Shown: in pieces, positions 1 through 64,000 of the stretch | How the letters are laid out: each line of letters begins with the position of its first letter | Position numbering within the stretch: the first letter of the stretch is position 1 | From: Candidatus Poribacteria bacterium | GTDB taxonomy: Bacteria; Poribacteria; WGA-4E; PCPOR2b | DNA: 64,000 bases | Reading direction: 5' to 3' | Assembly (NCBI GenBank): GCA_022822005.1 | Contig: JAJECO010000003.1 | Coordinates: 1-64,000, forward strand | Notes under the pieces: model-generated | Seen by the model: the letters and a program-made list of their open reading frames with translations, nothing else | Told to the model about the DNA's origin: nothing | Databases searched by the model: none | Translations under genes and position numbers: made by a program

Positions 1-15
1 AACATTCAGATACCT

Positions 16-37
16 GTAGTTCGGCGATTTATCGCCG
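16..37. repeat. GTAG-headed palindrome (REP-like)
   Basis: GTAG at 16-19 is followed by the perfect inverted repeat CGGCGAT-tt-ATCGCCG (22-37). It shares the GTAG head plus short-loop palindrome design with elements at 33442, 37061, 37236, 37412 and 57012. A second short palindrome, CCCGAT-gt-ATCGGG, lies at 140-153. Apart from these, bases 1-298 hold no gene that I can support. Confidence 0.5.
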
Positions 38-298
38 CAACCACCTGATGAAGGGTATCCCATCAGCATTTAAGATTCAAATGGGACCAATAAACGGGGT
101 TGAACACAGATTTCTATCCTTTTTCCTCTTTTTATCTGCCCCGATGTATCGGGATAAACTTCAATCAGCGAAATCTGCATCCCTATCTGATCTTAGAACT
201 GAAGTGCGTAACTCCTAAGTATTAATAAAGAGCAAGCTTGAGGTCACGGAGTGCCAGTGATGTTAAGTCTATAAGCACCACAGGTAGAGGGTTGAAGT

Positions 299-1378
299 AT
301 GTCCAAAACAAATTACCGCGTCGGAATCATCGGTTGTGGCAGTATTGGGGCGTATTATGCGGCAGCGTTTCAGCAACTGCATGACCGGGCGACGGTTGTC
401 GCTGCATGCGACATCTTTGAAGAGAAGGTGAACACGTTCGTTGAGCAATTCGAGATTCCGTCGGCGTATACGGACATGCAGCAGATGTTAACCAAAGAAG
501 GGCTTGATATCGTTGGTGTGACAACGCACAATCGGGAGCATGTGGAGCCGACAATTGCAGCAGCGGAAGCAGGCGCTAAAGCAATCCTCTGCGAAAAACC
601 GATGGCATTGAATATGAGAGATGCGGACCGAGTTATCGAAGCGTGTGAACGGTTCGGAACAAGGCTGGCAATTGACCACACCATGCGGTTTGAACCGAAT
701 TGGCGTCGGGTCAAGGGGATGGTAGATGAAGGCGCCATTGGAACCCTATTACATATCGAAGTTCAGAATTACGGCGATACCAGCACGTTGCTGCACAACG
801 GGACACATAGCTGCGACGCTATTCGGTGGTTCGGTGGAGATCCGGAGTGGGTCATCGCAACGGTTGACCGGAATAATGAACGCGAACGGATTATGAGTTT
901 TTTTGGTCTTAACGACGGAATCACCGCGCTGTTCATGACCGGCGGCCACTGGAATTACCGGCTGGACGGCTGTTTCATCCTTGAAGGAAGCGAAGGAAAA
1001 ATAGAGGTTCGGCCCCAACGTGGTTGGCAACCGCTAATCCGGATTTGGAAGAAGGATAGAGAGTTAGGAGCCTTCCGCGAGGGTGAGGAAATTGAAGCAA
1101 TAGGCAGCGAGATCATCGGGGATTCAACGGGAAACCCACCGAGTGAGGGAGCATGGGAAATGGTCGCTTGTCTCGACGAAGACAGAGAGAGCATCTCCAG
1201 TGGATACGACGGTCGAGCCGCTTTGGAGATGTGCCTCGCTGCCTACGAATCGGAACGGCTTGGTCGAGATAAAATCACGTTCCCATTAACTCAAAAAGAA
1301 TCTCCACTTGAACTGATGCTCCAGAGTGGGCAGCTTCCATACATCCCTGCGAGGGAGTACGGCTGGGAATCAGGTTAA
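299..1378 (+). CDS. Gfo/Idh/MocA-family oxidoreductase
   Basis: A 359-residue NAD(P)-dependent dehydrogenase of the Gfo/Idh/MocA family, which usually acts on sugars, inositols or their keto forms. The N-terminal Rossmann fold shows GxGxxG as GCGSIG (residues 12-17). The EKP motif that supplies the catalytic lysine is present (CEKPMAL, about residue 99), and a His/Asp pair in HSCDAIRW (about 170) fits the C-terminal active site. The ATG follows GAGGGTTGAAGT, an acceptable ribosome site. It stands alone ahead of a lipoprotein gene. The substrate cannot be read from the sequence; two or three similar dehydrogenases elsewhere in the window suggest broad carbohydrate use. Confidence 0.9.
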   Translation: MSKTNYRVGIIGCGSIGAYYAAAFQQLHDRATVVAACDIFEEKVNTFVEQFEIPSAYTDMQQMLTKEGLDIVGVTTHNREHVEPTIAAAEAGAKAILCEKPMALNMRDADRVIEACERFGTRLAIDHTMRFEPNWRRVKGMVDEGAIGTLLHIEVQNYGDTSTLLHNGTHSCDAIRWFGGDPEWVIATVDRNNERERIMSFFGLNDGITALFMTGGHWNYRLDGCFILEGSEGKIEVRPQRGWQPLIRIWKKDRELGAFREGEEIEAIGSEIIGDSTGNPPSEGAWEMVACLDEDRESISSGYDGRAALEMCLAAYESERLGRDKITFPLTQKESPLELMLQSGQLPYIPAREYGWESG

Positions 1379-1380
1379 CT

Positions 1381-1400
1381 TTGAAAGTAAAATCTTTCAA
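1381..1400 (+). terminator. Possible weak terminator hairpin
   Basis: Inverted repeat TTGAAAG/CTTTCAA (1381-1387 and 1394-1400) starts three bases after the dehydrogenase stop codon. The stem is short and AT-rich, and the T-rich stretch lies several bases further on, so it is only a candidate. Confidence 0.3.
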
Positions 1401-1498
1401 GGTGTAATCTTTTCGCTTACCTTAACGTTTTATGTTTACGTTGAATCTCGATTCTATCGGGGCGGCAACTACTCTACATTCGTGAAGGAGACCCTACC

Positions 1499-2491
1499 AT
1501 GCTTTTATTCAGGAAACTGAATCTGTTTCCTGTGCTTATAACGATCCCTCTTTTCCTAATTCTGGGGTGTGGCGAGAGCCATCATGACGATAACTTCGCA
1601 CCAAGGATTTCTGTTTTCGAGGTTGAATCTGATATTGTTGAACCAGGCACACAAGTTGATATCAAACTTAAAGCCATTGATGTTGACGGCGATAATCTAT
1701 CCTTTGAATGGTATGCGACCGGCGGTACGATCCAGAGCGATGATCTCGGCGCAATCTGGACCGCCCCCGAAGAAGAACGAAAATATCTGATTGAAGTCAC
1801 TGTGAGTGACGGCAGGAAATCGACAACCAGCACTATCGATATTCGGGTGTGGCGGACTCGTCCGGGGGACTACTATCCACTCGCTGTTGGCAATACGTGG
1901 CGGTATCGCGATGACAAAGGGAATCAGGTTATCTTTGAAATCGTTGACGCGATCGAGATTCAAGTCACCAGCGATCGGACAGTTAAAAGCTACGTTTTAC
2001 AGAAATCGAGCCCTGACGAAGGACTCGAAGGGATTGTTAATTTCTCTTACCTTGGCCATAAAATTGAAAATGGCGTTGTCAAAGGAATTCTCCAGCACGC
2101 GCAGAATGTCGCCTCCGGTGGGGAAGATACAATTCTTTTCGCACCCTTTTTGCCGCTTTACAATTTTCCATTAATTCCGGGGAACAAGTGGTATACCAAT
2201 TTTCAGGCAAAGTTGACCCCTGAATTGTTCCCGATCGGTGGCGGTGCTGATGAGTTTGAGGTGCTGTCTGAGGAGACCATGACGGTTCCGGCAGGTACGT
2301 TTGAAAGCGTATTTCAGGTACAGGAATCGTTTAAGTGGAGCATTTTTGATCATCCTCTCGACGTGACGGTAGCGCAGAAATGGCTTGCCCCCAATGTTGG
2401 CATCATCAAATTCACTCAGACTCAGACCCGTGGGGATGTTACGGTTGATGTCGCGTTCGAACTGGAGTCTTTTGAACTGGTGCAGGAATAA
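1499..2491 (+). CDS. Lipoprotein with Ig/PKD-like domain
   Basis: 330 residues. The N-terminus is a lipoprotein signal: a hydrophobic stretch ending in the lipobox LILGC (Cys at about residue 24). Residues about 35-115 read as an Ig/PKD/cadherin-like beta domain (DVDGDNLSFEWYATGG). The rest begins YYPLAVGNTWRYRD, a phrase common in uncharacterised outer-surface lipoproteins, and looks beta-rich. AAGGAGA precedes the ATG. It is probably exported and lipid-anchored; no enzyme motif is visible. The neighbours (a sugar dehydrogenase and a convergent GNAT gene) give no functional hint. Confidence 0.8.
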   Translation: MLLFRKLNLFPVLITIPLFLILGCGESHHDDNFAPRISVFEVESDIVEPGTQVDIKLKAIDVDGDNLSFEWYATGGTIQSDDLGAIWTAPEEERKYLIEVTVSDGRKSTTSTIDIRVWRTRPGDYYPLAVGNTWRYRDDKGNQVIFEIVDAIEIQVTSDRTVKSYVLQKSSPDEGLEGIVNFSYLGHKIENGVVKGILQHAQNVASGGEDTILFAPFLPLYNFPLIPGNKWYTNFQAKLTPELFPIGGGADEFEVLSEETMTVPAGTFESVFQVQESFKWSIFDHPLDVTVAQKWLAPNVGIIKFTQTQTRGDVTVDVAFELESFELVQE

Positions 2492-2502
2492 GCATCGCAT
2501 TT

Positions 2503-3375
2503 TTAGCGATCTGAAACCAGTTCTTTTAAGGGTGCCAGCAGCTTCGCGGTAAGATAAGGGTTAGATTCCCCTCCGATTGTGTCAGGATTCCAAGCCTCCG
2601 GTGTTTCACGGTCATCGTTTTCTGGCATCGGCGGCCCAGCAGATCTCAGACCTTCCCAAGCTTCGCGGTGCATCTCCATGTGGTAGTATTCCAAATTCCC
2701 GTAATGCCCTTGGTCGATGCACTCCAATCCACATCTCTCAAAACAGAGAAATGCCCCATAGTTATCGACATCAACTTGCAGCCGGAAAGCGTCGACACCG
2801 AGATGCTCAAACGCTAAGTCGATCGCTTGCTGCACCGCCTCTGTCCCGTATCCGTGATAACGGCAATCAGGTCGGATAACAATGAAGTCGAGCGTCGCGA
2901 TTTTCCGATCTTTATCTGTGCGTCTAATTAGCATAAAGCCAGCCAGTTCGGTAGTTGGTAGATCAATCGAAAACGGGTGTGTCTCCTCATTGGCGATCCA
3001 ACCATGCCAGTTGTCAACGTAAGTTTGGAATGGCACGAATTCAGTCCCCAAACGATTACGAAGAGCGGGTTCATTTGTCCAACCCCAAATCCGGCGTAGA
3101 TCTCTTTCCTCCGTCGTTCTTAGTTTCAAGCCGCCGCCGTAAAGCCGTTCTAACTCCCGCAACTGGATCTGCAGGACCGCTAACTGATCTGTATAGGAGT
3201 CTGCGTGCCCTGCCGCGGTGCCAATCAAACGCTGATTCGGTAGATCAATGAACTCAGCTTGCTTCAGTCGGTTCTGAAAATAGGTGAGTTTCTGCTCGTT
3301 CTTTTCGATAATCCGCCTTAATTTATCAATGACTTTACGTCCACTATCGTTTCGCACGTTTATGTCTCCTCTCAT
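2503..3375 (-). CDS. GNAT-family N-acetyltransferase
   Basis: 290 residues starting at the ATG at 3375; the open frame runs further upstream, but only inside rsgA in another frame and with non-protein-like composition. Residues about 1-85 are charged and helical, probably coiled coil. They are followed by a GNAT domain: LRRIWGWTNEPALRNRL, a strand FIVIRPDCRYHGYGTEAV holding the acetyl-CoA motif RxxGxG, and GAFLCFERCGLECI. The substrate may be a ribosomal protein, antibiotic or small amine and is unknown. The start lies 32 bases inside the 3' end of rsgA, so the two are probably co-transcribed. The N-terminal coiled extension is unusual for the family. Confidence 0.85.
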   Translation of the reverse strand: MRGDINVRNDSGRKVIDKLRRIIEKNEQKLTYFQNRLKQAEFIDLPNQRLIGTAAGHADSYTDQLAVLQIQLRELERLYGGGLKLRTTEERDLRRIWGWTNEPALRNRLGTEFVPFQTYVDNWHGWIANEETHPFSIDLPTTELAGFMLIRRTDKDRKIATLDFIVIRPDCRYHGYGTEAVQQAIDLAFEHLGVDAFRLQVDVDNYGAFLCFERCGLECIDQGHYGNLEYYHMEMHREAWEGLRSAGPPMPENDDRETPEAWNPDTIGGESNPYLTAKLLAPLKELVSDR

Positions 3376-4345
3376 AGCGCTTTTTTTCTTTCCTCGGTCC
3401 TTCACGCTCAAACCTTCCTTCACTAAACCCCGATATGCGCAGATAGCTATCATACCGTAATTCGCTAATTCCGCCACTGTCGACAGCACTCTTGACCGCA
3501 CACCCCGGTTCATGCTGGTGGGTGCACGCTGCAAATTTGCATTCCGGGATGTAGGGGCGCATTTCGGGGAAATGGATGTCCAGTCCTTGCTCATCATCAA
3601 TGTCAAACAGGCCGAGCGTACGGATTCCTGGTGTGTCCGCGACGAACCCACCAAAATGGAGCGGTAAAAGGGAGACTTCCGTTGTCGTGTGCTGTCCTTT
3701 GTGCAGCCGCTCATCAACATCACCGACACGCAGTTGCAATCCCGGCTGAATTTCATTGAGTAGCGATGATTTGCCAACGCCAGACGATCCAACGATAGCG
3801 GAGATTCGATCCCTCATCGCTGCACGCATGTCATCGATTCCAGCACCGGTTACAACACTGGTGTAAATCACATCGTAACCGATTTTCTCGTAGAGTGCCA
3901 CTTGTGCCTTTAACTTCTCCAGTTGGACTAGATCTATCTTGTTGATACAGATTATAGGTAGCATCCCCGACGCCTCTGCTGTTACGAGAAATCGATCGAG
4001 CATGCGCAATTTGAGTTGAGGATTCCGTGCTGCAAAGATGATTAACAGAAGATCTAAGTTGGCTACGATAACCTGTGGCAATTTATTTACACGCGTCCGG
4101 CCAAATTGCGTTTCACGTGGGAGAATCTCCTCAATATAACCCACATACCCTTCCGACTGTGACCGAGAAATTTGCACCCGATCGCCAACGGAAACGAGAT
4201 CTACGTAGGGCAGCTCTTTCGTTTCTGCACGCTCCCGTCTGTCCGCTTCAATGATATGATGCCGCAGTGAACAGTGATAAAGTTGTTCCCCGATCTGGAC
4301 ATCATAACCGCCGCCGTGTGCCTTGATAACAATCCCTTCATTCAT
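3344..4345 (-). CDS. rsgA: Ribosome small-subunit GTPase RsgA
   Basis: A 333-residue circularly permuted GTPase acting in late 30S maturation. The order is an N-terminal OB fold (GDRVQISRSQSEGYVGYIEEIL), then G4 (NKID), G1 P-loop (GSSGVGKSSLLNE), G3 (DTPG), and a C-terminal zinc knuckle (CKFAACTHQHEPGCAV, CxxxxCxHxxxxxC pattern). It ends in a basic tail (RRHKRAKR) that fits RNA binding. I place the start at MNEGIVIKAHGGG (4345) because the five residues before it add nothing conserved. An intrinsic terminator-like hairpin and a 38-codon ORF lie just upstream on the same strand, so leader control is possible. Confidence 0.95.
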   Translation of the reverse strand: MNEGIVIKAHGGGYDVQIGEQLYHCSLRHHIIEADRRERAETKELPYVDLVSVGDRVQISRSQSEGYVGYIEEILPRETQFGRTRVNKLPQVIVANLDLLLIIFAARNPQLKLRMLDRFLVTAEASGMLPIICINKIDLVQLEKLKAQVALYEKIGYDVIYTSVVTGAGIDDMRAAMRDRISAIVGSSGVGKSSLLNEIQPGLQLRVGDVDERLHKGQHTTTEVSLLPLHFGGFVADTPGIRTLGLFDIDDEQGLDIHFPEMRPYIPECKFAACTHQHEPGCAVKSAVDSGGISELRYDSYLRISGFSEGRFEREGPRKEKKRYERRHKRAKR

Positions 4346-4371
4346 AAAATATAACCTCACACCCGTAAATG

Positions 4372-4407
4372 AAAAAAGCCCGCAAGGAAACTCATCCTTA
4401 CGGGCTT
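4372..4407 (-). terminator. Intrinsic terminator or attenuator before rsgA
   Basis: On the minus strand a 13-bp stem with one mismatch (arms at 4376-4388 and 4395-4407) is followed by a run of six T. It lies only 27 bases before the rsgA start codon. It therefore ends an upstream transcript, the 38-codon ORF, or attenuates rsgA transcription. Confidence 0.7.
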
Positions 4408-4430
4408 ATCAACATGACACCAAACGAGAT

Positions 4431-4547
4431 TCAGGTAGTCGTTCTCACCAGCCTAAAACGCAGATGGGCAAAGTCAAGATGAGTTCCTTGGTTTTCTAAT
4501 GTACTGCTTTGTCTATCGTAATTAGTTCGTTTAAGCATTCCTTGCAT
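4431..4547 (-). CDS. Hypothetical 38-residue small protein or leader
   Basis: A short frame, ATG to TGA, encoding a 38-residue basic peptide starting MQGMLKRTNY. It is preceded by AAAGGTGGTG, a good Shine-Dalgarno-like sequence about 9 bases before the ATG. An intrinsic terminator follows 24 bases after its stop, and rsgA begins just beyond. I recognise no family. The arrangement (ribosome site, small frame, terminator, main gene) resembles the layout upstream of the DUF1080 gene at 34141, so it may be a leader rather than a functional protein. Confidence 0.35.
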   Translation of the reverse strand: MQGMLKRTNYDRQSSTLENQGTHLDFAHLRFRLVRTTT

Positions 4548-4776
4548 GACTTTGCACCACCTTTCGATATGATATGATTGAGTCGCTGCTTAGACCTAAA
4601 ATCTGTTCTTGGTCGACGTTGCAACTCCGCTAATTTTAACACACTTAAATCCCATCCTCAAGAAAAACTTCAATCAATTTTCAAATATTCAAATCCATGA
4701 ACAACAGAGACTGATACTGATCTATCAATTTTTATGCCAACTGGATCCTACTACCCCTTTGCAACCCCAAATTTCC

Positions 4777-4805
4777 TTGTCATTAGAGGCTGAGTTTGCT
4801 ATAAT
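4777..4805 (+). promoter_or_regulatory. Sigma-70-type promoter for the lpxL-lpt cluster
   Basis: TTGTCA (4777-4782), a 17-base spacer and a perfect TATAAT (4800-4805). Transcription would start near 4812, only about 4 bases before the best start codon (ATG 4816), so the message would be almost leaderless. Confidence 0.6.
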
Positions 4806-4815
4806 AGAGGCATGT

Positions 4816-5700
4816 ATGTGGCGCACTCTGAAAGATTACTGTTACGCATTCACGGCAAAATGTATAGGTCTGTGTATTGCTCGGTTGCCTCGTAAACTGG
4901 CTTTATTCTCAGGCGTTTATTTAGCAACAGTTGTTTTCTTGTTGTCTCGCCGCCAAAGGGATAAGGCGTGCAAGCATTTGGAACAAAGCCTTGAGATTGG
5001 GCAGCCGATAGCACGCAGACTCGTTCGACGTTCTTTCCAGAACATGGGTAAGAACTTGATGGAGTTTATGCAGTTGCCCCGCATGTCGGTTGAGACTCTC
5101 CATCAACTCGTTGCCTTTGAGGGGAGAGAACATATTGATAAGGTGCTGGCTCAAGGCAGAGGCGCGATCATCTTGACGGCACATTTCGGGAATTGGGAAC
5201 TTCTGGGTGCCAGTATCCTCGCACATGGTTATACAATCCGCGGCATCACGCGTCAGCTGCGATCGAGACGTTTAGACGCCATTGTTAGTAGCTATCGGGA
5301 AAAAGTTGGCTGGCAAGGGATAGACCGAGATCGAGCGGTTCGTGAAGTGTTACGCTGTCTCAATCGAAATGAACTGATCGCAATTCTTGCAGACGTGGAC
5401 ACCCGCACCCGAGGGATCTTCGTTGATTTTTTCGGCAGACCTGCCTACACCCCTTATGGTCCAGTAGCTTTCGCCCTCAAGACAGGGGCTGCGATTTTGC
5501 CAACTTTTATTGTCCGTCAACCTGATGATTCACATCGTGCTATTGTCGAAGCACCATTGCCCCTACAGCAGGGTGGAGGGAGAGAAGAAGATCTGCTGGT
5601 CAACACGCAGCGGTTCACCAAAATCATTGAATCTTATATTCGACGCTACCCGGAACAGTGGATCTGGATGCATGAACGCTGGAAAACACAACCTAAATAA
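4816..5700 (+). CDS. Lipid A lauroyl acyltransferase-like (LpxL/HtrB family)
   Basis: 294 residues; a membrane-associated acyltransferase that would add a secondary acyl chain to a lipid A precursor. The N-terminal hydrophobic helix (LALFSGVYLATVVFLL, about residues 28-45) is followed by the HX4E catalytic motif in TAHFGNWELLGA (about 120), then DVDTRTRGIFVDFFGRPAYTP and the closing EQWIWMHERWKT typical of the family. The frame is open further upstream, but MWRTLKDY at 4816 is the natural start and sits just after a strong promoter. It overlaps lptC by 29 bases and leads the LPS-transport genes. Confidence 0.88.
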   Translation: MWRTLKDYCYAFTAKCIGLCIARLPRKLALFSGVYLATVVFLLSRRQRDKACKHLEQSLEIGQPIARRLVRRSFQNMGKNLMEFMQLPRMSVETLHQLVAFEGREHIDKVLAQGRGAIILTAHFGNWELLGASILAHGYTIRGITRQLRSRRLDAIVSSYREKVGWQGIDRDRAVREVLRCLNRNELIAILADVDTRTRGIFVDFFGRPAYTPYGPVAFALKTGAAILPTFIVRQPDDSHRAIVEAPLPLQQGGGREEDLLVNTQRFTKIIESYIRRYPEQWIWMHERWKTQPK

Positions 5701-6253
5701 CACACACTTATATATCGTATTTCAAGTATCCTTCTTTCTGGTGGCTTTGAGTCTACTCACTTTTGGCTGTGATAAAGCAGACGAAGAACCAACACAACCA
5801 GTCCAAGAAACGCCTCAACAGATACTGTATAAATTTTCGACCCAACACGCAGATGGAGGTATCACGCGGTGGACACTGGTTGCCCAACAGGCAACATTCC
5901 TAAAAGAAATCGTCCAGATGCAGAAGCCAAGGGTCGAGATCTTTGAAGAGGGTAAATGGGCAATAACAATAACAGGTGAGCGTGGCGAACTTATCGAGTC
6001 AAGCAGCGATATTTATATTTTTGAAAATGTTGTTGGAAAGAGCCAAGATGGATATCTGTACACCGATGAACTGCACTGGAAAAATAATGATGGCAAGTTA
6101 TTTGCACCAAATATATCCACGATTGTGCGGGGTGATTCAACAATGGTCGGTCGAGAACTGGAAGGCGATCCGACACTCGAAGTAGTTATAATGAAGAATG
6201 TCCAATCTAAAATTTATCCAAAGGATGAGAAATTTGATGCGACTGAGAATTAA
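5672..6253 (+). CDS. lptC: LPS export protein LptC
   Basis: 193 residues; a small single-pass or lipid-anchored periplasmic protein that passes LPS from LptB2FG to LptA. The N-terminus has a hydrophobic segment ending LLTFGC, which reads as a lipobox, so this may be a lipoprotein form. The remainder is the beta-jellyroll expected of LptC, with WTLVAQQATFLK, PRVEIFEEGKW, ITGERGELIESSSDIYIFENVVG and LYTDELHWKNNDGKLFAP. The start at 5672 lies inside the 3' end of the acyltransferase gene, indicating translational coupling. The identification rests on jellyroll motifs plus the lptA-lptB neighbours. Confidence 0.88.
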   Translation: MNAGKHNLNNTHLYIVFQVSFFLVALSLLTFGCDKADEEPTQPVQETPQQILYKFSTQHADGGITRWTLVAQQATFLKEIVQMQKPRVEIFEEGKWAITITGERGELIESSSDIYIFENVVGKSQDGYLYTDELHWKNNDGKLFAPNISTIVRGDSTMVGRELEGDPTLEVVIMKNVQSKIYPKDEKFDATEN

Positions 6254-6902
6254 TTCTGTAACAGTTCCGAGACCCATCGTGGCTTTGCTTTGGGCAGTTG
6301 GCCTGTCTCTTAACGTTCTTATGCTCAGCAACCGTGCGTTTCCCGTCGAAGAACAAGAAGCAGCTCTAGCTCAACAAGAGACAGTAGACGATAACGATCT
6401 TTCAGAAGGGGATGTGATTGACGTTAAGCATGCGGATCGCTTTGAACAACGTGAAAAAGAAGGTGTGACGATCTTTACTGGAAACGTTCAAATCGAAAGA
6501 CCCAATGGCTTCTTGAATGCCGACAAAGTGACCATTTATGAAAACGTCGAAACGAATGAAACGGTAAGAACCGTTTCGGAAGGTAACGTCGAACTTCGAG
6601 ATGGGGATATTTTCGTCACATGTGCTCACGCAACCTTGAACCACCTCACCGATATTATAGATTTTCGTGATGACGTTGTCGTTCTTCAAAATGAGGATCG
6701 GTTAGAAGCGGATAAATTTTCATATAACCGGCGCACCGGAGAACGCTTCGGCGAGGGAAATATAAAGGTTCGGTTTCGTGTCAAGTCCCAAGAGGAACCT
6801 GAGACAGAGTCACAAGAAGAAGAAACCGATCCACAAGGAGAAGAGGTAGTTTCGCAAGAGGAAGAGGAGGAAGAAAGTAGTGGCGGTTCTTCAAACCCGT
6901 GA
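6237..6902 (+). CDS. lptA: LPS transport periplasmic protein LptA
   Basis: 221 residues. An N-terminal signal/anchor segment (IVALLWAVGLSLNVLML) is followed by an OstA-like domain: DVIDVKHADRFEQREKEGVTIFTGNVQIERPNG, ADKVTIYEN, GNVELRDGDIFVTCAHATLNHLTDIIDF, and DRLEADKFSYNRRTGERFGEGNIKV. It would form the periplasmic bridge carrying LPS to the outer membrane. The C-terminal 35 residues are a strongly acidic Glu/Ser tail, longer than usual. The start at 6237 has AAAGG about 9 bases upstream and overlaps the lptC end by 17 bases. Confidence 0.9.
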   Translation: MRLRINSVTVPRPIVALLWAVGLSLNVLMLSNRAFPVEEQEAALAQQETVDDNDLSEGDVIDVKHADRFEQREKEGVTIFTGNVQIERPNGFLNADKVTIYENVETNETVRTVSEGNVELRDGDIFVTCAHATLNHLTDIIDFRDDVVVLQNEDRLEADKFSYNRRTGERFGEGNIKVRFRVKSQEEPETESQEEETDPQGEEVVSQEEEEEESSGGSSNP

Positions 6903-7623
6903 ACTTGTTAAGAGTTATACAAGACGTGGCCCCATTGTTGTCAACCGAGTCAGCCTCGAAGTTGAGACAGGTGAAATTGTCGGTTTGTTAGGACCGAACG
7001 GCGCGGGAAAGTCAACGACATTTTATATGGTTGTTGGACTGATCCGCCCCAATGCGGGGCAGATTATTTATGACGATGAAGACATCACATTTCTACCGAT
7101 GTATAAGCGTGCACGACGAGGAATTGGCTATCTTGCTCAGGAAACCTCTATTTTTCGGAAACTGACAGTTAGACAGAACATCGAATCCATTCTTGAGGTG
7201 CGCAATATTCCCAAAAGCGATCGCGCACAACACAGTGAGCAACTGATGGAAGAGCTTGGCATTTCTGAACTGGCGGATCGTAGGGCATACACCCTTTCCG
7301 GTGGAGAATGTCGCCGTGCTGAAATAGCAAGAGCGTTGGCAGCATCTCCGTCTTTTATTTTATTGGATGAACCGTTCTCAGGTATAGATCCAATTGCAGT
7401 TCAAGATATTAAGCAGCTTATCTTACACTTACGCAATAGAGACCTTGGCGTGTTAATCACAGACCATAATGCGGCGGAAATGTTAGGCATCGTTGATCGT
7501 GCCTATTTGATTACCGATGGACAAATTACGTTAAGCGGCACTCCTGAAGCACTCGTTGAGAGTGAGATTGCTAGGGAACAGTACTTGGGGCATAATTTTG
7601 AACTGCGGCGACCTCGAATATAG
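6880..7623 (+). CDS. lptB: LPS export ABC transporter ATPase LptB
   Basis: 247 residues starting with GTG behind GGAGG, overlapping lptA by 23 bases. All ATPase motifs are intact: Walker A GPNGAGKST (residues 39-47), Q-loop (YLAQETSIF, the LptB-specific form), signature LSGGE (140-144), Walker B FILLDEP and H-loop ITDHN. The family hallmarks GIGYLAQE, SIFRKLTV and NFELR-like C-terminus support LptB over a branched-chain amino-acid ATPase. It powers LPS extraction with LptF and LptG, which are not in the window. Confidence 0.95.
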   Translation: MAVLQTRELVKSYTRRGPIVVNRVSLEVETGEIVGLLGPNGAGKSTTFYMVVGLIRPNAGQIIYDDEDITFLPMYKRARRGIGYLAQETSIFRKLTVRQNIESILEVRNIPKSDRAQHSEQLMEELGISELADRRAYTLSGGECRRAEIARALAASPSFILLDEPFSGIDPIAVQDIKQLILHLRNRDLGVLITDHNAAEMLGIVDRAYLITDGQITLSGTPEALVESEIAREQYLGHNFELRRPRI

Positions 7624-7758
7624 CCCCGGAACCCTATCGGACCATGTTCGCGAGTCATAGGCGCATAGGACCAATTTGATTGCAATAGAGTTACGATGAG
7701 TACCTCAACAGGTTCTTACAAACTTATAAGCTATGCAATCATTTGAGGAGATCAAGTC

Positions 7759-9465
7759 ATGAACTCTGGAATGAGACAAACCGCGAACTTGCAGCACCGG
7801 CTAGTTATGACGCCTAAGCTGCAGCAAGCGATTCAGGTACTTCTGATGTCACGGCTGGATCTGAAGCAGCATCTGAGCCAACAATTGGAGCAGAATCCGC
7901 TTTTGGAGGAGATACCGGAAGATGATGAGATCGAAGAAATCGCCAATTTAGAGGATCTTGATCCAGATGCCCAATGGAACGAACCGGAAGAAATTATCGA
8001 CCGTGAGGATAAAGATCCAGATTTTGACTGGAAGGATTTTTTAGATGACTCCTTCCATCGAGGTGAAAGTGGAGAGTTCGAGCATTGGGAAAATAACGAG
8101 GACCAACGCCCTTCCGATATCGCTGGTTTCCAGACCCTACATAATTTTCTGATGCAGCAACTTAGTGTCGCGCCTTTTTCGGAATCGGATCGAAAAATTG
8201 GTGAACAGATTATCGGCAACCTCGATGATAACGGTCAGTTGCGTGCCAGCCCCCTGTTCGAAATCAATCCATTTGCCCAAAGCTACTTAAACAGTGAAAT
8301 ACTCTCGGAAGACTTGCGCAAAACAATCGAAAAGGGGCTCTGTAAGGCACTTGAAAACAGTGAAATTTCGTTGTCTCAAATTGCGACTATTACTGTAAAA
8401 TCGGACGATAACTGCTGGGTCATAACCGATCCAAAGGACGGTCAGACTTATACGATCAAAAACGAGGATGGCCAGCTAAATCTTTACAGCATCACGCTCG
8501 AGGATATTGCAGATGCTATCGATTGTGATGTGGCCGAAGTAGAAGCTGTTTTGGAGTTTATTCACAACCATTTTGAACCCATCGGAATCGCTTACCGAAC
8601 AATCCCAGAAACCCTTCTCACACAGATGAGAACTGCACAAATTGATAATCCACTTGCGGAAGCGGTTATCCAGTCCCACTGGGATGACTTAACAAATAAC
8701 CACCTACAGCGCATCGCCCAAGGACTTGGGGTACAAGTCAGCGAAATTGTGGAAGTGCGGGAACTAATTGGCACTTTAGATCCCTATCCGGGACGCCACT
8801 TCTCTGACCCAAAAGATCCGAGAGCCCCAGAAACGATCATACCTGATGTGACTGTTGAGAAAGTTGATGGGGAATACCGAATCACCACGAATGACGACGG
8901 TATGCCGCAATTGCGTTTGAACCCAGTCTATATTGATTGGATGACTAACGGACACAAGAACTTAGATGGAAAAACTAAGGAGTGGTTAGAGGCTCGTAGA
9001 ACTCAGGCAAGAGATCTATTACAAAGTATTGTGCAGCGTCGTCAAACAATTGCAATGGTAACGGACGCCATTTTTGAGGTACAGGCAGATTTTTTGGAGC
9101 AGGGAGTTGAGGGGCTTAAACCGTTAGTATTAAAACAGATAGCAGATATGGCGGGTGTCCATGAATCAACTGTCAGCCGGGTCACTTCCAACAAATACGT
9201 CGAGACACCCCAAGGGATCTACAGGTTGAAGTACTTTTTCAGTGGTGAACTCCCGAGCGATTCGGGATCAAATGTGGCTGCAACCACAGTCAAAGAGAAG
9301 ATTAAAAATATGATTGAAAATGAGGATGCAGCGAAACCATTAAGTGATAAGGCGCTCTCCGATGCACTGGAAGCACAAGGGATTCATACGGCAAGACGAA
9401 CCGTTGCCAAATACCGCGAAGAACTTGACATTCTGCCATCTCCCAAAAGGAAACGAAAATGGTAG
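7759..9465 (+). CDS. rpoN: RNA polymerase sigma-54 factor with an internal insertion
   Basis: 568 residues, longer than the usual 430-500. Region I is Gln/Leu-rich (QTANLQHRLVMTPKLQQAIQ). An acidic region II (about 52-100) follows, then the core-binding domain, the HTH (VLKQIADMAGVHESTVSRV) and the RpoN box ARRTVAKYREELDI near the end. Residues about 162-244 form an insertion inside the core-binding domain, between NLDDNGQL and ITLEDIADAI, that the classic protein lacks. The usual FDPPGVGAR reads FEPIGIAYR. GAGGAG precedes the ATG. Its position between lptB and hpf matches the conserved Gram-negative cluster. Confidence 0.95.
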   Translation: MNSGMRQTANLQHRLVMTPKLQQAIQVLLMSRLDLKQHLSQQLEQNPLLEEIPEDDEIEEIANLEDLDPDAQWNEPEEIIDREDKDPDFDWKDFLDDSFHRGESGEFEHWENNEDQRPSDIAGFQTLHNFLMQQLSVAPFSESDRKIGEQIIGNLDDNGQLRASPLFEINPFAQSYLNSEILSEDLRKTIEKGLCKALENSEISLSQIATITVKSDDNCWVITDPKDGQTYTIKNEDGQLNLYSITLEDIADAIDCDVAEVEAVLEFIHNHFEPIGIAYRTIPETLLTQMRTAQIDNPLAEAVIQSHWDDLTNNHLQRIAQGLGVQVSEIVEVRELIGTLDPYPGRHFSDPKDPRAPETIIPDVTVEKVDGEYRITTNDDGMPQLRLNPVYIDWMTNGHKNLDGKTKEWLEARRTQARDLLQSIVQRRQTIAMVTDAIFEVQADFLEQGVEGLKPLVLKQIADMAGVHESTVSRVTSNKYVETPQGIYRLKYFFSGELPSDSGSNVAATTVKEKIKNMIENEDAAKPLSDKALSDALEAQGIHTARRTVAKYREELDILPSPKRKRKW

Positions 9466-9543
9466 AGTAATGAATAGCTGACCGATCTGTGGTGGATCGA
9501 CAGTCTCTAATAAAAAAAGAACTTAACAGAGGGGGTCTAAGGT

Positions 9544-10113
9544 ATGCAAATCCATGTTACCAGCCGTCACTTTGAAATTACGGACGATATCGGAACCTAC
9601 ATAGAAAAGCGGGCTAAGAAAATTGAAGCGATTTTTAATCCTATTATTGATTTTCAGGTGGTTATGGAGGTGGAGAAAAACCGTTACCGAGCGGAAATTA
9701 CGCTTGCGACACGGAAAGCGACCTTCCATGCCCAAGGCGAAACGCACGATATTTTCGCGTCGCTCGACGATGTCATGGATAAAATTGAAACGCAAATTCG
9801 TCGCCATAAAGAACGGATTAAAGACCGGCGACATCGCCTGTCTCAACGAGAGGTTGCAGTGCAGTTAAGCGGCAATTCAGATGACACACCCGTCGAATCT
9901 GATACAAATGACCCATCAGATATGCTGACACCCCACTTCAGTGCTCCAGAAAAATTTGCGTCTAAGCCGATGAGTATAGGGGAGGCTGTGATGCAGCTTC
10001 GGACTTCTGGCGATGATCTGTTACTTTTCCTAAACTCAGGAACAAATCAGGTAAATGCTGTGTACGAGGATGATAATGGTGAATATGGATGGGTCGAACC
10101 CCAATTTGTGTAG
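9544..10113 (+). CDS. hpf: Ribosome hibernation factor HPF, long form
   Basis: 189 residues. The N-terminal 100 residues are the HPF/YfiA fold (MQIHVTSRHFEITDDIGTYI, VVMEVEKNRYRAEITLATRK, IFASLDDVMDKIETQIRRHKERI). A roughly 30-residue linker leads to the C-terminal dimerisation domain (PMSIGEAVMQLRTSGDDLLLFLNSGTNQVNAVYEDDNGEYGWVEP). The long form can pair 70S ribosomes into 100S dimers without RMF. GAGGGGG precedes the ATG. It is adjacent to rpoN, as in many proteobacteria, where hpf can be sigma-54 linked; I see no -24/-12 promoter here. Confidence 0.95.
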   Translation: MQIHVTSRHFEITDDIGTYIEKRAKKIEAIFNPIIDFQVVMEVEKNRYRAEITLATRKATFHAQGETHDIFASLDDVMDKIETQIRRHKERIKDRRHRLSQREVAVQLSGNSDDTPVESDTNDPSDMLTPHFSAPEKFASKPMSIGEAVMQLRTSGDDLLLFLNSGTNQVNAVYEDDNGEYGWVEPQFV

Positions 10114-10121
10114 GGACATTC

Positions 10122-10206
10122 GGGACAGGGTTTCAATGAAGGATAGTCTAGATCCCATCGATTCACACACGCTCGATCCTATTCTCCTCTGAGCGCAGCC
10201 TGTCCC
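10122..10206 (+). other. Spacer with a long-range inverted repeat before hprK
   Basis: GGGACAGG (10122-10129) and CCTGTCCC (10199-10206) are perfect complements about 70 bases apart in the hpf-hprK spacer. They could close a structured leader. No terminator T-run follows and no known RNA family is recognised. Confidence 0.3.
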
Positions 10207-10297
10207 AATCTATTAGGCGATCCCTCCCTACACCCTCTCAAATTGTCTCACCAGTAAGCAAGCAAGATTTAGGTTAACTTATCAAAGGAACTGTCGA

Positions 10298-11311
10298 ATG
10301 CCAGACCACATCATGACGGTGCGTCAGCTAATTAAATATGCCGGTTACGAACTACAACTTGAAGTCATGGCTGGACATGATGGGCTAGATCGTGCAATCA
10401 AGACAGCAGAATCGAATCGTCCAGGACTTGCCCTTTGTGGGCACTACGGACACTTTGGACACGAACGGGTCCAGATCTTGGGACGCGGTGAAATCTCATA
10501 CATAGAAAGTCTTTCTTCCTCAGAGCGAGCTGAGGTTTTACAGGAGTTCCTTTCGTACACTCTCCCGTGCGTGGTCGTTACAAATGGCTTACCAATTCCT
10601 GCAGCACTTGCCACTATCGGCAATCATACAGATATACCAATCCTGATGACCCGGCTATCATCGGCGGTCTTTACAACCCGGCTGCTGCTGTTCCTCGAGG
10701 ATGAATTCGGCCCCTCGGAGTACGTTCACGGGAACCTGGTTGATGTATTTGGGGTTGGCGTTTTGATCCTCGGCGAAAGCGGTATTGGCAAAAGCGAATG
10801 TGCCTTGGAACTTTTGCAGAGGGGGCATCGCCTCATCGCGGACGATACAGTCCTTTTGAAACGGGTATCTGGACACCGAGTTTTCGGGATGCGCGTCCAA
10901 CCGGTAAAGCACTATATGGAGGTCCGGGGATTAGGAATCGTTGATGTGATTGGACTTTTTGGGGTCACCGCGGTCGGCGATCGCACACAGGTCGAGTTGG
11001 TGGTAACACTGGAACATTGGAATGAAAACAAAGTGTATAACCGAACAGGGCTTGACGAAGAGGTTTACAGCTTCCACAATGAGCGGATACCGTACCTTGT
11101 CATCCCCGTAGCACCTGGAAGAAATATCTCAAACCTGATCGAGGCTGCAGCAATGAATCTGTGGGGGCAAAAGTTGGGATTTCACGCAGCAAAAGAACTC
11201 AATGACACCCTCATTGCGGAAATGACGGATAAGAACGATGAAGCTGTGCTTGACGAATGGCAGCACACAACGCTCCATCGTGAAATTATGAAACCAAAAA
11301 GGCAGAACTGA
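10298..11311 (+). CDS. hprK: HPr kinase/phosphorylase
   Basis: 337 residues, bifunctional: phosphorylates HPr-type proteins on Ser46 and removes the phosphate by phosphorolysis. The N-terminal domain (about 1-130) is followed by the P-loop GESGIGKSECALEL (about 158-171), RGHRLIADD, and the HprK signature EVRGLGIVDVIGLFG (about 208-222), then TGLDEEVYSF and IPVAPGRNISNLIEAAAMN. Length and motif order are normal. It sits directly ahead of an HPr-like gene, its likely substrate. With no enzyme I or EIIA in the window, the pair looks regulatory rather than part of sugar uptake. Confidence 0.95.
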   Translation: MPDHIMTVRQLIKYAGYELQLEVMAGHDGLDRAIKTAESNRPGLALCGHYGHFGHERVQILGRGEISYIESLSSSERAEVLQEFLSYTLPCVVVTNGLPIPAALATIGNHTDIPILMTRLSSAVFTTRLLLFLEDEFGPSEYVHGNLVDVFGVGVLILGESGIGKSECALELLQRGHRLIADDTVLLKRVSGHRVFGMRVQPVKHYMEVRGLGIVDVIGLFGVTAVGDRTQVELVVTLEHWNENKVYNRTGLDEEVYSFHNERIPYLVIPVAPGRNISNLIEAAAMNLWGQKLGFHAAKELNDTLIAEMTDKNDEAVLDEWQHTTLHREIMKPKRQN

Positions 11312-11348
11312 CTTAACAGTCCCCAATCAGTCACTAAGGAAAATACTT

Positions 11349-11618
11349 ATGGTTGAACAATTGGTAACCATCCGCAATGCGCCCGGTTTGGATGCCCGTC
11401 CCGCTGGTGTCCTATCCCAGGCGGCAAGTCAATTCTCTGCCAACATCTACATCCAAAAGGGACTGATGAAAGTAAACGCAAAAAGTATAATGGGAATCAT
11501 GATGTTAGCAGCAAGTCAGGGCACTCAACTGACGATTAGGGCAGAGGGTCCCGATGAGGAAGAGGCGGTTGAAGCACTATCAAAATTGGTCGAGGACGGT
11601 TTCGATGAGGCGGGCTAA
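11349..11618 (+). CDS. HPr-like protein with Asp at the His15 site (Crh-like)
   Basis: 89 residues with full HPr length and fold (VTIRNAPGL, AKSIMGIMMLAASQG, IRAEGPDEEEAVEAL). In ordinary HPr the motif GLHARPA carries His15, which takes phosphate from enzyme I. Here it reads GLDARPA: Asp15, codon GAT instead of CAT. Ser46, the HprK target, is kept in NAKSIMG. This matches the logic of Bacillus Crh, which also lacks His15 but is phosphorylated on Ser46. It follows hprK by 37 bases, so a kinase-substrate pair is likely. It should not transfer phosphate to PTS permeases. Confidence 0.9.
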   Translation: MVEQLVTIRNAPGLDARPAGVLSQAASQFSANIYIQKGLMKVNAKSIMGIMMLAASQGTQLTIRAEGPDEEEAVEALSKLVEDGFDEAG

Positions 11619-11676
11619 AACGCCTCCGACAGCGCCGGATTTTAACAGAGCCAGCTTCAGTTTAGGAGTGTAGCAG

Positions 11677-12501
11677 ATGACAGCGGAAGAGAAATACCTG
11701 TTTGACCTGCACGGATATTTAGTACTTCGCGGAGCGCTGCCCCTCACTATGTGTCAGCGGCTTAACGAAACGATAGATCATCTTGAAACGCTCGATGATA
11801 GTCAAACAGCAGCTTTGGGGGCAGAGAGGAAATATCGCGCTTCAGACAACCTCTACGCACAGACGGGTGATCCGGCGAAGGGGAGCTTGGGCGATTATGA
11901 TTGTGAGGTGCTTCGCTACGGTGGACCATTCGAGGAACTCATCGACTTGCCCCAGACGCTTCAGTATATCGAGGAGATGATAGGCGAACCCAGCCGACTC
12001 GACGCAGCCAGTTTCATGTCACGGAATAGCGGAGGGGCGTTTCGATTTCATCACGGGTATGCAGAGCTGTTACCTTATAGCGAGTATGCCTTCAGAGATG
12101 GCGGATTCAAGTGTGTGAGCGTGAAAATCGGGTATGCGTTGACGGACGTTAATATCGAAGACGGTTGTTTCGCGGTTATCCCCGGAAGCCATAAGAGTAA
12201 TTTTACCAATCCGCTCGTGGGACAGATTCCCGATCCCAACCATCCACTTGTGAAGCCGCTGCCGTGTAAAGCTGGCGATGCTATTATTTTCTCCGAAGAC
12301 CTATCTCACGGTGCGGTAGAGAACCACGGTTTGAAGGTCCGTCGAACACTGTTTTATTCCTATGCACCGGCGTTTCATTGCACTTGGCACGGCTTAGCAA
12401 TGACAGCCGAAGGTTTTGAACAGCGTGCAACTCCACGCCGCCTTCAACTTATCCAAGGACCTCCCCCGTTTGATCACACTTCGGAAGCCGATGTTCACTA
12501 A
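11677..12501 (+). CDS. PhyH-family dioxygenase-like protein (HxG variant)
   Basis: 274 residues of the phytanoyl-CoA dioxygenase (Fe(II)/2-oxoglutarate) superfamily. The core strands are clear: GYLVLRGALP, VSVKIGYALTDVNIEDGCFAVIPGSHKSN, AGDAIIFSEDLSHGAV and a following RRTLFYSYAP. The distal metal His (H211) and the 2-oxoglutarate Arg (R222 or R223) are present. At the first metal site the usual HxD reads H125-H126-G127, so the carboxylate ligand seems absent, as in Fe/2OG halogenases or non-canonical oxygenases. Substrate unknown. Followed 60 bases later by a diverged paralog. Confidence 0.85.
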   Translation: MTAEEKYLFDLHGYLVLRGALPLTMCQRLNETIDHLETLDDSQTAALGAERKYRASDNLYAQTGDPAKGSLGDYDCEVLRYGGPFEELIDLPQTLQYIEEMIGEPSRLDAASFMSRNSGGAFRFHHGYAELLPYSEYAFRDGGFKCVSVKIGYALTDVNIEDGCFAVIPGSHKSNFTNPLVGQIPDPNHPLVKPLPCKAGDAIIFSEDLSHGAVENHGLKVRRTLFYSYAPAFHCTWHGLAMTAEGFEQRATPRRLQLIQGPPPFDHTSEADVH

Positions 12502-12561
12502 CCATCGGTCCCGCTGAATCCAAAGCAGGTATACCCCCTGAGAAAGCACAGGTTGAGTTTC

Positions 12562-13398
12562 ATGAAACCAACCACGGAAGAAGATGTCTTTGACTTGCAG
12601 ATTGGTCTTGGCGAATCTGAGACCTCCGTTGAAGATAAACATTTCTTCGACACGGCCGGCTATCTGGTGCTGGAGGACCTTCTGACGCCGGATCAGGTTT
12701 CACAAGCACGGGATATACTGGAGGGGATTAAATCAGCAACACCGGAAAATATGACGCTTTCGCCGGAGGGCTCCTATGGCTGCGAATTGCTCAACATCGT
12801 CGAAGGCGGATCTACCCTTGAAGACGCTATGGCACTGCGGCGTGTTCTCGATTATGTGCAGGAATTCATTTGGGGACGCCAATACCGTCTCGTGGGCTCA
12901 CGGGCAATACTCAGAACACCGGGAAGGGGCAGTCAGCTCACTCAAGGAGGCGATGCCGATCCGAGACGTTATGCCCGCTACCGTTGCTTTGGAGATGGCC
13001 AATTCCGTTGTCTGATGATTACCTGCCTGATTTCCCTGACTGACACGGGCAATAACGATGGGACGTTCTGCACAATTCCCGCCAGCCACAAAGCCAGCCT
13101 TCCTCACCCCTACGAGAATGCGGAGTTGAACGCAATCGTGCCGTTGCAAAACATTCCGCTGCGCTCCGGATCAGGTATTTTGTTCACTGAGAACCTCTCC
13201 CACGCATTCAAGCCAACAACTGGCGCAGGACATATGTGGTTGTCTTATCAGTACGGTCCCTCGTACATGGTTAATTGGCCCGGATGCGAGCCTTCAGAAG
13301 ATCTACTTGTGCGCACCGCTACCGACCCCGCCAAGTCGCACTTGTTACTGGAACCGTACTACCATCCCACTGGCTCACAGAGGAAACAAAAGATGTAA
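12562..13398 (+). CDS. PhyH-family paralog with degenerate metal site
   Basis: 278 residues; start ATG 12562 behind CAGGTTGAG (a TTG nine bases upstream is possible). The fold matches the preceding gene: FFDTAGYLVLEDLLTPDQV, LMITCLISLTDTGNNDGTFCTIPASHKAS, SGSGILFTENLSHAF. The position of the first iron ligand reads LTQGGD (Thr127) where the paralog has HHG, and the 2-oxoglutarate Arg region reads GHMWLSYQY. Only the distal His (H214) remains, so iron and cosubstrate binding look lost. It may be a non-catalytic partner or use another mechanism. Converges on a dehydrogenase gene. Confidence 0.8.
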   Translation: MKPTTEEDVFDLQIGLGESETSVEDKHFFDTAGYLVLEDLLTPDQVSQARDILEGIKSATPENMTLSPEGSYGCELLNIVEGGSTLEDAMALRRVLDYVQEFIWGRQYRLVGSRAILRTPGRGSQLTQGGDADPRRYARYRCFGDGQFRCLMITCLISLTDTGNNDGTFCTIPASHKASLPHPYENAELNAIVPLQNIPLRSGSGILFTENLSHAFKPTTGAGHMWLSYQYGPSYMVNWPGCEPSEDLLVRTATDPAKSHLLLEPYYHPTGSQRKQKM

Positions 13399-13450
13399 TT
13401 AGCGCAGAGTGCCTAAGAAAAAAACGATTTGATATACGTTTGGTGCTTTA

Positions 13451-14467
13451 TCAGATACGCCCCGCCGTAAAATCCTCTAATTGAATTAATTCACCGCCTC
13501 GCGCTGCCGACGCATTGGCACCGAGAACTGCTGCGAGGCTATTCATGCTATTTGCATAGGAGCTCCGCATTATGCTGGCGTCTCCGGACCTCACAGCTTT
13601 GACAAAGGCTTGTGCTTGCAGGGCAAAAGCGTTATGGCTTTCTGCGGTTTCCCACACAGTCTCCCCATTCTCGACAACTTTCTGCCCCGACCACTCAATC
13701 AGCGAATCATCGCTGACTAACATAATTTGCTGCCGTGAAACGCTCACGTTTGTCAACACCCGCGAAACACTTGCATTGGCTGTTACGCCGCTAGTGAAGC
13801 GGTAATTGACGTTGTACACATGCGGTAGGTTCATCGGCTCAGGTCCCTCGCCGGGTTTGCGATCAACATAGAAGGCCGACACGGCTTCGATATCTCCCAA
13901 GAAGTAGCGCAACAGATCGACTGTGTGGATGGTGTTCTCGACGAATGAACCGCCACATAACTCAAAGCGGCTGGTCCAGTAGCGGATCGGGCTGCCGCTG
14001 TAGAGACGTTGTACCAAGGCGTGTCGCAATGTGCGTTCCGGTAACCTCCCACACACTTCTTCCGCTGAAGGATAATAGCGGCTCATAAAACCGACTTGTG
14101 AGACAATCCCTGCCTTTTGGATAGCGGTATCGAACTGAACCGCTTGCGCCATATCCAGCGTCTGCGGTTTTTCAACAAAGATAGCAAATCCTTTATCAGC
14201 AGCAATTAGGATTTCGTCTGTGTGGAGTGTTGGCGGAATACAGAGATAGACTGCATCCAGGTCCTCTTTATCCAACATTTCGTGGTGGTCGGTGTAGATC
14301 GCCCGTGCACCGAAGGTTGCGGCTTGCGTTTTTAACGTCTCATCATTGATATCGCAAAACGCTTGCAAGGTGACTTCGCCGGCTTCTACCAACGGGGCGA
14401 GTGCTGGTAGGTGTGACCGAGTGGTGATATGACCAAGGCCAATAAATCCCAAGCGAATAGGTTTCAT
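13451..14467 (-). CDS. Gfo/Idh/MocA-family oxidoreductase
   Basis: 338 residues from MKPIRLGFIGLGHI; the upstream 25 codons of open frame are not conserved-looking, and GGAGG lies 11 bases before this ATG. The Rossmann motif reads GLGHIT, the catalytic motif VEKPQTL (about residue 98), and HTVDLLRYFLGD (about 190) carries the C-terminal His and Asp. Likely oxidises or reduces a sugar or cyclitol. It is divergent from another dehydrogenase at 14655 across a 187-base spacer, and near PhyH and DUF1080 genes, a common grouping for uncommon sugar catabolism. Confidence 0.9.
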   Translation of the reverse strand: MKPIRLGFIGLGHITTRSHLPALAPLVEAGEVTLQAFCDINDETLKTQAATFGARAIYTDHHEMLDKEDLDAVYLCIPPTLHTDEILIAADKGFAIFVEKPQTLDMAQAVQFDTAIQKAGIVSQVGFMSRYYPSAEEVCGRLPERTLRHALVQRLYSGSPIRYWTSRFELCGGSFVENTIHTVDLLRYFLGDIEAVSAFYVDRKPGEGPEPMNLPHVYNVNYRFTSGVTANASVSRVLTNVSVSRQQIMLVSDDSLIEWSGQKVVENGETVWETAESHNAFALQAQAFVKAVRSGDASIMRSSYANSMNSLAAVLGANASAARGGELIQLEDFTAGRI

Positions 14468-14654
14468 AATGGTGGCTGCCTCCGTTTCAAAGAATGCTAT
14501 AATAACGCCATGAGGATACCACATTTCGGCAGTAATTAGCAAGTGTGATACAAGTTGACAAATTAACTGATTCTGGGCGATAATTGATTATAGGTATCTT
14601 CTTGGCTGTTCGTATATCGATTTAGGAATTTCATGCCCCTTAAAAGGAGAGAAC

Positions 14655-15761
14655 ATGACGAATTTATACCGTGTTGCGATTATCGGCACCGGTCGTATGG
14701 GCGGCTTGATTGAAGATGAACTTTCGGTCAATCAATTTTCGAGTCCTTATGGCCATTTTAGTGCCTATGCTGCCATCGAGCAGACCGAGGTGGTAGCCGT
14801 TGCCAATCGTGGAACAGAGCGTCTGAAACGGTTCACTGATCGGTTCGGAATTACTAACACTTATCTCGATTATCGTGAGATGATTGAGCAGGAAAAGCCG
14901 GACATCGTGAGCGTGACTACGCCGTCATTCGCACGCGCCGAACCGATTATCTTTGCGGCAGAACACGGTGTACGAGGAATATATTCGGAGAAGGGACTGT
15001 GTGCCTCGCTGGCAGAAGCTGACCGCATTGCAGCTGCGTGTACAGCAAATAACGTCGCCTTCAATTGGGGTGCGATGCGCCGACACCATGACGGCTATAT
15101 CCGGCTGCGCGATGCCATCGCTCAAGGAGATATTGGTGAGCCTCGTTATGCGATGATGTTCAGCTACACTGACATTATCAAGCATCACCCGCATACACTG
15201 GACCTTGTTTCCATGTTACTTGGCGATCCAATGCCAGCTTGGGTAGAGGGACGTCTTGTACAACGGGGAGAGCCATTGGCTGCAAACGCGGACCAACGTC
15301 CTCGCGCGTACCCGGAATACGACTCGGCTGAGCATTGCTTTGTGCCACCACCCGGGGAAGAAATTGCCGACCCGATGGTGGGATTTTTCCGAATTGGCTA
15401 TGAGAACGATACAGAAGGGATTTTTCTACCTATATCCGGACCATTCAACGTTGAAGTATACGGTACTGAAGGTCATGCCTACGCGTGGGACAATGGCGAT
15501 GTTTTCTGCGTCCGTAGCAGTGCGAAAGACGGGGCTGCTGTTGAAGAACAGTTTATCAAGCCAACTGGTGAAAGTCCTACGGTGTGCACGATACGCAATA
15601 TTATCCGAGAGATTGAAACGGGTGAACGTACCACTGGAAATATCGATATAACGATGCAATCGGTGGAGGCACAATTTGGTATTGCCCACTCGCACTTGGA
15701 GGGCGGTGCTCGTGTGTCATTGCCCGTCGCGGATAGGACTCTTTATATCCCCGGCGGTTGA
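14655..15761 (+). CDS. Gfo/Idh/MocA-family oxidoreductase (EKG variant)
   Basis: 368 residues; start behind AAAAGGAGAG. Rossmann motif GTGRMG (residues 11-16). The motif normally written EKP reads SEKGLCAS: the catalytic Lys is kept but Pro is Gly. HHPHTLDLVSMLLGD (about 175-189) gives the C-terminal His/Asp. Length is normal. It is transcribed toward a DUF1080 gene, whose family hydrolyses 3-keto-glycosides; a dehydrogenase making the 3-keto sugar would fit, though this is inferred from context only. Confidence 0.88.
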   Translation: MTNLYRVAIIGTGRMGGLIEDELSVNQFSSPYGHFSAYAAIEQTEVVAVANRGTERLKRFTDRFGITNTYLDYREMIEQEKPDIVSVTTPSFARAEPIIFAAEHGVRGIYSEKGLCASLAEADRIAAACTANNVAFNWGAMRRHHDGYIRLRDAIAQGDIGEPRYAMMFSYTDIIKHHPHTLDLVSMLLGDPMPAWVEGRLVQRGEPLAANADQRPRAYPEYDSAEHCFVPPPGEEIADPMVGFFRIGYENDTEGIFLPISGPFNVEVYGTEGHAYAWDNGDVFCVRSSAKDGAAVEEQFIKPTGESPTVCTIRNIIREIETGERTTGNIDITMQSVEAQFGIAHSHLEGGARVSLPVADRTLYIPGG

Positions 15762-15898
15762 TAGCAAATTATAGCTTATAAGTATGTTACCTATGGGTGG
15801 AATAATCTCGCCCTAACGCTTTTGAGGATATTGGGGGCACTTTATTGACCCACCTTCCGACAAGCACAACGTAATCTATTGCAAAGGAGACAGTATTT

Positions 15899-16432
15899 AT
15901 GGCAAACGAATCAATTCAACTTTTTAACGGGACAGATCTCACCGGTTGGCGGATGCGCCATCCAGACCAAGAACACAAGTGGGTTGTTCACGACGGCATC
16001 CTTGATAACACTGATAAGGGTGTGGATATCATGACGGAGCAAGAGTTCGGCGACTTTGAACTGCATATGGAGTACTCAGTGCCAGCAGATAGCAACAGCG
16101 GTATCTACCTCCGGGGACGATACGAAATTCAGGTTTTAGACAGTCTTGGCAAGACCTACTCATATCCAGCAGAAAACGGTGCCCTTTATAACCAGAAGCA
16201 TGTGGACGTTGAAGCAAGCAAGCCAGCCGGGGAATGGCAAACAGTGGATGCAACGCTCAAGGGTATGAACCTAACAGTCTTCCTAAATGGAGTTAAGATT
16301 CACGACAATGTGACTATTGAGGGACCGACAGGCGGACAACTCGATGATGACAATCCACCCAAGGGGCCTCTGATGTTGCAGGGGGACCATGGACCCGTTC
16401 AATTCCGCAACATTCAAATTCGAGAACTGTAA
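15899..16432 (+). CDS. DUF1080 / 3-keto-disaccharide hydrolase-like protein
   Basis: 177 residues, a single lectin-like jellyroll domain. Typical phrases are present: LFNGTDLTGWRM at the start, DFELHMEYSVPADSNSGIYLRGRYEIQVLDS in the middle, EWQTVDATLKG, and GPLMLQGDHGPVQFRNIQIREL at the end. No signal peptide, so it would be cytoplasmic. Members of this fold include enzymes cleaving 3-keto-glycosides. AAAGGAGA lies about 9 bases before the ATG. A second copy of the family is at 33515-34141. Confidence 0.88.
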   Translation: MANESIQLFNGTDLTGWRMRHPDQEHKWVVHDGILDNTDKGVDIMTEQEFGDFELHMEYSVPADSNSGIYLRGRYEIQVLDSLGKTYSYPAENGALYNQKHVDVEASKPAGEWQTVDATLKGMNLTVFLNGVKIHDNVTIEGPTGGQLDDDNPPKGPLMLQGDHGPVQFRNIQIREL

Positions 16433-16537
16433 CAACGGATATGAATAAACGATTCAAACTTAGCGCCCTATTCATTATGTTTTCTAACCGGGCGCGCCCT
16501 TAGTTTTTTGAACCATTTTTCCACAAAAGGAGTGTAA

Positions 16538-17548
16538 ATGACGGCAAAGGTGTCACGCGATAGGCCAATTGTAACGATCGAGCAGCATATCATTGAAGGG
16601 CAACAGCGCTACCCCGGCGCAACAGGAGAGTTCAGTTGGTTACTGTCAGGAATCACGCTAGCGACAAAGATTATACAGGATCGGGTCCGTCAAGCAGGAC
16701 TCCTTGATGTTCTCGGCACCACCGGTACAAACAACATTCAGGGAGAAATGGTTCAAAAACTTGATGTTATCGCCAACGAAACGCTGATGCAATGTTTAGG
16801 ATACCGCGGAAATGTTGGTATGATGATTTCCGAGGAAGACGCTGAACCGCGCATCGTTCAAGATGTCGGAGAAGAGGGGAGGTATGTCGTTCTGTTTGAC
16901 CCCCTCGACGGCTCCAGCAACATTGATGTGAACGTACCAATCGGCACCATTTTCTCAATCCTTCGACGTAAGCCTGAAATCGATAGAAGTGATGCGATGC
17001 CGCATATTCTTCAGCCCGGTATTCAGCAGATCGCCGCCGGCTATGTGCTGTACGGCAGCAGCACGGTAATGGTCTACACAGCAGGGGATGGCGTCCACAT
17101 ATTCACGCTCGATCCATCAATTGGGGCTTATGTGTTGACACAAGAAAATCTACAGATGCCGGAAAATGGTAGAACCTACAGTGTCAACGAAGCCTACTCC
17201 CTGACTTTCCCGCGAGGAGTGCAGAAATACCTTGAATGGGCAAAGTCAGAGGAAGTGGGAGGCTACAGCCTGCGGTACGTCGGTTCGCTGGTTTCTGATT
17301 TTCACCGCACACTTCTCCGTGGCGGCGTGTTTCTTTATCCACCCACCCAGAAGGATCGGTTTGGTAAGCTGCGGTTGTTATACGAAGCCAATCCAATAGC
17401 CTTCTTGGCAGAACAGGCTGGAGGAGTTGCAAGTGACGGGAGACAGCGCATCTTAGAAAAACAGCCGCAGTCCATTCACGAGCGAACACCGTTGGTTGTC
17501 GGTAGCAGAGACGAGGTTAAACGGTTGCTGTCGTTTTGGGGAGGATGA
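16538..17548 (+). CDS. fbp: Fructose-1,6-bisphosphatase, class I
   Basis: 336 residues, hydrolysing fructose 1,6-bisphosphate in gluconeogenesis. The metal/phosphate motif FDPLDGSSNIDVN (about 121-133) and the acidic pair SEEDAEP (about 101) are intact. The C-terminal active-site motif GKLRLLYEANPIAFLAEQAGG is present in full. AAAAGGAGTG precedes the ATG. It directly precedes the phosphate-starvation block but is separated by a Pho-type promoter, so it is probably an independent unit. Confidence 0.96.
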   Translation: MTAKVSRDRPIVTIEQHIIEGQQRYPGATGEFSWLLSGITLATKIIQDRVRQAGLLDVLGTTGTNNIQGEMVQKLDVIANETLMQCLGYRGNVGMMISEEDAEPRIVQDVGEEGRYVVLFDPLDGSSNIDVNVPIGTIFSILRRKPEIDRSDAMPHILQPGIQQIAAGYVLYGSSTVMVYTAGDGVHIFTLDPSIGAYVLTQENLQMPENGRTYSVNEAYSLTFPRGVQKYLEWAKSEEVGGYSLRYVGSLVSDFHRTLLRGGVFLYPPTQKDRFGKLRLLYEANPIAFLAEQAGGVASDGRQRILEKQPQSIHERTPLVVGSRDEVKRLLSFWGG

Positions 17549-17638
17549 TTCGGAAACTTATAGCCATCCGTGAAATAGATTTTTTTGGATTTTCAAAGAT
17601 TCAATTGGACACAGTGATATACAAATCCACACAACAAA

Positions 17639-17681
17639 GTCACAAAAACGCCAAGATTGTGTAACATCTCTTATGTATAAT
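17639..17681 (+). promoter_or_regulatory. Pho box and promoter of phoB
   Basis: GTCACA (17639-17644) and GTAACA (17661-17666) are exactly 22 bases (two helical turns) apart. The second half-site ends 9 bases before a perfect TATAAT (17676-17681). The same GTRACA-9-TATA layout recurs before phoX, twice before the TonB receptor and (looser) before the porin. There is no good -35, as expected for a PhoB-activated promoter. It implies autoregulation of phoB. Confidence 0.65.
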
Positions 17682-17801
17682 TTTTATGTCTCCTGTTTAC
17701 TGTAGTTGAGATACATATCGAATTTAGACAGCAGCGTAACTGAGCGTTTTGCTTTAACCATGCTTTTGCTGTTTGGACTCACCACATCTTCGAGAAGGAA
17801 A

Positions 17802-18488
17802 ATGGCATCAAAGATTCTGATTGTGGAAGATGAGCCTGATATTGTTGAGCTATTAGCATACAACTTGCACCAAGCGGGCTTTGAGACCGACGCAGTCCTT
17901 AACGGGGCAGACGCGCTTGAACGGGTCAAAATCGAGCCGCCTGATCTCGTTCTCTTGGATCTATTGCTTCCAGAGGTGGACGGACTGGAAGTCTGTCGCA
18001 CCTTGAAGCGCGATCCTGAGACCGCAGGCATTCCCATTATTATGTTGACGGCAAAAGGTGAGGCAATTGATCGGATTGTTGGATTGGAGTTAGGAGCAGA
18101 TGACTATATCACCAAACCGTTTAGTCCGCGCGAAGTCCTATTGAGAATCCGTGCCGTGCTGCGTCGGGCCCCTAACGTCCCGCGCAGCAAACCTGCAAAC
18201 CAGATCCAGATTGATAACTTAAAGATTGATTTGGACAGACACCAAGTATTCAGCGATGGCGATGTTATTGATCTAACTGCCACAGAGTTCAAAATTCTAT
18301 CTCTATTTGCTCACTCCCCGGGACGTGTCTTCACACGCAGTATATTGATGGATGCGGTTTGGGGGCAGGAGTATTACGGCATTGAGCGCACGATGGATAC
18401 CCATGTAAGTCGTTTGCGGCGGAAGTTGGGAGAGTTTGGAGAACGGATTGAAACAGTGCACGGGGTCGGCTATCGACTCAAGGAGTAG
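17802..18488 (+). CDS. phoB: Response regulator PhoB (OmpR family)
   Basis: 228 residues from MASKILIVEDEPDIVELL; GAAGGAAA precedes this ATG, and the 32 upstream open codons lie in the promoter region. The receiver domain has the acidic pair ED (about 9-10), phosphoacceptor Asp in LVLLDLLLPEVDG (about 53), Thr in MLTAKG and Lys in ITKPFSPRE. The C-terminal winged helix shows IDLTATEFKILSLFAHSPGRVFTR and ERTMDTHVSRLRRKLGE. No histidine kinase PhoR is adjacent. A Pho-type box lies in its own promoter and a strong terminator follows. Confidence 0.92.
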   Translation: MASKILIVEDEPDIVELLAYNLHQAGFETDAVLNGADALERVKIEPPDLVLLDLLLPEVDGLEVCRTLKRDPETAGIPIIMLTAKGEAIDRIVGLELGADDYITKPFSPREVLLRIRAVLRRAPNVPRSKPANQIQIDNLKIDLDRHQVFSDGDVIDLTATEFKILSLFAHSPGRVFTRSILMDAVWGQEYYGIERTMDTHVSRLRRKLGEFGERIETVHGVGYRLKE

Positions 18489-18520
18489 GCATCAAACTGT
18501 AAGTTGAATAAGTAATGACA

Positions 18521-18556
18521 AAGCCCGGTGGGGAAAGTCTCACCGGGCTTTTTTAT
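18521..18556 (+). terminator. Intrinsic terminator after phoB
   Basis: Perfect 10-bp stem AAGCCCGGTG/CACCGGGCTT (18521-18530, 18541-18550) followed by TTTTATTTTT. Confidence 0.92.
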
Positions 18557-18624
18557 TTTTCATCGCCCTTCTAAATACCTGCCACAAAATAGTCATAGAA
18601 TTTCCACCAATTTGCCACCAGATC

Positions 18625-18656
18625 TTCACAGCATTGTGACATTCGAAAGATACACT
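18625..18656 (+). promoter_or_regulatory. Pho box and promoter of phoX
   Basis: TTCACA (18625-18630) and GTGACA (18636-18641) form an 11-bp-spaced direct repeat. Nine bases later comes TACACT (18651-18656) as the -10. This is the same architecture as the other Pho-type sites in the window. Confidence 0.6.
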
Positions 18657-18707
18657 TATGTTTAGTCACTGAGTATATTCGGATGAATCGACAAAGGAGG
18701 ATTCCGG

Positions 18708-18722
18708 ATGTGCCTTCATTAG
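18708..18722 (+). other. Possible five-codon leader ORF before phoX
   Basis: AAAGGAGG, the best ribosome site in the region, is followed by ATG TGC CTT CAT TAG (MCLH-stop). The phoX start lies 56 bases from this ATG in another frame and has only a weak site. The palindrome GACAAT-a-ATTGTC (18724-18736) follows. It may be a translated leader or a chance site. Confidence 0.25.
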
Positions 18723-18763
18723 AGACAATAATTGTCGAAATCCTGATAACATAGGTGTAACTC

Positions 18764-20194
18764 ATGAAAAAAATATCGCGCCGTCATTTTCTACGTTCTA
18801 GCGCAATGGCAACCGCTTCAGGAGCAATTGCGCTCGGTTTCTCCGGGTGTAGTCGGTTGTTGACTAAAGCTACCCCCCAAGCTCTCACCATCAATAGGTA
18901 TGGCGATTTTCTGCCAGATCTCTACGGTATCCTTGACCTCCCCCAAGGTTTTACATATCACGCCTTCTCCACTGTCGGAGAACGTATGGCTGATGGACTC
19001 CTTGTTCCCGGGGGCCATGATGGGATGGGTGCTTTTCCGGGACCAGATGGAAAGACAATTCTGATCCGAAACCACGAATTAGGTACAGGTCCACAGAAAG
19101 CCCAATCATTTGTCCACGATAAGAGACTCCGAGAAATTGATCCCGAAAAGATCTACGATCCAGGAAAAGGAAAGAAACCGGGGCTCGGTGGCACGACAAC
19201 GGTTGTTTACGATACGAATACGAGGACATTGGAAAGTCACCATTTGAGTCTAATGGGCACACTTAGGAATTGTGCAGGTGGTATAACGCCGTGGAAGACT
19301 TGGATCTCCTGTGAGGAGAGTGTTCAACTCGCCAAAGGCACCTATGAAAAGGATCACGGCTATAACTTTGAAGTGCCCGTTTCCGCTACCGTCGGTTTGA
19401 CGACGCCTATTCCGTTAAAAGCGATGGGACGATTCAACCATGAGGCTGTCGCTGTGGATACCAAGAGCGGGATTGTATATCAGACCGAAGATCGGCACGA
19501 TAGCCTCATTTACCGCTTCATTCCGGCTGTTCCGGGAAAACTTGCACAGGGTGGACGCCTGCAGGCAATGGCAATCCGCGACATGAAAAGTGCCGACACT
19601 CGAAATTGGAAAGGGTGGGCAGATAAAATTTTCCCGTGGACTTATGACACAATTCCAGTCGGTCAAAAGATGGAAGTTACGTGGGTTGATATCCAGAATA
19701 TCGAATCCCCCAAAGACGACCTGCGTCTCCAAGGTTTTAATAAAGGCGCGGCAAAGTTTGCGCGCGGCGAGGGGATGTGGTATAGCGAAAAAGCCGTCTA
19801 CTTTGTCTGTACAAACGGCGGCTACCGCAAGAAGGGACAGGTGTGGCGTTATATTCCCAGTCCGTTTGAGGGGACATCCGCTGAAGATAAGTGTCCGGGG
19901 ACACTTGAACTTTTCATTGAACCGAATGACAGCGATCTCTTAGAGAACGGTGACAACGTGACGGTTGCACCGTGGGGCGACCTTATCTTGTGTGAGGATG
20001 GTCCCGGCACACAGTTTCTTGTGGGGGTAACACCCCAAGGTCAACTTTACAGATTTGGTAAGAACTCACGTAACAGGTCGGAGTTCGCCGGTGCAACGTT
20101 CTCGCCGGATGGCAGCACACTGTTTGTCAATATCCAAGGTGCTGGAATGACGCTCGCTATCACGGGTCCGTGGCACAACTCTACAAAGGCATAA
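18764..20194 (+). CDS. phoX: PhoX-family alkaline phosphatase (DUF839), Tat-exported
   Basis: 476 residues. The N-terminus carries a twin-arginine signal, SRRHFLRSSA, with a hydrophobic segment and FSGC, so the protein is exported folded and may be lipid-anchored. The body has PhoX/DUF839 motifs: GFTYHAFSTVGERM, HDGMGAFPG, LIRNHELGTG, GGTTTVVYD, LRNCAGGITPWKTWISCEES, MGRFNHEAVAVD, TEDRHDSLIYRFIP and GDNVTVAPWGDLILCEDG. PhoX enzymes are calcium/iron-dependent phosphomonoesterases. It is preceded by a Pho-type promoter and would release phosphate from organic esters outside the cytoplasm. Confidence 0.92.
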   Translation: MKKISRRHFLRSSAMATASGAIALGFSGCSRLLTKATPQALTINRYGDFLPDLYGILDLPQGFTYHAFSTVGERMADGLLVPGGHDGMGAFPGPDGKTILIRNHELGTGPQKAQSFVHDKRLREIDPEKIYDPGKGKKPGLGGTTTVVYDTNTRTLESHHLSLMGTLRNCAGGITPWKTWISCEESVQLAKGTYEKDHGYNFEVPVSATVGLTTPIPLKAMGRFNHEAVAVDTKSGIVYQTEDRHDSLIYRFIPAVPGKLAQGGRLQAMAIRDMKSADTRNWKGWADKIFPWTYDTIPVGQKMEVTWVDIQNIESPKDDLRLQGFNKGAAKFARGEGMWYSEKAVYFVCTNGGYRKKGQVWRYIPSPFEGTSAEDKCPGTLELFIEPNDSDLLENGDNVTVAPWGDLILCEDGPGTQFLVGVTPQGQLYRFGKNSRNRSEFAGATFSPDGSTLFVNIQGAGMTLAITGPWHNSTKA

Positions 20195-20227
20195 AAAAAT
20201 CATTTTCCATAAAAAAGCCAAAGGAAC

Positions 20228-20259
20228 GACAAAATTCTGTAACATTTCTGGACTATACT
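20228..20259 (+). promoter_or_regulatory. Upstream Pho-type promoter (P1) before the TonB receptor
   Basis: GACAAA (20228-20233) and GTAACA (20239-20244) repeat at 11 bp. Nine bases later comes TATACT (20254-20259). It lies 221 bases before the receptor start codon, with a strong hairpin between. Confidence 0.6.
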
Positions 20260-20284
20260 TTGGGTGTTGGTTGGGGAAATCAAG

Positions 20285-20324
20285 AAATTTGGGTTGGAGA
20301 GTTTCCGCTCTTCAGCCCAAATTT
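20285..20324 (+). ncRNA. Hairpin downstream of Pho promoter P1, candidate small RNA or attenuator
   Basis: A continuous 17-bp stem with two G-U pairs (arms 20285-20301 and 20308-20324) and a 6-base loop starts about 20 bases after the predicted P1 transcription start. No long T-run follows immediately (ATTTCGCTTTATCG), so efficient termination is uncertain. It could end a short Pho-induced RNA or modulate receptor expression. Confidence 0.4.
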
Positions 20325-20405
20325 CGCTTTATCGCTCCTAAGTGAAAATGCCCTTTATCGGATAGCTGCTATGGAAGTTAATTGCCACAAAAAATCGAAA
20401 AAAAG

Positions 20406-20437
20406 GTCACAATTCTGTAACATTTTTGAACTATACT
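20406..20437 (+). promoter_or_regulatory. Proximal Pho-type promoter (P2) of the TonB receptor
   Basis: GTCACA (20406-20411) and GTAACA (20417-20422) repeat at 11 bp. Nine bases later comes TATACT (20432-20437). The stretch TCTGTAACATTT is shared with P1. It is the clearest example of the motif in the window. Confidence 0.7.
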
Positions 20438-20480
20438 TGAGATCATCAAAAAGGAGAGATGTAATCAGAAAAGGAGAAAA

Positions 20481-23315
20481 ATGAAACAACCGTTTTTGTG
20501 GGTATTAATCATATACCTTTGCTGGTTTCCGTCAACGCTCATCGCACAACAAACTGGAAGTATTGAAGGTATTGTCCTTGATGAAGCAACAGAAGCACCG
20601 ATAGCAGATGTAGCCGTCGTATTGAGCGCGACGCAACAGCACGTATCAACAGATCAGGACGGAGTATTCACTCTCGAAGTCCCTTTAGGCACTTACAACA
20701 TCAGCGTCCGATTTCCTTTCTATCTCACACAGACCCTATCCGGAATTGAAGTCACCGAATCGCAGCCGAAGCACACCCTCCGTGTTATCCTCACCCCTCA
20801 AGTTATTAAGTTAGGACCTATACACCTACCTGTTCGCCTGAGTGAATCTAGTGAAACCGGTCTCTTGGAGAAGCGACGATTAAGTTTCGCCGTCGAAGAT
20901 AGCATCAGCACCGAGTTGATGGCGAAGCTCCCTGTTTCAGACGCTGGGGATGCGCTAAAACGGGTCACCGGTATCAGCATTGTCGGCGGACGATACGTGT
21001 TCGTCCGAGGTCTTGGAGAACGTTATAGCAATACCTTACTGAACAGCGTCCAGATTCCAAGCCCGGAACCCAACCGCCGCGTTGTCCCAATGGATATTTT
21101 CCCCGCAAACCTTCTGGAAAGCCTCCAAACTGTTAAGACCTTCTCTCCCGATCAGCCGGGCAATTTCGCTGGTGGATCCGTACAGGTCTTCACGAAAGAT
21201 TTCCCCGATGCATTCACCATGTCGCTGTCCATGTCTAGTAGCTTTAACACGGAAACGACCGGGGTGGAACTTCTTGGGTATCCGGGCGGTGATTTAGATC
21301 AATTTGGGTTTGACGATGGCACACGTGCACTGCCCGATATTATTGCAGATCAACCAGTGGACGTTCCAATTCGGGAACGCGGACGTTTTACCAGAGGTGG
21401 ATTCACACCAGAGGAGATCCAAGAGTTTGGACAAGCCTTCGACAACGTCTGGTCCCCAGAGAGATACACCGCCCCAGCGAACCAAAGCTATAAGTTCAGC
21501 ATTGGAAATTCTACTCGGCTTATCGGAAAAGATCTTGGGTATTTAGGAATTATTTCATACGGCAACGGACACAGTTATCGCCCGGCAGAAGAGCAGAATG
21601 CATTTCGACTCGGTTTGGATCAGCTTACACCTGTGACGAAATATTTGGTAGAACGAAGCGCCAACGATGTGAGTTGGGGCGGGGTGCTGAACACCAGTAT
21701 GCGTTTCTCGCATGGACATAAGGTGAGTTTGAGGACGCTATATAGTCATACCGCTGAAGATGAAACACGGACATGGGAGGGGTTCAACGCAGATCGCGAC
21801 ACCGATATGCGAAGTTCTCGGCTGCTCTATGTAGAACGCGGTCTTTTTTCCAGCCAGCTTGCCGGCGACCATGAATTCAGGCTTGTCTCGGAAAACCTTA
21901 GTGGAGCATCAGAACCCGCGGAAGAAGGTGATACCAGTGACCTTGAGTTTAAGCCGGTCCCGACGCTTTCTTGGCGTTTGACTTTCTCTCGCGCGGTACG
22001 GAACGAACCTGATACCCGTGAGGTCATTTATGAGAAACGCCGGAATGATTGGCTTTTCCGCGACATCACGCAGAGCGGCAGTCGGTTCTTCTTTGATTTG
22101 GCGGACGATGAAATTAGCGGCAGGCTCGATTGGTCAATGCCAATTGTGACAACGGGATTGTTCAAAGTTGGCGGGATGTGGAGGGATCGTGACCGGACGT
22201 TTGATGCCCGCCGTTTTCGGTTTTTGCCATCCGACAATATTGAGTTATTTCTAGACCGGACTGCCCCTCCAGAAGAGCTGTTTACGGAAGAACATATTGC
22301 CCCCGGTCTCTTTGAGCTTCGAGAATCGACGCGAGCAACGGATAACTACCTCGCCGCACATAGCGTGTGGGCTGGCTATGGCATGATCGATCTGCCGATA
22401 TCGAAGAAGTTTCGGGTGACAACCGGCGCTCGGCTGGAGGTTTCAGATCAGAACGTTACGACTTTTGATCCCTTCGTCGCAGAGCAGGAAGCGATTGAGG
22501 CGAATCTGGATACCACAGATATCCTGCCAAGTCTGAATCTGACATATCGCCTGACGGAGCGGATGAACCTTCGTTTGGCTGCCTCTCGCACAGTGACGAG
22601 ACCAGACCTACGGGAGTTGGCACCCTTCGAGTTCACGGACTTCGTTGGTGGTAGAACAATTTTCGGCAATCCGAATCTTGAACGCACAAAGATCGATAAC
22701 TATGATATCCGTTGGGAGGTTTTCCCACAGTTGGGAGGTGTAGTAGCAATCAGCGGTTTTTACAAGAAATTCCACAAACCGATTGAGCAGATAATCCAAC
22801 CCGCGGCTGAAGTCCGAATCACCTACGAGAACGCAGAAGCGGCGAATAATTACGGGCTTGAATTTGAAGTGCGCCAAAACCTCAGTATCCTTGCTTCAAG
22901 GTTGAGATACCTATCGGTCAACACCAACGTCGCCTTCATATCGTCCAAAGTTGAGCTGCCAGATGTGGGGATTCAGACCTCTTCTGAGCGTGCATTGCAG
23001 GGACAGTCGCCCTACGTTATTAATGCCAGTCTCGGATACGACAATCCCGATTTGGAATTGACCGCCGCAATTGCGTATCATGTCTTCGGAAAACGGATTG
23101 CGGAGGTGGGTAACCACGGCAGCCCCGATGTATTTGAACTGCCACGCTCACAATTGGATGTAACATTTGGGAGACAACTGCTCCCATTTCTCCGTTTGAG
23201 CCTTTCAGCAAAGAATTTGCTGGATCCTGACGTTACCTTGGAGCAAGGTGGCGAAACCTACGTGCGGTATCGCACGGGTCGGACATTCTCGTTCGGCTTG
23301 AGTTACAACCTATAA
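20481..23315 (+). CDS. TonB-dependent outer-membrane receptor with N-terminal CarboxypepD_reg-like domain
   Basis: 944 residues. A signal peptide (to about residue 22, STLIAQQ) is followed by a carboxypeptidase-regulatory-like beta sandwich (GSIEGIVLDEATEAPIADVAV, about 25-110). The plug domain holds SDAGDALKRVTGISIVGGRYVFVRG and GERYSNTLLN. A 22-strand-type barrel ends in RTGRTFSFGLSYNL. Two Pho-type promoters precede it and GAAAAGGAG the ATG. A tonB gene lies 2 kb downstream in the same block. It probably imports a phosphorus source too large for porins, but the ligand cannot be read from sequence. Confidence 0.92.
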   Translation: MKQPFLWVLIIYLCWFPSTLIAQQTGSIEGIVLDEATEAPIADVAVVLSATQQHVSTDQDGVFTLEVPLGTYNISVRFPFYLTQTLSGIEVTESQPKHTLRVILTPQVIKLGPIHLPVRLSESSETGLLEKRRLSFAVEDSISTELMAKLPVSDAGDALKRVTGISIVGGRYVFVRGLGERYSNTLLNSVQIPSPEPNRRVVPMDIFPANLLESLQTVKTFSPDQPGNFAGGSVQVFTKDFPDAFTMSLSMSSSFNTETTGVELLGYPGGDLDQFGFDDGTRALPDIIADQPVDVPIRERGRFTRGGFTPEEIQEFGQAFDNVWSPERYTAPANQSYKFSIGNSTRLIGKDLGYLGIISYGNGHSYRPAEEQNAFRLGLDQLTPVTKYLVERSANDVSWGGVLNTSMRFSHGHKVSLRTLYSHTAEDETRTWEGFNADRDTDMRSSRLLYVERGLFSSQLAGDHEFRLVSENLSGASEPAEEGDTSDLEFKPVPTLSWRLTFSRAVRNEPDTREVIYEKRRNDWLFRDITQSGSRFFFDLADDEISGRLDWSMPIVTTGLFKVGGMWRDRDRTFDARRFRFLPSDNIELFLDRTAPPEELFTEEHIAPGLFELRESTRATDNYLAAHSVWAGYGMIDLPISKKFRVTTGARLEVSDQNVTTFDPFVAEQEAIEANLDTTDILPSLNLTYRLTERMNLRLAASRTVTRPDLRELAPFEFTDFVGGRTIFGNPNLERTKIDNYDIRWEVFPQLGGVVAISGFYKKFHKPIEQIIQPAAEVRITYENAEAANNYGLEFEVRQNLSILASRLRYLSVNTNVAFISSKVELPDVGIQTSSERALQGQSPYVINASLGYDNPDLELTAAIAYHVFGKRIAEVGNHGSPDVFELPRSQLDVTFGRQLLPFLRLSLSAKNLLDPDVTLEQGGETYVRYRTGRTFSFGLSYNL

Positions 23316-23381
23316 AGCGTAAGAAGATTTCTATTTATGTTTCACGCTAAACCTAACTACAAAGAAAGGAAGTTTAATCTA

Positions 23382-24713
23382 ATGAGTAACTTTTTGCTTT
23401 TCCGGTTATTATCGGTCCTGTGCATCTGCCTCGTCCTGCTGTTTGCAGGCTGTGGTGAGGATGAAACCGATGATACCGATAGCACCGATAGCGGCGATGT
23501 CACCACCGCTGAAGAACCGAGTGGTCCAAATATCCTTGAAGGGAAAATCACAGTAGACCTCACCCTAAAAGCAAGCGGTGAATATGTACTACGAGGCGCT
23601 GTGTTTGTGGAGAATGGTGCCACGCTGACGATTGAACCGGGAACTACCATTTATGGTGAAGGTGTTTCCAACGGCACACTTATTATTGCGCAAGATTCAA
23701 AGATTATCGCTGAAGGCACACCGAACGCCCCGATTGTTTTCACCAGCGACGCGCTTGAAGGTTCACGGGGTCGTGGACAGTGGGGTGGTTTGATTATTAA
23801 CGGTCGTGCGCCGAGCAACCAAGGTGTTACATTTGGTGAAGGGGACACAGGTGCCTTCGGTGGGAATAACCCCTCGGATAGCAGCGGCGTTCTCAAATAT
23901 GTCCGTGTCGAATTTGCCGGTATTGAGTTCAGCCCTGATAACGAGTTAAATGGTATTGCTTTCCAAGGAGTTGGTTCTGGTACAGTCGTCGATTATGTGC
24001 AGGTTCACTTTAATCAGGATGACGGTATCGAGATGTTCGGCGGTACGGTCAACATCAAACACGCACTTGTCACAGGTGCACGCGACGACTCCTTCGACTG
24101 GACTGATGGTTGGACTGGCAAGGGACAGTTTTGGATCGCACAGCAACGTGGAGATGAGGCTGATAACGGCTTTGAAAATGATAACAGCAGCAAGAACAAC
24201 GATGCAACGCCGCGGTCTGCCCCAACAATTTACAACGCTACGCTTATCGGTGACCCGCAGGGTCCTACGAGTGATACCGGTATGTTAATTCGTGAAGGCG
24301 CAGCGGGTATCTACCGTAACATCATTGTCCACGGCTTTAAGAACAAAGCTGGGCTTGATATTGATAATGCTTCAACGATTGCTCAAGCGAACAGCGGTGG
24401 TTTGACTGTCCAAAACACTATTTTCTCCAATAATCAGCCGAGTAACTTCGCCGATCCAGACGAAGATTTTGATGAAGCTGCATGGGCGATGGATCCTGCG
24501 TTTAACAACCTTGAGGCGGATGCGAAGTTGCGTAACCCATTCGCTCAGAGTGGTCCAGATTTCCGTCCAGCTGCCGATTCTCCCGCAGTCAACGGTGCGA
24601 TTCCAGTCGCCTCGCCGCCCGGAGATGGCTTCTTTGAACCTGTGAATTTCATCGGTGGAATGGGTCCTAACGATAACTGGACATCAGGTTGGACGACAAC
24701 CGCTCAAAACTAA
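23382..24713 (+). CDS. Beta-helix-type lipoprotein paired with the TonB receptor
   Basis: 443 residues from MSNFLLFRLLSVLCIC, chosen because AAAGGAAG sits before this ATG. Lipobox LLFAGC (Cys about residue 23), then an acidic Asp/Thr linker. The body has repeated beta-helix-type phrases: GAVFVENGATLTIEPGTTIYGEG, GQWGGLIINGRAP, VLKYVRVEFAGIEF, NGIAFQGVGSGTVVDYVQVHFNQDDGIEMFGGTVNIKHALVTGARDDSFDW. It starts 66 bases after the receptor and is probably in the same transcript. Similar proteins often accompany TonB receptors in Bacteroidetes-like genomes; here it may be a surface partner for substrate capture. Confidence 0.85.
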   Translation: MSNFLLFRLLSVLCICLVLLFAGCGEDETDDTDSTDSGDVTTAEEPSGPNILEGKITVDLTLKASGEYVLRGAVFVENGATLTIEPGTTIYGEGVSNGTLIIAQDSKIIAEGTPNAPIVFTSDALEGSRGRGQWGGLIINGRAPSNQGVTFGEGDTGAFGGNNPSDSSGVLKYVRVEFAGIEFSPDNELNGIAFQGVGSGTVVDYVQVHFNQDDGIEMFGGTVNIKHALVTGARDDSFDWTDGWTGKGQFWIAQQRGDEADNGFENDNSSKNNDATPRSAPTIYNATLIGDPQGPTSDTGMLIREGAAGIYRNIIVHGFKNKAGLDIDNASTIAQANSGGLTVQNTIFSNNQPSNFADPDEDFDEAAWAMDPAFNNLEADAKLRNPFAQSGPDFRPAADSPAVNGAIPVASPPGDGFFEPVNFIGGMGPNDNWTSGWTTTAQN

Positions 24714-24717
24714 TTTC

Positions 24718-24776
24718 TAGGTTCAAGGATGTTAAGGATTGAAATATTAACCAATCCTATTTCATCCTTGAACCTA
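24718..24776 (+). terminator. Large nested hairpin after the lipoprotein gene
   Basis: A perfect 14-bp inverted repeat (24718-24731 with 24763-24776) encloses a second stem AGGATTG/CAATCCT (24735-24741, 24752-24758). It lies 5 bases after the stop codon and 14 bases before the next start. No T-run follows, so it could be an mRNA stabiliser or partial terminator separating receptor/lipoprotein levels from downstream genes. Confidence 0.6.
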
Positions 24777-24790
24777 CCTTATCTCATCAC

Positions 24791-25291
24791 ATGAAATGGC
24801 GAATTGTATTAGGAATAATCCTCCTCGTTCTGCTGATCGTATCGATTGGTTGGATTAAAAAAACTTCATGGGCGGGCAGCCTTGATTCTCCCGCTGCCCT
24901 TGGTCATGCTGTGGTCGATGCACTGAATCGTGGAGATGTCGATGGTCTACATCGGTTGAGAGTAAACCGAGATGAATACCTTTCATGGATTTGGCCCACC
25001 TTCCCGGCAAGCCGTCCACCCTATAATTTTACAGCTGATTTTGCATGGTCAAATCTGGATAAAAAATGCGTCCTCGGTGCTAACAGTTGGATTGAACGTT
25101 ATGGACGCCAAGATTTAGTCTTTACAGCTATCCAATTTGATCGTCCAACTGAGGCGTATAAAGGATTTAAGCTGCTACGCGGAACAGTGCTTATAGTACA
25201 GCAAGCGAGTGGTAAGAAAGTCGAATTGAGGATTCTTGGATCTATTGTCAAGAAAGGAAACCGTTATAAACTTTTAAGCTATGAGGATTGA
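24791..25291 (+). CDS. Hypothetical single-pass membrane protein
   Basis: 166 residues. The N-terminal 25 are one transmembrane segment (IVLGIILLVLLIVSIGWI), so the rest is likely periplasmic. The soluble part has ALGHAVVDALNRGDVDGLHRLRVNRDEYLSWIWPTFP and later LRGTVLIVQQASGKKVELRILGSIVKKGNRYKLLSYED, suggesting a small NTF2/SnoaL-like alpha-beta domain, but I cannot assign a family. It lies between a TonB-receptor partner and tonB, 6 bases before tonB, so it is probably co-expressed with them. Confidence 0.75.
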   Translation: MKWRIVLGIILLVLLIVSIGWIKKTSWAGSLDSPAALGHAVVDALNRGDVDGLHRLRVNRDEYLSWIWPTFPASRPPYNFTADFAWSNLDKKCVLGANSWIERYGRQDLVFTAIQFDRPTEAYKGFKLLRGTVLIVQQASGKKVELRILGSIVKKGNRYKLLSYED

Positions 25292-25297
25292 ATAACT

Positions 25298-26314
25298 ATG
25301 AGTGGTTATATTTCCAATTATAGGGCAAATAAGCCCCCCAAAAAGAGAAAGAAAGTAAAGCGTCGAGAGCAGATAGCGAACAGTTCGCCTCTGCCATCTT
25401 CTGGTGGTGGACATGTGTCTGCGTCTCACGTGGGCGGTACTCCTATCAGTGAAATTCAGGGACATACTATATCGAGTCGGACCCAAGGGATACCCAGGCA
25501 GACAGGTAAAAGAGGAGGAGCATTTTTTATCTCGGTTGTGCTCCATCTTGCCGGAGCGTTGATTGCAACAGCGTACGTTGTCCAAGAAAAGATTGCCAAT
25601 GAGGAGTTGGTGCAGGGGGTGCTCCTCAAACCTGCTCCTAAACCGACACTTAAGCGTCGATCTCGCCCACGCATTGCCAAAACTACCACGCCTCGAAAAG
25701 CGATTGCAACGCCTAAACCACAGCTTCAACAAATAGCTACAACTAGTGCCCGGCTTCCAATAGGCAGTGAAAGGTTCACGATTCCTGCTAGCACTCTTTC
25801 TGTTGGAACGATTGGTGAACCTAGCCCCCAACTTGGAAGAGGTTTATTTGCCGGTGCACGTCAGGCACAAGTCGTTGCTGTAACGCCTCAGTTTGAAGCC
25901 CCTCAATTTATGAGTTCATCAATCACCAGTAAGATTGACACAGGAAACAATTTTGAACAAATGGACTTTAATCCGGAGGCGATGGACCCGATTACAGCAG
26001 AACTGAGAGGTGCGACCCAGTCCTTTACGGAGTTTCTCCAGTCGGTCCGGGAAAAAATCAAACGCTCTCAACGCTATCCGCGATCAGTACGAGATTTAGC
26101 TGATGGCAGCGAAGCACAGGTACAATTCACGATTCGGCGTGATGGAAGCCTAATTGACGCTAAAGTTGTCGCGTCCTCCGGCTCCAAATCACTTGACGCT
26201 GCCGCTTTGGCTGCCGTGCGTGACGCTGTCCCCTTCCCATCATTCCCTAAAGGTCAAGAAGGGACAACGCTTCGTCTAGAGATTCCGATCGCTTTTCAAT
26301 TAAAAACTAATTAA
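25298..26314 (+). CDS. tonB: TonB-type energy transducer
   Basis: 338 residues. A cytoplasmic basic N-terminus of about 72 residues, longer than usual, leads to one transmembrane helix (FFISVVLHLAGALIATAYVV, about 76-95). A Pro/Lys-rich periplasmic linker follows (KPAPKPTLKRRSRPRIAK). The C-terminal TonB domain reads REKIKRSQRYPRSVRDL, GSEAQVQFTIRRDGSLIDAKVVASSGSKSLDAAALAAVRDAVPFPSFPKG. It would couple the proton-motive force to the nearby receptor. exbB and exbD are not in the window. Confidence 0.88.
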   Translation: MSGYISNYRANKPPKKRKKVKRREQIANSSPLPSSGGGHVSASHVGGTPISEIQGHTISSRTQGIPRQTGKRGGAFFISVVLHLAGALIATAYVVQEKIANEELVQGVLLKPAPKPTLKRRSRPRIAKTTTPRKAIATPKPQLQQIATTSARLPIGSERFTIPASTLSVGTIGEPSPQLGRGLFAGARQAQVVAVTPQFEAPQFMSSSITSKIDTGNNFEQMDFNPEAMDPITAELRGATQSFTEFLQSVREKIKRSQRYPRSVRDLADGSEAQVQFTIRRDGSLIDAKVVASSGSKSLDAAALAAVRDAVPFPSFPKGQEGTTLRLEIPIAFQLKTN

Positions 26315-26414
26315 TAGATATCAAATCAACAACCTCCATCGGACGCGTTATGGATCTCCACTTGTCCCGATCGAGCCCCTTCTCATAGGGACATATTTCA
26401 TAACACGCTTTTTT

Positions 26415-26445
26415 GTGACAATTTGTGACATTTATGGTATATTTT
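26415..26445 (+). promoter_or_regulatory. Pho-type promoter of the porin gene
   Basis: GTGACA twice (26415-26420 and 26425-26430), with period 10 rather than 11. An AT-rich -10 follows: TATATT at 26438-26443 or TATTTT at 26440-26445. It differs slightly in phase from the other four sites, so the -10 call is less firm. Confidence 0.55.
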
Positions 26446-26513
26446 TAGGTTGAGTGATGTTACACAACTTACCGAAATGTCATTGAACAAAAATGTTACC
26501 GAATGGAGGTCCA

Positions 26514-27539
26514 ATGAAGAACTATTTTCGACGTGGTATCCTATTTCTTATGTGTCTGTTGTTGAGTAGTGCTTCTGTATTATGGGGAGATGAAGGTAGG
26601 ATTAGCGGTTACTTTTTTGGCGATTATTACTACGTGTTGAAGTCCCACAACGCTGAACTTGAGGAGCGGAATGGATTCCAGTATCGGCGCGTCTACTTCA
26701 ACTACGACAAGGATCTGTCAGAAGCATTTTCGATGCGGTTTCGGTTCGAGATGAATGGCGCAGCATTTCCCACAGATCGTCAGAAAATCGAACCGTATCT
26801 CAAAAATGGCTATCTGAGGTGGAAGAAACCTGAGTGGCGGACGAATCTTTATTTGGGGTTATGCAGCAACCCGACCTGGAAGAACGTTGAAAGATTATGG
26901 GGTTATCGCTCTGTTGCCGAAACGCCGCTTCACCTTCACAAAATGGGGAACGGTTCCGACTTTGGCGTGGCATTGCAAGGTGATGTTGACAAATCCAAAA
27001 AGGTTAGCTATCACCTGATATTCGCAAATGGCACCAGCACAAGTGCGGAAATTGATGGCAATAAGAAGGTCGCTTTTTCACTCGCAGCCAAGCCTGTTAA
27101 AGGCCTTATCCTTGAAGGATATGCCGATTTGGAAAACGCTGTGGATCGGGGCAGATGGTACACATTGCAAGGTTTTCTCGGCTATCAACGGGAGCAATTT
27201 CGACTCGGCCTTCAGCTTGCCAATCAGACGCGGGAGCGGGAAGACAAGAACATTTTAGTCAGCTCGGTGTTCGGGTCGGCGCAACTACTCGAAAAGAAGG
27301 TGTGGGCTTTCGCTCGGTTTGATCGGCTGTTCGATCCAAGCCCCGCCGCGAATAAAGGGTATATCCATTTTGATGGTACAGCAGCGCCGAATATGATTCT
27401 TGTCGGGTTGGATTGGAAACCAATGGAAGCGTTAAATATCATGCCCAATCTTGTCTTCGTCTTTTACGATGAACCGGATAGCGGTGCCAAACCTGATGCC
27501 ACAATTATGCCGCGTTTGACAGCATTCTTCAGGTTCTAG
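26514..27539 (+). CDS. Outer-membrane porin, OprP/OprO-like
   Basis: 341 residues from MKNYFRRGILFLM behind GGAGG. Signal peptide to about residue 25 (SSASVLWG). The mature protein is a beta-barrel pattern of alternating aromatic strands: ISGYFFGDYYYVLKS, GFQYRRVYFNYDKDLSEAFSMRFRFEMN, NLYLGLCSNPTWKNVERLWGYRS, ending RLTAFFRF with a terminal Phe. This resembles the phosphate-selective porin family, and the Pho-type promoter plus downstream pst genes agree. Anion selectivity itself cannot be seen. Confidence 0.8.
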   Translation: MKNYFRRGILFLMCLLLSSASVLWGDEGRISGYFFGDYYYVLKSHNAELEERNGFQYRRVYFNYDKDLSEAFSMRFRFEMNGAAFPTDRQKIEPYLKNGYLRWKKPEWRTNLYLGLCSNPTWKNVERLWGYRSVAETPLHLHKMGNGSDFGVALQGDVDKSKKVSYHLIFANGTSTSAEIDGNKKVAFSLAAKPVKGLILEGYADLENAVDRGRWYTLQGFLGYQREQFRLGLQLANQTREREDKNILVSSVFGSAQLLEKKVWAFARFDRLFDPSPAANKGYIHFDGTAAPNMILVGLDWKPMEALNIMPNLVFVFYDEPDSGAKPDATIMPRLTAFFRF

Positions 27540-27572
27540 CAATGGAGGCGTGGAACCTGATGCGGGAAAGCC

Positions 27573-27603
27573 AGAAAACGGGATCGCTCTGCTCCCGTTT
27601 TCT
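27573..27603 (+). terminator. Hairpin between porin and phoU fusion
   Basis: A perfect 11-bp inverted repeat AGAAAACGGGA/TCCCGTTTTCT (27573-27583, 27593-27603). The T-run is inside the 3' arm rather than after it, so partial termination or an mRNA-processing role is likely. Confidence 0.6.
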
Positions 27604-27661
27604 CCTCTAATATCTTCTCACGTTTTACGTCTCACGTTTCATTCGTTGGAGGGGACACAGT

Positions 27662-28792
27662 ATGCAATCTCACTTGGAAGAAAATTTGCAGCAGGACATT
27701 GATCTGATTCGCAGCAAAGTTGGCGAGATGGGTGAATTGGTCGAGAAAGCGTTAGAGACCTGTCTGGGTGCGATTGAGCAGAATGATCGACAGTTGGCTT
27801 ATGTTGTGATTTTAAGAGATCGGCATATTGATGAATTAGAGGAGACCCTCGAATCGCTTTGCCAAAGGTTCCTGATCAAGCATCTGCCTGTTGCGAGTCA
27901 AATGCGCTTTGTTTATTCGGTCATCAAGATCAACACCGAACTGGAGCGTGTTGGCGATTATGCGAAATCGATCGCTCGGCGGTTTTTGACTGTCAGTGAC
28001 TTGGGCGCACAGGCTTCCTATCCCAAGCTCATCGATATTGCGAACCTCGCAATTCCGTTCCTCCGTAACGCTTTGCGAGCCTTCAGCGAAAGTGACGCTG
28101 AATTGGCGAAGGCAACGAGGGAAAGAGAAAAAGAACGAGCGATAGATAACCTGCGGTACGAAATTCATCACGATTTAATCCAATTGCATATCCAGAACGA
28201 ACTGCCGTCAGAGGCACTGGTGCCACTGGTAACGGTTGTTAGCTGCTTAGAACGTGTCGCGAATCAGGCAAGCAATATTTGTGAGGAAGTTCTGTATATG
28301 TGTACCGGCGAAGACCTCAGACATGAGTATCAGCAGGTACTGCGAGTGCTTTTTGTTGCCGAGTACGACGCGTGCCGGGGACAGATGGCGGTCGGCATCG
28401 GTAATGCGCTTGAATCACATAGGGTGCTTTTCAGCAGCGCCGGTGTTGCGTCTCAGCCGCTGGATCCAAAAACCGTGCAATTCATGGCGGAAAAAGGGAT
28501 TGATATTTCGGGGCAGAATTCCAAATATTTAAACCAAATCTTAGATCTCAAAGATTATGCAATTATTGTCTCACTCTGTGAGGAAGCGGAAAGAGCACTC
28601 CCGTCGCTGTCATCGAGACCAGTGCGTATCAATTGGGAAGTGCAAGATCCATCAAAACTTGAAGGGACTGAAGAGGAAGTCCAAGCCGCATATCAAAATG
28701 CGTATCAATTTTTAGAAAGACATATCCGAGAATTGGCTCAAGCAATTCTCGGTGACGATATGGAAAAGAGGAAGGTAACTGATGTTCAATAG
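27662..28792 (+). CDS. phoU: PhoU fused to an ArsC/LMW-PTP-like pseudo-phosphatase domain
   Basis: 376 residues; ordinary PhoU is about 220-240. Residues about 1-218 are two PhoU three-helix repeats (IRSKVGEMGELVEKALE, INTELERVGDYAKSIARR, VVSCLERVANQASNICEEV). Residues about 226-365 match arsenate reductase/LMW tyrosine phosphatase: VLFVAEYDACRGQMA, SSAGVASQPLDPKTVQFMAEKGIDISGQNS, DYAIIVSLCEEAE, and a DP loop in WEVQDPSKLEGTEEE. In the P-loop CX5R the catalytic Cys is Ala233, while Arg239 remains; one resolving Cys (C306) is kept, the other lost. It probably binds an oxyanion without turnover. Overlaps pstS by 11 bases. Confidence 0.9.
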   Translation: MQSHLEENLQQDIDLIRSKVGEMGELVEKALETCLGAIEQNDRQLAYVVILRDRHIDELEETLESLCQRFLIKHLPVASQMRFVYSVIKINTELERVGDYAKSIARRFLTVSDLGAQASYPKLIDIANLAIPFLRNALRAFSESDAELAKATREREKERAIDNLRYEIHHDLIQLHIQNELPSEALVPLVTVVSCLERVANQASNICEEVLYMCTGEDLRHEYQQVLRVLFVAEYDACRGQMAVGIGNALESHRVLFSSAGVASQPLDPKTVQFMAEKGIDISGQNSKYLNQILDLKDYAIIVSLCEEAERALPSLSSRPVRINWEVQDPSKLEGTEEEVQAAYQNAYQFLERHIRELAQAILGDDMEKRKVTDVQ

Positions 28793-29690
28793 AATATTGT
28801 GCGTTATCGTTATGGTAGCGCTTTGTTTATTTGTAAATGGATGTTCAAAGAAGGATGAAACGGATGACAAGAGCAAGGACGACAAGGTAGAAAAGCAGGT
28901 AATTCAGAACGCGGGTTCTGATACGATGGTCAATCTTGCGCAGGCGTGGGCGGAGGCGTATGCCACGGTAGAACCCAGTGTATCCATTGAGGTGTCCGGG
29001 GGCGGTTCGGGAACCGGCATCGCCGCACTGACCAGCGGCACTGTTGATATCGCAAATTGTAGCCGTCAAATGACCTCAGACGAAAATGAACGTGTAAAAC
29101 AGAATACCGGCGAATCGCCGAAAGAGTTCATCGTTGGGTATGACGCTCTCGCTGTTTACGTCCACAAAGATAATCCGCTGGCTGAAATCTCCATAGACCA
29201 ACTTGCCAATATCTATGGAGAAGAGGGCGACATAACTGAGTGGTCACAACTCGGTATTGATAATAGCGAGTGCTCCAACGACGAGATTATTCGGATAAGT
29301 AGGCAATCAAATTCTGGGACATTCGTCTATTTTCGTGAGGCGATCCTCGGCAAGAATCGTGACTATAAACTCGGTTCAAGAGATCTACACGGTTCCAAAG
29401 ATGTGGTCGAACTTATCGCACATACGCCGTGTGCAATTGGCTATAGCGGCATGGGGTATGCCACGGAAGAGGTGAAGATGCTGAAAATTGCTAAGAATCC
29501 CGGTGATGCCGCTTATGGTCCTACGGCGCAAGGTGTGCTTGACGGCACGTACCCAATTGCAAGACCCTTGTATATGTATTCACTAGGAACACCAGAACCA
29601 CAGGAACAGTCTTACCTCGATTGGATTTTTTCGCCAACGGGACAGGGGATTGTGGAGAAAACAGGTTACGTGCCCGTCGAACAGAAATGA
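28782..29690 (+). CDS. pstS: Phosphate-binding protein PstS
   Basis: 302 residues. Lipoprotein signal with lipobox FVNGC (Cys about residue 21), then an acidic Lys/Asp linker. The periplasmic-binding fold shows GSDTMVNLAQAWAEAY, SGGGSGTGIAALTSGTVDIANCSR, VGYDALAVYVHKDNPL, QLANIYGEEGDITEWS, ISRQSNSGTFVYFRE and AIGYSGMGYA, covering the phosphate-contacting loops. It delivers phosphate to PstCA. Its start lies inside the phoU-fusion gene, so the fusion protein and PstS are translationally coupled. Confidence 0.95.
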   Translation: MFNRILCVIVMVALCLFVNGCSKKDETDDKSKDDKVEKQVIQNAGSDTMVNLAQAWAEAYATVEPSVSIEVSGGGSGTGIAALTSGTVDIANCSRQMTSDENERVKQNTGESPKEFIVGYDALAVYVHKDNPLAEISIDQLANIYGEEGDITEWSQLGIDNSECSNDEIIRISRQSNSGTFVYFREAILGKNRDYKLGSRDLHGSKDVVELIAHTPCAIGYSGMGYATEEVKMLKIAKNPGDAAYGPTAQGVLDGTYPIARPLYMYSLGTPEPQEQSYLDWIFSPTGQGIVEKTGYVPVEQK

Positions 29691-29748
29691 GTCGCGATAG
29701 ATGTTTGTCGAATCGTGAAGCCGAGACGCCAATGGATAATTGTCAATT

Positions 29749-30657
29749 ATGAAAATAGTCACGAATGTTTTTCACCAACTGGAACGTTGGTGTGAACCAG
29801 TTATCGAAGGAATTATCCGCCTGTGCGGTATCAGTGCAATTATCTTCGTTTTTGGTATATTCTTTTTTGTCTTTCGGGAAGGGATGGGGTTTTTCTTCGG
29901 TGGATTGGACCTCGTTGAGTTTCTCACAAGCCCCGAATGGTATCCTTCCTCTTTGAATAACAAACGCTACGGCGTGTTAGCATTAATCGCAGGTACGTTT
30001 AGTGTGACGGTCTTGGCGATGGTTATTGCCGTACCGTTTGGGCTTGGTGCAGCTATCTTCGTTTCCGAATTCTGTGGTCCCAAGCTGAAGGAAACACTCA
30101 AAATCGTCATCGAGTTACTCGCCGCGATTCCGTCCGTTGTGTGGGGCTTCATCGGGTTGACCGTGATGAACGCACTGATCATCAAGATATTCAACGTGCC
30201 AATCGGTTTGACGATGTTAAACGGCGGCATTATCCTCGCGCTGATGAGCGTGCCTATTATTGTCTCTATCGGTGAGGACGCACTCAAAGCGGTCCCAGAT
30301 TCTTATAGAGAAGCAGCAGAAGCACTCGGTGCAACGCGATGGCAGGTGATTTATCGCGTGTTGTTGCCTACAGCGAAGAATGGATTGCTTGCAGCGGTAT
30401 TATTGGGCGTTGGCCGCGCAGTAGGCGAAACTATGGCAGTGCTAATGACAACAGGACATGCGGTAAACATGCCGACCAGTCCCTTCGATTCTGTCCGCAC
30501 ACTGACTGCCACGATCGCAGCCGAATTGGGTGAGGCAGCGGTAGGAAGTGATCACTATCGGGTCTTATTCATCATCGGCGTTCTACTATTTACAATTACA
30601 TTTATCGTGAACTTTGTTACTGACCTTGTGATTAAAGGAATCCGCGAAAAGGCGTAG
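29749..30657 (+). CDS. pstC: Phosphate ABC transporter permease PstC
   Basis: 302 residues from the ATG at 29749 (a TTG three codons earlier is possible; neither has a strong ribosome site). Six hydrophobic segments are visible, including IFVFGIFFFVFREGMGFFF, VLALIAGTFSVTVLAMVIAVPFGLG and the final LFIIGVLLFTITFIVNFVTDLV. The EAA coupling loop reads REAAEALGATRWQVIYRVLLPTA, with the family sequence GVGRAVGETMAVLM after it. It forms half of the membrane channel with PstA. Confidence 0.95.
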   Translation: MKIVTNVFHQLERWCEPVIEGIIRLCGISAIIFVFGIFFFVFREGMGFFFGGLDLVEFLTSPEWYPSSLNNKRYGVLALIAGTFSVTVLAMVIAVPFGLGAAIFVSEFCGPKLKETLKIVIELLAAIPSVVWGFIGLTVMNALIIKIFNVPIGLTMLNGGIILALMSVPIIVSIGEDALKAVPDSYREAAEALGATRWQVIYRVLLPTAKNGLLAAVLLGVGRAVGETMAVLMTTGHAVNMPTSPFDSVRTLTATIAAELGEAAVGSDHYRVLFIIGVLLFTITFIVNFVTDLVIKGIREKA

Positions 30658-30676
30658 CGTCCACCCGGAAAACTAC

Positions 30677-31618
30677 ATGGCAACAGATCCAATTCCCTCC
30701 TCTTCCCCCACGGAAATCATTGAACCTCAACTGATGTTCACCGCAACCGAGCAGAGCCGTAAAAAACAGATGGCGGAGAATGTCGCACGCGCCATCTTCT
30801 TCGTGATGACGCTGTTGATGATCTTGCCGCTTGTTCTCATCGTTGTATATCTCTGCGTCAAGGCGGCACCGGTCCTGTCTCCAGAGTTCTTTTTTACGAA
30901 CCCTGCAAAGGGGATGAGAGCCGGCGGTATATGGGCACCGCTGCTTGGAACGATCTATATCGTGATAATTTCACTGCTCGTTTCCGCACCGATCGGTGTG
31001 TTAGCTGCGGTCTATCTGAACGAATATGCCCGTGAAAGTTGGTTCACCCGCATAATCAACCTTGCGGTAGTCAATCTCGCCGGTGTACCGAGTATTGTTC
31101 ACGCACTTTTTGGTGTGGGCGCATTCGTATATTTTGCAAAGATGGGACGTTCGGTTCTAGCCGCTTCTCTCACATTGGCAATTATGACGTTGCCGGTTAT
31201 CATCGCAAGTACGAAAGAAGCGCTCAACGCTGTTCCGATGGCGTTTCGGGAAGCGTGTTGGAATACCGGTGCAACACGGTGGCAGACGATTCGTGGCATT
31301 GTGCTGCCAAATTCAATTAGCGGTATATTGACCGGAATAATTTTACAGGTGTCACGAGCGGCAGGTGAAACTGCACCAATTATGTTTACTGGAGCAGTAT
31401 TCTTTAAGGCTATCTCTGAAGGGGATGTTTTCGCCTACGGTCTGTTAGATCGGTTTATGGCACTCTCGATGCACCTGTACCAACTTTCGACGCAAGTGCC
31501 GGGGGTTCCCGAAGCCTTGGAATATGGCACAGCTGTTGTGCTTTTGGGCGCTGTGCTGATGGTAAATGCGCTGGCAATTGTGTTGCGCGTCTATCTGCGA
31601 TCTCGGAAGCGGTGGTAG
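30677..31618 (+). CDS. pstA: Phosphate ABC transporter permease PstA
   Basis: 313 residues; about 45 N-terminal cytoplasmic residues precede the first membrane segment (AIFFVMTLLMILPLVLIVVYLCV). GMRAGGIWAPLLGTIYIVIISLLVSAPIGVLAAVYLNEYA and the coupling loop REACWNTGATRWQTIRGIVLPNSISGILTGIILQVSRAAGETAPIMFTG are characteristic. It follows pstC by 19 bases. The normal next gene, pstB, is pushed 208 bases away by an inserted MITE. Confidence 0.95.
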   Translation: MATDPIPSSSPTEIIEPQLMFTATEQSRKKQMAENVARAIFFVMTLLMILPLVLIVVYLCVKAAPVLSPEFFFTNPAKGMRAGGIWAPLLGTIYIVIISLLVSAPIGVLAAVYLNEYARESWFTRIINLAVVNLAGVPSIVHALFGVGAFVYFAKMGRSVLAASLTLAIMTLPVIIASTKEALNAVPMAFREACWNTGATRWQTIRGIVLPNSISGILTGIILQVSRAAGETAPIMFTGAVFFKAISEGDVFAYGLLDRFMALSMHLYQLSTQVPGVPEALEYGTAVVLLGAVLMVNALAIVLRVYLRSRKRW

Positions 31619-31665
31619 ATTGAAAATTGGGAACTGAAGGAAAGTGAAATTCGATTCTGGGATTT

Positions 31666-31804
31666 TTATGGTGAATTATAGAAATAAGTAAACATTACCC
31701 ATAACTCCGACCTTCGAGAGGTTTCCAAAGTCCCCCTGACAAGGGGGATTTAGGGGGTTGGCTGTGTAGTCGGAATGTCTAAGTAATTGTAAAATCTACC
31801 ATAA
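31666..31804 (+). mobile_element. MITE-like element, copy 1, between pstA and pstB1
   Basis: 139 bp bounded by imperfect terminal inverted repeats of about 31 bp (23 of 31 positions match) starting TTATGGT and ending ACCATAA. The interior carries TTTCCAAAGTCCCCCTGAC and a G-rich run. A second copy is at 36797-36969 and an end fragment at 42269-42293. No coding capacity. Its right end lies 21 bases from the pstB1 start codon. Confidence 0.75.
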
Positions 31805-31825
31805 TTTACGGTAAAACCTAAAACA

Positions 31826-32599
31826 TTGGCACAACTATCTAAATCTACAAAGAAAATTGAAATCGCCGATCTCACTGTTCGGTACGACGGGCTGGAAGCT
31901 CTCAAAGGGATTTCTCTCGATATATACGAGAATGAAATACTGGGAATTATCGGGCCTGCGCAATCCGGCAAAACAACGTTGCTGAAGACAATTAACCGTA
32001 CAATTGAATTCGAACCAAGTGCAGAGGTCAGCGGTTCGGTGAGCATCGATGGCACAGATATACAGAGCATCAGAAATGTCAACCAACTGCGCCGGCGAAT
32101 TGGTATGGTCTTTCCGCTGCCGGTTGGTCTGCCCATGTCTATTTACGATAATGTCGCCTTCGCCCCCCGGACAGCGGGTATCCGCAAGCGGAGCGAGTTA
32201 GACGAACTTGTTGAGCGTTGTCTTAAACAGTCAGCATTGTGGGATGAGGTAAAGGATCGACTCGATAGCCTTGGCACAAAATTGTCGGGTGGACAGCAGC
32301 AACGTCTGACCATCGCCCGTGCCCTCTCACACCAACCTGAGATTCTCTGTCTGGACGAATTTTCGATTGCCGTCGATCCGGTAACCACAATGCGAATCGA
32401 GGACATCCTTAAAGAATTACGCTCCCAGATTACCATCATTCTCGTCACCAATTTGGTTCAACAAGCACGCCGTTTGGCAGACCGCACCGCATTTATATTT
32501 GAGAGTAAACTCATTGAAATCGACGAGAACGATGTTATCTTCTCTGATTCACCGGCGCACAAACTAACCTACGATTACGTGCATGGAAACTTCGGATGA
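31826..32599 (+). CDS. pstB: Phosphate ABC transporter ATPase, asymmetric subunit 1 (intact signature)
   Basis: 257 residues, apparently from TTG at 31826 with no ribosome site; an in-frame TAA belonging to the MITE end lies 21 bases upstream. The signature LSGGQQQR (153-160) and Walker B ILCLDE (173-178) are intact. Walker A is altered (GPAQSGKT, 43-50), the Q-loop Gln is Pro97 (VFPLPVGLPMS), DEP is DEF, the D-loop is IAVD, and the H-loop His is Asn209 (LVTNLVQQA). It should not hydrolyse ATP well at its own site but can donate LSGGQ to a partner. Overlaps the next gene by 4 bases. Confidence 0.88.
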   Translation: MAQLSKSTKKIEIADLTVRYDGLEALKGISLDIYENEILGIIGPAQSGKTTLLKTINRTIEFEPSAEVSGSVSIDGTDIQSIRNVNQLRRRIGMVFPLPVGLPMSIYDNVAFAPRTAGIRKRSELDELVERCLKQSALWDEVKDRLDSLGTKLSGGQQQRLTIARALSHQPEILCLDEFSIAVDPVTTMRIEDILKELRSQITIILVTNLVQQARRLADRTAFIFESKLIEIDENDVIFSDSPAHKLTYDYVHGNFG

Positions 32600-33372
32600 G
32601 CGCAGATAAAAATTACAGCATCGAGACCAACCAACTTAATCTGTGGTACGGTGACTTTCAGGCACTTATCAATGTAAGCGTGAAGGTTCCTAACGGTTTG
32701 ATAACCGGGCTCATTGGTCCCTCTGGCTGCGGTAAAACTACATTGCTGCGCTGTTTCAACCGGGTGAACGAACGCTACGGCAACGTCACGACGACCGGCA
32801 AGGTCGAGATACTTGGTAAAAACATCTACGATGCGGACGTTTCACTGACGGAACTTCGCAAGAATGTCGGCATGGTATTTCAACGCCCAAATCCTCTGCC
32901 GATCTCCGTTTACGAGAATATCGTTTTCGGTCTGCGCGTCCACTCCGAACAGCGGATACGGAAAAAGTCGGAAACTGATGAGATCGTTGAAGCGGCGTTA
33001 AGAGAAGTTTTTCTTTGGGACGATCTAAAAGATCAGCTAAAAGTAAAGGCAACCACTTTGCAGCTCGAACAGCAGCAGAAACTGTGCATCGCCCGGCTGC
33101 TGCCGCTGAAACCGCGGGTGATCCTGATGGACGAACCGTGTTCTGCCCTTGATTCTAAAGGGACAGGTACGGTTGAAGAGTTGATGCTTGAGCTTACCGG
33201 TCAATACACCATTTTAATTGTTACGCACAATATGGCGCAGGCTCGCCGTGTGAGCGATGAATGTATCTTTATGCTGCTCGGCGAGATTATCGAGCACAGC
33301 CGTACCGAAGATCTGTTTCTCACGCCTCAGAACACAAAGACAGCGGACTATATCGAAGGACGGTACGGATAA
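32596..33372 (+). CDS. pstB: Phosphate ABC transporter ATPase, asymmetric subunit 2 (degenerate signature)
   Basis: 258 residues. Walker A GPSGCGKT (41-48), Q-loop Gln96 (VFQRPNPLP), Walker B VILMDE (175-180), D-loop SALD and H-loop His211 (VTHNMAQA) are all intact. The signature LSGGQ reads LQLEQ (155-159), followed by QQK, so it cannot complete a partner site normally. With the preceding subunit this gives one canonical composite ATP site (Walker motifs here, signature from subunit 1) and one degenerate site. The ATGA overlap (32596-32599) favours equal synthesis. Confidence 0.92.
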   Translation: MSADKNYSIETNQLNLWYGDFQALINVSVKVPNGLITGLIGPSGCGKTTLLRCFNRVNERYGNVTTTGKVEILGKNIYDADVSLTELRKNVGMVFQRPNPLPISVYENIVFGLRVHSEQRIRKKSETDEIVEAALREVFLWDDLKDQLKVKATTLQLEQQQKLCIARLLPLKPRVILMDEPCSALDSKGTGTVEELMLELTGQYTILIVTHNMAQARRVSDECIFMLLGEIIEHSRTEDLFLTPQNTKTADYIEGRYG

Positions 33373-33441
33373 TCAACTTACACCAATTCTGATAAAGCAT
33401 GATGCTTTGTTAAGCCGATTATCAGTAACACGCTTGGGTTC

Positions 33442-33463
33442 GTAGTAGGGCAATTCATTGCCC
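33442..33463. repeat. GTAG-headed palindrome (REP-like)
   Basis: GTAG at 33442-33445 then GGGCAAT-tc-ATTGCCC (33448-33463). It lies in the 142-base convergent spacer between pstB2 and the DUF1080 gene. AAAGCAT-g-ATGCTTT a little upstream may help end the pst transcript. Confidence 0.5.
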
Positions 33464-33514
33464 GTCGGAACACCCCTGTTATAATGTATTGGAAAAAATC
33501 ATTCAGAAACGGTA

Positions 33515-34141
33515 TTAGTACACGTCCGATCCTTTCAGCGGAAGTGGCGCAATCCAAATATTGCGATACTTGACCGGGTTGCCGTGGTCTTGTAGTCGTA
33601 AGGGGCCCGGTTCTGCGGCATCGCCGTCCGTCGCCCCACCTGTAGCCCCCTGTATTTGGACATTATTCTGTATCACAATCCCGTTCTGCAGTACGGTTAC
33701 GCGAGCGTTATCTTCTACTTCTCCTGACTCACTGACGCGAGCGGCTCGAAATATCGCGTCGTATGTTTGCCACTCAAGCGGCGGCTTGCAAGCGTTTACC
33801 AACGATGCGAATTGGTTATAAATTGCACCGCAGTCTCCCATACCCGGTACATCAATCCCGTAGGAATCCAAGACCTGGATCTCATACCGCCCCTGAAGAA
33901 ATACTCCACTGTTACCCTTTGCTTGACCTGTTGCGTCTGGCATGTCGGGCGTCATGAACTCCAAGTGAAGTAGAAAGTCGGTAAACTGTTCCTTGCTCAC
34001 GATGTCGCCTTCGCCAGCGGTCACGGTCATCGCGCCGTCAGCAACCTCCCAAGCCGGTGCTCCCCCATCAAGTTTCGTCCAATTGCTGAGATCTGTGCCA
34101 TCAAAAAGAACAACTGCCGCCTCTGGTGGTGTTTGTGTCAT
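33515..34141 (-). CDS. DUF1080 / 3-keto-disaccharide hydrolase-like protein
   Basis: 208 residues with no signal peptide. Jellyroll phrases LFDGTDLSNWTKLDGG, DFLLHLEFMTPDM, GNSGVFLQGRYEIQVLDSYG, DCGAIYNQFASL, EWQTYDAIFRAAR, NGIVIQNNVQIQGATGG and GPLRLQDHGNPVKYRNIWIAPL identify the family; it is about 30 residues longer than the copy at 15899. An intrinsic terminator lies only 22-56 bases before its start codon and a structured leader with its own promoter precedes that, so expression is probably controlled by attenuation. Confidence 0.9.
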   Translation of the reverse strand: MTQTPPEAAVVLFDGTDLSNWTKLDGGAPAWEVADGAMTVTAGEGDIVSKEQFTDFLLHLEFMTPDMPDATGQAKGNSGVFLQGRYEIQVLDSYGIDVPGMGDCGAIYNQFASLVNACKPPLEWQTYDAIFRAARVSESGEVEDNARVTVLQNGIVIQNNVQIQGATGGATDGDAAEPGPLRLQDHGNPVKYRNIWIAPLPLKGSDVY

Positions 34142-34162
34142 CGGTTTGCCCTCTCTTATGGA

Positions 34163-34197
34163 AAATAAAAAAGCAGGGCTAAAAAATTAGCCCTGCT
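34163..34197 (-). terminator. Intrinsic terminator or attenuator before DUF1080 gene
   Basis: Minus strand: perfect 11-bp stem AGCAGGGCTAA/TTAGCCCTGCT (34187-34197, 34172-34182) with a 4-base loop, followed by TTTTTTATTTTC. It is as strong as the phoB terminator but sits inside the presumed leader of the next gene. Confidence 0.9.
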
Positions 34198-34347
34198 CTG
34201 CATCTACGGTTTAGATCAAGGGAAGAACCGTCTCCTAAGAGCAATTTCCCTTGATAGGGGAAGCACTGTCTCCTAAAAGACAGCACCTCCCTTGATCATT
34301 CCACTAGATGGTAACAAGAATGATCACCTCCTTTCGTTTTAAAGGAT
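34163..34347 (-). ncRNA. Structured leader or small RNA with three hairpins and a terminator
   Basis: About 185 nt from the predicted start to the terminator. Minus strand order: AAAGGAGGTGATC (34334-34322), matching the full anti-Shine-Dalgarno; stem GATCATTC/GAATGATC; a second stem (34291-34257) with TTTAGG in its loop; a third stem closed by ATCAAGGGAA/TTCCCTTGAT (34255-34215) also containing TTAGGAGAC; then the terminator. A 14-codon frame can start at TTG 9 bases after GGAGG. It is either a cis-acting attenuator for the DUF1080 gene or an independent small RNA. No known riboswitch class is recognised. Confidence 0.6.
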
Positions 34348-34353
34348 ATAAAT

Positions 34354-34382
34354 AGCATAGCACATACGATTTTTTTTGTCAA
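34354..34382 (-). promoter_or_regulatory. Sigma-70-type promoter of the structured leader
   Basis: Minus strand TTGACA (34382-34377), a 17-base spacer and TATGCT (34359-34354). The -35 is perfect and the -10 matches 4 of 6. Confidence 0.7.
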
Positions 34383-34540
34383 CAATAAAGGATATTCATT
34401 TTTTTTTGCTTTTTCTCGGATTTCAGAATCGGTAGTCAGAAGTGGAAAAGGGAAAAGACGGCTACCCGTTATCTCTAACTCTCATTCGCCATTAATATTA
34501 TCCACACTGAAAATAGGAAGTCAATCAGAACCATTTCTTA

Positions 34541-34569
34541 TTGACTTTTTCGCATAAAGGTGGTATGGT
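34541..34569 (+). promoter_or_regulatory. Sigma-70-type promoter of the ADC-like gene
   Basis: TTGACT (34541-34546), 17-base spacer, TATGGT (34564-34569), about 110 bases before the ATG at 34678. Confidence 0.5.
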
Positions 34570-34677
34570 GATTTGGACAGTAGGTGTATACTAATGGAAC
34601 TATTATACGCTACAAAATATGTACGAGTTTTTGTTCAAGAACACAACGGATAGAGTTCAAACTAACAGGAGGATACT

Positions 34678-35526
34678 ATGCCTTACAAACTTCGATCCGA
34701 CAAGATGTATATGATGCCAACACACTTTGGTCCCGGTATGGGACCACGGCAGGGTCCCTGTGGACGTAAATTTGAGTGCAAGGATAGTCCTAAGTCGACC
34801 TCGATATCGGTCAGTTTTTTGACGAATCGCGAACAACTTGAGGAATTTTTGCCTGAAGGCTTCGAGCTTGGTGCAGAGCCGGTCGTCAGCGTCTCTGCGT
34901 CCTATATGACAGAGATTGAGTGGTTGGCTGGTCGCGGGTACAATGTCCTCGGCGTTAGCTTTCCTGCGGTCTTCAACGGGGAGCGAGATCGCGCTGAAGG
35001 TAGCTTGCTGACGGTGCTTTGGGAGAATCTATGCGATCCGATTCTCACAGGTCGCGAACAGCTGGGGTTCTCGAAAATCTACTGTGAACTTCCAGAGCCC
35101 GTTGTGCTTCGCGGAGACACACACTGCATCGCCAGTTGGTTGGGCTTTAAGTTTTTGGACATGAAATTAACCAACATGACTCAGATAGAACTGGACACAA
35201 ACCCTGCCCCAGCAGCAGCCCCACCGGACGATGGTGTGCTGCGGGGAACTTTGCACTATAAATATATGCCCCGAACCGGGGAATGGGGGCAAGGCGACGT
35301 CGGCTATGCGGTACTTACGCCGGCAGAGGGAAGCAACAGCGTTACCAAAGAACTGTGGCGCGGTGAGGGAACCGTAGAATTCCACAAAGCGAGATGGGAA
35401 GACCTGCCGACCCAGTATCACGTAGTCAACGCCTTCCAGGAGTTGGAAATTAAAGAATACCGTGGCGCAACTATCTCTAAGAGCGTTGGAGGTAAAGACC
35501 TGAGCGATCAACGGATTCTTCATTAG
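34678..35526 (+). CDS. Acetoacetate decarboxylase-family protein
   Basis: 282 residues; AGGAGG precedes the ATG. The ADC fold is suggested by LPEGFELGAEPVVSVSASYMTEIEWLAGRGYNVLGVSF, a central ENLCDPILTGREQLGFSKIYCELPEP and C-terminal strands. The Schiff-base Lys of acetoacetate decarboxylase lies in a GxPKK-type motif; here GFSKIY keeps the first Lys but replaces the second, pKa-lowering Lys with Ile. It may therefore perform another imine-based reaction (aldolase- or hydratase-like). It precedes an aldo/keto reductase but is 238 bases away. Confidence 0.75.
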   Translation: MPYKLRSDKMYMMPTHFGPGMGPRQGPCGRKFECKDSPKSTSISVSFLTNREQLEEFLPEGFELGAEPVVSVSASYMTEIEWLAGRGYNVLGVSFPAVFNGERDRAEGSLLTVLWENLCDPILTGREQLGFSKIYCELPEPVVLRGDTHCIASWLGFKFLDMKLTNMTQIELDTNPAPAAAPPDDGVLRGTLHYKYMPRTGEWGQGDVGYAVLTPAEGSNSVTKELWRGEGTVEFHKARWEDLPTQYHVVNAFQELEIKEYRGATISKSVGGKDLSDQRILH

Positions 35527-35763
35527 GGGCAGGGTCACCCCGCTCCTACGAGCAGAGCGAAAAAAAACTATGTAATACACTTCCAATATCCATGTAAAAG
35601 GTACATCACCGAGGCACAGGGGGTGATTTAACGCAAATTCGTAAGTGCTCGCTCCCGATTTATCGGAAGTATCAATTTTTCTTCATTGCGCTGGCGTTCT
35701 ATTTTCTTCTCTGCGTCTTCGCGTCTCTGCGGTAAAATTGCAGGGAAAAACTGGAGGCAAGCT

Positions 35764-36753
35764 ATGGAATATAAGCCATTTGGTCAAACAGGGCTGCAGG
35801 TTTCAGCGATTGGATTTGGTTGCTGGGAGATGGGTGGCGGTTACGGTTCCATTGAGGAGTCGGAAGTTATAAAGGCGATTCACCGCGCCCTCGATCTCGG
35901 AATCAACTGCTTTGATACCGCCGAAGGCTATGGGAAGGGCAGATCTGAGGCATTATTGGCAAAAGCGTTGGGGACCCGGCGAAAAGACGTTATTGTCGTA
36001 ACCAAGTTTGGGGTAGGTTACGACGACCGCCCGAAAGGGAGGGACAGCCGGAAATCCATGGCACATGCTGCGATTGACCGGAGCCTGAAGGCGCTGAATA
36101 CCGATTATGTTGATGTGTATCTGGTTCATTGGCCAGACCGCACAACTCCCTTTGACGAAACAATGCAGGCACTGGAGGAGATTGTCCAACAGGGAAAGGT
36201 GCGTCACGTCGGTCTATCGAATTTTACGCTTGATGAAATCAAGACGTGCACGGCAATGCGTCGGGTTGAGGTTTTGCAGTATAGCTGCAATCTCTTTGAT
36301 CGGCGGATGGCAGAGTGGATCTTTCCTTACGCACAGGAGCAAGGGATTGGCGTCATGACTTATGGATCGCTCGCTTACGGTTTGTTGACGGGCGCATTTA
36401 CTGAAGATACCACATTTGAGGAAGGGGACTGGCGGCGCACTGGAGGCTGGGACATGTCGCTGAAGCTGTTCATACCAGAGGTTTTCAAACGCAACGTCCA
36501 AGCAGTCAACGAGCTCAAAGCGATTGCAGAACGGCATGGAAAGAAGCTCCCCCACCTCGCACTTAATTGGACATTATCCAATCCTGGCGTCAGCGTTTCG
36601 CTTGTTGGGGCAAGGCACGCCTCGGAAGTTGAAGACAATATGGGAGCGATCGGTTGGGGTTTGACGGACGATGTGCGAGCTGAAATCGATCAGGTCTTCG
36701 CCGAATACGAAATTGACACCGCCCCTAACAAGTGGGTGGAACAGGTCGATTAA
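35764..36753 (+). CDS. Aldo/keto reductase
   Basis: 329 residues from MEYKPFGQTGLQVSAIGFG; the 26 upstream codons are not family-like. The catalytic tetrad is visible: Asp and Tyr in CFDTAEGYGKG, Lys in IVVTKFGVG, His in VYLVHWPD. The barrel continues with VRHVGLSNFTLDEIK, QYSCNLFDRRMAEWIFPYAQEQGIGVMTYGSLAYGLLTGAF and the NADPH-binding VSVSLVGARHASEVEDN. Likely cytoplasmic NADPH-dependent reduction of an aldehyde or keto sugar; substrate unknown. Confidence 0.92.
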   Translation: MEYKPFGQTGLQVSAIGFGCWEMGGGYGSIEESEVIKAIHRALDLGINCFDTAEGYGKGRSEALLAKALGTRRKDVIVVTKFGVGYDDRPKGRDSRKSMAHAAIDRSLKALNTDYVDVYLVHWPDRTTPFDETMQALEEIVQQGKVRHVGLSNFTLDEIKTCTAMRRVEVLQYSCNLFDRRMAEWIFPYAQEQGIGVMTYGSLAYGLLTGAFTEDTTFEEGDWRRTGGWDMSLKLFIPEVFKRNVQAVNELKAIAERHGKKLPHLALNWTLSNPGVSVSLVGARHASEVEDNMGAIGWGLTDDVRAEIDQVFAEYEIDTAPNKWVEQVD

Positions 36754-36796
36754 TGCACGGATCTGGAAACTCGATTTGTAGGCTAACTAGGATCAT

Positions 36797-36969
36797 TTAT
36801 GGTGAATTAGACAAATAAGTGGACATTTGCCGACAACTTTGACCGTCGAGAAGTTTCCAAAGTCCCCCTGACGAGTTTCCCCCCTGACAAGGGGGGCTAG
36901 GGGGGTTGGGGGATTTAGGGGGTTGGTTGTTCATTGGGCGTGTCCAAATAATCCTAAAATCTACCATAG
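36797..36969 (+). mobile_element. MITE-like element, copy 2
   Basis: 173 bp starting TTATGGTGAATTAGACAAAT and ending CTACCATAG. It matches copy 1 at 31666 along both ends and across TTTCCAAAGTCCCCCTGAC. It is longer because the CCCCCTGACAAGGGGG segment is partly duplicated inside. Non-coding. Confidence 0.75.
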
Positions 36970-37056
36970 TTTTTCTGTAGGTGCTTGCAGCCCGCCTGTC
37001 CCGATTCATCGGGGATTTATCGGGGAGGGATTTCCAAATCTCGACACTGCGCTCTT

Positions 37057-37161
37057 TCTGTAGGAGGGATTTCCAAATCCCGACACTTCGATCTAAGAGC
37101 GACCTCCCGACTCCGACTTTTCAAACAAAATGGGTAAAAAGCCTAAAACTGAACAGCCCTA
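37057..37161 (+). repeat. 105-bp dispersed repeat, copy A
   Basis: Matches 57009-57113 over its full length with about a dozen differences. It begins TCTGTAGGAGGGATTTCC, where GTAG heads the palindrome GGGATTT-cc-AAATCCC, and ends with CCTAAAACTGAAcAGCCCTA. A degenerate partial unit lies immediately upstream (37025-37056). Confidence 0.8.
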
Positions 37162-37235
37162 TAGGCTAACTAGAGTGTGTTGACATTTCATCGCAACCAG
37201 ATAACCGAATGGGTTGCACAGACGCATCGTCCTCC

Positions 37236-37258
37236 GTAGGGGTTGGGTCTCCCAACCC
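37236..37258. repeat. GTAG-headed palindrome (REP-like)
   Basis: GTAG (37236-37239) then GGGTTGGG-tct-CCCAACCC (37240-37258), a perfect 8-bp stem. Confidence 0.5.
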
Positions 37259-37411
37259 GTTGTTCGGGAGAGATCGGACACACTACTGTTCTATAGCATG
37301 GTGTTGGGTTTCACTCTATTGGTGAGAGATCAATCAGAATCGCTATACAATTCAAGTGTAATACTTGATATTTCTCGTTGATTGCGTTCAACCCAACCTA
37401 CGCCCATCTCC

Positions 37412-37435
37412 GTAGGTCGGGCATCTTGCCCGACC
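37412..37435. repeat. GTAG-headed palindrome (REP-like)
   Basis: GTAG (37412-37415) overlaps the stem GGTCGGGCA-tct-TGCCCGACC (37415-37435). Confidence 0.5.
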
Positions 37436-37547
37436 CATATAGCCCCAGTTGCTTTGAACCCCGCCTGTGCCGATTTGTCGGGGATCCACCGGGACGGTGG
37501 TTACGGCATATTTCTTAATCCCGATTTGTCGGGGCGAAGTATGCCTA

Positions 37548-38648
37548 CTACTTTAGTATCAGCATCCGTCGTGTGGCTGTGAACTCACCTGCTGTTAGCG
37601 TGTAGAAATAGAGACCGCTGGCGACAGATTCACCGAGTTGATTCCGTCCATCCCAATAGGCTGCACGGCTGCGACTCTGATACATACCCGCCGCTTTATG
37701 TCCCACCGCCAAACGTCGCACTATCTCCCCGTTCATACCATAGATGGTCAACGTCACCTCCGCCGACTCCGCCAACTGATACGGTATCCATGTCTCCGGG
37801 TTAAACGGATTCGGATAGTTTGCCAACAACGCAGTTTCCTCTGGAATCAGCGAAGCTAACAAGCGTTCAAGGTTCTCTATACCCTCTTTGAAGGGGTGCG
37901 AACCGTCATCTTCCAACCGTGCCTGTGCAATCCACGCTTCTATCATCGCAGCATCTATGTTATCTGTCCCAATCGGCGGTGCTGCGGAAGCGGTGGTGCT
38001 ACCGATTGCCTGTGCGACGACAGTCAGATCAAGGATGTTGACAACACCATCACCGTTGACATCCGCAGGCTCGTCAGCAGAAACCGTTTGATTCAGTTTC
38101 TGTGCGACAAGCACCAGATCCACAATGGTGACAACCCCATCTCGATTTACGTCTTCCATAGTAAGCCCTTCCTCGACAGTGATGCGGATTCCGTGGGCGA
38201 TTGCATCAATCGTATCACCGCCAAGAGAGACGAACTGGAGGTTACGCAGTGCTACCTCCGACTCGCCACTCGCTTTCGCCTTAAACTGCGCCTTCAGTAG
38301 GGCGCCGGTGCCACTGACGCCTTGAGTAGATAGTCGCACAGCAGTGAGTCCAGTGATTTGACCTCTACTATTATCAATGCTCCCACTCTGAAAGAAGGTT
38401 GCTGCGCCTGTCTTTAGGAAATCGCCTTCGATTACATCAACGGCTTCAAGCGCAGCGCGATCAAACACAATATCAAACTGCCAGCCCATTAAGTCTGAAA
38501 CATTTCGGGCGCGAATATCGAGGGTAAACGTCTCACCGCGATGAATTGTTGCTGGGGAAATCGTGTATTCAACACCGGTATTTGCCACTGTATATTCAGC
38601 GCCGGGCTCAAATCCAAAAAAAAGCGTTACCATCACTAGGCGTGACAT
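37548..38648 (-). CDS. C-terminal part of the split LRR protein: cohesin, dockerin and sorting domain
   Basis: This frame continues the product of the upstream frame after a one-base shift at 38616-38623, so the ATG at 38648 is probably not a real start. From FGFEPGAEYTV it reads a cohesin-like domain (TISPATIHRGETFTLDIRARN, MGWQFDIVFDRAALEAVDV), then two dockerin-type calcium loops (DVNRDGVVTIVDLVLVAQKL, DVNGDGVVNILDLTVVAQAI). A C-terminal FlgD/T9SS-like sorting domain follows (NYPNPFNPETWIPYQL, VASGLYFYTLTAGEFTATRRMLILK). The parts suggest surface display and protein-protein docking. Confidence 0.85.
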   Translation of the reverse strand: MSRLVMVTLFFGFEPGAEYTVANTGVEYTISPATIHRGETFTLDIRARNVSDLMGWQFDIVFDRAALEAVDVIEGDFLKTGAATFFQSGSIDNSRGQITGLTAVRLSTQGVSGTGALLKAQFKAKASGESEVALRNLQFVSLGGDTIDAIAHGIRITVEEGLTMEDVNRDGVVTIVDLVLVAQKLNQTVSADEPADVNGDGVVNILDLTVVAQAIGSTTASAAPPIGTDNIDAAMIEAWIAQARLEDDGSHPFKEGIENLERLLASLIPEETALLANYPNPFNPETWIPYQLAESAEVTLTIYGMNGEIVRRLAVGHKAAGMYQSRSRAAYWDGRNQLGESVASGLYFYTLTAGEFTATRRMLILK

Positions 38649-41643
38649 TAACTGCCGCTAACAGGATATTTCTCCCTTGCTTCAGTGTTACCGGGAAAAA
38701 ATCACTGTAATCCTCACTCCAACGCCTATTAAGGTGCTCGTAAACCAAATCCCCGTTGAGCCAGACCTTTAGCCCGTGCAGGGCACCAACGTACATCGTT
38801 GTGTTCTGTTCCTGTGGAGAATAGAGGGATACAGTGCCGTAGACAACTCCACGGAACTCGCGTTTCAACATATCTTCAACGTTATCCCATCCCGTAGTTG
38901 GGAGTTTATAGAATGTCCACACATCATCACCGACAGATTGCCCTTCCACTGCTCCGTGGGTAGAGATCTCCATCTCTGTCACCCTCCCACTACTCACTTC
39001 TGATAGTAAGTCGGTACTGCTATCCAGCTTGGTATCCGGTAGCACGACCCATAGCCACGGTCCTTCTATCTTCGGGGCATCCGTGGGAAATCCCGGATTT
39101 GCGTGCCAAATAAGCGTTATATTCTCTCGTAACCCGTCCAAGGGCGAAAGGTCGGAAATTTTGTTGTTATGGATATCTAGCCACTTCAATTCGGTTAACC
39201 CCGCAAGCGGGGACACATCAGATATGTTATTCGCCGGAAGCTCCAGACGCGTTAACCCGGTTAACCCCGCAAGTGGCGATATATCCGATATTCCGGTGGC
39301 AATAAGATCCAGCTCTTTCAGACCTGTTAATCCTGTTAAAGGCGAGAGGTCTGACACCTCTGTCTCGTAGATGCTTATCTTTTCTAACTTTGTTAATTTT
39401 GCAAAGGGTGATAAATCAGATATAGGGTTCGCAACCCGAATCGATCTTAGGTTGATTAATCCGGCAATCGGTGACAGATCGGATACTTCGCCAGGATCAA
39501 AATCTGACCTGCTCCAATCGCCAAAAGTTAACCTTTCCAAACTGATTAACCCAGCAATTGGTGACAGGTCGAATACCGGAGTCAAAGACATCTCTAGGAC
39601 AGTGAGATTTTTTAAGCCTCTCAAGGGAGATATATCGGATACAGGATTGTCGTCAAACCGGAGGTACCGCAAGTTGATTAAGCCTGCTATCGGTGACAGA
39701 TCGGAAATCTGATTCTTGTTCTGCCAGGTCCAATCGCCAAGGATTAATTTGTTTAGATTTTTTGCAAATTGAAGGCCTGTCAAATCACGGATGTTCCCGG
39801 CATTCGCCTCAAGTTCTTCTAACCTTTCCATCTCCTCGACACTAATCGGGGTATTGGGACCTTTGCCAAGTAACTCCGCTATTGCGACACGTAGGTTCGG
39901 GTCCGGGATATGAACAACAGTGCCCGGCAACAGGTCCGGCTGCGAGGGACTATCAACCTCCGCTTCCGGGAAGTCCAAAGCGTAAATGATCGCAGGAAAA
40001 TTAGACCGCCACGCATCCCGTTTCATACTCCCATTGGGACTATCTAACACCAATAATCCTGCGTTCTGCAGCCCTATATTTTCACGAATCTTCTCAAGCA
40101 AGGCTTCGGTCTCCAACCCAACGACGGCAGCGGCGTATGCAGCGTCCACAGGTCCCTGAAACACCTCATGGAAACGGGAAATTGGTTCAATGTCGTCAAC
40201 CGCACCGCTTGTCGCCTCAAGGGCACCTTTGTAACGACTCATATCCTCCTGTAAAAGCGCGTCCATCTCTGACTGTGCAACGTATAGGCGTAAGGCATGG
40301 GCCTTGTCATACGCCGGGGTGGCATTACTTTCAATGACAGCGCGCACCTCGTCTTCAAATGTCTTCATCCCCTCTGTATGACAACCGAAACAGGATAACC
40401 CATTCCGCACCGTCGGGTCACTCGCTGCGGGGTTGGAAACGATGCTTATCGGTGCCTCGTCCAGACGGAAGCCGGTCGCATTGGTAACGTAGTAGGCTTG
40501 TAACCCGTTTGGCAGGTTGAAGATGACCTCACCACCATCATGGGTGAATGACAGCGGGTGGGTAAAGATGTTCTGTGTGCCGACGCTGCCTGCAAAGTCG
40601 TAACTCTTCCAATACGCGCCATAACGAGAGGTGTGCCGCTCTATTACCCGATTGTTATTGGAGACACCTGAATTGTTGGTGCCTGCCCGCCAGACATCAA
40701 CTCCCGGTGCATTGGTGATATTGCGTATCACATCAACCTCAAGTCGAGTCTCTAATCCCCTATCTGTCAATGGGAGAGAGAGTAGGTCATGGTATAGTGG
40801 AGGTAGAGATGCTTGTGCGACAAACCAATCGACATGAACCGATGGTATATCCGTCTTCATCTCCCCCTGTAACCGCGTCAGTTGTGCCTTCAGTGCGGTC
40901 TGTGTCGGTGCATCAAACCCAATGTGATAGGGATATGCCGCTTCTATCTGCCCCCACCCATCATTGACGTCCCATTCATAGTGTCTTAGGTCAATATAGA
41001 AGATAGTGCCTTCTGGGTCGATGGGGTGTGGGTTGGTAATTTCGCGCTCCCATGAGAGGCTGTTGATCAGTTTGTTGAGTCCCTTGCGGTATTCTTGGAG
41101 TATCCCCACAGACTCGCCTGCGTTATAGAGATGTGTCATTGCAAAGTATCGGGCATAGGCACGGTCAAAAGATGGGAGGGACATCAGATGCGTCTCAATG
41201 GTATTAAGGACTTCGCCGGGAGAGATGAAGTTGACATCGGTTGTAGGGGGCGTCGCCCAATCGGGAGCACCAGCTAATATCCAGTTTTTAACTGTTTCAA
41301 TCTGTGGATCGGGTAGCGGGGGACCGCCCAGCGGCATTAGTGGTCCGCCTTCTCCAAGCAGCCGCTTATACAGCCTAGAAGCTTCTGGGTTTCCCGGAAC
41401 AACGGGACCGTTTTCTGTAATGAGTGCGTTGTGTTCCATTAAGAGTGTTTCTTTATAAGCACCGTCAGGACCGTGGCAGATGAGGCAGCTTTGTTCAAAG
41501 ATAGCGTAGGTATCTAGGGCTATCTGTTGTTGGGGGTGTACACTTTGAGAACCTACAATAAATATCAATAAACCGATGAGTGGGATACAGCACCGCTGCT
41601 TATAAGCCCCAATCAAATTAGGAACGAGATAATGCTTAAACAT
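38608..41643 (-). CDS. N-terminal part of the split protein: cytochrome c and leucine-rich repeats
   Basis: 1011 residues in this frame. The N-terminus has a hydrophobic export signal (PLIGLLIFIVGS). Two haem motifs are present: CLICH (C53-H57) and CFGCH (C418-H422). A BamB/PQQ-unlike linker follows, then about ten internin-type 22-residue leucine-rich repeats (ISDLSPLAGLTGLTRLELPANN, about 600-830), then a beta domain (GLKVWLNGDLVYEHLNRR). It stops at TGA soon after NAFF because of an 8-T run; seven T would join it to the next frame and give about 1,360 residues. Probably an exported redox/adhesion protein; broken or recoded. Confidence 0.85.
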   Translation of the reverse strand: MFKHYLVPNLIGAYKQRCCIPLIGLLIFIVGSQSVHPQQQIALDTYAIFEQSCLICHGPDGAYKETLLMEHNALITENGPVVPGNPEASRLYKRLLGEGGPLMPLGGPPLPDPQIETVKNWILAGAPDWATPPTTDVNFISPGEVLNTIETHLMSLPSFDRAYARYFAMTHLYNAGESVGILQEYRKGLNKLINSLSWEREITNPHPIDPEGTIFYIDLRHYEWDVNDGWGQIEAAYPYHIGFDAPTQTALKAQLTRLQGEMKTDIPSVHVDWFVAQASLPPLYHDLLSLPLTDRGLETRLEVDVIRNITNAPGVDVWRAGTNNSGVSNNNRVIERHTSRYGAYWKSYDFAGSVGTQNIFTHPLSFTHDGGEVIFNLPNGLQAYYVTNATGFRLDEAPISIVSNPAASDPTVRNGLSCFGCHTEGMKTFEDEVRAVIESNATPAYDKAHALRLYVAQSEMDALLQEDMSRYKGALEATSGAVDDIEPISRFHEVFQGPVDAAYAAAVVGLETEALLEKIRENIGLQNAGLLVLDSPNGSMKRDAWRSNFPAIIYALDFPEAEVDSPSQPDLLPGTVVHIPDPNLRVAIAELLGKGPNTPISVEEMERLEELEANAGNIRDLTGLQFAKNLNKLILGDWTWQNKNQISDLSPIAGLINLRYLRFDDNPVSDISPLRGLKNLTVLEMSLTPVFDLSPIAGLISLERLTFGDWSRSDFDPGEVSDLSPIAGLINLRSIRVANPISDLSPFAKLTKLEKISIYETEVSDLSPLTGLTGLKELDLIATGISDISPLAGLTGLTRLELPANNISDVSPLAGLTELKWLDIHNNKISDLSPLDGLRENITLIWHANPGFPTDAPKIEGPWLWVVLPDTKLDSSTDLLSEVSSGRVTEMEISTHGAVEGQSVGDDVWTFYKLPTTGWDNVEDMLKREFRGVVYGTVSLYSPQEQNTTMYVGALHGLKVWLNGDLVYEHLNRRWSEDYSDFFPVTLKQGRNILLAAVNVTPSDGNAFFWI
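38616..38623 (-). other. 8-nt homopolymer at the frameshift site
   Basis: The minus strand reads GCTTTTTTTTGG. With 8 T the upstream frame ends at TGA (38608-38610). With 7 T it continues A-F-F-G-F-E-P-G into the cohesin/dockerin frame. It is a true mutation, a slippage site or an assembly error. Confidence 0.8.
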
Positions 41644-41756
41644 AAAGAGCCTCTCCTGATATGCTAGTAGTTTGCAATAGTTGATGATTTGTTATTGCTA
41701 TAGATGACAACTTACACTATTTGTAATTCGCTCATGTTAAGAGCCTATTTGAAAAG

Positions 41757-41858
41757 TCATTTGATACGATTTCGCATCAAGTAGATGGAAACAATGTATA
41801 CTATTGCCTCAGCCGTCTCAGCAGAACGTTCATAATCCAAAGTCAATCGGAGACCGCA
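41757..41858 (-). pseudogene. C-terminal fragment of an IS5-type transposase
   Basis: Minus-strand frame of about 33 codons, blocked upstream by a stop, reading LRLTLDYERSAETAEAIVYI then VSIYLMRNRIK-stop. The pattern DYER-x-ETAEA-x-x-YI and the closing basic LMRNR resemble the C-terminus of IS5/IS4-family DDE transposases. No catalytic residues or inverted repeats remain nearby, so this is a remnant. Confidence 0.55.
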
Positions 41859-42080
41859 TCAAGGCTGATTTAAACTGACAAATCGGTCTGATATATTAAC
41901 AGACCTTTATCAAAACAGCGAGAAAATTCTTAGAACCTATTTTATAGTAAAAATTATAATTACTGATACATTTGAATAATAACCACTGGTGTTAGTTTGC
42001 AGCTATTGATAACGTCAAACGTGATACAGAAAGTTTATGTAAACCTATTTTAGGACGGGACAGGCTCTTCGGTGCCTTTA

Positions 42081-42151
42081 GCCCCAGAGGGGCGACATGT
42101 TTATAGTACACGGATAAACAAATACCCCAAAGCCCCAGAGGGGCGACATGT
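42081..42151 (+). repeat. Two direct repeats of GCCCCAGAGGGGCGACATGT
   Basis: Identical 20-base units at 42081-42100 and 42132-42151, period 51, each with an internal palindrome GCCCC-aga-GGGGC. Two units with no further copies do not make a CRISPR array; this looks like a dispersed intergenic repeat. Confidence 0.7.
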
Positions 42152-42268
42152 GCAGCCAAAGGGTAGAACCTAAGAAGAATCAATGAGCCACCCCACTAAT
42201 GAATCAATGAACGCTTCAAAAATGTGGGAAAGACCCGCTCACTAACTAGCACCAAAGGTTAATATGCA

Positions 42269-42293
42269 TACTTATTTCTATTGTTCACCATAA
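42269..42293 (-). mobile_element. MITE end fragment (copy 3)
   Basis: On the minus strand TTATGGTGAACAATAGAAAT matches the left terminus of the MITE at 31666. The rest of the element is missing. Confidence 0.5.
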
Positions 42294-42316
42294 GAGGCAA
42301 AAAATTATCCCCACGT

Positions 42317-42340
42317 GCTGTGGATTTGTCAATCCACAGC
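42317..42340. repeat. GTGGATT palindrome
   Basis: GCTGTGGATT-tgtc-AATCCACAGC, a perfect 10-bp stem. A close relative is at 45058-45081. Confidence 0.6.
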
Positions 42341-42579
42341 GAGCCACATTGGAAGGTAGCGGCGGGGTCTTCCAATCTGTCGAACTTTGAAACCAAGCAG
42401 CCGATAAATCGTCCGATAAATCGAGACCGGGGGAACAGGCGGGATGCATGTTGAAAACTCTCCCCGATTGCATCGGGACAGGCGGGACGGGCGGAACAGA
42501 GCACCTACCAGTGACCTGACACGGTGATGAATCGGGACTTGCACTTTCTTTTGATATGAGCCTTATAATTTTCTCTGAT

Positions 42580-43704
42580 TCAATCAAAAAATCCGAACTC
42601 TTCCCTGAAGTTATTTTTAAGTAGGTCCTCGTTCAGAGTAACACCCAACCCCGGAAGATTTGGCACGTCGATATGGCCCTCTTGAATTAAGGGACCTTCA
42701 TTGATAATTCCTTCCCAAAAGCGGTCGTCCAAGTGATGGAATTCCAAGACAAGGAAATTGGGCACAGCCGCCATCACATGACAGTTTGCAACAGTCTGGA
42801 CGGGGCTGCCGATGTTGTGTGGGGCGATTGGGATGTAGTACATATCCGCGAGGTCTGCGATGCGTCTTCCCTCCAACAGACCGCCCGCCTTTGCCATATC
42901 CGGCGAAATAATGTCCGCCGCTTGCGTTTCAATCAGGTCTCGGAAGCCAAATCGGGTATAGAAGTTCTCGCCGGTACAGATTGGTGTACGCGTGGATTTG
43001 GTTACGCCTTCCATCGCCGCTATGTTTTCGGGTGGGATGGGATCCTCCAGCCAGAGCAGATCGAGATCTTCAAACGCATGTGCGACCTTCAAAATATCCA
43101 CCGGAGCGTAAAACCAGTGGGCATCTATTGCGAGGTCGGTGTTAGAACCTAAGCCTTCGCGGACAGCCGTTACCACCTCGACGTAGTGAGCAATGTCATC
43201 GTTGCTGATGCAGCGATTGTATCGGTCCCGACGGGAGGGGAGCGGATCAATGTCGAATTTGATTGCGGTAAAACCCCGTGCCTCCACTTCGCGTGCTTTG
43301 GCAGCGTAAGCCTCAGGGGTCTCCGTTTCGCCGGCATGACAGTCGTTATACATCCGTATTTTGTCCCGAAACTTGCCGCCCAGCAGCTGCCAAATCGGAA
43401 CGCCCGCCGCCTGCCCGGTGATGTCCCACAATGCGCTTTCTATCCCACTGATAGCACTCATCACGGCACCCTGATAAAAACCGGAAGCGGACATAGCGCT
43501 CATCATATCGCGGAACAATTTATCAACGTTGCGCGGATCTTGACCGATCAGCGGCCTTGTCAATCGCTCATCCACAGCGATTTGATGAACGCCTGCCCCG
43601 TGGTAGGCTTCCCCGATGCCGGTGATGCCTTCATCCGTCTTGACTTTGATCAGCACCCAGCCGGTGGGTTTCAGCAGGACTGAACCGATATGCGTGATTT
43701 TCAT
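42580..43704 (-). CDS. Enolase-superfamily sugar-acid dehydratase (mandelate racemase/galactonate type)
   Basis: 374 residues. The N-terminal capping domain contains VKTDEGITGIGEAYHGAGVH. The barrel has the KxD-type motif AIKFDIDP (about 150), metal ligands Asp in AIDAHWFY, Glu in LEDPIPPEN and Glu in CTGENFY, and the catalytic His in PIAPHNIGSP. Position and spacing fit galactonate/mannonate-type dehydratases that remove water from C2-C3 of an acid sugar. It precedes a dehydrogenase on the same strand (upstream gene), consistent with sugar-acid catabolism. Exact substrate not assignable. Confidence 0.9.
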   Translation of the reverse strand: MKITHIGSVLLKPTGWVLIKVKTDEGITGIGEAYHGAGVHQIAVDERLTRPLIGQDPRNVDKLFRDMMSAMSASGFYQGAVMSAISGIESALWDITGQAAGVPIWQLLGGKFRDKIRMYNDCHAGETETPEAYAAKAREVEARGFTAIKFDIDPLPSRRDRYNRCISNDDIAHYVEVVTAVREGLGSNTDLAIDAHWFYAPVDILKVAHAFEDLDLLWLEDPIPPENIAAMEGVTKSTRTPICTGENFYTRFGFRDLIETQAADIISPDMAKAGGLLEGRRIADLADMYYIPIAPHNIGSPVQTVANCHVMAAVPNFLVLEFHHLDDRFWEGIINEGPLIQEGHIDVPNLPGLGVTLNEDLLKNNFREEFGFFD

Positions 43705-43802
43705 GTTTTTAGTTCCTCACCACGATTGGTATGAGCGTCATACCTCGCAGTTTATAAGCTGCTACTGATAGGTAGATATGATGTTCTGTGTAGGACCTCT
43801 GG

Positions 43803-44912
43803 CTATCCAAGAGATGAATCTAACTCGATTCGGCGGCCCGTCCGAGAAGATTCGTAGCTTGCGTCAATGATTTGCATGATTCGATAGGCATCGTGGATCG
43901 TGACTGTTGTCCTGCCCCCTTGACGGATCGCGCGGATAAATTCCGCAACGAACTCGTAGCCCCATTGGTCCGCATATACCGGACGCTGTGCCACCTCCAC
44001 GCTGAATCGTCGTTCCGGTGCAGCTTCCCAGCCCGGTGCGGCACTGGTAACGGTGAGATTGCCTTCGCCGGTAGGCTGCCACGTAGCAGCACCGAGCGTC
44101 CCTCGTAGCCCAAAATAGGTATCGTTTCGCGGTCCTGCGCCGGAGAGCAGATAGCCCATGTGTAGGCAGGCATGGACACCGCTATCGAATTCCAGCGCAA
44201 CCGTCGCCACATCCTCCAAGCCTTCCTCAATAAAGCCTGTTCCCCGTCCACAGAGTGCTGTCACCGATTTTACCTCTGCACCGCTAAAGAAGCGGAACAG
44301 CGTCAGCCAGTGACCACCTTCCATGTGGAGGATACCGCCTCCTTCGCCCTTGCTTGTATACATCCAGAAATCCGGTTCACGGAGCCCCGGTTTGACCTGA
44401 ACAGTGACGAGACGTGCCTCCATATCTACCAACCGTCCGAGCACACCGATGTTAAGGAGCCGTTTCATCTCAATCGGTACGGGGTGATATGGCCACGGAT
44501 AACCTACCTGCGTTACCAATCCCGCATCTGCCACCACCTCGCAGAGTTGTCGCATATCTGTGGCGGTGCGGGCGGCCTGCTTCTCAATGAAGAGATGTTT
44601 TCCTGATTCTGCCAGACGCAGCGCTGCGGGCGCTGCCTCGTTAGGCGGTAGCATAATGACGGCAAAGTCGAACACCTCGCTCGTCATCAAGTCATCAAGG
44701 TCTGTGTAGATACGCGCCCCCGGATCAGCGGCGCGGATTTCGTCTAATGCCTCTGCCTGATCGGGTGAGGATTCGCAGTATGCTACAATCTCGACATTCT
44801 CCTGCCCTTTGAACGACTTGAGCAGCCCGTGGTTTTTATCCGGGTGTAGGCTTCCCGCGTGGATATGTAGACCAACAATAGCAGCTTTAAGGGACGGTTC
44901 CTGTACGGTCAT
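43803..44912 (-). CDS. Gfo/Idh/MocA-family oxidoreductase (EKQ variant)
   Basis: 369 residues from MTVQEPSLKAAIVGL, with GGAAGG 10 bases before this ATG; an in-frame ATG at 44930 is possible. The nucleotide loop reads GLHIHAG, looser than GxGxxG. EKP reads EKQ (FIEKQAARTA), keeping the Lys. GGGILHMEGGHWLTLFRFFSG carries the C-terminal His. C-terminal ADQWGYEFVAEFIRAIRQGG and DAYRIMQIIDASYESSRTGRRIEL are typical. Probably in one unit with the downstream sugar-acid dehydratase. Confidence 0.85.
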   Translation of the reverse strand: MTVQEPSLKAAIVGLHIHAGSLHPDKNHGLLKSFKGQENVEIVAYCESSPDQAEALDEIRAADPGARIYTDLDDLMTSEVFDFAVIMLPPNEAAPAALRLAESGKHLFIEKQAARTATDMRQLCEVVADAGLVTQVGYPWPYHPVPIEMKRLLNIGVLGRLVDMEARLVTVQVKPGLREPDFWMYTSKGEGGGILHMEGGHWLTLFRFFSGAEVKSVTALCGRGTGFIEEGLEDVATVALEFDSGVHACLHMGYLLSGAGPRNDTYFGLRGTLGAATWQPTGEGNLTVTSAAPGWEAAPERRFSVEVAQRPVYADQWGYEFVAEFIRAIRQGGRTTVTIHDAYRIMQIIDASYESSRTGRRIELDSSLG

Positions 44913-44993
44913 GTATGTCGCGCCTTCCATAAGTAACAGATCATCAAGAGCTAGTACTTCATCAAATAAATTGTTACAAGTCACTCACCGCTC

Positions 44994-45017
44994 GGCTTGG
45001 ATAGACATATCCAAGCC
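44994..45017. repeat. Perfect inverted repeat in the spacer
   Basis: GGCTTGGATA-gaca-TATCCAAGCC, a 10-bp stem, between the dehydrogenase and OYE genes. No T-run, so it is not a clear terminator. Confidence 0.5.
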
Positions 45018-45057
45018 ATAAATACCCGGACTATGGCGCAATGTGCGAGGCATCTGT

Positions 45058-45081
45058 GTAGTGGATTTGTCAATCCACTAC
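45058..45081. repeat. GTAG-headed GTGGATT palindrome
   Basis: GTAGTGGATT-tgtc-AATCCACTAC, a 10-bp perfect stem starting with GTAG. It shares the loop and inner stem with 42317-42340. It lies just after the 3' end of the minus-strand OYE gene. Confidence 0.6.
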
Positions 45082-45114
45082 GAGCAGGATCATTGGCATT
45101 TATCTGACAGTGTA

Positions 45115-46554
45115 CTAGTCACGTTTCGTCAACGTCTTCTCGGCTTCTTTGTAGATCGGGGCATAAATTTTATCACGGGGTACGCAACCGGCAGCGAATT
45201 GGCCAAGTGGATTCGCTTTTGCACGCATCAGCGCTGTGCAGTAACTAACTGCAACACAAACCTTTTGCTTGACCATTTCTCCACTCTCAATCGTATCCCT
45301 TGCGTAGTCGGGATATGCCAATGCACCGCGTCCCACAGCAACAAAACTCACGCGCCCATCCCGAATATTCGCCTCGGCGGCGTTGACGAGATATTGTTGC
45401 AGCCAACTGTAGCCGGTACCGACAACCGGTAGGTCTGGATACGCTCGCTGGATTTCGCCCGTCAGTTGGATGTGTCGATCAACACCAATTAGTGGGTGTT
45501 CAGGAGTTTCATAGCCATCGATTGGTGGGCGTTCAAACGGACGACCAACATGTGGATTGAAGTAGGGACTCCCCGTCGTGACGTTAACCAGTTTAACGCC
45601 AAGGTCCTTGAGGACACCGACCAGCTTAATTGGTTCAGTCATATCCGGTTGTGGCGGATCATCTTCATCGACACCGAAGCCGTAAAGATAAGGAGTTGGA
45701 ATGTCCCGTGGAACTCCTACTGTCGTCTCTGGATCTTGCATGTAAGCCACACCGTCGTAGACATTGAGTCGGGTCCCAAGGATCAGTTCATCTCCGATCT
45801 CTGCCCGAATCTTACCGACGATGTTGCGGATAAATCGGGTGCGATTTTCAAAGCTGCCGCCGTACTTTCCAGCCCGTGTCTTCGCTGCTAAGAGTTCAGA
45901 GAGTAGGTAGGTGTGACACTGCTTGAGATCAACGAAATCGAACCCAATTTTCCACGCTAACTTAGCAGCCTCGACAAAGATATCCTCCTGACGCTCCAGA
46001 TAATCATCGCTCAGAACAGGGTAGTCATCAGGGATGGGGATCTTGTTTTTCTTGTCGATGAGCGTAACTTTGTCAACAACAGGGTGGCGAAAAGCGATCA
46101 ACGGTTTCTGATAGCTATACCGCCCCGAATGGGTCAGCTGCATCCCAACGATGACCTCTTCATTTGCGCCAAACTCCTCTCGGTGGGCGTTGCGCGTTAG
46201 GTTGAGTATAGCCTCCATTGAACCCGCAGTCTCATCGTTGATTATCAATTGACGACTGTTTGACTTCACTTCATCAAAGAGGGCTGTCGCTTCGCCCCAT
46301 ATCAACTTTGCGCCGCCCCGTCCGAACCGTTCCCAGCGGCGGATAGTGAGTTCGCTTGGCTTGCCGTCAAGTGTGCCATCACAACCCTCCATGGGATGGA
46401 TACCGAATGCGTTACCGGCAACTTTGTGCCCTATTTGGACGGGCTCAAGCAGCTTTTCGATCTTTTCTTCGAGGCGGATGCTCAATCCGAGCTCGGCGAT
46501 CTCAGCCCGTAGCGCATCAATATCTCGATAACGAAAGTGTTTCCTTTTAAGCAT
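45115..46554 (-). CDS. NADH:flavin oxidoreductase, Old Yellow Enzyme family
   Basis: 479 residues; GAGG precedes the ATG. The FMN barrel shows AGNAFGIHPMEGCDG, RRWERFGRGGAKLIWGEATAL, GMQLTHSGRYS, FVEAAKLAWKIGFDFVDLKQCHTYLLSELLAAKTRAGKYGGSFENRTRF and VVGTGYSWLQQYLVNAAEANIRDGRVSFVAVGRGALAYPD. The C-terminal Cys cluster reads C-x5-C-x17-C (VCVAVSYCTALMR, FAAGC), less than the four-Cys iron-sulphur site of 2,4-dienoyl-CoA reductases, and the NAD-binding half is absent. Likely an FMN ene-reductase or demethylase-like enzyme; substrate unknown. Confidence 0.9.
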   Translation of the reverse strand: MLKRKHFRYRDIDALRAEIAELGLSIRLEEKIEKLLEPVQIGHKVAGNAFGIHPMEGCDGTLDGKPSELTIRRWERFGRGGAKLIWGEATALFDEVKSNSRQLIINDETAGSMEAILNLTRNAHREEFGANEEVIVGMQLTHSGRYSYQKPLIAFRHPVVDKVTLIDKKNKIPIPDDYPVLSDDYLERQEDIFVEAAKLAWKIGFDFVDLKQCHTYLLSELLAAKTRAGKYGGSFENRTRFIRNIVGKIRAEIGDELILGTRLNVYDGVAYMQDPETTVGVPRDIPTPYLYGFGVDEDDPPQPDMTEPIKLVGVLKDLGVKLVNVTTGSPYFNPHVGRPFERPPIDGYETPEHPLIGVDRHIQLTGEIQRAYPDLPVVGTGYSWLQQYLVNAAEANIRDGRVSFVAVGRGALAYPDYARDTIESGEMVKQKVCVAVSYCTALMRAKANPLGQFAAGCVPRDKIYAPIYKEAEKTLTKRD

Positions 46555-46583
46555 TAATCATGCCTCTCTGTATTTACCCATTT

Positions 46584-47645
46584 TTACTGCATAGTCGCGG
46601 CCCACAATCTCACAGTTTTGTCAGCACTTCCACTTGCCAGCGTTTTACCATCGGGCGAGAAAGCGACAGAAAATACTGCGCCACTATGCCCGCTCAACGT
46701 CCGTTGAAATTTCCCGGTCCGCGCATCCCATAACTTCACCTCCCTGTCCCAAGCTCCACTTGCCAACGTTTTACCATCGGGCGAAAAGACGACGGAGGTT
46801 ATTTCCTGCCGATGACCTGTCAGTGCACGAATCAATTCCCACGTGCGGACGTTCCAGAGTCGTATCGTGTTTTCTTCGGGCCGACTACTCCCATTCACTA
46901 AAACCGAACCGTCGGGGGAAAACGCCACAGTTTTCACTGCATCAACCCTACGCCATTTCAGTGTTCTCTCCAATTTTCCCGTCTTTACGTCCCACAGCCT
47001 GATAGCGGTATTGTCAAGTTCGCCACCACTTGCCAGCGTACCGTTGTCGGGCGAGAAGGCTAACGCAAACACTGGACCCTCGCTTCCGGTTAGGGTCCGT
47101 TTTAGTTCACCGGTCCGTCCATTCCATAGCCTCACTGTCTCATCGGACGCACCGCTCGCGAGGAGCGCACCGTTGCCTGACAGAGTCAGTGTGTGCACTC
47201 GACCGCTATGCCCCTTTAGGGCTGCCTTCAGTTTTCCCGTTTGTACGTCCCATAATCTTACGGTTTTGTCCCAGCTGCTGCTCGTCAGGGTTTCTCCGTC
47301 CGGTGAAAAGACGATTGCAGTCACCATCTGGGTGTGTCCCGTCAGGGTTCGTTTCAACTTTCGCCCCCCCACGTCCCACAGTCTCACAGTCTTGTCGCTA
47401 CTTCCACTTGCTAACGTTCTGCCATCGGGTGAGAAGGCAACGCACAGGACAGCACCGCTGTGTCCTTCCAGCGTAAGGAAGTTCAAGGGCTTGTCCCAAA
47501 CGTCGTTTTCCTCCGCACCGCAAACGCTTACCAAGCCCATGAGACACGAGAAAACGATCAGATACGATTTCCACTTGAGCGTAGAGCAATCCTCAATTCG
47601 CTTTGGACCACGGTGTTTTTGTATAAGGGGTATTCTGTAAGACAT
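46584..47645 (-). CDS. Exported WD40-repeat beta-propeller
   Basis: 353 residues from MSYRIPLIQKHRG (ATG 47645; a TTG four codons upstream is weaker). A hydrophobic signal (YLIVFSCLMGLVSVCGAEEN, about 28-47) indicates export. Seven WD40 repeats follow, each with the pattern AFSPDGxTLASGSxDKTVRLWD, enough for one complete propeller. The second, third and fifth copies are most diverged (LSGNGALLASGASDETVRLWN; WRRVDAVKTVAFSPDG). It is probably a binding scaffold. The high DNA similarity among repeats explains a long antisense frame on the plus strand that I reject. Confidence 0.9.
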   Translation of the reverse strand: MSYRIPLIQKHRGPKRIEDCSTLKWKSYLIVFSCLMGLVSVCGAEENDVWDKPLNFLTLEGHSGAVLCVAFSPDGRTLASGSSDKTVRLWDVGGRKLKRTLTGHTQMVTAIVFSPDGETLTSSSWDKTVRLWDVQTGKLKAALKGHSGRVHTLTLSGNGALLASGASDETVRLWNGRTGELKRTLTGSEGPVFALAFSPDNGTLASGGELDNTAIRLWDVKTGKLERTLKWRRVDAVKTVAFSPDGSVLVNGSSRPEENTIRLWNVRTWELIRALTGHRQEITSVVFSPDGKTLASGAWDREVKLWDARTGKFQRTLSGHSGAVFSVAFSPDGKTLASGSADKTVRLWAATMQ

Positions 47646-47941
47646 GAAAGCAAGCAAGCTGCTATTTCCAGTTGCTATTCCATTCCTTCTTTATCTGTCT
47701 CTTTTGAGTTCAAGGTCGGGAAACAATCAGTTTTTATTATATCAGATCTACCCAATCTTGTCATCAGAAAGTATTCTGTTGACAAATGGGAAAATTTCTG
47801 CAACACTATAAATTGGAATGAGGGTAGGTCAGAGTTCCTAACTATTTTTCTGCCGCGATCAAGTGAAGCGTAACCCACAAAGTGTCAGCAAAACGCAGTC
47901 CTACGAACAGATAGTTAGACCAGAACAGGAGAATTTACCAC

Positions 47942-48796
47942 ATGGCATCTCATGCAAACTCTACATATCAGGTTGTTGAGGGATGGGGACAACTTCCCGA
48001 AGGGTGGGAGTTCACACAGGTAGCTGGCGTGGCTGTTGATTCCCAAGATCGAATTTACGTCTACAATCGTGGAGAGCACCCCATGATTATTTTCGACAGT
48101 GACGGCAATTTACTGAACACCTGGGGAGAAGGATTCCTAAAGCATGCACACGGTATTTTTATTGACAGGACAGATATGATTTATCTTGTTGATCGGTGGT
48201 TGCATGCGGTATTGAAATATACGCCGGATGGCGAACTCCTGATGACGATAGGCACGCTTGACCAACCTTCTACAAATGGCGAACCGTTTAATCATCCGAC
48301 AGATGTAGCACTGTCCTCAACCGGTGAAATCTACGTTTCTGATGGCTATGGAAATACGCGGATGCACAAATTCTCGGCTGAGGGAGAACATCTTCTTTCG
48401 TGGGGCACCCCTGGTGACGGGCCCGGTGAATTCAACCTACCTCACAGCGTCTGGGTGGATGACAACGATCGCGTCTATGTCGCGGACAGGGAAAATCATC
48501 GTATTCAGATTTTTGACCCTCAAGGCACTTTTATCGATCAATGGACCGGATTTCGTCAACCGACCGATTTTTTCCTTGATGGGGCTGGACGCTTCTATAT
48601 TGCCGAACTACAGCACCGTGTCAGCATCCTAAACCTGGACGGAGAGATCCTAATGCGGATGGGTGGAGAATCAAGTCACGCCTCCGGCGAATTTGTTGCG
48701 CCACACGCGGTCTGGACGGACTCCCACGATGCGCTCTATGTGGGTGAGGTCTTAGCAGGGCAGCGGATACAGAAATTTGTACCCCAGGATGCGTAA
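47942..48796 (+). CDS. NHL-repeat beta-propeller protein
   Basis: 284 residues without a signal peptide. Repeated phrases such as VAVDSQDRIYVYNRGEHPMIIFDSDGNLLNTWG, DVALSSTGEIYVSDGYGNTRMHKFSAEGEHLLSWG and SVWVDDNDRVYVADRENHRIQIFDPQGTFIDQW identify six NHL blades, related to the lyase domain of peptidylglycine alpha-amidating enzyme. Catalytic residues of that lyase cannot be confirmed. ACAGGAGAA precedes the ATG. It stands alone between divergent WD40 and nucleotide-sugar genes; role unknown. Confidence 0.88.
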   Translation: MASHANSTYQVVEGWGQLPEGWEFTQVAGVAVDSQDRIYVYNRGEHPMIIFDSDGNLLNTWGEGFLKHAHGIFIDRTDMIYLVDRWLHAVLKYTPDGELLMTIGTLDQPSTNGEPFNHPTDVALSSTGEIYVSDGYGNTRMHKFSAEGEHLLSWGTPGDGPGEFNLPHSVWVDDNDRVYVADRENHRIQIFDPQGTFIDQWTGFRQPTDFFLDGAGRFYIAELQHRVSILNLDGEILMRMGGESSHASGEFVAPHAVWTDSHDALYVGEVLAGQRIQKFVPQDA

Positions 48797-48954
48797 GACG
48801 CGATCCCGAATAGTGAATGCCCGTTCAGGAAAATTGTACTAATTTCGCGCAATATGCACTATATCTTGTACATTAGATGTTGATGTGTTTCATAACGGTA
48901 TGGTAGACTTTATGGCAGACACCCTTTGGTGATAGCACTTGTCAAATTCTCATC

Positions 48955-48983
48955 AACCGCGACTTTCCCTCAGGGAAGCGGTT
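48955..48983 (+). terminator. Candidate terminator in the 48797-49118 spacer
   Basis: AACCGC/GCGGTT encloses TTCCC-tca-GGGAA, with GACT bulged (48955-48983), followed by a short TT. It could end the NHL gene transcript. The rest of this 320-base spacer holds nothing else that I can support. Confidence 0.4.
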
Positions 48984-49118
48984 TTGCCCCGTCAATTTCG
49001 TTGGCAGAAACAGCCAAATCTGGCGACGCTGAGACGCTTCGGTTTTTGACCGGGGATTTATGCCACCGATCCAAAGCATCGAAACGACAGAGCCAAAAAT
49101 GATGAAAGTTCCCAGCAA

Positions 49119-50441
49119 ATGATTCAAAAGAAGATTGAAAATCAGACTGCATACGCGGGCGTTATTGGACTTGGCTATGTCGGGCTTCCACTTGCAGTAA
49201 CTATGGCGAAAGCGGGGTTTTCTGTCACCGGCATCGACGTAGATCGCCACAAGGTTGAATGTATTCAGGGTGGTCTCTCGGTTGTCTCTGATGTTCCTTC
49301 AGAAGATCTTGCGGCTTTCGTCCATCGAGGACAGGTTCACGCAACGACAGATTATCGGATCCTGAGAGAGTTAGATACAATTAATATTTGCGTACCCACG
49401 CCGTTGCGTAAGAGTAAGGACCCGGACATGAGTTTTATCATCTCCGCGGTAGACGAAATTGCGCAATACCTACGCAAAGATCAGCTGATCATTCTCGAGA
49501 GTACAACCTACCCTGGCACCACGGAGGAGGTTGTGCTACCGAAACTCGAAAAGAGCGGTTTGCAGGTCGGTGAAGATTTTTTCCTCGCCTTTTCCCCTGA
49601 ACGGATTGATCCGGGGAATGCGATATATTCCACGGCAAATACGGCGAAAATCGTTGGGGGGATAACACCTGCCTGCACGAAGGTAGCTCAACTGTTTTAC
49701 AAGCAGTTTATTCAGGAAGTCCATGCGGTATCTTCGACCAGAGTAGCAGAGATGGTTAAGCTGCTGGAAAATACCTTTCGGAGCGTCAATATCGGTCTCG
49801 TCAACGAGATGGCATTAATGTGCGATCAGATGGGGTTAGATGTATGGGAAATTGTCGATGCTGCCGCCACAAAGCCGTTTGGATTTATGCCGTTCTATCC
49901 AGGACCGGGGTTAGGTGGACACTGTATCCCCGTTGATCCACACTACCTATCTTGGAAAGCAAAAACTTACGAGTTCCACGCGCGCTTCATCGAGCTTGCG
50001 AGTGAGATTAACGGCTCGATGCCAGAGTATGTACTTGGTAAAATTATTGACGCGCTCAATCAACACCAGAAGGCAATCAACGGCTCGAAAATTTTGGTCA
50101 TGGGTGTTGCCTACAAGAAAAATGTTGGCGATGTCCGCGAATCACCGGCTATTGATGTCATTCGGATGCTTGTGCGGCGCGGTGGTGATATTTCATACCA
50201 CGACCCGTACGTGCCAGAACTGGAGGTTGAAGAGGTCGCTCCGAAGAACGGGCAGCCCACGCGCTATTCCTGTGCAGAGTTGACAGCCGAGTTGGTCCAG
50301 AGTGCTGACTGTGTGGTAATTATGGCAGATCATGGCACTATCGATTACAGCTGGCTTGTAGACCACGCGACAATAGTAATAGATACACGAAATGCAACAA
50401 AGTCAATTACAACAAACCAGAATAAAGTTCTAAAACTTTAA
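49119..50441 (+). CDS. Nucleotide-sugar 6-dehydrogenase (UDP-HexNAc type)
   Basis: 440 residues. N-terminal Rossmann GLGYVGLPLA (about 17-26). STTYPGTTEEVVLP and FSPERIDPGN sit in the middle, catalytic Lys and Asn in EMVKLLENTFRSVNIGLVNEMA, and the nucleophilic Cys in GPGLGGHCIPVDPHYLSWKA (about 263-282). The C-terminal domain begins ILVMGVAYKKNVGDVRESP. The sequence between the Cys and C-terminus matches UDP-GlcNAc/ManNAc dehydrogenases (WbpA, WecC) more than UDP-glucose dehydrogenase. It supplies uronic acids for polysaccharide. It is 39 bases upstream of the NYN gene, probably one operon. Confidence 0.93.
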   Translation: MIQKKIENQTAYAGVIGLGYVGLPLAVTMAKAGFSVTGIDVDRHKVECIQGGLSVVSDVPSEDLAAFVHRGQVHATTDYRILRELDTINICVPTPLRKSKDPDMSFIISAVDEIAQYLRKDQLIILESTTYPGTTEEVVLPKLEKSGLQVGEDFFLAFSPERIDPGNAIYSTANTAKIVGGITPACTKVAQLFYKQFIQEVHAVSSTRVAEMVKLLENTFRSVNIGLVNEMALMCDQMGLDVWEIVDAAATKPFGFMPFYPGPGLGGHCIPVDPHYLSWKAKTYEFHARFIELASEINGSMPEYVLGKIIDALNQHQKAINGSKILVMGVAYKKNVGDVRESPAIDVIRMLVRRGGDISYHDPYVPELEVEEVAPKNGQPTRYSCAELTAELVQSADCVVIMADHGTIDYSWLVDHATIVIDTRNATKSITTNQNKVLKL

Positions 50442-50480
50442 AATATTATAGACATATATGATACATTCGGGGGATCAACC

Positions 50481-52100
50481 ATGTTTCCAGCAAAAGGACA
50501 CATTGCTACCCACCAATTAGCTTGGATTATCACCGACTGCTGCGGTGAGGAAGAAATTATCAGGATGGCGAATCAGTGTGGTGTGCTGCACGATACCCAA
50601 TCTCGGACAGAGATTCGTAAGGATTGGATCGCCTACGATTTAGCAGCGTGTTTTTTCGATGCTGCTGTAACCGAAGACATCGTGAGCCGACACTTAGCCA
50701 AGAAGGCAGAACAAGCTGCGCGCCGAGTCCAATTCATGGATGTCCAAGAAATTCGCGTCTTCTTGAGAAGTGCCGACCAACTTCGATCAGAAGGCGAATT
50801 GGGCGAGATCTTATGGGCGCTGCTGGTTGATTCACGCGAAGATGTACAACAGCACGGTCAAAGATTGCTTGCTGACCATGATCAATCCGTTCCTGCCTCC
50901 CCTCCTCCGCCCGAGGGTAGAAGCTACACTTCATCATTAGACACCCCACAAGAGTCAGAACAGTCGGAATCAAGCATACCAGATCCGAGTACCTCGCTAC
51001 ACCACAACCGTGATGAAGAACCGAGTCTTGAATCTACGGAACCTTCTACCGATCCACTTGCCAGTGACCCCGAATACCTGAAGATCACGCCTATCCCTGA
51101 AACAGATTTAGCTCCAGAACAGAGGGCTAAACTAAGCGATGAGCTAAAACAAAACCAACAGCAGATTAATAAACTTTATAGCGCGCTCTCTGAACTGAAA
51201 AATGGATATACGGTTCTGCAAAATGAAAACGACAGACTCAAACAGAGAATAGCAACATTGGTAGACGAAAAGAAATTCTTGCAGAATAGAGAGGCACTGT
51301 ATCAGGAAAGCGAACTCCGCATCGACCGACTCAGCCATGAGAACAGAAGCCTCAAACAAGATGTGGAAAAGTTCTCGAATCAACTCTGTGAATTCCACGA
51401 ACTTCAGGCACAAAAGGAAAAGATAACCGGGGAATTGAAATCGGTTGAGGAGATGGCATATCACTCACAGCAGGTGCTTGAACAGATACAGTCCAATTTC
51501 TATTCTCAGTTTTCCTACTTGCAGGGAGTCAACGAGGAATACAAGACAGTCATCACAAGGGCACGGCAAAAAGTCGCAAGCCTGTCGGGCCAGCGAAGCG
51601 GTGCAGGCGCGAGCCGTATGCTGGCAGGGCAACCGCGTGTCGGTGTTTTTGTCGATGTCCAGAATATGTTCTATGCTGCAAAAGATCGCTACGCAAGACG
51701 CCTTGATTATATTAAGCTACTGGACCTCATTGTGGGTCCCCGGAATCTGGTAGCGGCTTACGCCTATGTTGTCCAAATCCCCGAAATTAATCAGGCAGGC
51801 TTTTTGTCGCTGCTCGAACATAACGGTTACACAATCAAGAGCAAGGATCTGCGAATGCGCGGAGATGGTTCTGCTAAGGGGGATTGGGACGTCGGAATTG
51901 CCATCGATATTGTGTCAATGTTGGATGCACTGGACATTGTGATTCTGGCAAGCGGAGATGGTGATTTCTGCGCGCTTGCGGAACTGATTAAACAACACGG
52001 AAAGCGCATTGAGGTAGCAGCTTTTGAACATAACACATCGATGGATCTGCAGCGTATTGCAGATCAGTTCTTCCCAATAGGGGATGAAATGTTAATTTAG
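50481..52100 (+). CDS. NYN-domain putative ribonuclease with coiled-coil and novel N-terminal domain
   Basis: 539 residues. Residues about 1-135 form a helical domain that I do not recognise (IATHQLAWIITDCCGEEEII, VQEIRVFLRSADQLRSEGELGEILWALL). A Pro/Ser/Glu-rich linker (about 136-215) leads to a coiled coil (about 220-365). The C-terminal NYN/LabA domain holds the acidic metal site: Asp in GVFVDVQNMF, Asp in GSAKGDWDVGIAIDI, and SGDGDF. NYN domains are usually RNases. Co-directional with the TPR-kinase gene 20 bases downstream; its role may be RNA turnover tied to a signal. Confidence 0.87.
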   Translation: MFPAKGHIATHQLAWIITDCCGEEEIIRMANQCGVLHDTQSRTEIRKDWIAYDLAACFFDAAVTEDIVSRHLAKKAEQAARRVQFMDVQEIRVFLRSADQLRSEGELGEILWALLVDSREDVQQHGQRLLADHDQSVPASPPPPEGRSYTSSLDTPQESEQSESSIPDPSTSLHHNRDEEPSLESTEPSTDPLASDPEYLKITPIPETDLAPEQRAKLSDELKQNQQQINKLYSALSELKNGYTVLQNENDRLKQRIATLVDEKKFLQNREALYQESELRIDRLSHENRSLKQDVEKFSNQLCEFHELQAQKEKITGELKSVEEMAYHSQQVLEQIQSNFYSQFSYLQGVNEEYKTVITRARQKVASLSGQRSGAGASRMLAGQPRVGVFVDVQNMFYAAKDRYARRLDYIKLLDLIVGPRNLVAAYAYVVQIPEINQAGFLSLLEHNGYTIKSKDLRMRGDGSAKGDWDVGIAIDIVSMLDALDIVILASGDGDFCALAELIKQHGKRIEVAAFEHNTSMDLQRIADQFFPIGDEMLI

Positions 52101-52119
52101 CCCCCCAAGGTAATAAATC

Positions 52120-54114
52120 ATGTCCAGCGCAAAGCCTGCTGCAAAATCACATTTCCAGGGACATGAGCTTCACGATACTTCACCCACCCCAAGCGGAGAG
52201 ACCGAGGCCCCCGCCTCTACAGTTGAATCCGCTCTTCCAACCTCTAAAGAAGCACGAGATCAATACGCGCTTGGCAATTGGTATTTAGAACCCGCCCAGC
52301 GTCAGTATCCCCTTGCAATCAATGCCTATAAGCGCGCACTTGAGTTGGATCCGGCGTGTGCGGCAGTCCATCATAGCCTCGGTTTCGCGTATTACAAAGA
52401 AGGCGAGTTTGATCTGGCGCGAGAAGCGCTCCAGAAGGCAATTGAACTCAATCCACTGAACGCGAATTATCACTATGTTTTGGGGCAGTTGCTGGAAGAT
52501 TGGATGGGGCTTGATGGCACGTGGGAGAAGGCAATTCACGAATTTACTCGTGCAATCGAGTTAGATCCCTCATACATTGAGGCGTGGTATAACCGGGGGC
52601 TGCTTTACGAGAAACTGGAAGATCTTGAGAAGGCGTGTGAGGATTTCGAGCGGGTTGTTCAGCGTGCACCGACGTTTCATGCCGCACGCCATAACCTTGG
52701 CGTCTTGCACATGAAACGGCAACATTGGGAAGATGCAGAGCGAGTTTTTGAAGAAATCCTTGAAATTGAGCCGCGGGAACCGGATGCCCACTATCACCTC
52801 GCTGAGATTTACTTAAACCTATATGCCGACGTGGATCGGGCGATTCACTGCTTGCAATACGCAATTGAAAGAGATCCGGCACACTTAGACGCTCGCTTTG
52901 AACTTGGACTGCTTTACGCAAAGCATCGGTATAGGCGCCCAGAATTCCGGCAGCAGGCAATAGACCAATTCATCGAATTAATCAAGCGCAACGATGAATT
53001 ACAGACCTTTGAGCCGCTCGATCAGGTGTTCTTTATCCTTGGCAGCTTGTACGATGACCGTCCAGAAGATGCAGACCTCGCAATCTATGCCTACAAGACC
53101 GGCTTAGAACACGCCCCTTCACCGCAAGCGCAAAACAACCTCGGACTCCTTTATCTCCAAAAGAATATGATTGATAAGGCTGCTGCAGAATTTAAGCAGG
53201 CTATCCAACGTTACCCGGATTATGAATCACCTTATCATAACCTCGCTAAACTCTACTTCTACGAGCGGGATGAAGAAATCCTGAAAGACCTACGAGGGTG
53301 GTTAGAGACGGAGCCGCAGATCGCTGCGTGTATCATTTTTCATCTCACCCTCTCACTAATGGACGTTGCACGGGCGGAAGCGTACCAGAGCCTCTATTCC
53401 CAACTACATCGTCTGAAAAACCTGATTAGTGCAACCGGCGGTCAACTTAGATCGGCATCTCGCCAAGCGGAACCGGATTCCCAGTTGCACAACTCACTCA
53501 ATCAGATCCTCACCCAACATGAAGAATGCTATAACGAAATGGTTGAACTCTTGCAGCAGTTGCGTATGGACGAACCGGTCTTTGGCCTCATAGATATCAA
53601 CAGAATCCTTGATACGATGTTGCGGAACCTAATGCCTGTTTTGGAAGCCAAAAAGATCGAGTGTCAGCAAATTTTCGACACACGCTTGCCGCCGGTTAAA
53701 GGGGATTCCGGCCAACTGAAAGAAGCATTTAACAATCTGATTATTAACGCTGTTGATGCGATGGAAGGCGGCGGCTTTCTCCAGATTAAAACCGCCTATC
53801 TGCCAGAGATCTCCCAGATACAGATCTCCTTTATCGATACGGGGATCGGCATCCCGTATGAAGTGCGGGACCAGCTTTACCAGCCCGGATACACCCTCAA
53901 ACAACATGGGAGCGGATTCGGTCTGAACATTGTGCAACGAACGGTTCGTGACCATCGGGGAAGAACCGAACTCCACAGCGAGGAAGGACACGGGACAACG
54001 TTCTCGATTTATCTGCCGGTTGACCTAGAAGCAACGCCCATCCAGACGAATCTGCAGATGCGTCCCATCTTCTACGAATCGCCACACGAGTTAGGTTTTG
54101 AGGAATTGGTTTAA
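52120..54114 (+). CDS. TPR-repeat histidine kinase
   Basis: 664 residues, no transmembrane segment. Residues about 45-400 hold nine or so tetratricopeptide repeats (AINAYKRALELDPACAAVHHSLGFAYYKEGEFDLAREALQKAIELNP). A helical bundle with LHRLKNLISATGGQLR (about 428) is the likely dimerisation segment; its His could be the phosphoacceptor, but it is not a canonical H-box. The HATPase_c domain is intact: N-box NNLIINAVDAME, G1 DTGIGI, G2 GSGFGLNIV. No receiver or partner regulator is next to it. TPRs suggest a protein ligand. The phosphate block lacks a kinase, but any link is speculation. Confidence 0.9.
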   Translation: MSSAKPAAKSHFQGHELHDTSPTPSGETEAPASTVESALPTSKEARDQYALGNWYLEPAQRQYPLAINAYKRALELDPACAAVHHSLGFAYYKEGEFDLAREALQKAIELNPLNANYHYVLGQLLEDWMGLDGTWEKAIHEFTRAIELDPSYIEAWYNRGLLYEKLEDLEKACEDFERVVQRAPTFHAARHNLGVLHMKRQHWEDAERVFEEILEIEPREPDAHYHLAEIYLNLYADVDRAIHCLQYAIERDPAHLDARFELGLLYAKHRYRRPEFRQQAIDQFIELIKRNDELQTFEPLDQVFFILGSLYDDRPEDADLAIYAYKTGLEHAPSPQAQNNLGLLYLQKNMIDKAAAEFKQAIQRYPDYESPYHNLAKLYFYERDEEILKDLRGWLETEPQIAACIIFHLTLSLMDVARAEAYQSLYSQLHRLKNLISATGGQLRSASRQAEPDSQLHNSLNQILTQHEECYNEMVELLQQLRMDEPVFGLIDINRILDTMLRNLMPVLEAKKIECQQIFDTRLPPVKGDSGQLKEAFNNLIINAVDAMEGGGFLQIKTAYLPEISQIQISFIDTGIGIPYEVRDQLYQPGYTLKQHGSGFGLNIVQRTVRDHRGRTELHSEEGHGTTFSIYLPVDLEATPIQTNLQMRPIFYESPHELGFEELV

Positions 54115-54156
54115 GTCAGAGGGTGCCCAACGAGCAGGCGCTTCGACGGATAGGCA

Positions 54157-54193
54157 ACAAAAAAGCCCCTTCCACATTGAATATGGAAGGGGC
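54157..54193 (-). terminator. Intrinsic terminator after the tRNA pair
   Basis: Minus strand: a GC-rich stem closing GCCCCTTCC/GGAAGGGGC (54193-54165), extended by weaker A/T pairs towards a short loop, followed by eight T. It ends the tRNA-Lys/tRNA-Glu transcript and converges with the TPR-kinase gene. Confidence 0.9.
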
Positions 54194-54200
54194 GAAAGAA

Positions 54201-54275
<75 letters not shown>

Positions 54276-54281
54276 AGACAG

Positions 54282-54354
54282 TGAGCCGTACAGGAATCGA
54301 ACCTGTGACCACCTGATTAAAAGTCAGATGCTCTACCTACTGAGCTAACGGCCC
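54282..54354 (-). tRNA. tRNA-Lys (UUU anticodon)
   Basis: 73 nt, acceptor GGGCCGT paired with ACGGCTC, D-loop AGCTCAGTAGGTAGAGC, anticodon loop CTTTTAA (TTT), T-arm CAGGTTCGATTCCTG. No encoded CCA. It lies 87 bases after purA on the same strand. Confidence 0.95.
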
Positions 54355-54441
54355 CCAATGGAAATATGTTGACAAAAGCGAGCAGAAATAGTACCCAATG
54401 CGTTAAGAAACGTCAATCTTAAAATAACGCTCGCAGGTCCA

Positions 54442-55764
<1,323 letters not shown>

Positions 55765-55782
55765 CTATAATCGGGCTGATTC

Positions 55783-56178
55783 TTACCGCTTGGAAAATTG
55801 GAAACGTGCTCGTGCTCCCTTTTGCCCATATTTCTTTCGTTCAACCATACGGGAGTCACGGGTAAGAAATCCGGCTTTCTTCAAGGCAGGTTTCAAAGAC
55901 TCATCAGCTTTAACAAGTGCGCGCGCAAGGCCGTGCAGAATAGCGCCAGCTTGTCCTGAAATGCCGCCACCACGTGCGTTAACGAACACATCGTATGCAC
56001 TGCTCTTTTCCGTTAGTTCTGTCGGTTGTTTAGCCAACTGAATCAGGTCTTCCCGATCAAAATATGCTTCGATCGGTTTTTTGTTGACGACGAATTGACC
56101 GGAACCTCCCGGAATCACGCGTACGCGTGCAACGGATGTCTTACGTCTTCCCGTTCCCCAATACTGTTCTACAGCCAT
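55783..56178 (-). CDS. rpsI: 30S ribosomal protein S9
   Basis: 131 residues. [59 protein letters not shown] and the basic tail [24 protein letters not shown] are diagnostic. The C-terminal FSKR contacts P-site tRNA. It follows rplM by 19 bases, the standard pair. GAGGAGG precedes the ATG. Confidence 0.98.
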
Positions 56179-56197
56179 ACTTCCTCCTCTGAAAAAA

Positions 56198-56632
56198 TTA
56201 CACTTCTACGACTTCCGGACTCTGTGCTTGGTGCGGGTGGTTTGGACCCACATAAACCTTTAGTTTTTTAATCAGTTTGCGGCCCAGGCGATTTTTGGGG
56301 AGCATTCCTTTGACAGCGTGCCGTATGATTTCTTCCGGTTTTTTCTGCATCTGCTCTTCAAAAGTTCGGACTTTCCCGCCACCGGGGTAACCGCTATAGC
56401 GAAAGTACGTTTTGTCTGTTGCTTTGTTTCCTGTCACAACGATTTTTTCGGCGTTAATCACAGCGACACGATATCCCATATCGGCATGTGGGGTGTACGT
56501 GGGGTGATGTTTCCCTCGAAGCATCATCGCAATTTGAGTGGCTAAGCGTCCAAGGACCTTTCCATTCGCATCCACGACACACCATTTAATATCTGTATCC
56601 GATCCAACAAAAGATGTTTTCATTGCAAGCAT
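56198..56632 (-). CDS. rplM: 50S ribosomal protein L13
   Basis: 144 residues from [21 protein letters not shown] is about 8 bases upstream and the ten codons before it are not L13-like. [54 protein letters not shown] and [28 protein letters not shown] are typical. It heads the rplM-rpsI unit. Confidence 0.97.
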
Positions 56633-56696
56633 GATTTTACCTTCAACAACTTCCCACTGCATCGCAGCGGAAGATTTTCGTCCACTATCTTAATCC

Positions 56697-56728
56697 GAGG
56701 TGATTTCAAAAAATCGCCTCAGTTTTTT
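56697..56728. terminator. Hairpin upstream of rplM
   Basis: GAGGTGATTT/AAATCGCCTC (56697-56706, 56711-56720), one mismatch, followed on the plus strand by AG and six T. Read as a plus-strand terminator it would stop antisense transcripts from the rplM-rpsI region; read on the minus strand it lies in the rplM leader. The remaining spacer to 57008 shows no gene. Confidence 0.5.
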
Positions 56729-57008
56729 GGCAGGTGGTATGATGATTAGAATCTCTCCCGAATTCACTACAGAAAAATATCAACCTGCCGTAACAACTTG
56801 CGTTATTACATTTCAAACGCTAGGCACAACAGCCCGAAATAGTATCATCAAAGGGAGGGTTTTGTCAAGGTTTGATCTGGACAATTTTGGATAAATCAAC
56901 GAATTCTCGCGCTTTTTGCTTCCTTCCCCCTGTATGCGAGAGGCTCGTTACACTGAATCCGGATAGCGTTACGCATCTGATCAAATTCAGATAGGGTCAT
57001 TTAGTTTT

Positions 57009-57113
57009 TCTGTAGGAGGGATTTCCAAATCCCGACACTTCGCCCCAAGAGCAACTTCCCGACTCTGACCTTTCAAACAAAATGCGTAATAAGCCTAAAA
57101 CTGAATAGCCCTA
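57009..57113 (+). repeat. 105-bp dispersed repeat, copy B
   Basis: Same unit as 37057-37161, beginning TCTGTAGGAGGGATTTCC and ending CTGAATAGCCCTA. The GTAG-headed palindrome GGGATTT-cc-AAATCCC is at 57012-57033. Both copies are intergenic. Confidence 0.8.
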
Positions 57114-57131
57114 AAATTCAGAAAAGTAGGC

Positions 57132-57161
57132 TTGACAAAAAGTAGCATATCATTTTAGAAT
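57132..57161 (+). promoter_or_regulatory. Sigma-70-type promoter of the STAS gene
   Basis: TTGACA (57132-57137), 18-base spacer, TAGAAT (57156-57161), 80 bases before the ATG. Confidence 0.6.
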
Positions 57162-57241
57162 GAAAGCAGATAGAAAACAGCGGATCTATATTTTTCAAAA
57201 TAACCGGCTTTTTGCCACATAACATTTCAGGAGAAGAAGTG

Positions 57242-57586
57242 ATGGATGTCAATGTTGAACACAAGGATGGCGTTATCGTTCTGAAACTTGGTGGGAGAAT
57301 TGTGGGTATCGCAGGGGGCGAGCTCAGACAGATAATCGAAGAGCAGCTGGCAAATGCCCCTGACTCCCCTAAATTCCTGTTTGATTTTGCCGATGTATCC
57401 CGGATGGATAGTTCCGGAATCGGAACGCTGATCGGCTTGCACGTATCCGTTGCACGCAAGAACGGGCGGATCGGTGTGATCAACGTTAGTAACACTATCA
57501 ACAATCTCCTTGTGATAGGGAGGCTAATTACTATCTTTGAACATTTTGACAGCGAAGATGAAGCTATCTCTGCGCTACAGGGATAG
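57242..57586 (+). CDS. STAS-domain anti-sigma-factor antagonist
   Basis: 114 residues from MDVNVEHKDG behind AGGAGAAG. A single STAS domain: GVIVLKLGGRIVG, FLFDFADVSRMDSSGIGTLIGLHVSVARKNGRIGVIN, with the phosphorylatable Ser in MDSSGIG as in SpoIIAA/RsbV. It would bind an anti-sigma kinase in a partner-switching module, but no such kinase is adjacent. Stands alone between the repeat and a convergent ceramidase-like gene. Confidence 0.9.
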   Translation: MDVNVEHKDGVIVLKLGGRIVGIAGGELRQIIEEQLANAPDSPKFLFDFADVSRMDSSGIGTLIGLHVSVARKNGRIGVINVSNTINNLLVIGRLITIFEHFDSEDEAISALQG

Positions 57587-57651
57587 CAAGTCCTGCCATG
57601 GCAAAACGGACCGATTTTGCGTATGGCGCAAACTATCCCGATTCCTACTCA

Positions 57652-58935
57652 TCAGGGACTGTCCGCACGAAACGTCCTTGGCAGCAGTTCATGGACAGTT
57701 CGAACAATCATATCCTCCACAGCAGGTGCGAAGCGCGTGGGGCGATCGTAGTAAATCATCGCCCCTTCGCCTTCGTAGCCACCCTCCCTCAGAATGCGTC
57801 TCGAAGGAATATAGCACGGTACGTCGTTGCAGTACGCATTGACCCACAGACGCGAAGCGTCGCACTCACGCTTAAGACGAACTGAATAATCAACCACCAC
57901 CTCGCCGGGCAGAAAAACGACTGCAAGTTCATCCCCAAAAGTCCAGGTCTGGATCGGGTAGGGGAGCGCAGTCTGAAGGGCTTCGCCGCGATCCAATCGA
58001 TTGAGTTGTATCTGCGCGTGGTAGCCGATTGCCCCGCCGCCCTCCACGCGTTCCTCCCACTCTTGACGGGTAGGCAATGCGTCAAAAGGTAAGTCAACGC
58101 GCTTGACCTGACCTGTGAGTTTCCCTTCCAAGACGGTAAGGTCACTACCAAGGAGTCGGTTCACTTCGGCGGCAATCGTATGACCATGCTGTCGTGCAAA
58201 GTTTAGCCCGGTCCGCGGTGCGGGATTCGCATCTCCTGCACATCCGATCGCCACCAGTGCAATTGCATCGGGATAATCTGCCTCGATATAGGCACTCGCA
58301 TAGCCTGCCCAATCTCCGCAGACAGCGTTAAAATCGCCGCCGAGCGTGGTGCAGTGACAGGCGTAACTGGTGAGAACTGCCCGCAGCCCACCGTCACCTC
58401 CGACGGCACGAAGCATCGGCAAGGCATGGTCAACGGGACCCCCCTTCGTCCGACGATTAGCGGCGAATCCAACCCTTCCTTCTCCCCACGAGAGAGAACC
58501 GGGGCAGAGATCAGCGAGTGCTGCCTTTGCTACCTGCTTCAGTTTCTCCGTCAACTCGCGGGTATAGCGATCAATATTCTCCTGATGCGCTTCAGGAACT
58601 GGCACTCCAAACAGTGTCCGCAGCACGCCTGAGAGGTATGGCGCACTGTGGGTATGCGTGGAACAGATTACAAATTGTTCACGAGCAACACCTGCGTCTT
58701 CCTTTACCTTGGCAGCAACCTCCTCGGTGATGTCATCCGGCACACCACAGTTATCCACCGTTATTAACACAGCAGGACTTTCGGTTCCGCTGCGGATCGC
58801 TAACGCCTTCGCCCAGATCCGCTGTTCAACGCTATCCGCCTCATCTCGTCGCCCGCCGTAGCCACTGAGTCGAACCGGGAAATCGGGTGTGATATCAATC
58901 TTTGCGGTACCAACTTGGTAGTTTGTCTCACTCAC
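57652..58935 (-). CDS. Neutral/alkaline ceramidase-like hydrolase
   Basis: 427 residues. YQVGTAKIDITPDFPVRLSGYGGR at the start, then ICSTHTHSAPYLSG with the zinc-binding His pair, LTSYACHCTTLGGDFNAVCGDWAGYASAYIE and LVAIGCAGDANPAPR match the neutral/alkaline non-lysosomal ceramidase N-terminal domain. No signal peptide is visible and the protein is shorter than the usual 650-700 residues, so the C-terminal Ig-like domain is missing. Many such short proteins in environmental genomes have unknown substrates, so a ceramide substrate is not assured. Confidence 0.85.
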   Translation of the reverse strand: MSETNYQVGTAKIDITPDFPVRLSGYGGRRDEADSVEQRIWAKALAIRSGTESPAVLITVDNCGVPDDITEEVAAKVKEDAGVAREQFVICSTHTHSAPYLSGVLRTLFGVPVPEAHQENIDRYTRELTEKLKQVAKAALADLCPGSLSWGEGRVGFAANRRTKGGPVDHALPMLRAVGGDGGLRAVLTSYACHCTTLGGDFNAVCGDWAGYASAYIEADYPDAIALVAIGCAGDANPAPRTGLNFARQHGHTIAAEVNRLLGSDLTVLEGKLTGQVKRVDLPFDALPTRQEWEERVEGGGAIGYHAQIQLNRLDRGEALQTALPYPIQTWTFGDELAVVFLPGEVVVDYSVRLKRECDASRLWVNAYCNDVPCYIPSRRILREGGYEGEGAMIYYDRPTRFAPAVEDMIVRTVHELLPRTFRADSP

Positions 58936-58957
58936 AGTTCTACCCCTTTATGAAGAG

Positions 58958-59989
58958 TTACGCATCCAGTGTCGGCATATCCACAGCACCCGCCCTACGC
59001 TCATGGATATTCAACTCCATCGAATCCGGGTAGCGCATCGGAGGGGCGGAGACTTCGCTCAACCTCGCCAACGCATCAGCAGGAAGACTCCAACCTGAAC
59101 AACCGATGTTATCCCGGAGTTGTTCCACCTTTGTTGATCCGACGATGACTGAGGTTATGCCCTCCTGTTCCAGAATCCATCGCAAAGCTACCTGTGCCAT
59201 GCTCCTGTCCAGTCCTTGTGCGACATCTTGGAGTGTTTCCAAGATTTTCTGTATCCGTGGGTCAAGGTATCGGTCCATTGAAGACTCTGCCCTTCGAGCA
59301 AAACGCGAATCTTCCGGAGGCGGCTCGCCCGCTCTATACTTTCCGGTTAGGTATCCTGACGCCAACGGTCCCCAAACATAGACACCAACCCCTTTATCAC
59401 GACAAACGGGTAAGATTTCTTCCTCAATGTCGCGCGTCAGTAGATTGTACTGGGGTTGCAGTGCCTCATAGCGTGCTAAATTCTTTACCTCGCTAATCCA
59501 CAGGGCATCACACAACCGCCAAGCGTACTCGTTGCTGCAACCGATGTAGCGGACCTTGCCCTGATGTACAAGATCATCGAGGGCGCGTAGGCGTTCCTCA
59601 GTCGGCGTTTCCCTATCGACATGATGGATGAGGAAGAGGTCAATATGGTCAATCTGTAGCCGTCTCAGACTGTCCTCCACCGATCTCATGATATGTACCC
59701 GTGAAGTGCCGGAATCGTTGATGTCCGTTCCCATTGGGTTGAACACTTTGGTCGCGATAATAAGTTTATCGCGCTTCCCTTTCATGATGCGCCCCAAAAT
59801 CGTCTCTGACCGACCTTCAGCGTATGAATTTGCCACATCAAAAAAGTTAATGCCGGCGTCCAACGCACAGTTGAAGATTGCATCCGATTCGGCTTCGTCG
59901 TTGCCCCAATCGGTTGCCCCAAAGGTCATCGTCCCCAAACAGACCTCTGAAACTTTGAGTCCAGTTCTTCCTAAACGTCTGTATTGCAT
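58958..59989 (-). CDS. Aldo/keto reductase
   Basis: 343 residues from MQYRRLGRTGLKVSEVCLG, with AAGGAG before the ATG. Tetrad residues: Asp/Tyr in NFFDVANSYAEGRSE, Lys in LIIATKVFNP, His in DLFLIHHVD. GCSNEYAWRLCDALWIS, QPQYNLLTRDIEEEILPVCRDKGVGVYVWGPLASGYLTGKY and SVIVGSTKVEQLRDNIG follow. It belongs to the AKR group near YghZ/IolS-like proteins. It is 22 bases upstream of the ceramidase-like gene on the same strand, so probably one unit. Confidence 0.93.
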   Translation of the reverse strand: MQYRRLGRTGLKVSEVCLGTMTFGATDWGNDEAESDAIFNCALDAGINFFDVANSYAEGRSETILGRIMKGKRDKLIIATKVFNPMGTDINDSGTSRVHIMRSVEDSLRRLQIDHIDLFLIHHVDRETPTEERLRALDDLVHQGKVRYIGCSNEYAWRLCDALWISEVKNLARYEALQPQYNLLTRDIEEEILPVCRDKGVGVYVWGPLASGYLTGKYRAGEPPPEDSRFARRAESSMDRYLDPRIQKILETLQDVAQGLDRSMAQVALRWILEQEGITSVIVGSTKVEQLRDNIGCSGWSLPADALARLSEVSAPPMRYPDSMELNIHERRAGAVDMPTLDA

Positions 59990-60281
59990 GTTTTTCTCCT
60001 TCTTGTAATGCGGTCTGATTTTACTTGCCATTTTATCATATCTCCTCCAGTCGATACAACGGCAAACATCAATTAAAACTTTGCATTCCCCATATTATTC
60101 TGTATAATGAAAACAGCGATTGTAAGGTAGCTCTTGATTTCCGTTAAGCCCTGGTTCAGCATAGTTGAGACCGGAGACATGCCTATGTGCACCCCACCCA
60201 AAAATCGAAAGATTTCTGCCGACCTCCATAAGAAATTTAAAGGTACAGCAGATATCTTCCAGAGATAGGTCCCATAAACTA

Positions 60282-61457
60282 ATGTGGAATCGCCAATTCA
60301 TCTCATTGTGCCTTATCCTACTTGCAGCGGGACTTGTCACCGCCCCTATCGAACTCCTGTTCCCGGTCTATGTGGAGGAGGCATTGGGCAAAACCGTATG
60401 GTTCGCCGCGCTATTACGCGCAGTTCCCATCGCTCTCGGCGGTATATTCGCTTTGGTCGGTGGTGCGTTGAGCGATCGATTGGGTCGGAAGTCCACGTTA
60501 ATTTTAGGGATGACAGGGGCACTGGTTGTGGGGGTCGTGTTCATAAGTGAGCAACCGTTGCTAATCTGGGGAGTGCTCTGCTATCAGGGGATTGCCTCCG
60601 GTTTCCGGATAGCGGGTGGCCAATCGTATCTTATCAGCGCCGTTGACGCGAACCGGCTTGGCTTGGCAGCCGCTGTCTACTTCATGACGTACACATTCGG
60701 AGGATCAATGGGCAGCGCAATTGGAGGTGAGTTAATCGATCGCTTCAATTACGGAGTTGTTGGCGGCGGAACGATTTTTGTCATGATCTTGCTCATTTTG
60801 GCAGCGCTTATCCTTCTACCTCGCCTGCCGCGTGGGGGCGATGAACGGAAATCTTTCACTCAAATGTTAGCAGGGTATGGGGAAATGCTCCGACGCCGAG
60901 AGGTCCGGCTATTGCTCGGAATGCGTTTTCTGCCGACTTACTCTTGGGGGACGGTCAGTCTCCTACTGCCGGTTCTGATTGCACGCGCCTCCGGTGTTAG
61001 GCTGGCAGGATACTACGGTGCATCAAGAGATCTGTTTGCCGCCTGCTGCCAGCTGATATCGGGTCGGGTTTGTGATACTGTCGGCGCTAAGGCCACCGCC
61101 CTTGTTGCGACCTGTCTTGTCGCACTGAGTGTGGTCCTAATTACGCTAAATACAGGTTCGACAACCCTGATATTTGTATTGGGGGTCTTCGGTGCAGGGG
61201 CAGCATGGTCGGTTTCAATCACAATGCCTCGCCTCATTGATGAGTTTTTTGCCACGGAGGAGAAGGGACGGGGTGTTGGGATAACGCATCTTGCGTGGAG
61301 TTCAGGTTTCCTCTCAGGACACATGGTGGGAGGCAGACTCGAATCGGTGAGTATCTCCTTGCCGTTTGCTGTGGCTGCGGGTATGGTTGTTATTTCGGCG
61401 ATACTCGCGTTTCGGCTTTGGCGGAGCGGGAAAGTGAAAAAAGCGCCTAGCTATTGA
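60282..61457 (+). CDS. MFS transporter
   Basis: 391 residues from MWNRQFISLCLILL; the 39 upstream codons are not protein-like. About 12 hydrophobic segments, with the MFS loop 2-3 motif ALSDRLGRKSTLI (about 70) and a related GRVCDTVGAKATALVA in the second half. TYTFGGSMGSAIGGEL and HLAWSSGFLSGHMVGGRL line presumed channel helices. Likely a proton-driven sugar, drug or metabolite exporter; substrate unknown. Divergent from the aldo/keto reductase across 292 bases with no other gene. Confidence 0.9.
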   Translation: MWNRQFISLCLILLAAGLVTAPIELLFPVYVEEALGKTVWFAALLRAVPIALGGIFALVGGALSDRLGRKSTLILGMTGALVVGVVFISEQPLLIWGVLCYQGIASGFRIAGGQSYLISAVDANRLGLAAAVYFMTYTFGGSMGSAIGGELIDRFNYGVVGGGTIFVMILLILAALILLPRLPRGGDERKSFTQMLAGYGEMLRRREVRLLLGMRFLPTYSWGTVSLLLPVLIARASGVRLAGYYGASRDLFAACCQLISGRVCDTVGAKATALVATCLVALSVVLITLNTGSTTLIFVLGVFGAGAAWSVSITMPRLIDEFFATEEKGRGVGITHLAWSSGFLSGHMVGGRLESVSISLPFAVAAGMVVISAILAFRLWRSGKVKKAPSY

Positions 61458-61536
61458 TATAATTTTTAATGGACAATAAAACGACTTAGGATGTAATTTC
61501 CACTCAACCTTTTTTGCATCATATCTATCATAAAAA

Positions 61537-61713
61537 ATGACAAGCCGTGAAATTATTGCACGACTTAAAAGAGAAGGATGGCTGCTCCTTCATATTCGTG
61601 GAAGTCATCATCAATACAAACATCCCAACAAGTCAGGCAAAGTTATCGTTCCCCACCCAAGGAAAAATTTCCCGAAAGGTACACTGAGGAACATCTATCG
61701 GCAGGCAGGTTGA
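61537..61713 (+). CDS. hicA: HicA-type mRNA interferase toxin
   Basis: 58 residues, MTSREIIARLKREGWLLLHI then RGSHHQYKHPNKSGKVIVPH, ending FPKGTLRNIYRQAG. This is full-length HicA: a dsRBD-like fold with the catalytic His in GSHHQYKHP and the typical VPHPRKN strand. It precedes hicB by 21 bases. It would cleave mRNA when not bound by HicB. No strong ribosome site is visible before the ATG. Confidence 0.92.
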   Translation: MTSREIIARLKREGWLLLHIRGSHHQYKHPNKSGKVIVPHPRKNFPKGTLRNIYRQAG

Positions 61714-61734
61714 GATTGGCCCTAGAGGTGTTTT

Positions 61735-62145
61735 ATGCGCTACCCAGTTGTTATCCACAAAGATCCAGATAGCGATTACGGTGTAACCGTTCCAGATCTT
61801 CCGGGTTGTTTTACCGCCGGAGACACGATTGATGACACAATCGCTCAAGCCGCGGAAGCCATCGAATGCCACATTGAAGGGTTGGTACTCGACGGCAATT
61901 CAATTCCAACACCCCGTAACATTGAGTTCCATCAGAAAAAGCCAGATTATGCCGATGGGGTTTGGGCGTTAGTATCGGTAACTCTTGATAAACTCCCAGG
62001 TGAATCACGTCGTGTTAATATCACTATGCATGAAATTCTGTTAGCATTGATAGACCAACATGCTAAGCAGCATGGCGAGACCCGATCGAAGTTTATCGCA
62101 CAAGCAACAATGGAGTTTATCGCAAGTCATAGCACCGTTGAATAA
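61735..62145 (+). CDS. hicB: HicB-type antitoxin
   Basis: 136 residues. The N-terminal partial RNase-H-like domain shows YGVTVPDLPGCFTAGDTIDDTIAQAAEAIECHIEGL; a C-terminal DNA-binding segment (RRVNITMHEILLALIDQHAKQHGETRSKFIAQATMEFI) resembles a ribbon-helix-helix or arc-type regulator. It neutralises HicA and should autoregulate the operon. Spacing and order, toxin first, are standard. The 3' end lies 31 bases before the alcohol dehydrogenase start. Confidence 0.93.
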   Translation: MRYPVVIHKDPDSDYGVTVPDLPGCFTAGDTIDDTIAQAAEAIECHIEGLVLDGNSIPTPRNIEFHQKKPDYADGVWALVSVTLDKLPGESRRVNITMHEILLALIDQHAKQHGETRSKFIAQATMEFIASHSTVE

Positions 62146-62176
62146 ACGTGCCGTGCATGGGTTGAAAGGACATTCT

Positions 62177-63286
62177 ATGCGTCAGCGGGCTTCGACCGCG
62201 CTCTTTCACGGGGCGGGTCAACCATTTGAACTCTCTAAACAGGAAATTATAGCGCCAAATATAGATGAGGTACTGGTTCAGGTGTCGTTGGCGACGATCT
62301 GCGGTTCAGACCTGCACACCTTTACAGGACGCCGGACCGCACCCGTTCCGTGCGTATTGGGCCACGAAGCGGTTGGGCGCGTTGCTGCACCGACGCAGGT
62401 TCGCGATGCGTATGGCAATCCTTTGCACGAAGGCGACCGTGTGACGTGGAGCATCATGGCGGCATGTGGTACGTGCGAATATTGTAACAAACGAAATCTG
62501 CCACAGAAGTGTGAGAAGCTGTTCAAGTATGGACATGCACGAAGTGAGGATCCATATTTCCTCAACGGCGGTTTCGGAGAATGGATTTGCCTTCGATCGG
62601 GAACAGCGATCTACCGCATCCCTGATGCGGTAAGCGACATCGAAGCAGCACCGCTCAACTGTGCCCTCGCTACGGTTTTGGGTGGACTGGCAACGCTTGA
62701 CCTGACGGACCGAGCCAGCGCGGTTGTTCAAGGCGCAGGCATGTTAGGCATTTACGCTGCGTGCTGTCTACGTGAACGAGGGTTTGAAATTGTCGCATGC
62801 GTAGACCGTGTTACCGAGCGGCTTCGCATCGTGGAAGCCTTCGGTGCAACCCACACATTTAATCTCTCCGAAACCTCCACCGTGGAGATCGAGGAAGCCT
62901 TATACGGTGTAACGGGTGGGCGCGGTGTCGATCTCGCCGTTGAAGTGAGCGGCTCAGAAGCTGCGTTAGTCAACTCGCTTGATTGGTTGGGAATCGGTGG
63001 GAGCTGCTTGACGCTCGGCTACGTCTTCCCACACGCCGATGTCACGGTAGACGCACATAAGGTTGTGACAAAATGCTTGACGGTGCGAGGGAATCATAAC
63101 TATCATCCGTCCGCGTTAGGAGACGCACTTCGGTTTGTTGAGGAGACGCGGGAACGGTATCCATTTGAGGATTTAGTCGGTGCGGTCTATCCCCTGAAGG
63201 AAATCAATCCTGCATTTGATCGGGCGATGCAGGGAGATTTGATTCGAGTAGGCATTAATCCAAGTTTAGAAGGGAAGCCGTTGTGA
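62177..63286 (+). CDS. Zinc alcohol dehydrogenase, phosphonate-associated type
   Basis: 369 residues from MRQRASTALFHGAG, with GAAAGGA upstream. Catalytic zinc ligands Cys in TICGSDLHTF, His in VLGHEAVGRV and a distal Cys/His; structural zinc in CGTCEYCNKRNLPQKCEKL. The stretch LPQKCEKLFKYGHARS is a mark of the phosphonate-catabolism-associated alcohol dehydrogenases. NAD(P) loop VVQGAGMLGIYA. The stop overlaps the next start (GTGA), and the next gene looks like phosphonoacetate hydrolase, supporting the assignment. Confidence 0.87.
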   Translation: MRQRASTALFHGAGQPFELSKQEIIAPNIDEVLVQVSLATICGSDLHTFTGRRTAPVPCVLGHEAVGRVAAPTQVRDAYGNPLHEGDRVTWSIMAACGTCEYCNKRNLPQKCEKLFKYGHARSEDPYFLNGGFGEWICLRSGTAIYRIPDAVSDIEAAPLNCALATVLGGLATLDLTDRASAVVQGAGMLGIYAACCLRERGFEIVACVDRVTERLRIVEAFGATHTFNLSETSTVEIEEALYGVTGGRGVDLAVEVSGSEAALVNSLDWLGIGGSCLTLGYVFPHADVTVDAHKVVTKCLTVRGNHNYHPSALGDALRFVEETRERYPFEDLVGAVYPLKEINPAFDRAMQGDLIRVGINPSLEGKPL

Positions 63287-64000
63287 GCCATCGCAAGGTT
63301 TTGATTATCTGCATAGACGCCGGGGGACACGACTACCTCGCCGCCAGCGATATACCCAATATCGACAGGTTAGCGGGGGAGGGCTTCTATCAGCATGTAA
63401 GGTCCGTCATTCCTTCGGTCACAAATGTCAACAACGTGAGCCTCGCCACAGGGACTTTCCCAGAAACGCACGGCATCACGACCAACTATCACGTTGACCG
63501 CGAGACAGGCAAGGGAGAGTTCGTAGAGGATAACCGCTTTCTACTCGCACCGACGTTATTTGAGCGTGCAAAACAGTCGGGCTTTGCAGAGAAAACCGCC
63601 CTGCTCGTTACGAAGAAAAAGCTGCTCCGTATGCTTGAGGCTGGAACAGATATCGCTATCGCGGCGGAAGACCCGCCGCCCGAAGACGTTGAGTTAGTTG
63701 GACCGGCTGAGGAGATCTACTCGTCGGAGATCAATTGGTGGTTGCTGCGGGCATTACGCGAGGTTCTACGGGAACATGACCCGCAACTCGCCTACTGTTC
63801 AACAACGGACTGGAATCAGCATAAGTACGCCCCGACCGAGGAACATTCGCTGCAGCATATCGCAGAACTGGATCGACTTATTGGAGAGATTGTGGACGAT
63901 GATCCGGAACGTGAGATTTATATCACCGCAGATCACGCGATGTTGCCGAAGGCACGCGCGCTCGATCCGGGGCGTTGGTTGACCGAGCATGGCATCCCGT
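63283..64000 (+). CDS. phnA: Phosphonoacetate hydrolase-like protein (partial, runs off the window)
   Basis: About 239 residues visible from GTG at 63283, open to the window end. Alkaline-phosphatase superfamily: metal Asp in LIICIDAGGHDYL, nucleophile Thr in SVIPSVTNVNNVSLATGTFPETHGI, Asp/His in TTDWNQHKYAP and ITADHAMLP. The phrase PSVTNVNNVS then HGITTNYHVD fits phosphonoacetate hydrolase better than nucleotide pyrophosphatase. It cleaves a C-P bond to release phosphate. Start overlaps the dehydrogenase stop by 4 bases, so they are co-translated. Confidence 0.85.
   Translation, partial: MSHRKVLIICIDAGGHDYLAASDIPNIDRLAGEGFYQHVRSVIPSVTNVNNVSLATGTFPETHGITTNYHVDRETGKGEFVEDNRFLLAPTLFERAKQSGFAEKTALLVTKKKLLRMLEAGTDIAIAAEDPPPEDVELVGPAEEIYSSEINWWLLRALREVLREHDPQLAYCSTTDWNQHKYAPTEEHSLQHIAELDRLIGEIVDDDPEREIYITADHAMLPKARALDPGRWLTEHGIP

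Follow-up and report, generated by a model that had tools for sequence, protein, structure and literature searches.

A PhoU protein fused to an ArsC-fold domain without its nucleophilic cysteine heads a pst operon with an asymmetric PstB pair in Candidatus Poribacteria

The DNA analysed here, referred to as the window, is a stretch of 64,000 nucleotides from a Candidatus Poribacteria bacterium. Its plus strand carries a pst operon that opens with an unusual phoU gene, an open reading frame encoding 376 aa (27662..28792), the product of which scores above the TIGR02135 cut-off for PhoU and also matches TIGR02691 and PF01451. The interval 28335-28792, to which a first-pass annotation had assigned the fusion, is the C-terminal part alone of this frame. 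The end of the gene is overlapped by the start of pstS, encoding a phosphate-binding lipoprotein (28782..29690; TIGR02136, 236.8 bits, cut-off 206.6), and the permease genes pstC (29740..30657; TIGR02138, 287.1 bits, cut-off 196.45) and pstA (30677..31618; TIGR00974, 259.7 bits, cut-off 193.45) follow on the same strand. As PstS, PstC and PstA all exceed their NCBIfam cut-offs, the system is identified as a Pst phosphate transporter. Two ATPase genes, pstB1 (31826..32599) and pstB2 (32596..33372), also on the plus strand, complete the operon. The order phoU*-pstS-pstC-pstA-pstB1-pstB2, with the fusion gene phoU* first, recurs in all complete fusion loci, which bears out the link to Pst genes drawn in the first-pass annotation. 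An arsenic-operon context was considered and rejected, as the fusion loci are pst operons; the Cys-bearing ArsC of the window's genome sits on a separate contig (C89).

The region directly upstream of the operon (20481-27539) encodes TonB-dependent-receptor-like, lipoprotein-like, TonB-family (with a match to TIGR01352) and porin-like proteins, and these are possibly outer-membrane uptake genes. The gene directly upstream of the fusion (26493..27539, plus strand) was recognized by eye from its sequence as encoding a porin-like outer-membrane protein; it had no NCBIfam match, and its synteny in L003-L006 indicates conservation in the genus. A PhoB-like response regulator lies about 9 kb upstream (17706..18488, plus strand), where the match to TIGR02154 (17802-18479) reaches 252.8 bits, below the cut-off of 296.2. 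PhoR-like kinases, likewise below the equivalog cut-off, are encoded on other contigs of the same genome.

The PhoU domain occupies residues 8-218 of the fusion protein (27683..28315, plus strand). Over these residues the TIGR02135 equivalog score is 153.3 bits (cut-off 130.25), and the helical-bundle fold of PhoU is recovered by Foldseek, with TMt 0.90-0.94 to 2i0m, 4q25 and 1t72. In the full-length AlphaFold2 model (pLDDT 86.8) the N-terminal part resembles PhoU structures and the second part ArsC, while the placement of the two domains relative to each other is uncertain (pTM 0.59). No PhoU other than the fusion was found in the window's genome; many fusion genomes also possess a second, ordinary PhoU. 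The second-repeat PhoU motif reads SCLERVANQ (28241-28270), in contrast to RRFERVADQ or the like in most relatives, and its Arg and Asp are both altered in the window's genus (ERVAN versus ERVAD). The fusion frame is intact in congeners with one exception: in L029 (G005:C84:11583-12679) the final residues lie in a different frame, through either a frameshift or an assembly error.

The C-terminal part, residues about 226-364 (28337..28753, plus strand), matches PF01451 (LMWPc) over residues 229-358 with 42.8 bits against a gathering score of 23.2. Among solved structures, B. subtilis ArsC 1jl3 is closest in sequence (E 4e-15), and the AlphaFold2 model of this part (pLDDT 89.7) agrees with 1jl3 at TM 0.82/0.90. 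The arsenate reductase profile TIGR02691 (arsC_pI258) is also matched (E 4e-22), at 78.7 bits and thus under the equivalog cut-off of 174.3 that delimits the curated family. By descent and by fold, the domain belongs to the LMWPc/ArsC superfamily. In place of the C-X5-R P-loop, the sequence has A233-E-Y-D-A-C-R239 (28358..28378, plus strand), where A233 replaces the nucleophilic Cys that characterizes both ArsC and the LMW protein tyrosine phosphatases. The redox pair of ArsC is also broken: C306, the equivalent of Cys82, is present and L313 replaces Cys89. Of the six distinct Poribacteria sequences, four have Cys and two have Ser at position 306. The general-acid DP motif, D329-P330 (28646..28651, plus strand), is kept, with Asp in 33 and Pro in 40 of the 43 fused domains compared below, and is an inheritance from ArsC along with the SAG motif and W325. 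The first-pass annotation had described a PhoU joined to an ArsC/LMW-PTP-fold domain with a P-loop devoid of its nucleophile, a surviving DP motif and one resolving Cys; it read the P-loop correctly, the fold comparison upholds its domain assignment, and the two remaining points hold for the window's protein. Judging from the residues present, catalysis of the known ArsC or LMW-PTP kind is excluded because the nucleophile is lost.

Is the loss of the catalytic Cys a local accident? A scan of GTDB species genomes, with patterns taken from the query itself and thus favouring close relatives, yielded 20 fusion loci (L003-L022, of which two are truncated at the edge of a contig) in Poribacteria, KSB1, Deltaproteobacteria, Verrucomicrobia and Calditrichaceae. 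Profile searches gave further fusions in the Verrucomicrobia and KSB1 phyla and in the phyla of the deltaproteobacterial L007 and of the Calditrichaceae locus. Within Poribacteria (85 genomes searched), the fusion was present in six genomes, all of the window's genus; the PhoU proteins of other Poribacteria families are without an ArsC-fold domain. Once identical sequences were dropped, 43 fused domains could be aligned with 49 unfused relatives. All 49 unfused sequences have Cys at position 233 and none of the 43 fused ones does (Asp 34, Ala 6, Ser 2, Glu 1), with the proviso that a fusion with an intact Cys might be missed if it scored under the E-value limits applied (1e-22 to 1e-29). Relatives that retain Cys, which the first-pass annotation had named as the sign of a merely local mutation, are therefore absent from the set, and its suggestion that Ala233 might be conserved holds within the window's genus and fails elsewhere, where Asp predominates. 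Arg239 is found in 22/43 fused domains versus 48/49 unfused ones, with Leu replacing it in 12 of the 21 that lack it. Both Cys82 and Cys89 are present in a single fused domain (1/43) versus 45/49 of the unfused. Local mutation or pseudogene formation is rejected on the grounds that the frame is intact in all congeners but one, the absence of Cys is family-wide and dN/dS is about 0.1. As a separate observation, two loci encode unfused ArsC-like proteins of 146 residues (L082:1432-1869 and G069:C84:16511-16846); the P-loop of the former reads VSDQNTCRS, without Cys at the nucleophile position, and may represent a second dead ArsC lineage.

In a tree of these domains every fused sequence falls on one side of a single branch (SH-aLRT 100), a topology obtained from few columns, with the P-loop and 306/313 columns left out and some fused rows long-branched; it is consistent with one origin of the fusion family. 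Within the genus, pairwise dN/dS lies at 0.09-0.13 in the dead domain, against 0.07-0.12 in the PhoU part, which indicates that the ArsC-fold domain is under purifying selection. F257, S259 and W325 are invariant across the 43 fused domains. Conservation that sets the fused domains apart from unfused ArsC is seen at F257 (43/43), F274 (41/43), K278 (36/43) and in a C-terminal helix near L358, A361 and G364; F257, F274, K278 and this helix are candidate places to seek a new binding face.

The ATPases of the operon are also unusual. PstB1 (TIGR00972, 280.8 bits) retains intact Walker A, Walker B and LSGGQ motifs, and has Pro for the Q-loop Gln and Asn for the H-loop His. PstB2 (326.1 bits) retains Walker A, Walker B, the Q-loop and the H-loop, and its signature is changed from LSGGQ to LQLEQ. 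Both scores lie below the cut-off of 343.2, so that by score and by motif content alike neither protein is a canonical PstB. Complementary motif losses in both partners were found in 37 of the 41 fusion loci examined; L012, L017 and L154 end at contig ends, and L148 is without PstB2 in the next 2.4 kb. A canonical PstB was seen in none of the 41 loci over the stretch read. The PstB2 signature also occurs as LLLEQ, LQLDQ, LSLDQ and LSLEK, at one locus each. A search of 289 genomes of the Verrucomicrobia phylum with the pattern LQLEQQQKLCIAR matched all four fusion genomes and only two others. In an ABC dimer, one subunit contributes the Walker, Q and H motifs to an ATP site and its partner contributes the signature, so that a PstB1-PstB2 dimer is predicted to contain a complete site alongside a degenerate one.

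The asymmetric pair is not confined to fusion loci. In two Verrucomicrobia-phylum genomes (L140 and L141, in G243 and G297) it is followed by an ordinary, separate downstream PhoU without an ArsC domain, and four Poribacteria of another family combine it with a separate PhoU. Two further Poribacteria families (f1, G006; f2, G009) have an ordinary single PstB adjoining PhoU. A strict two-way dependence between the fusion and the asymmetric pair is rejected, as the pair occurs with separate PhoUs, and the ArsC-fold domain is therefore not required for the pair. The asymmetric pair is a wider feature, and the fusion is found only inside the range of the asymmetric transporter. The Pst operons of those four Poribacteria (L171, at 832-8700, L172, L173 and L176) contain an extra permease-like gene and a third PstB-like ATPase, and so have three permease-like and three ATPase genes; the third ATPase has Arg or His for the Q-loop Gln and Asn for the H-loop His.

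What could be the role of a dead arsenate reductase domain on PhoU? With somewhat less than even confidence, we favour a non-catalytic docking or tuning domain, on a PhoU that works beside a PstB1-PstB2 heterodimer with one complete site, since Asp mostly occupies the nucleophile position and half of the family lacks the Arg. PstB1 and PstB2 would heterodimerize, the complete site being formed by the Walker, Q and H motifs of PstB2 with the LSGGQ of PstB1 and the other site being degenerate. The PhoU part would dock on the PstB pair and on a kinase of the PhoR type, as PhoU reportedly does with PstB and PhoR in E. coli (PMC4423584), and the pseudo-ArsC domain would be a binder that fixes or tunes this docking. 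Its former pocket and the added C-terminal helix might then offer a face to a protein partner, be it PhoU itself or, more probably, the ATPase pair or the sensor kinase. Against a reading restricted to docking stand the SAG motif, W325 and DP motif inherited from ArsC, with which the pocket could still take a small ligand.

The retained pocket is the starting point for other explanations. The first-pass annotation proposed an oxyanion sensor, in which cytosolic phosphate or arsenate would be held by the Cys-less P-loop and the signal relayed to PhoU. Cys-to-Ala phosphatases are trapping mutants, and the loop of the window's genus, with its small Ala233 next to a retained Arg239 and D329-P330, is similar. 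Since a neutral residue, the Arg and the DP Asp are kept, oxyanion binding is possible for the Poribacteria members, and to this extent the proposal survives; as the function of the family it does not, because an oxyanion should be repelled by Asp at position 233 (34/43) and the Arg is gone from 21/43, making anion binding unlikely as a family-conserved trait. The precedent from M. smegmatis cuts both ways: PhoU itself has been proposed as a cytosolic Pi sensor there, but the proposed binding site lies in helix 6 of PhoU proper, with no additional domain of this kind (PMC12301784). We consider the sensor unlikely on balance. Another possibility is that the pocket switched from an anion to a cation or another ligand, held by an acidic cluster of Asp233, an acidic residue 234 and Asp329; judged by eye, this cluster recalls the two acidic residues that follow strand 1 in receiver domains. 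Asp or Glu occupies position 233 in 35/43 fused domains and at least two of the positions 233, 234 and 329 are acidic in 41/43, but all three are acidic in just 14/43, and Ala233 in the window's genus and Ser-Lys in Calditrichaceae do not fit the cluster; we regard this switch as distinctly improbable.

A natural substrate-trapping pseudophosphatase, holding a phosphorylated protein such as PhoR or PhoB, would account for an LMW-PTP fold that has lost its nucleophile and in most members kept the DP motif, and the genomes do encode PhoB-like and PhoR-like proteins. The nearest relatives of the domain are, however, arsenate reductases rather than protein phosphatases, and the phosphoryl-binding Arg is often absent, so we attach little credence to a phosphoprotein binder. 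Loss of the catalytic residues and drift at several positions are what a functionless remnant of the fusion would display, but that explanation is already contradicted by a dN/dS of about 0.1, by the invariant F257, S259 and W325 together with the newly conserved residues, and by retention of the domain in several phyla, and it seems scarcely tenable.

Taken singly, PhoU, the ArsC fold, Pst and degenerate ABC sites are familiar; for the combination of them the open-access literature yielded no precedent, and the searches returned no description of a PhoU-ArsC fusion, of PhoU with an LMW-PTP domain, of degenerate PstB or of Poribacteria PhoU. How PhoU senses phosphate and relays between Pst and PhoR is unresolved, and attempts to isolate the full complex had failed (PMC4423584). 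In the loci described here separate genes would encode the two ATP sites and PhoU carries an extra domain, so that each could be altered alone and the PhoU relay put to the test; confirmation would establish a pseudoenzyme-based regulator of phosphate control together with an asymmetric Pst importer. A bolder proposal, which we advance as a conjecture more doubtful than probable, is that these loci represent a separate class of Pst importers in several phyla, with an obligate PstB1-PstB2 pair hydrolysing at one site and a PhoU whose dead domain monitors either the degenerate site or a ligand in the cytosol. If this is true, the dead arsenate reductase domain of that PhoU would couple transport to signalling.

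Each component of the system departs from its known counterpart. Over residues 8-218 the fusion shares sequence, fold and pst linkage with PhoU (TIGR02135; 4q25, 2i0m, 1t72, 1sum), but it has about 150 additional residues of ArsC fold, its gene is the first in the operon, and in the window's genus the second motif is ERVAN. With the thioredoxin-coupled arsenate reductase ArsC of the pI258/B. subtilis type (1jl3) it has the fold and the SAG and DP motifs in common, whereas it has neither the nucleophilic Cys nor Cys89, Cys82 is found in some fused members only and the P-loop Arg is gone in half. Two adjoining pstB genes in one pst operon are also present in E. faecalis, where both PstB1 and PstB2 possess every motif (PMC12096839); in the fusion loci, by contrast, each PstB lacks motifs kept by its partner. 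The predicted site composition is the same as in ABC transporters with one degenerate site, which include heterodimeric exporters and the fused importers RbsA and NupO (PMC11466899), but here it would arise from two distinct genes of a Pst phosphate importer that occurs together with a PhoU regulator.
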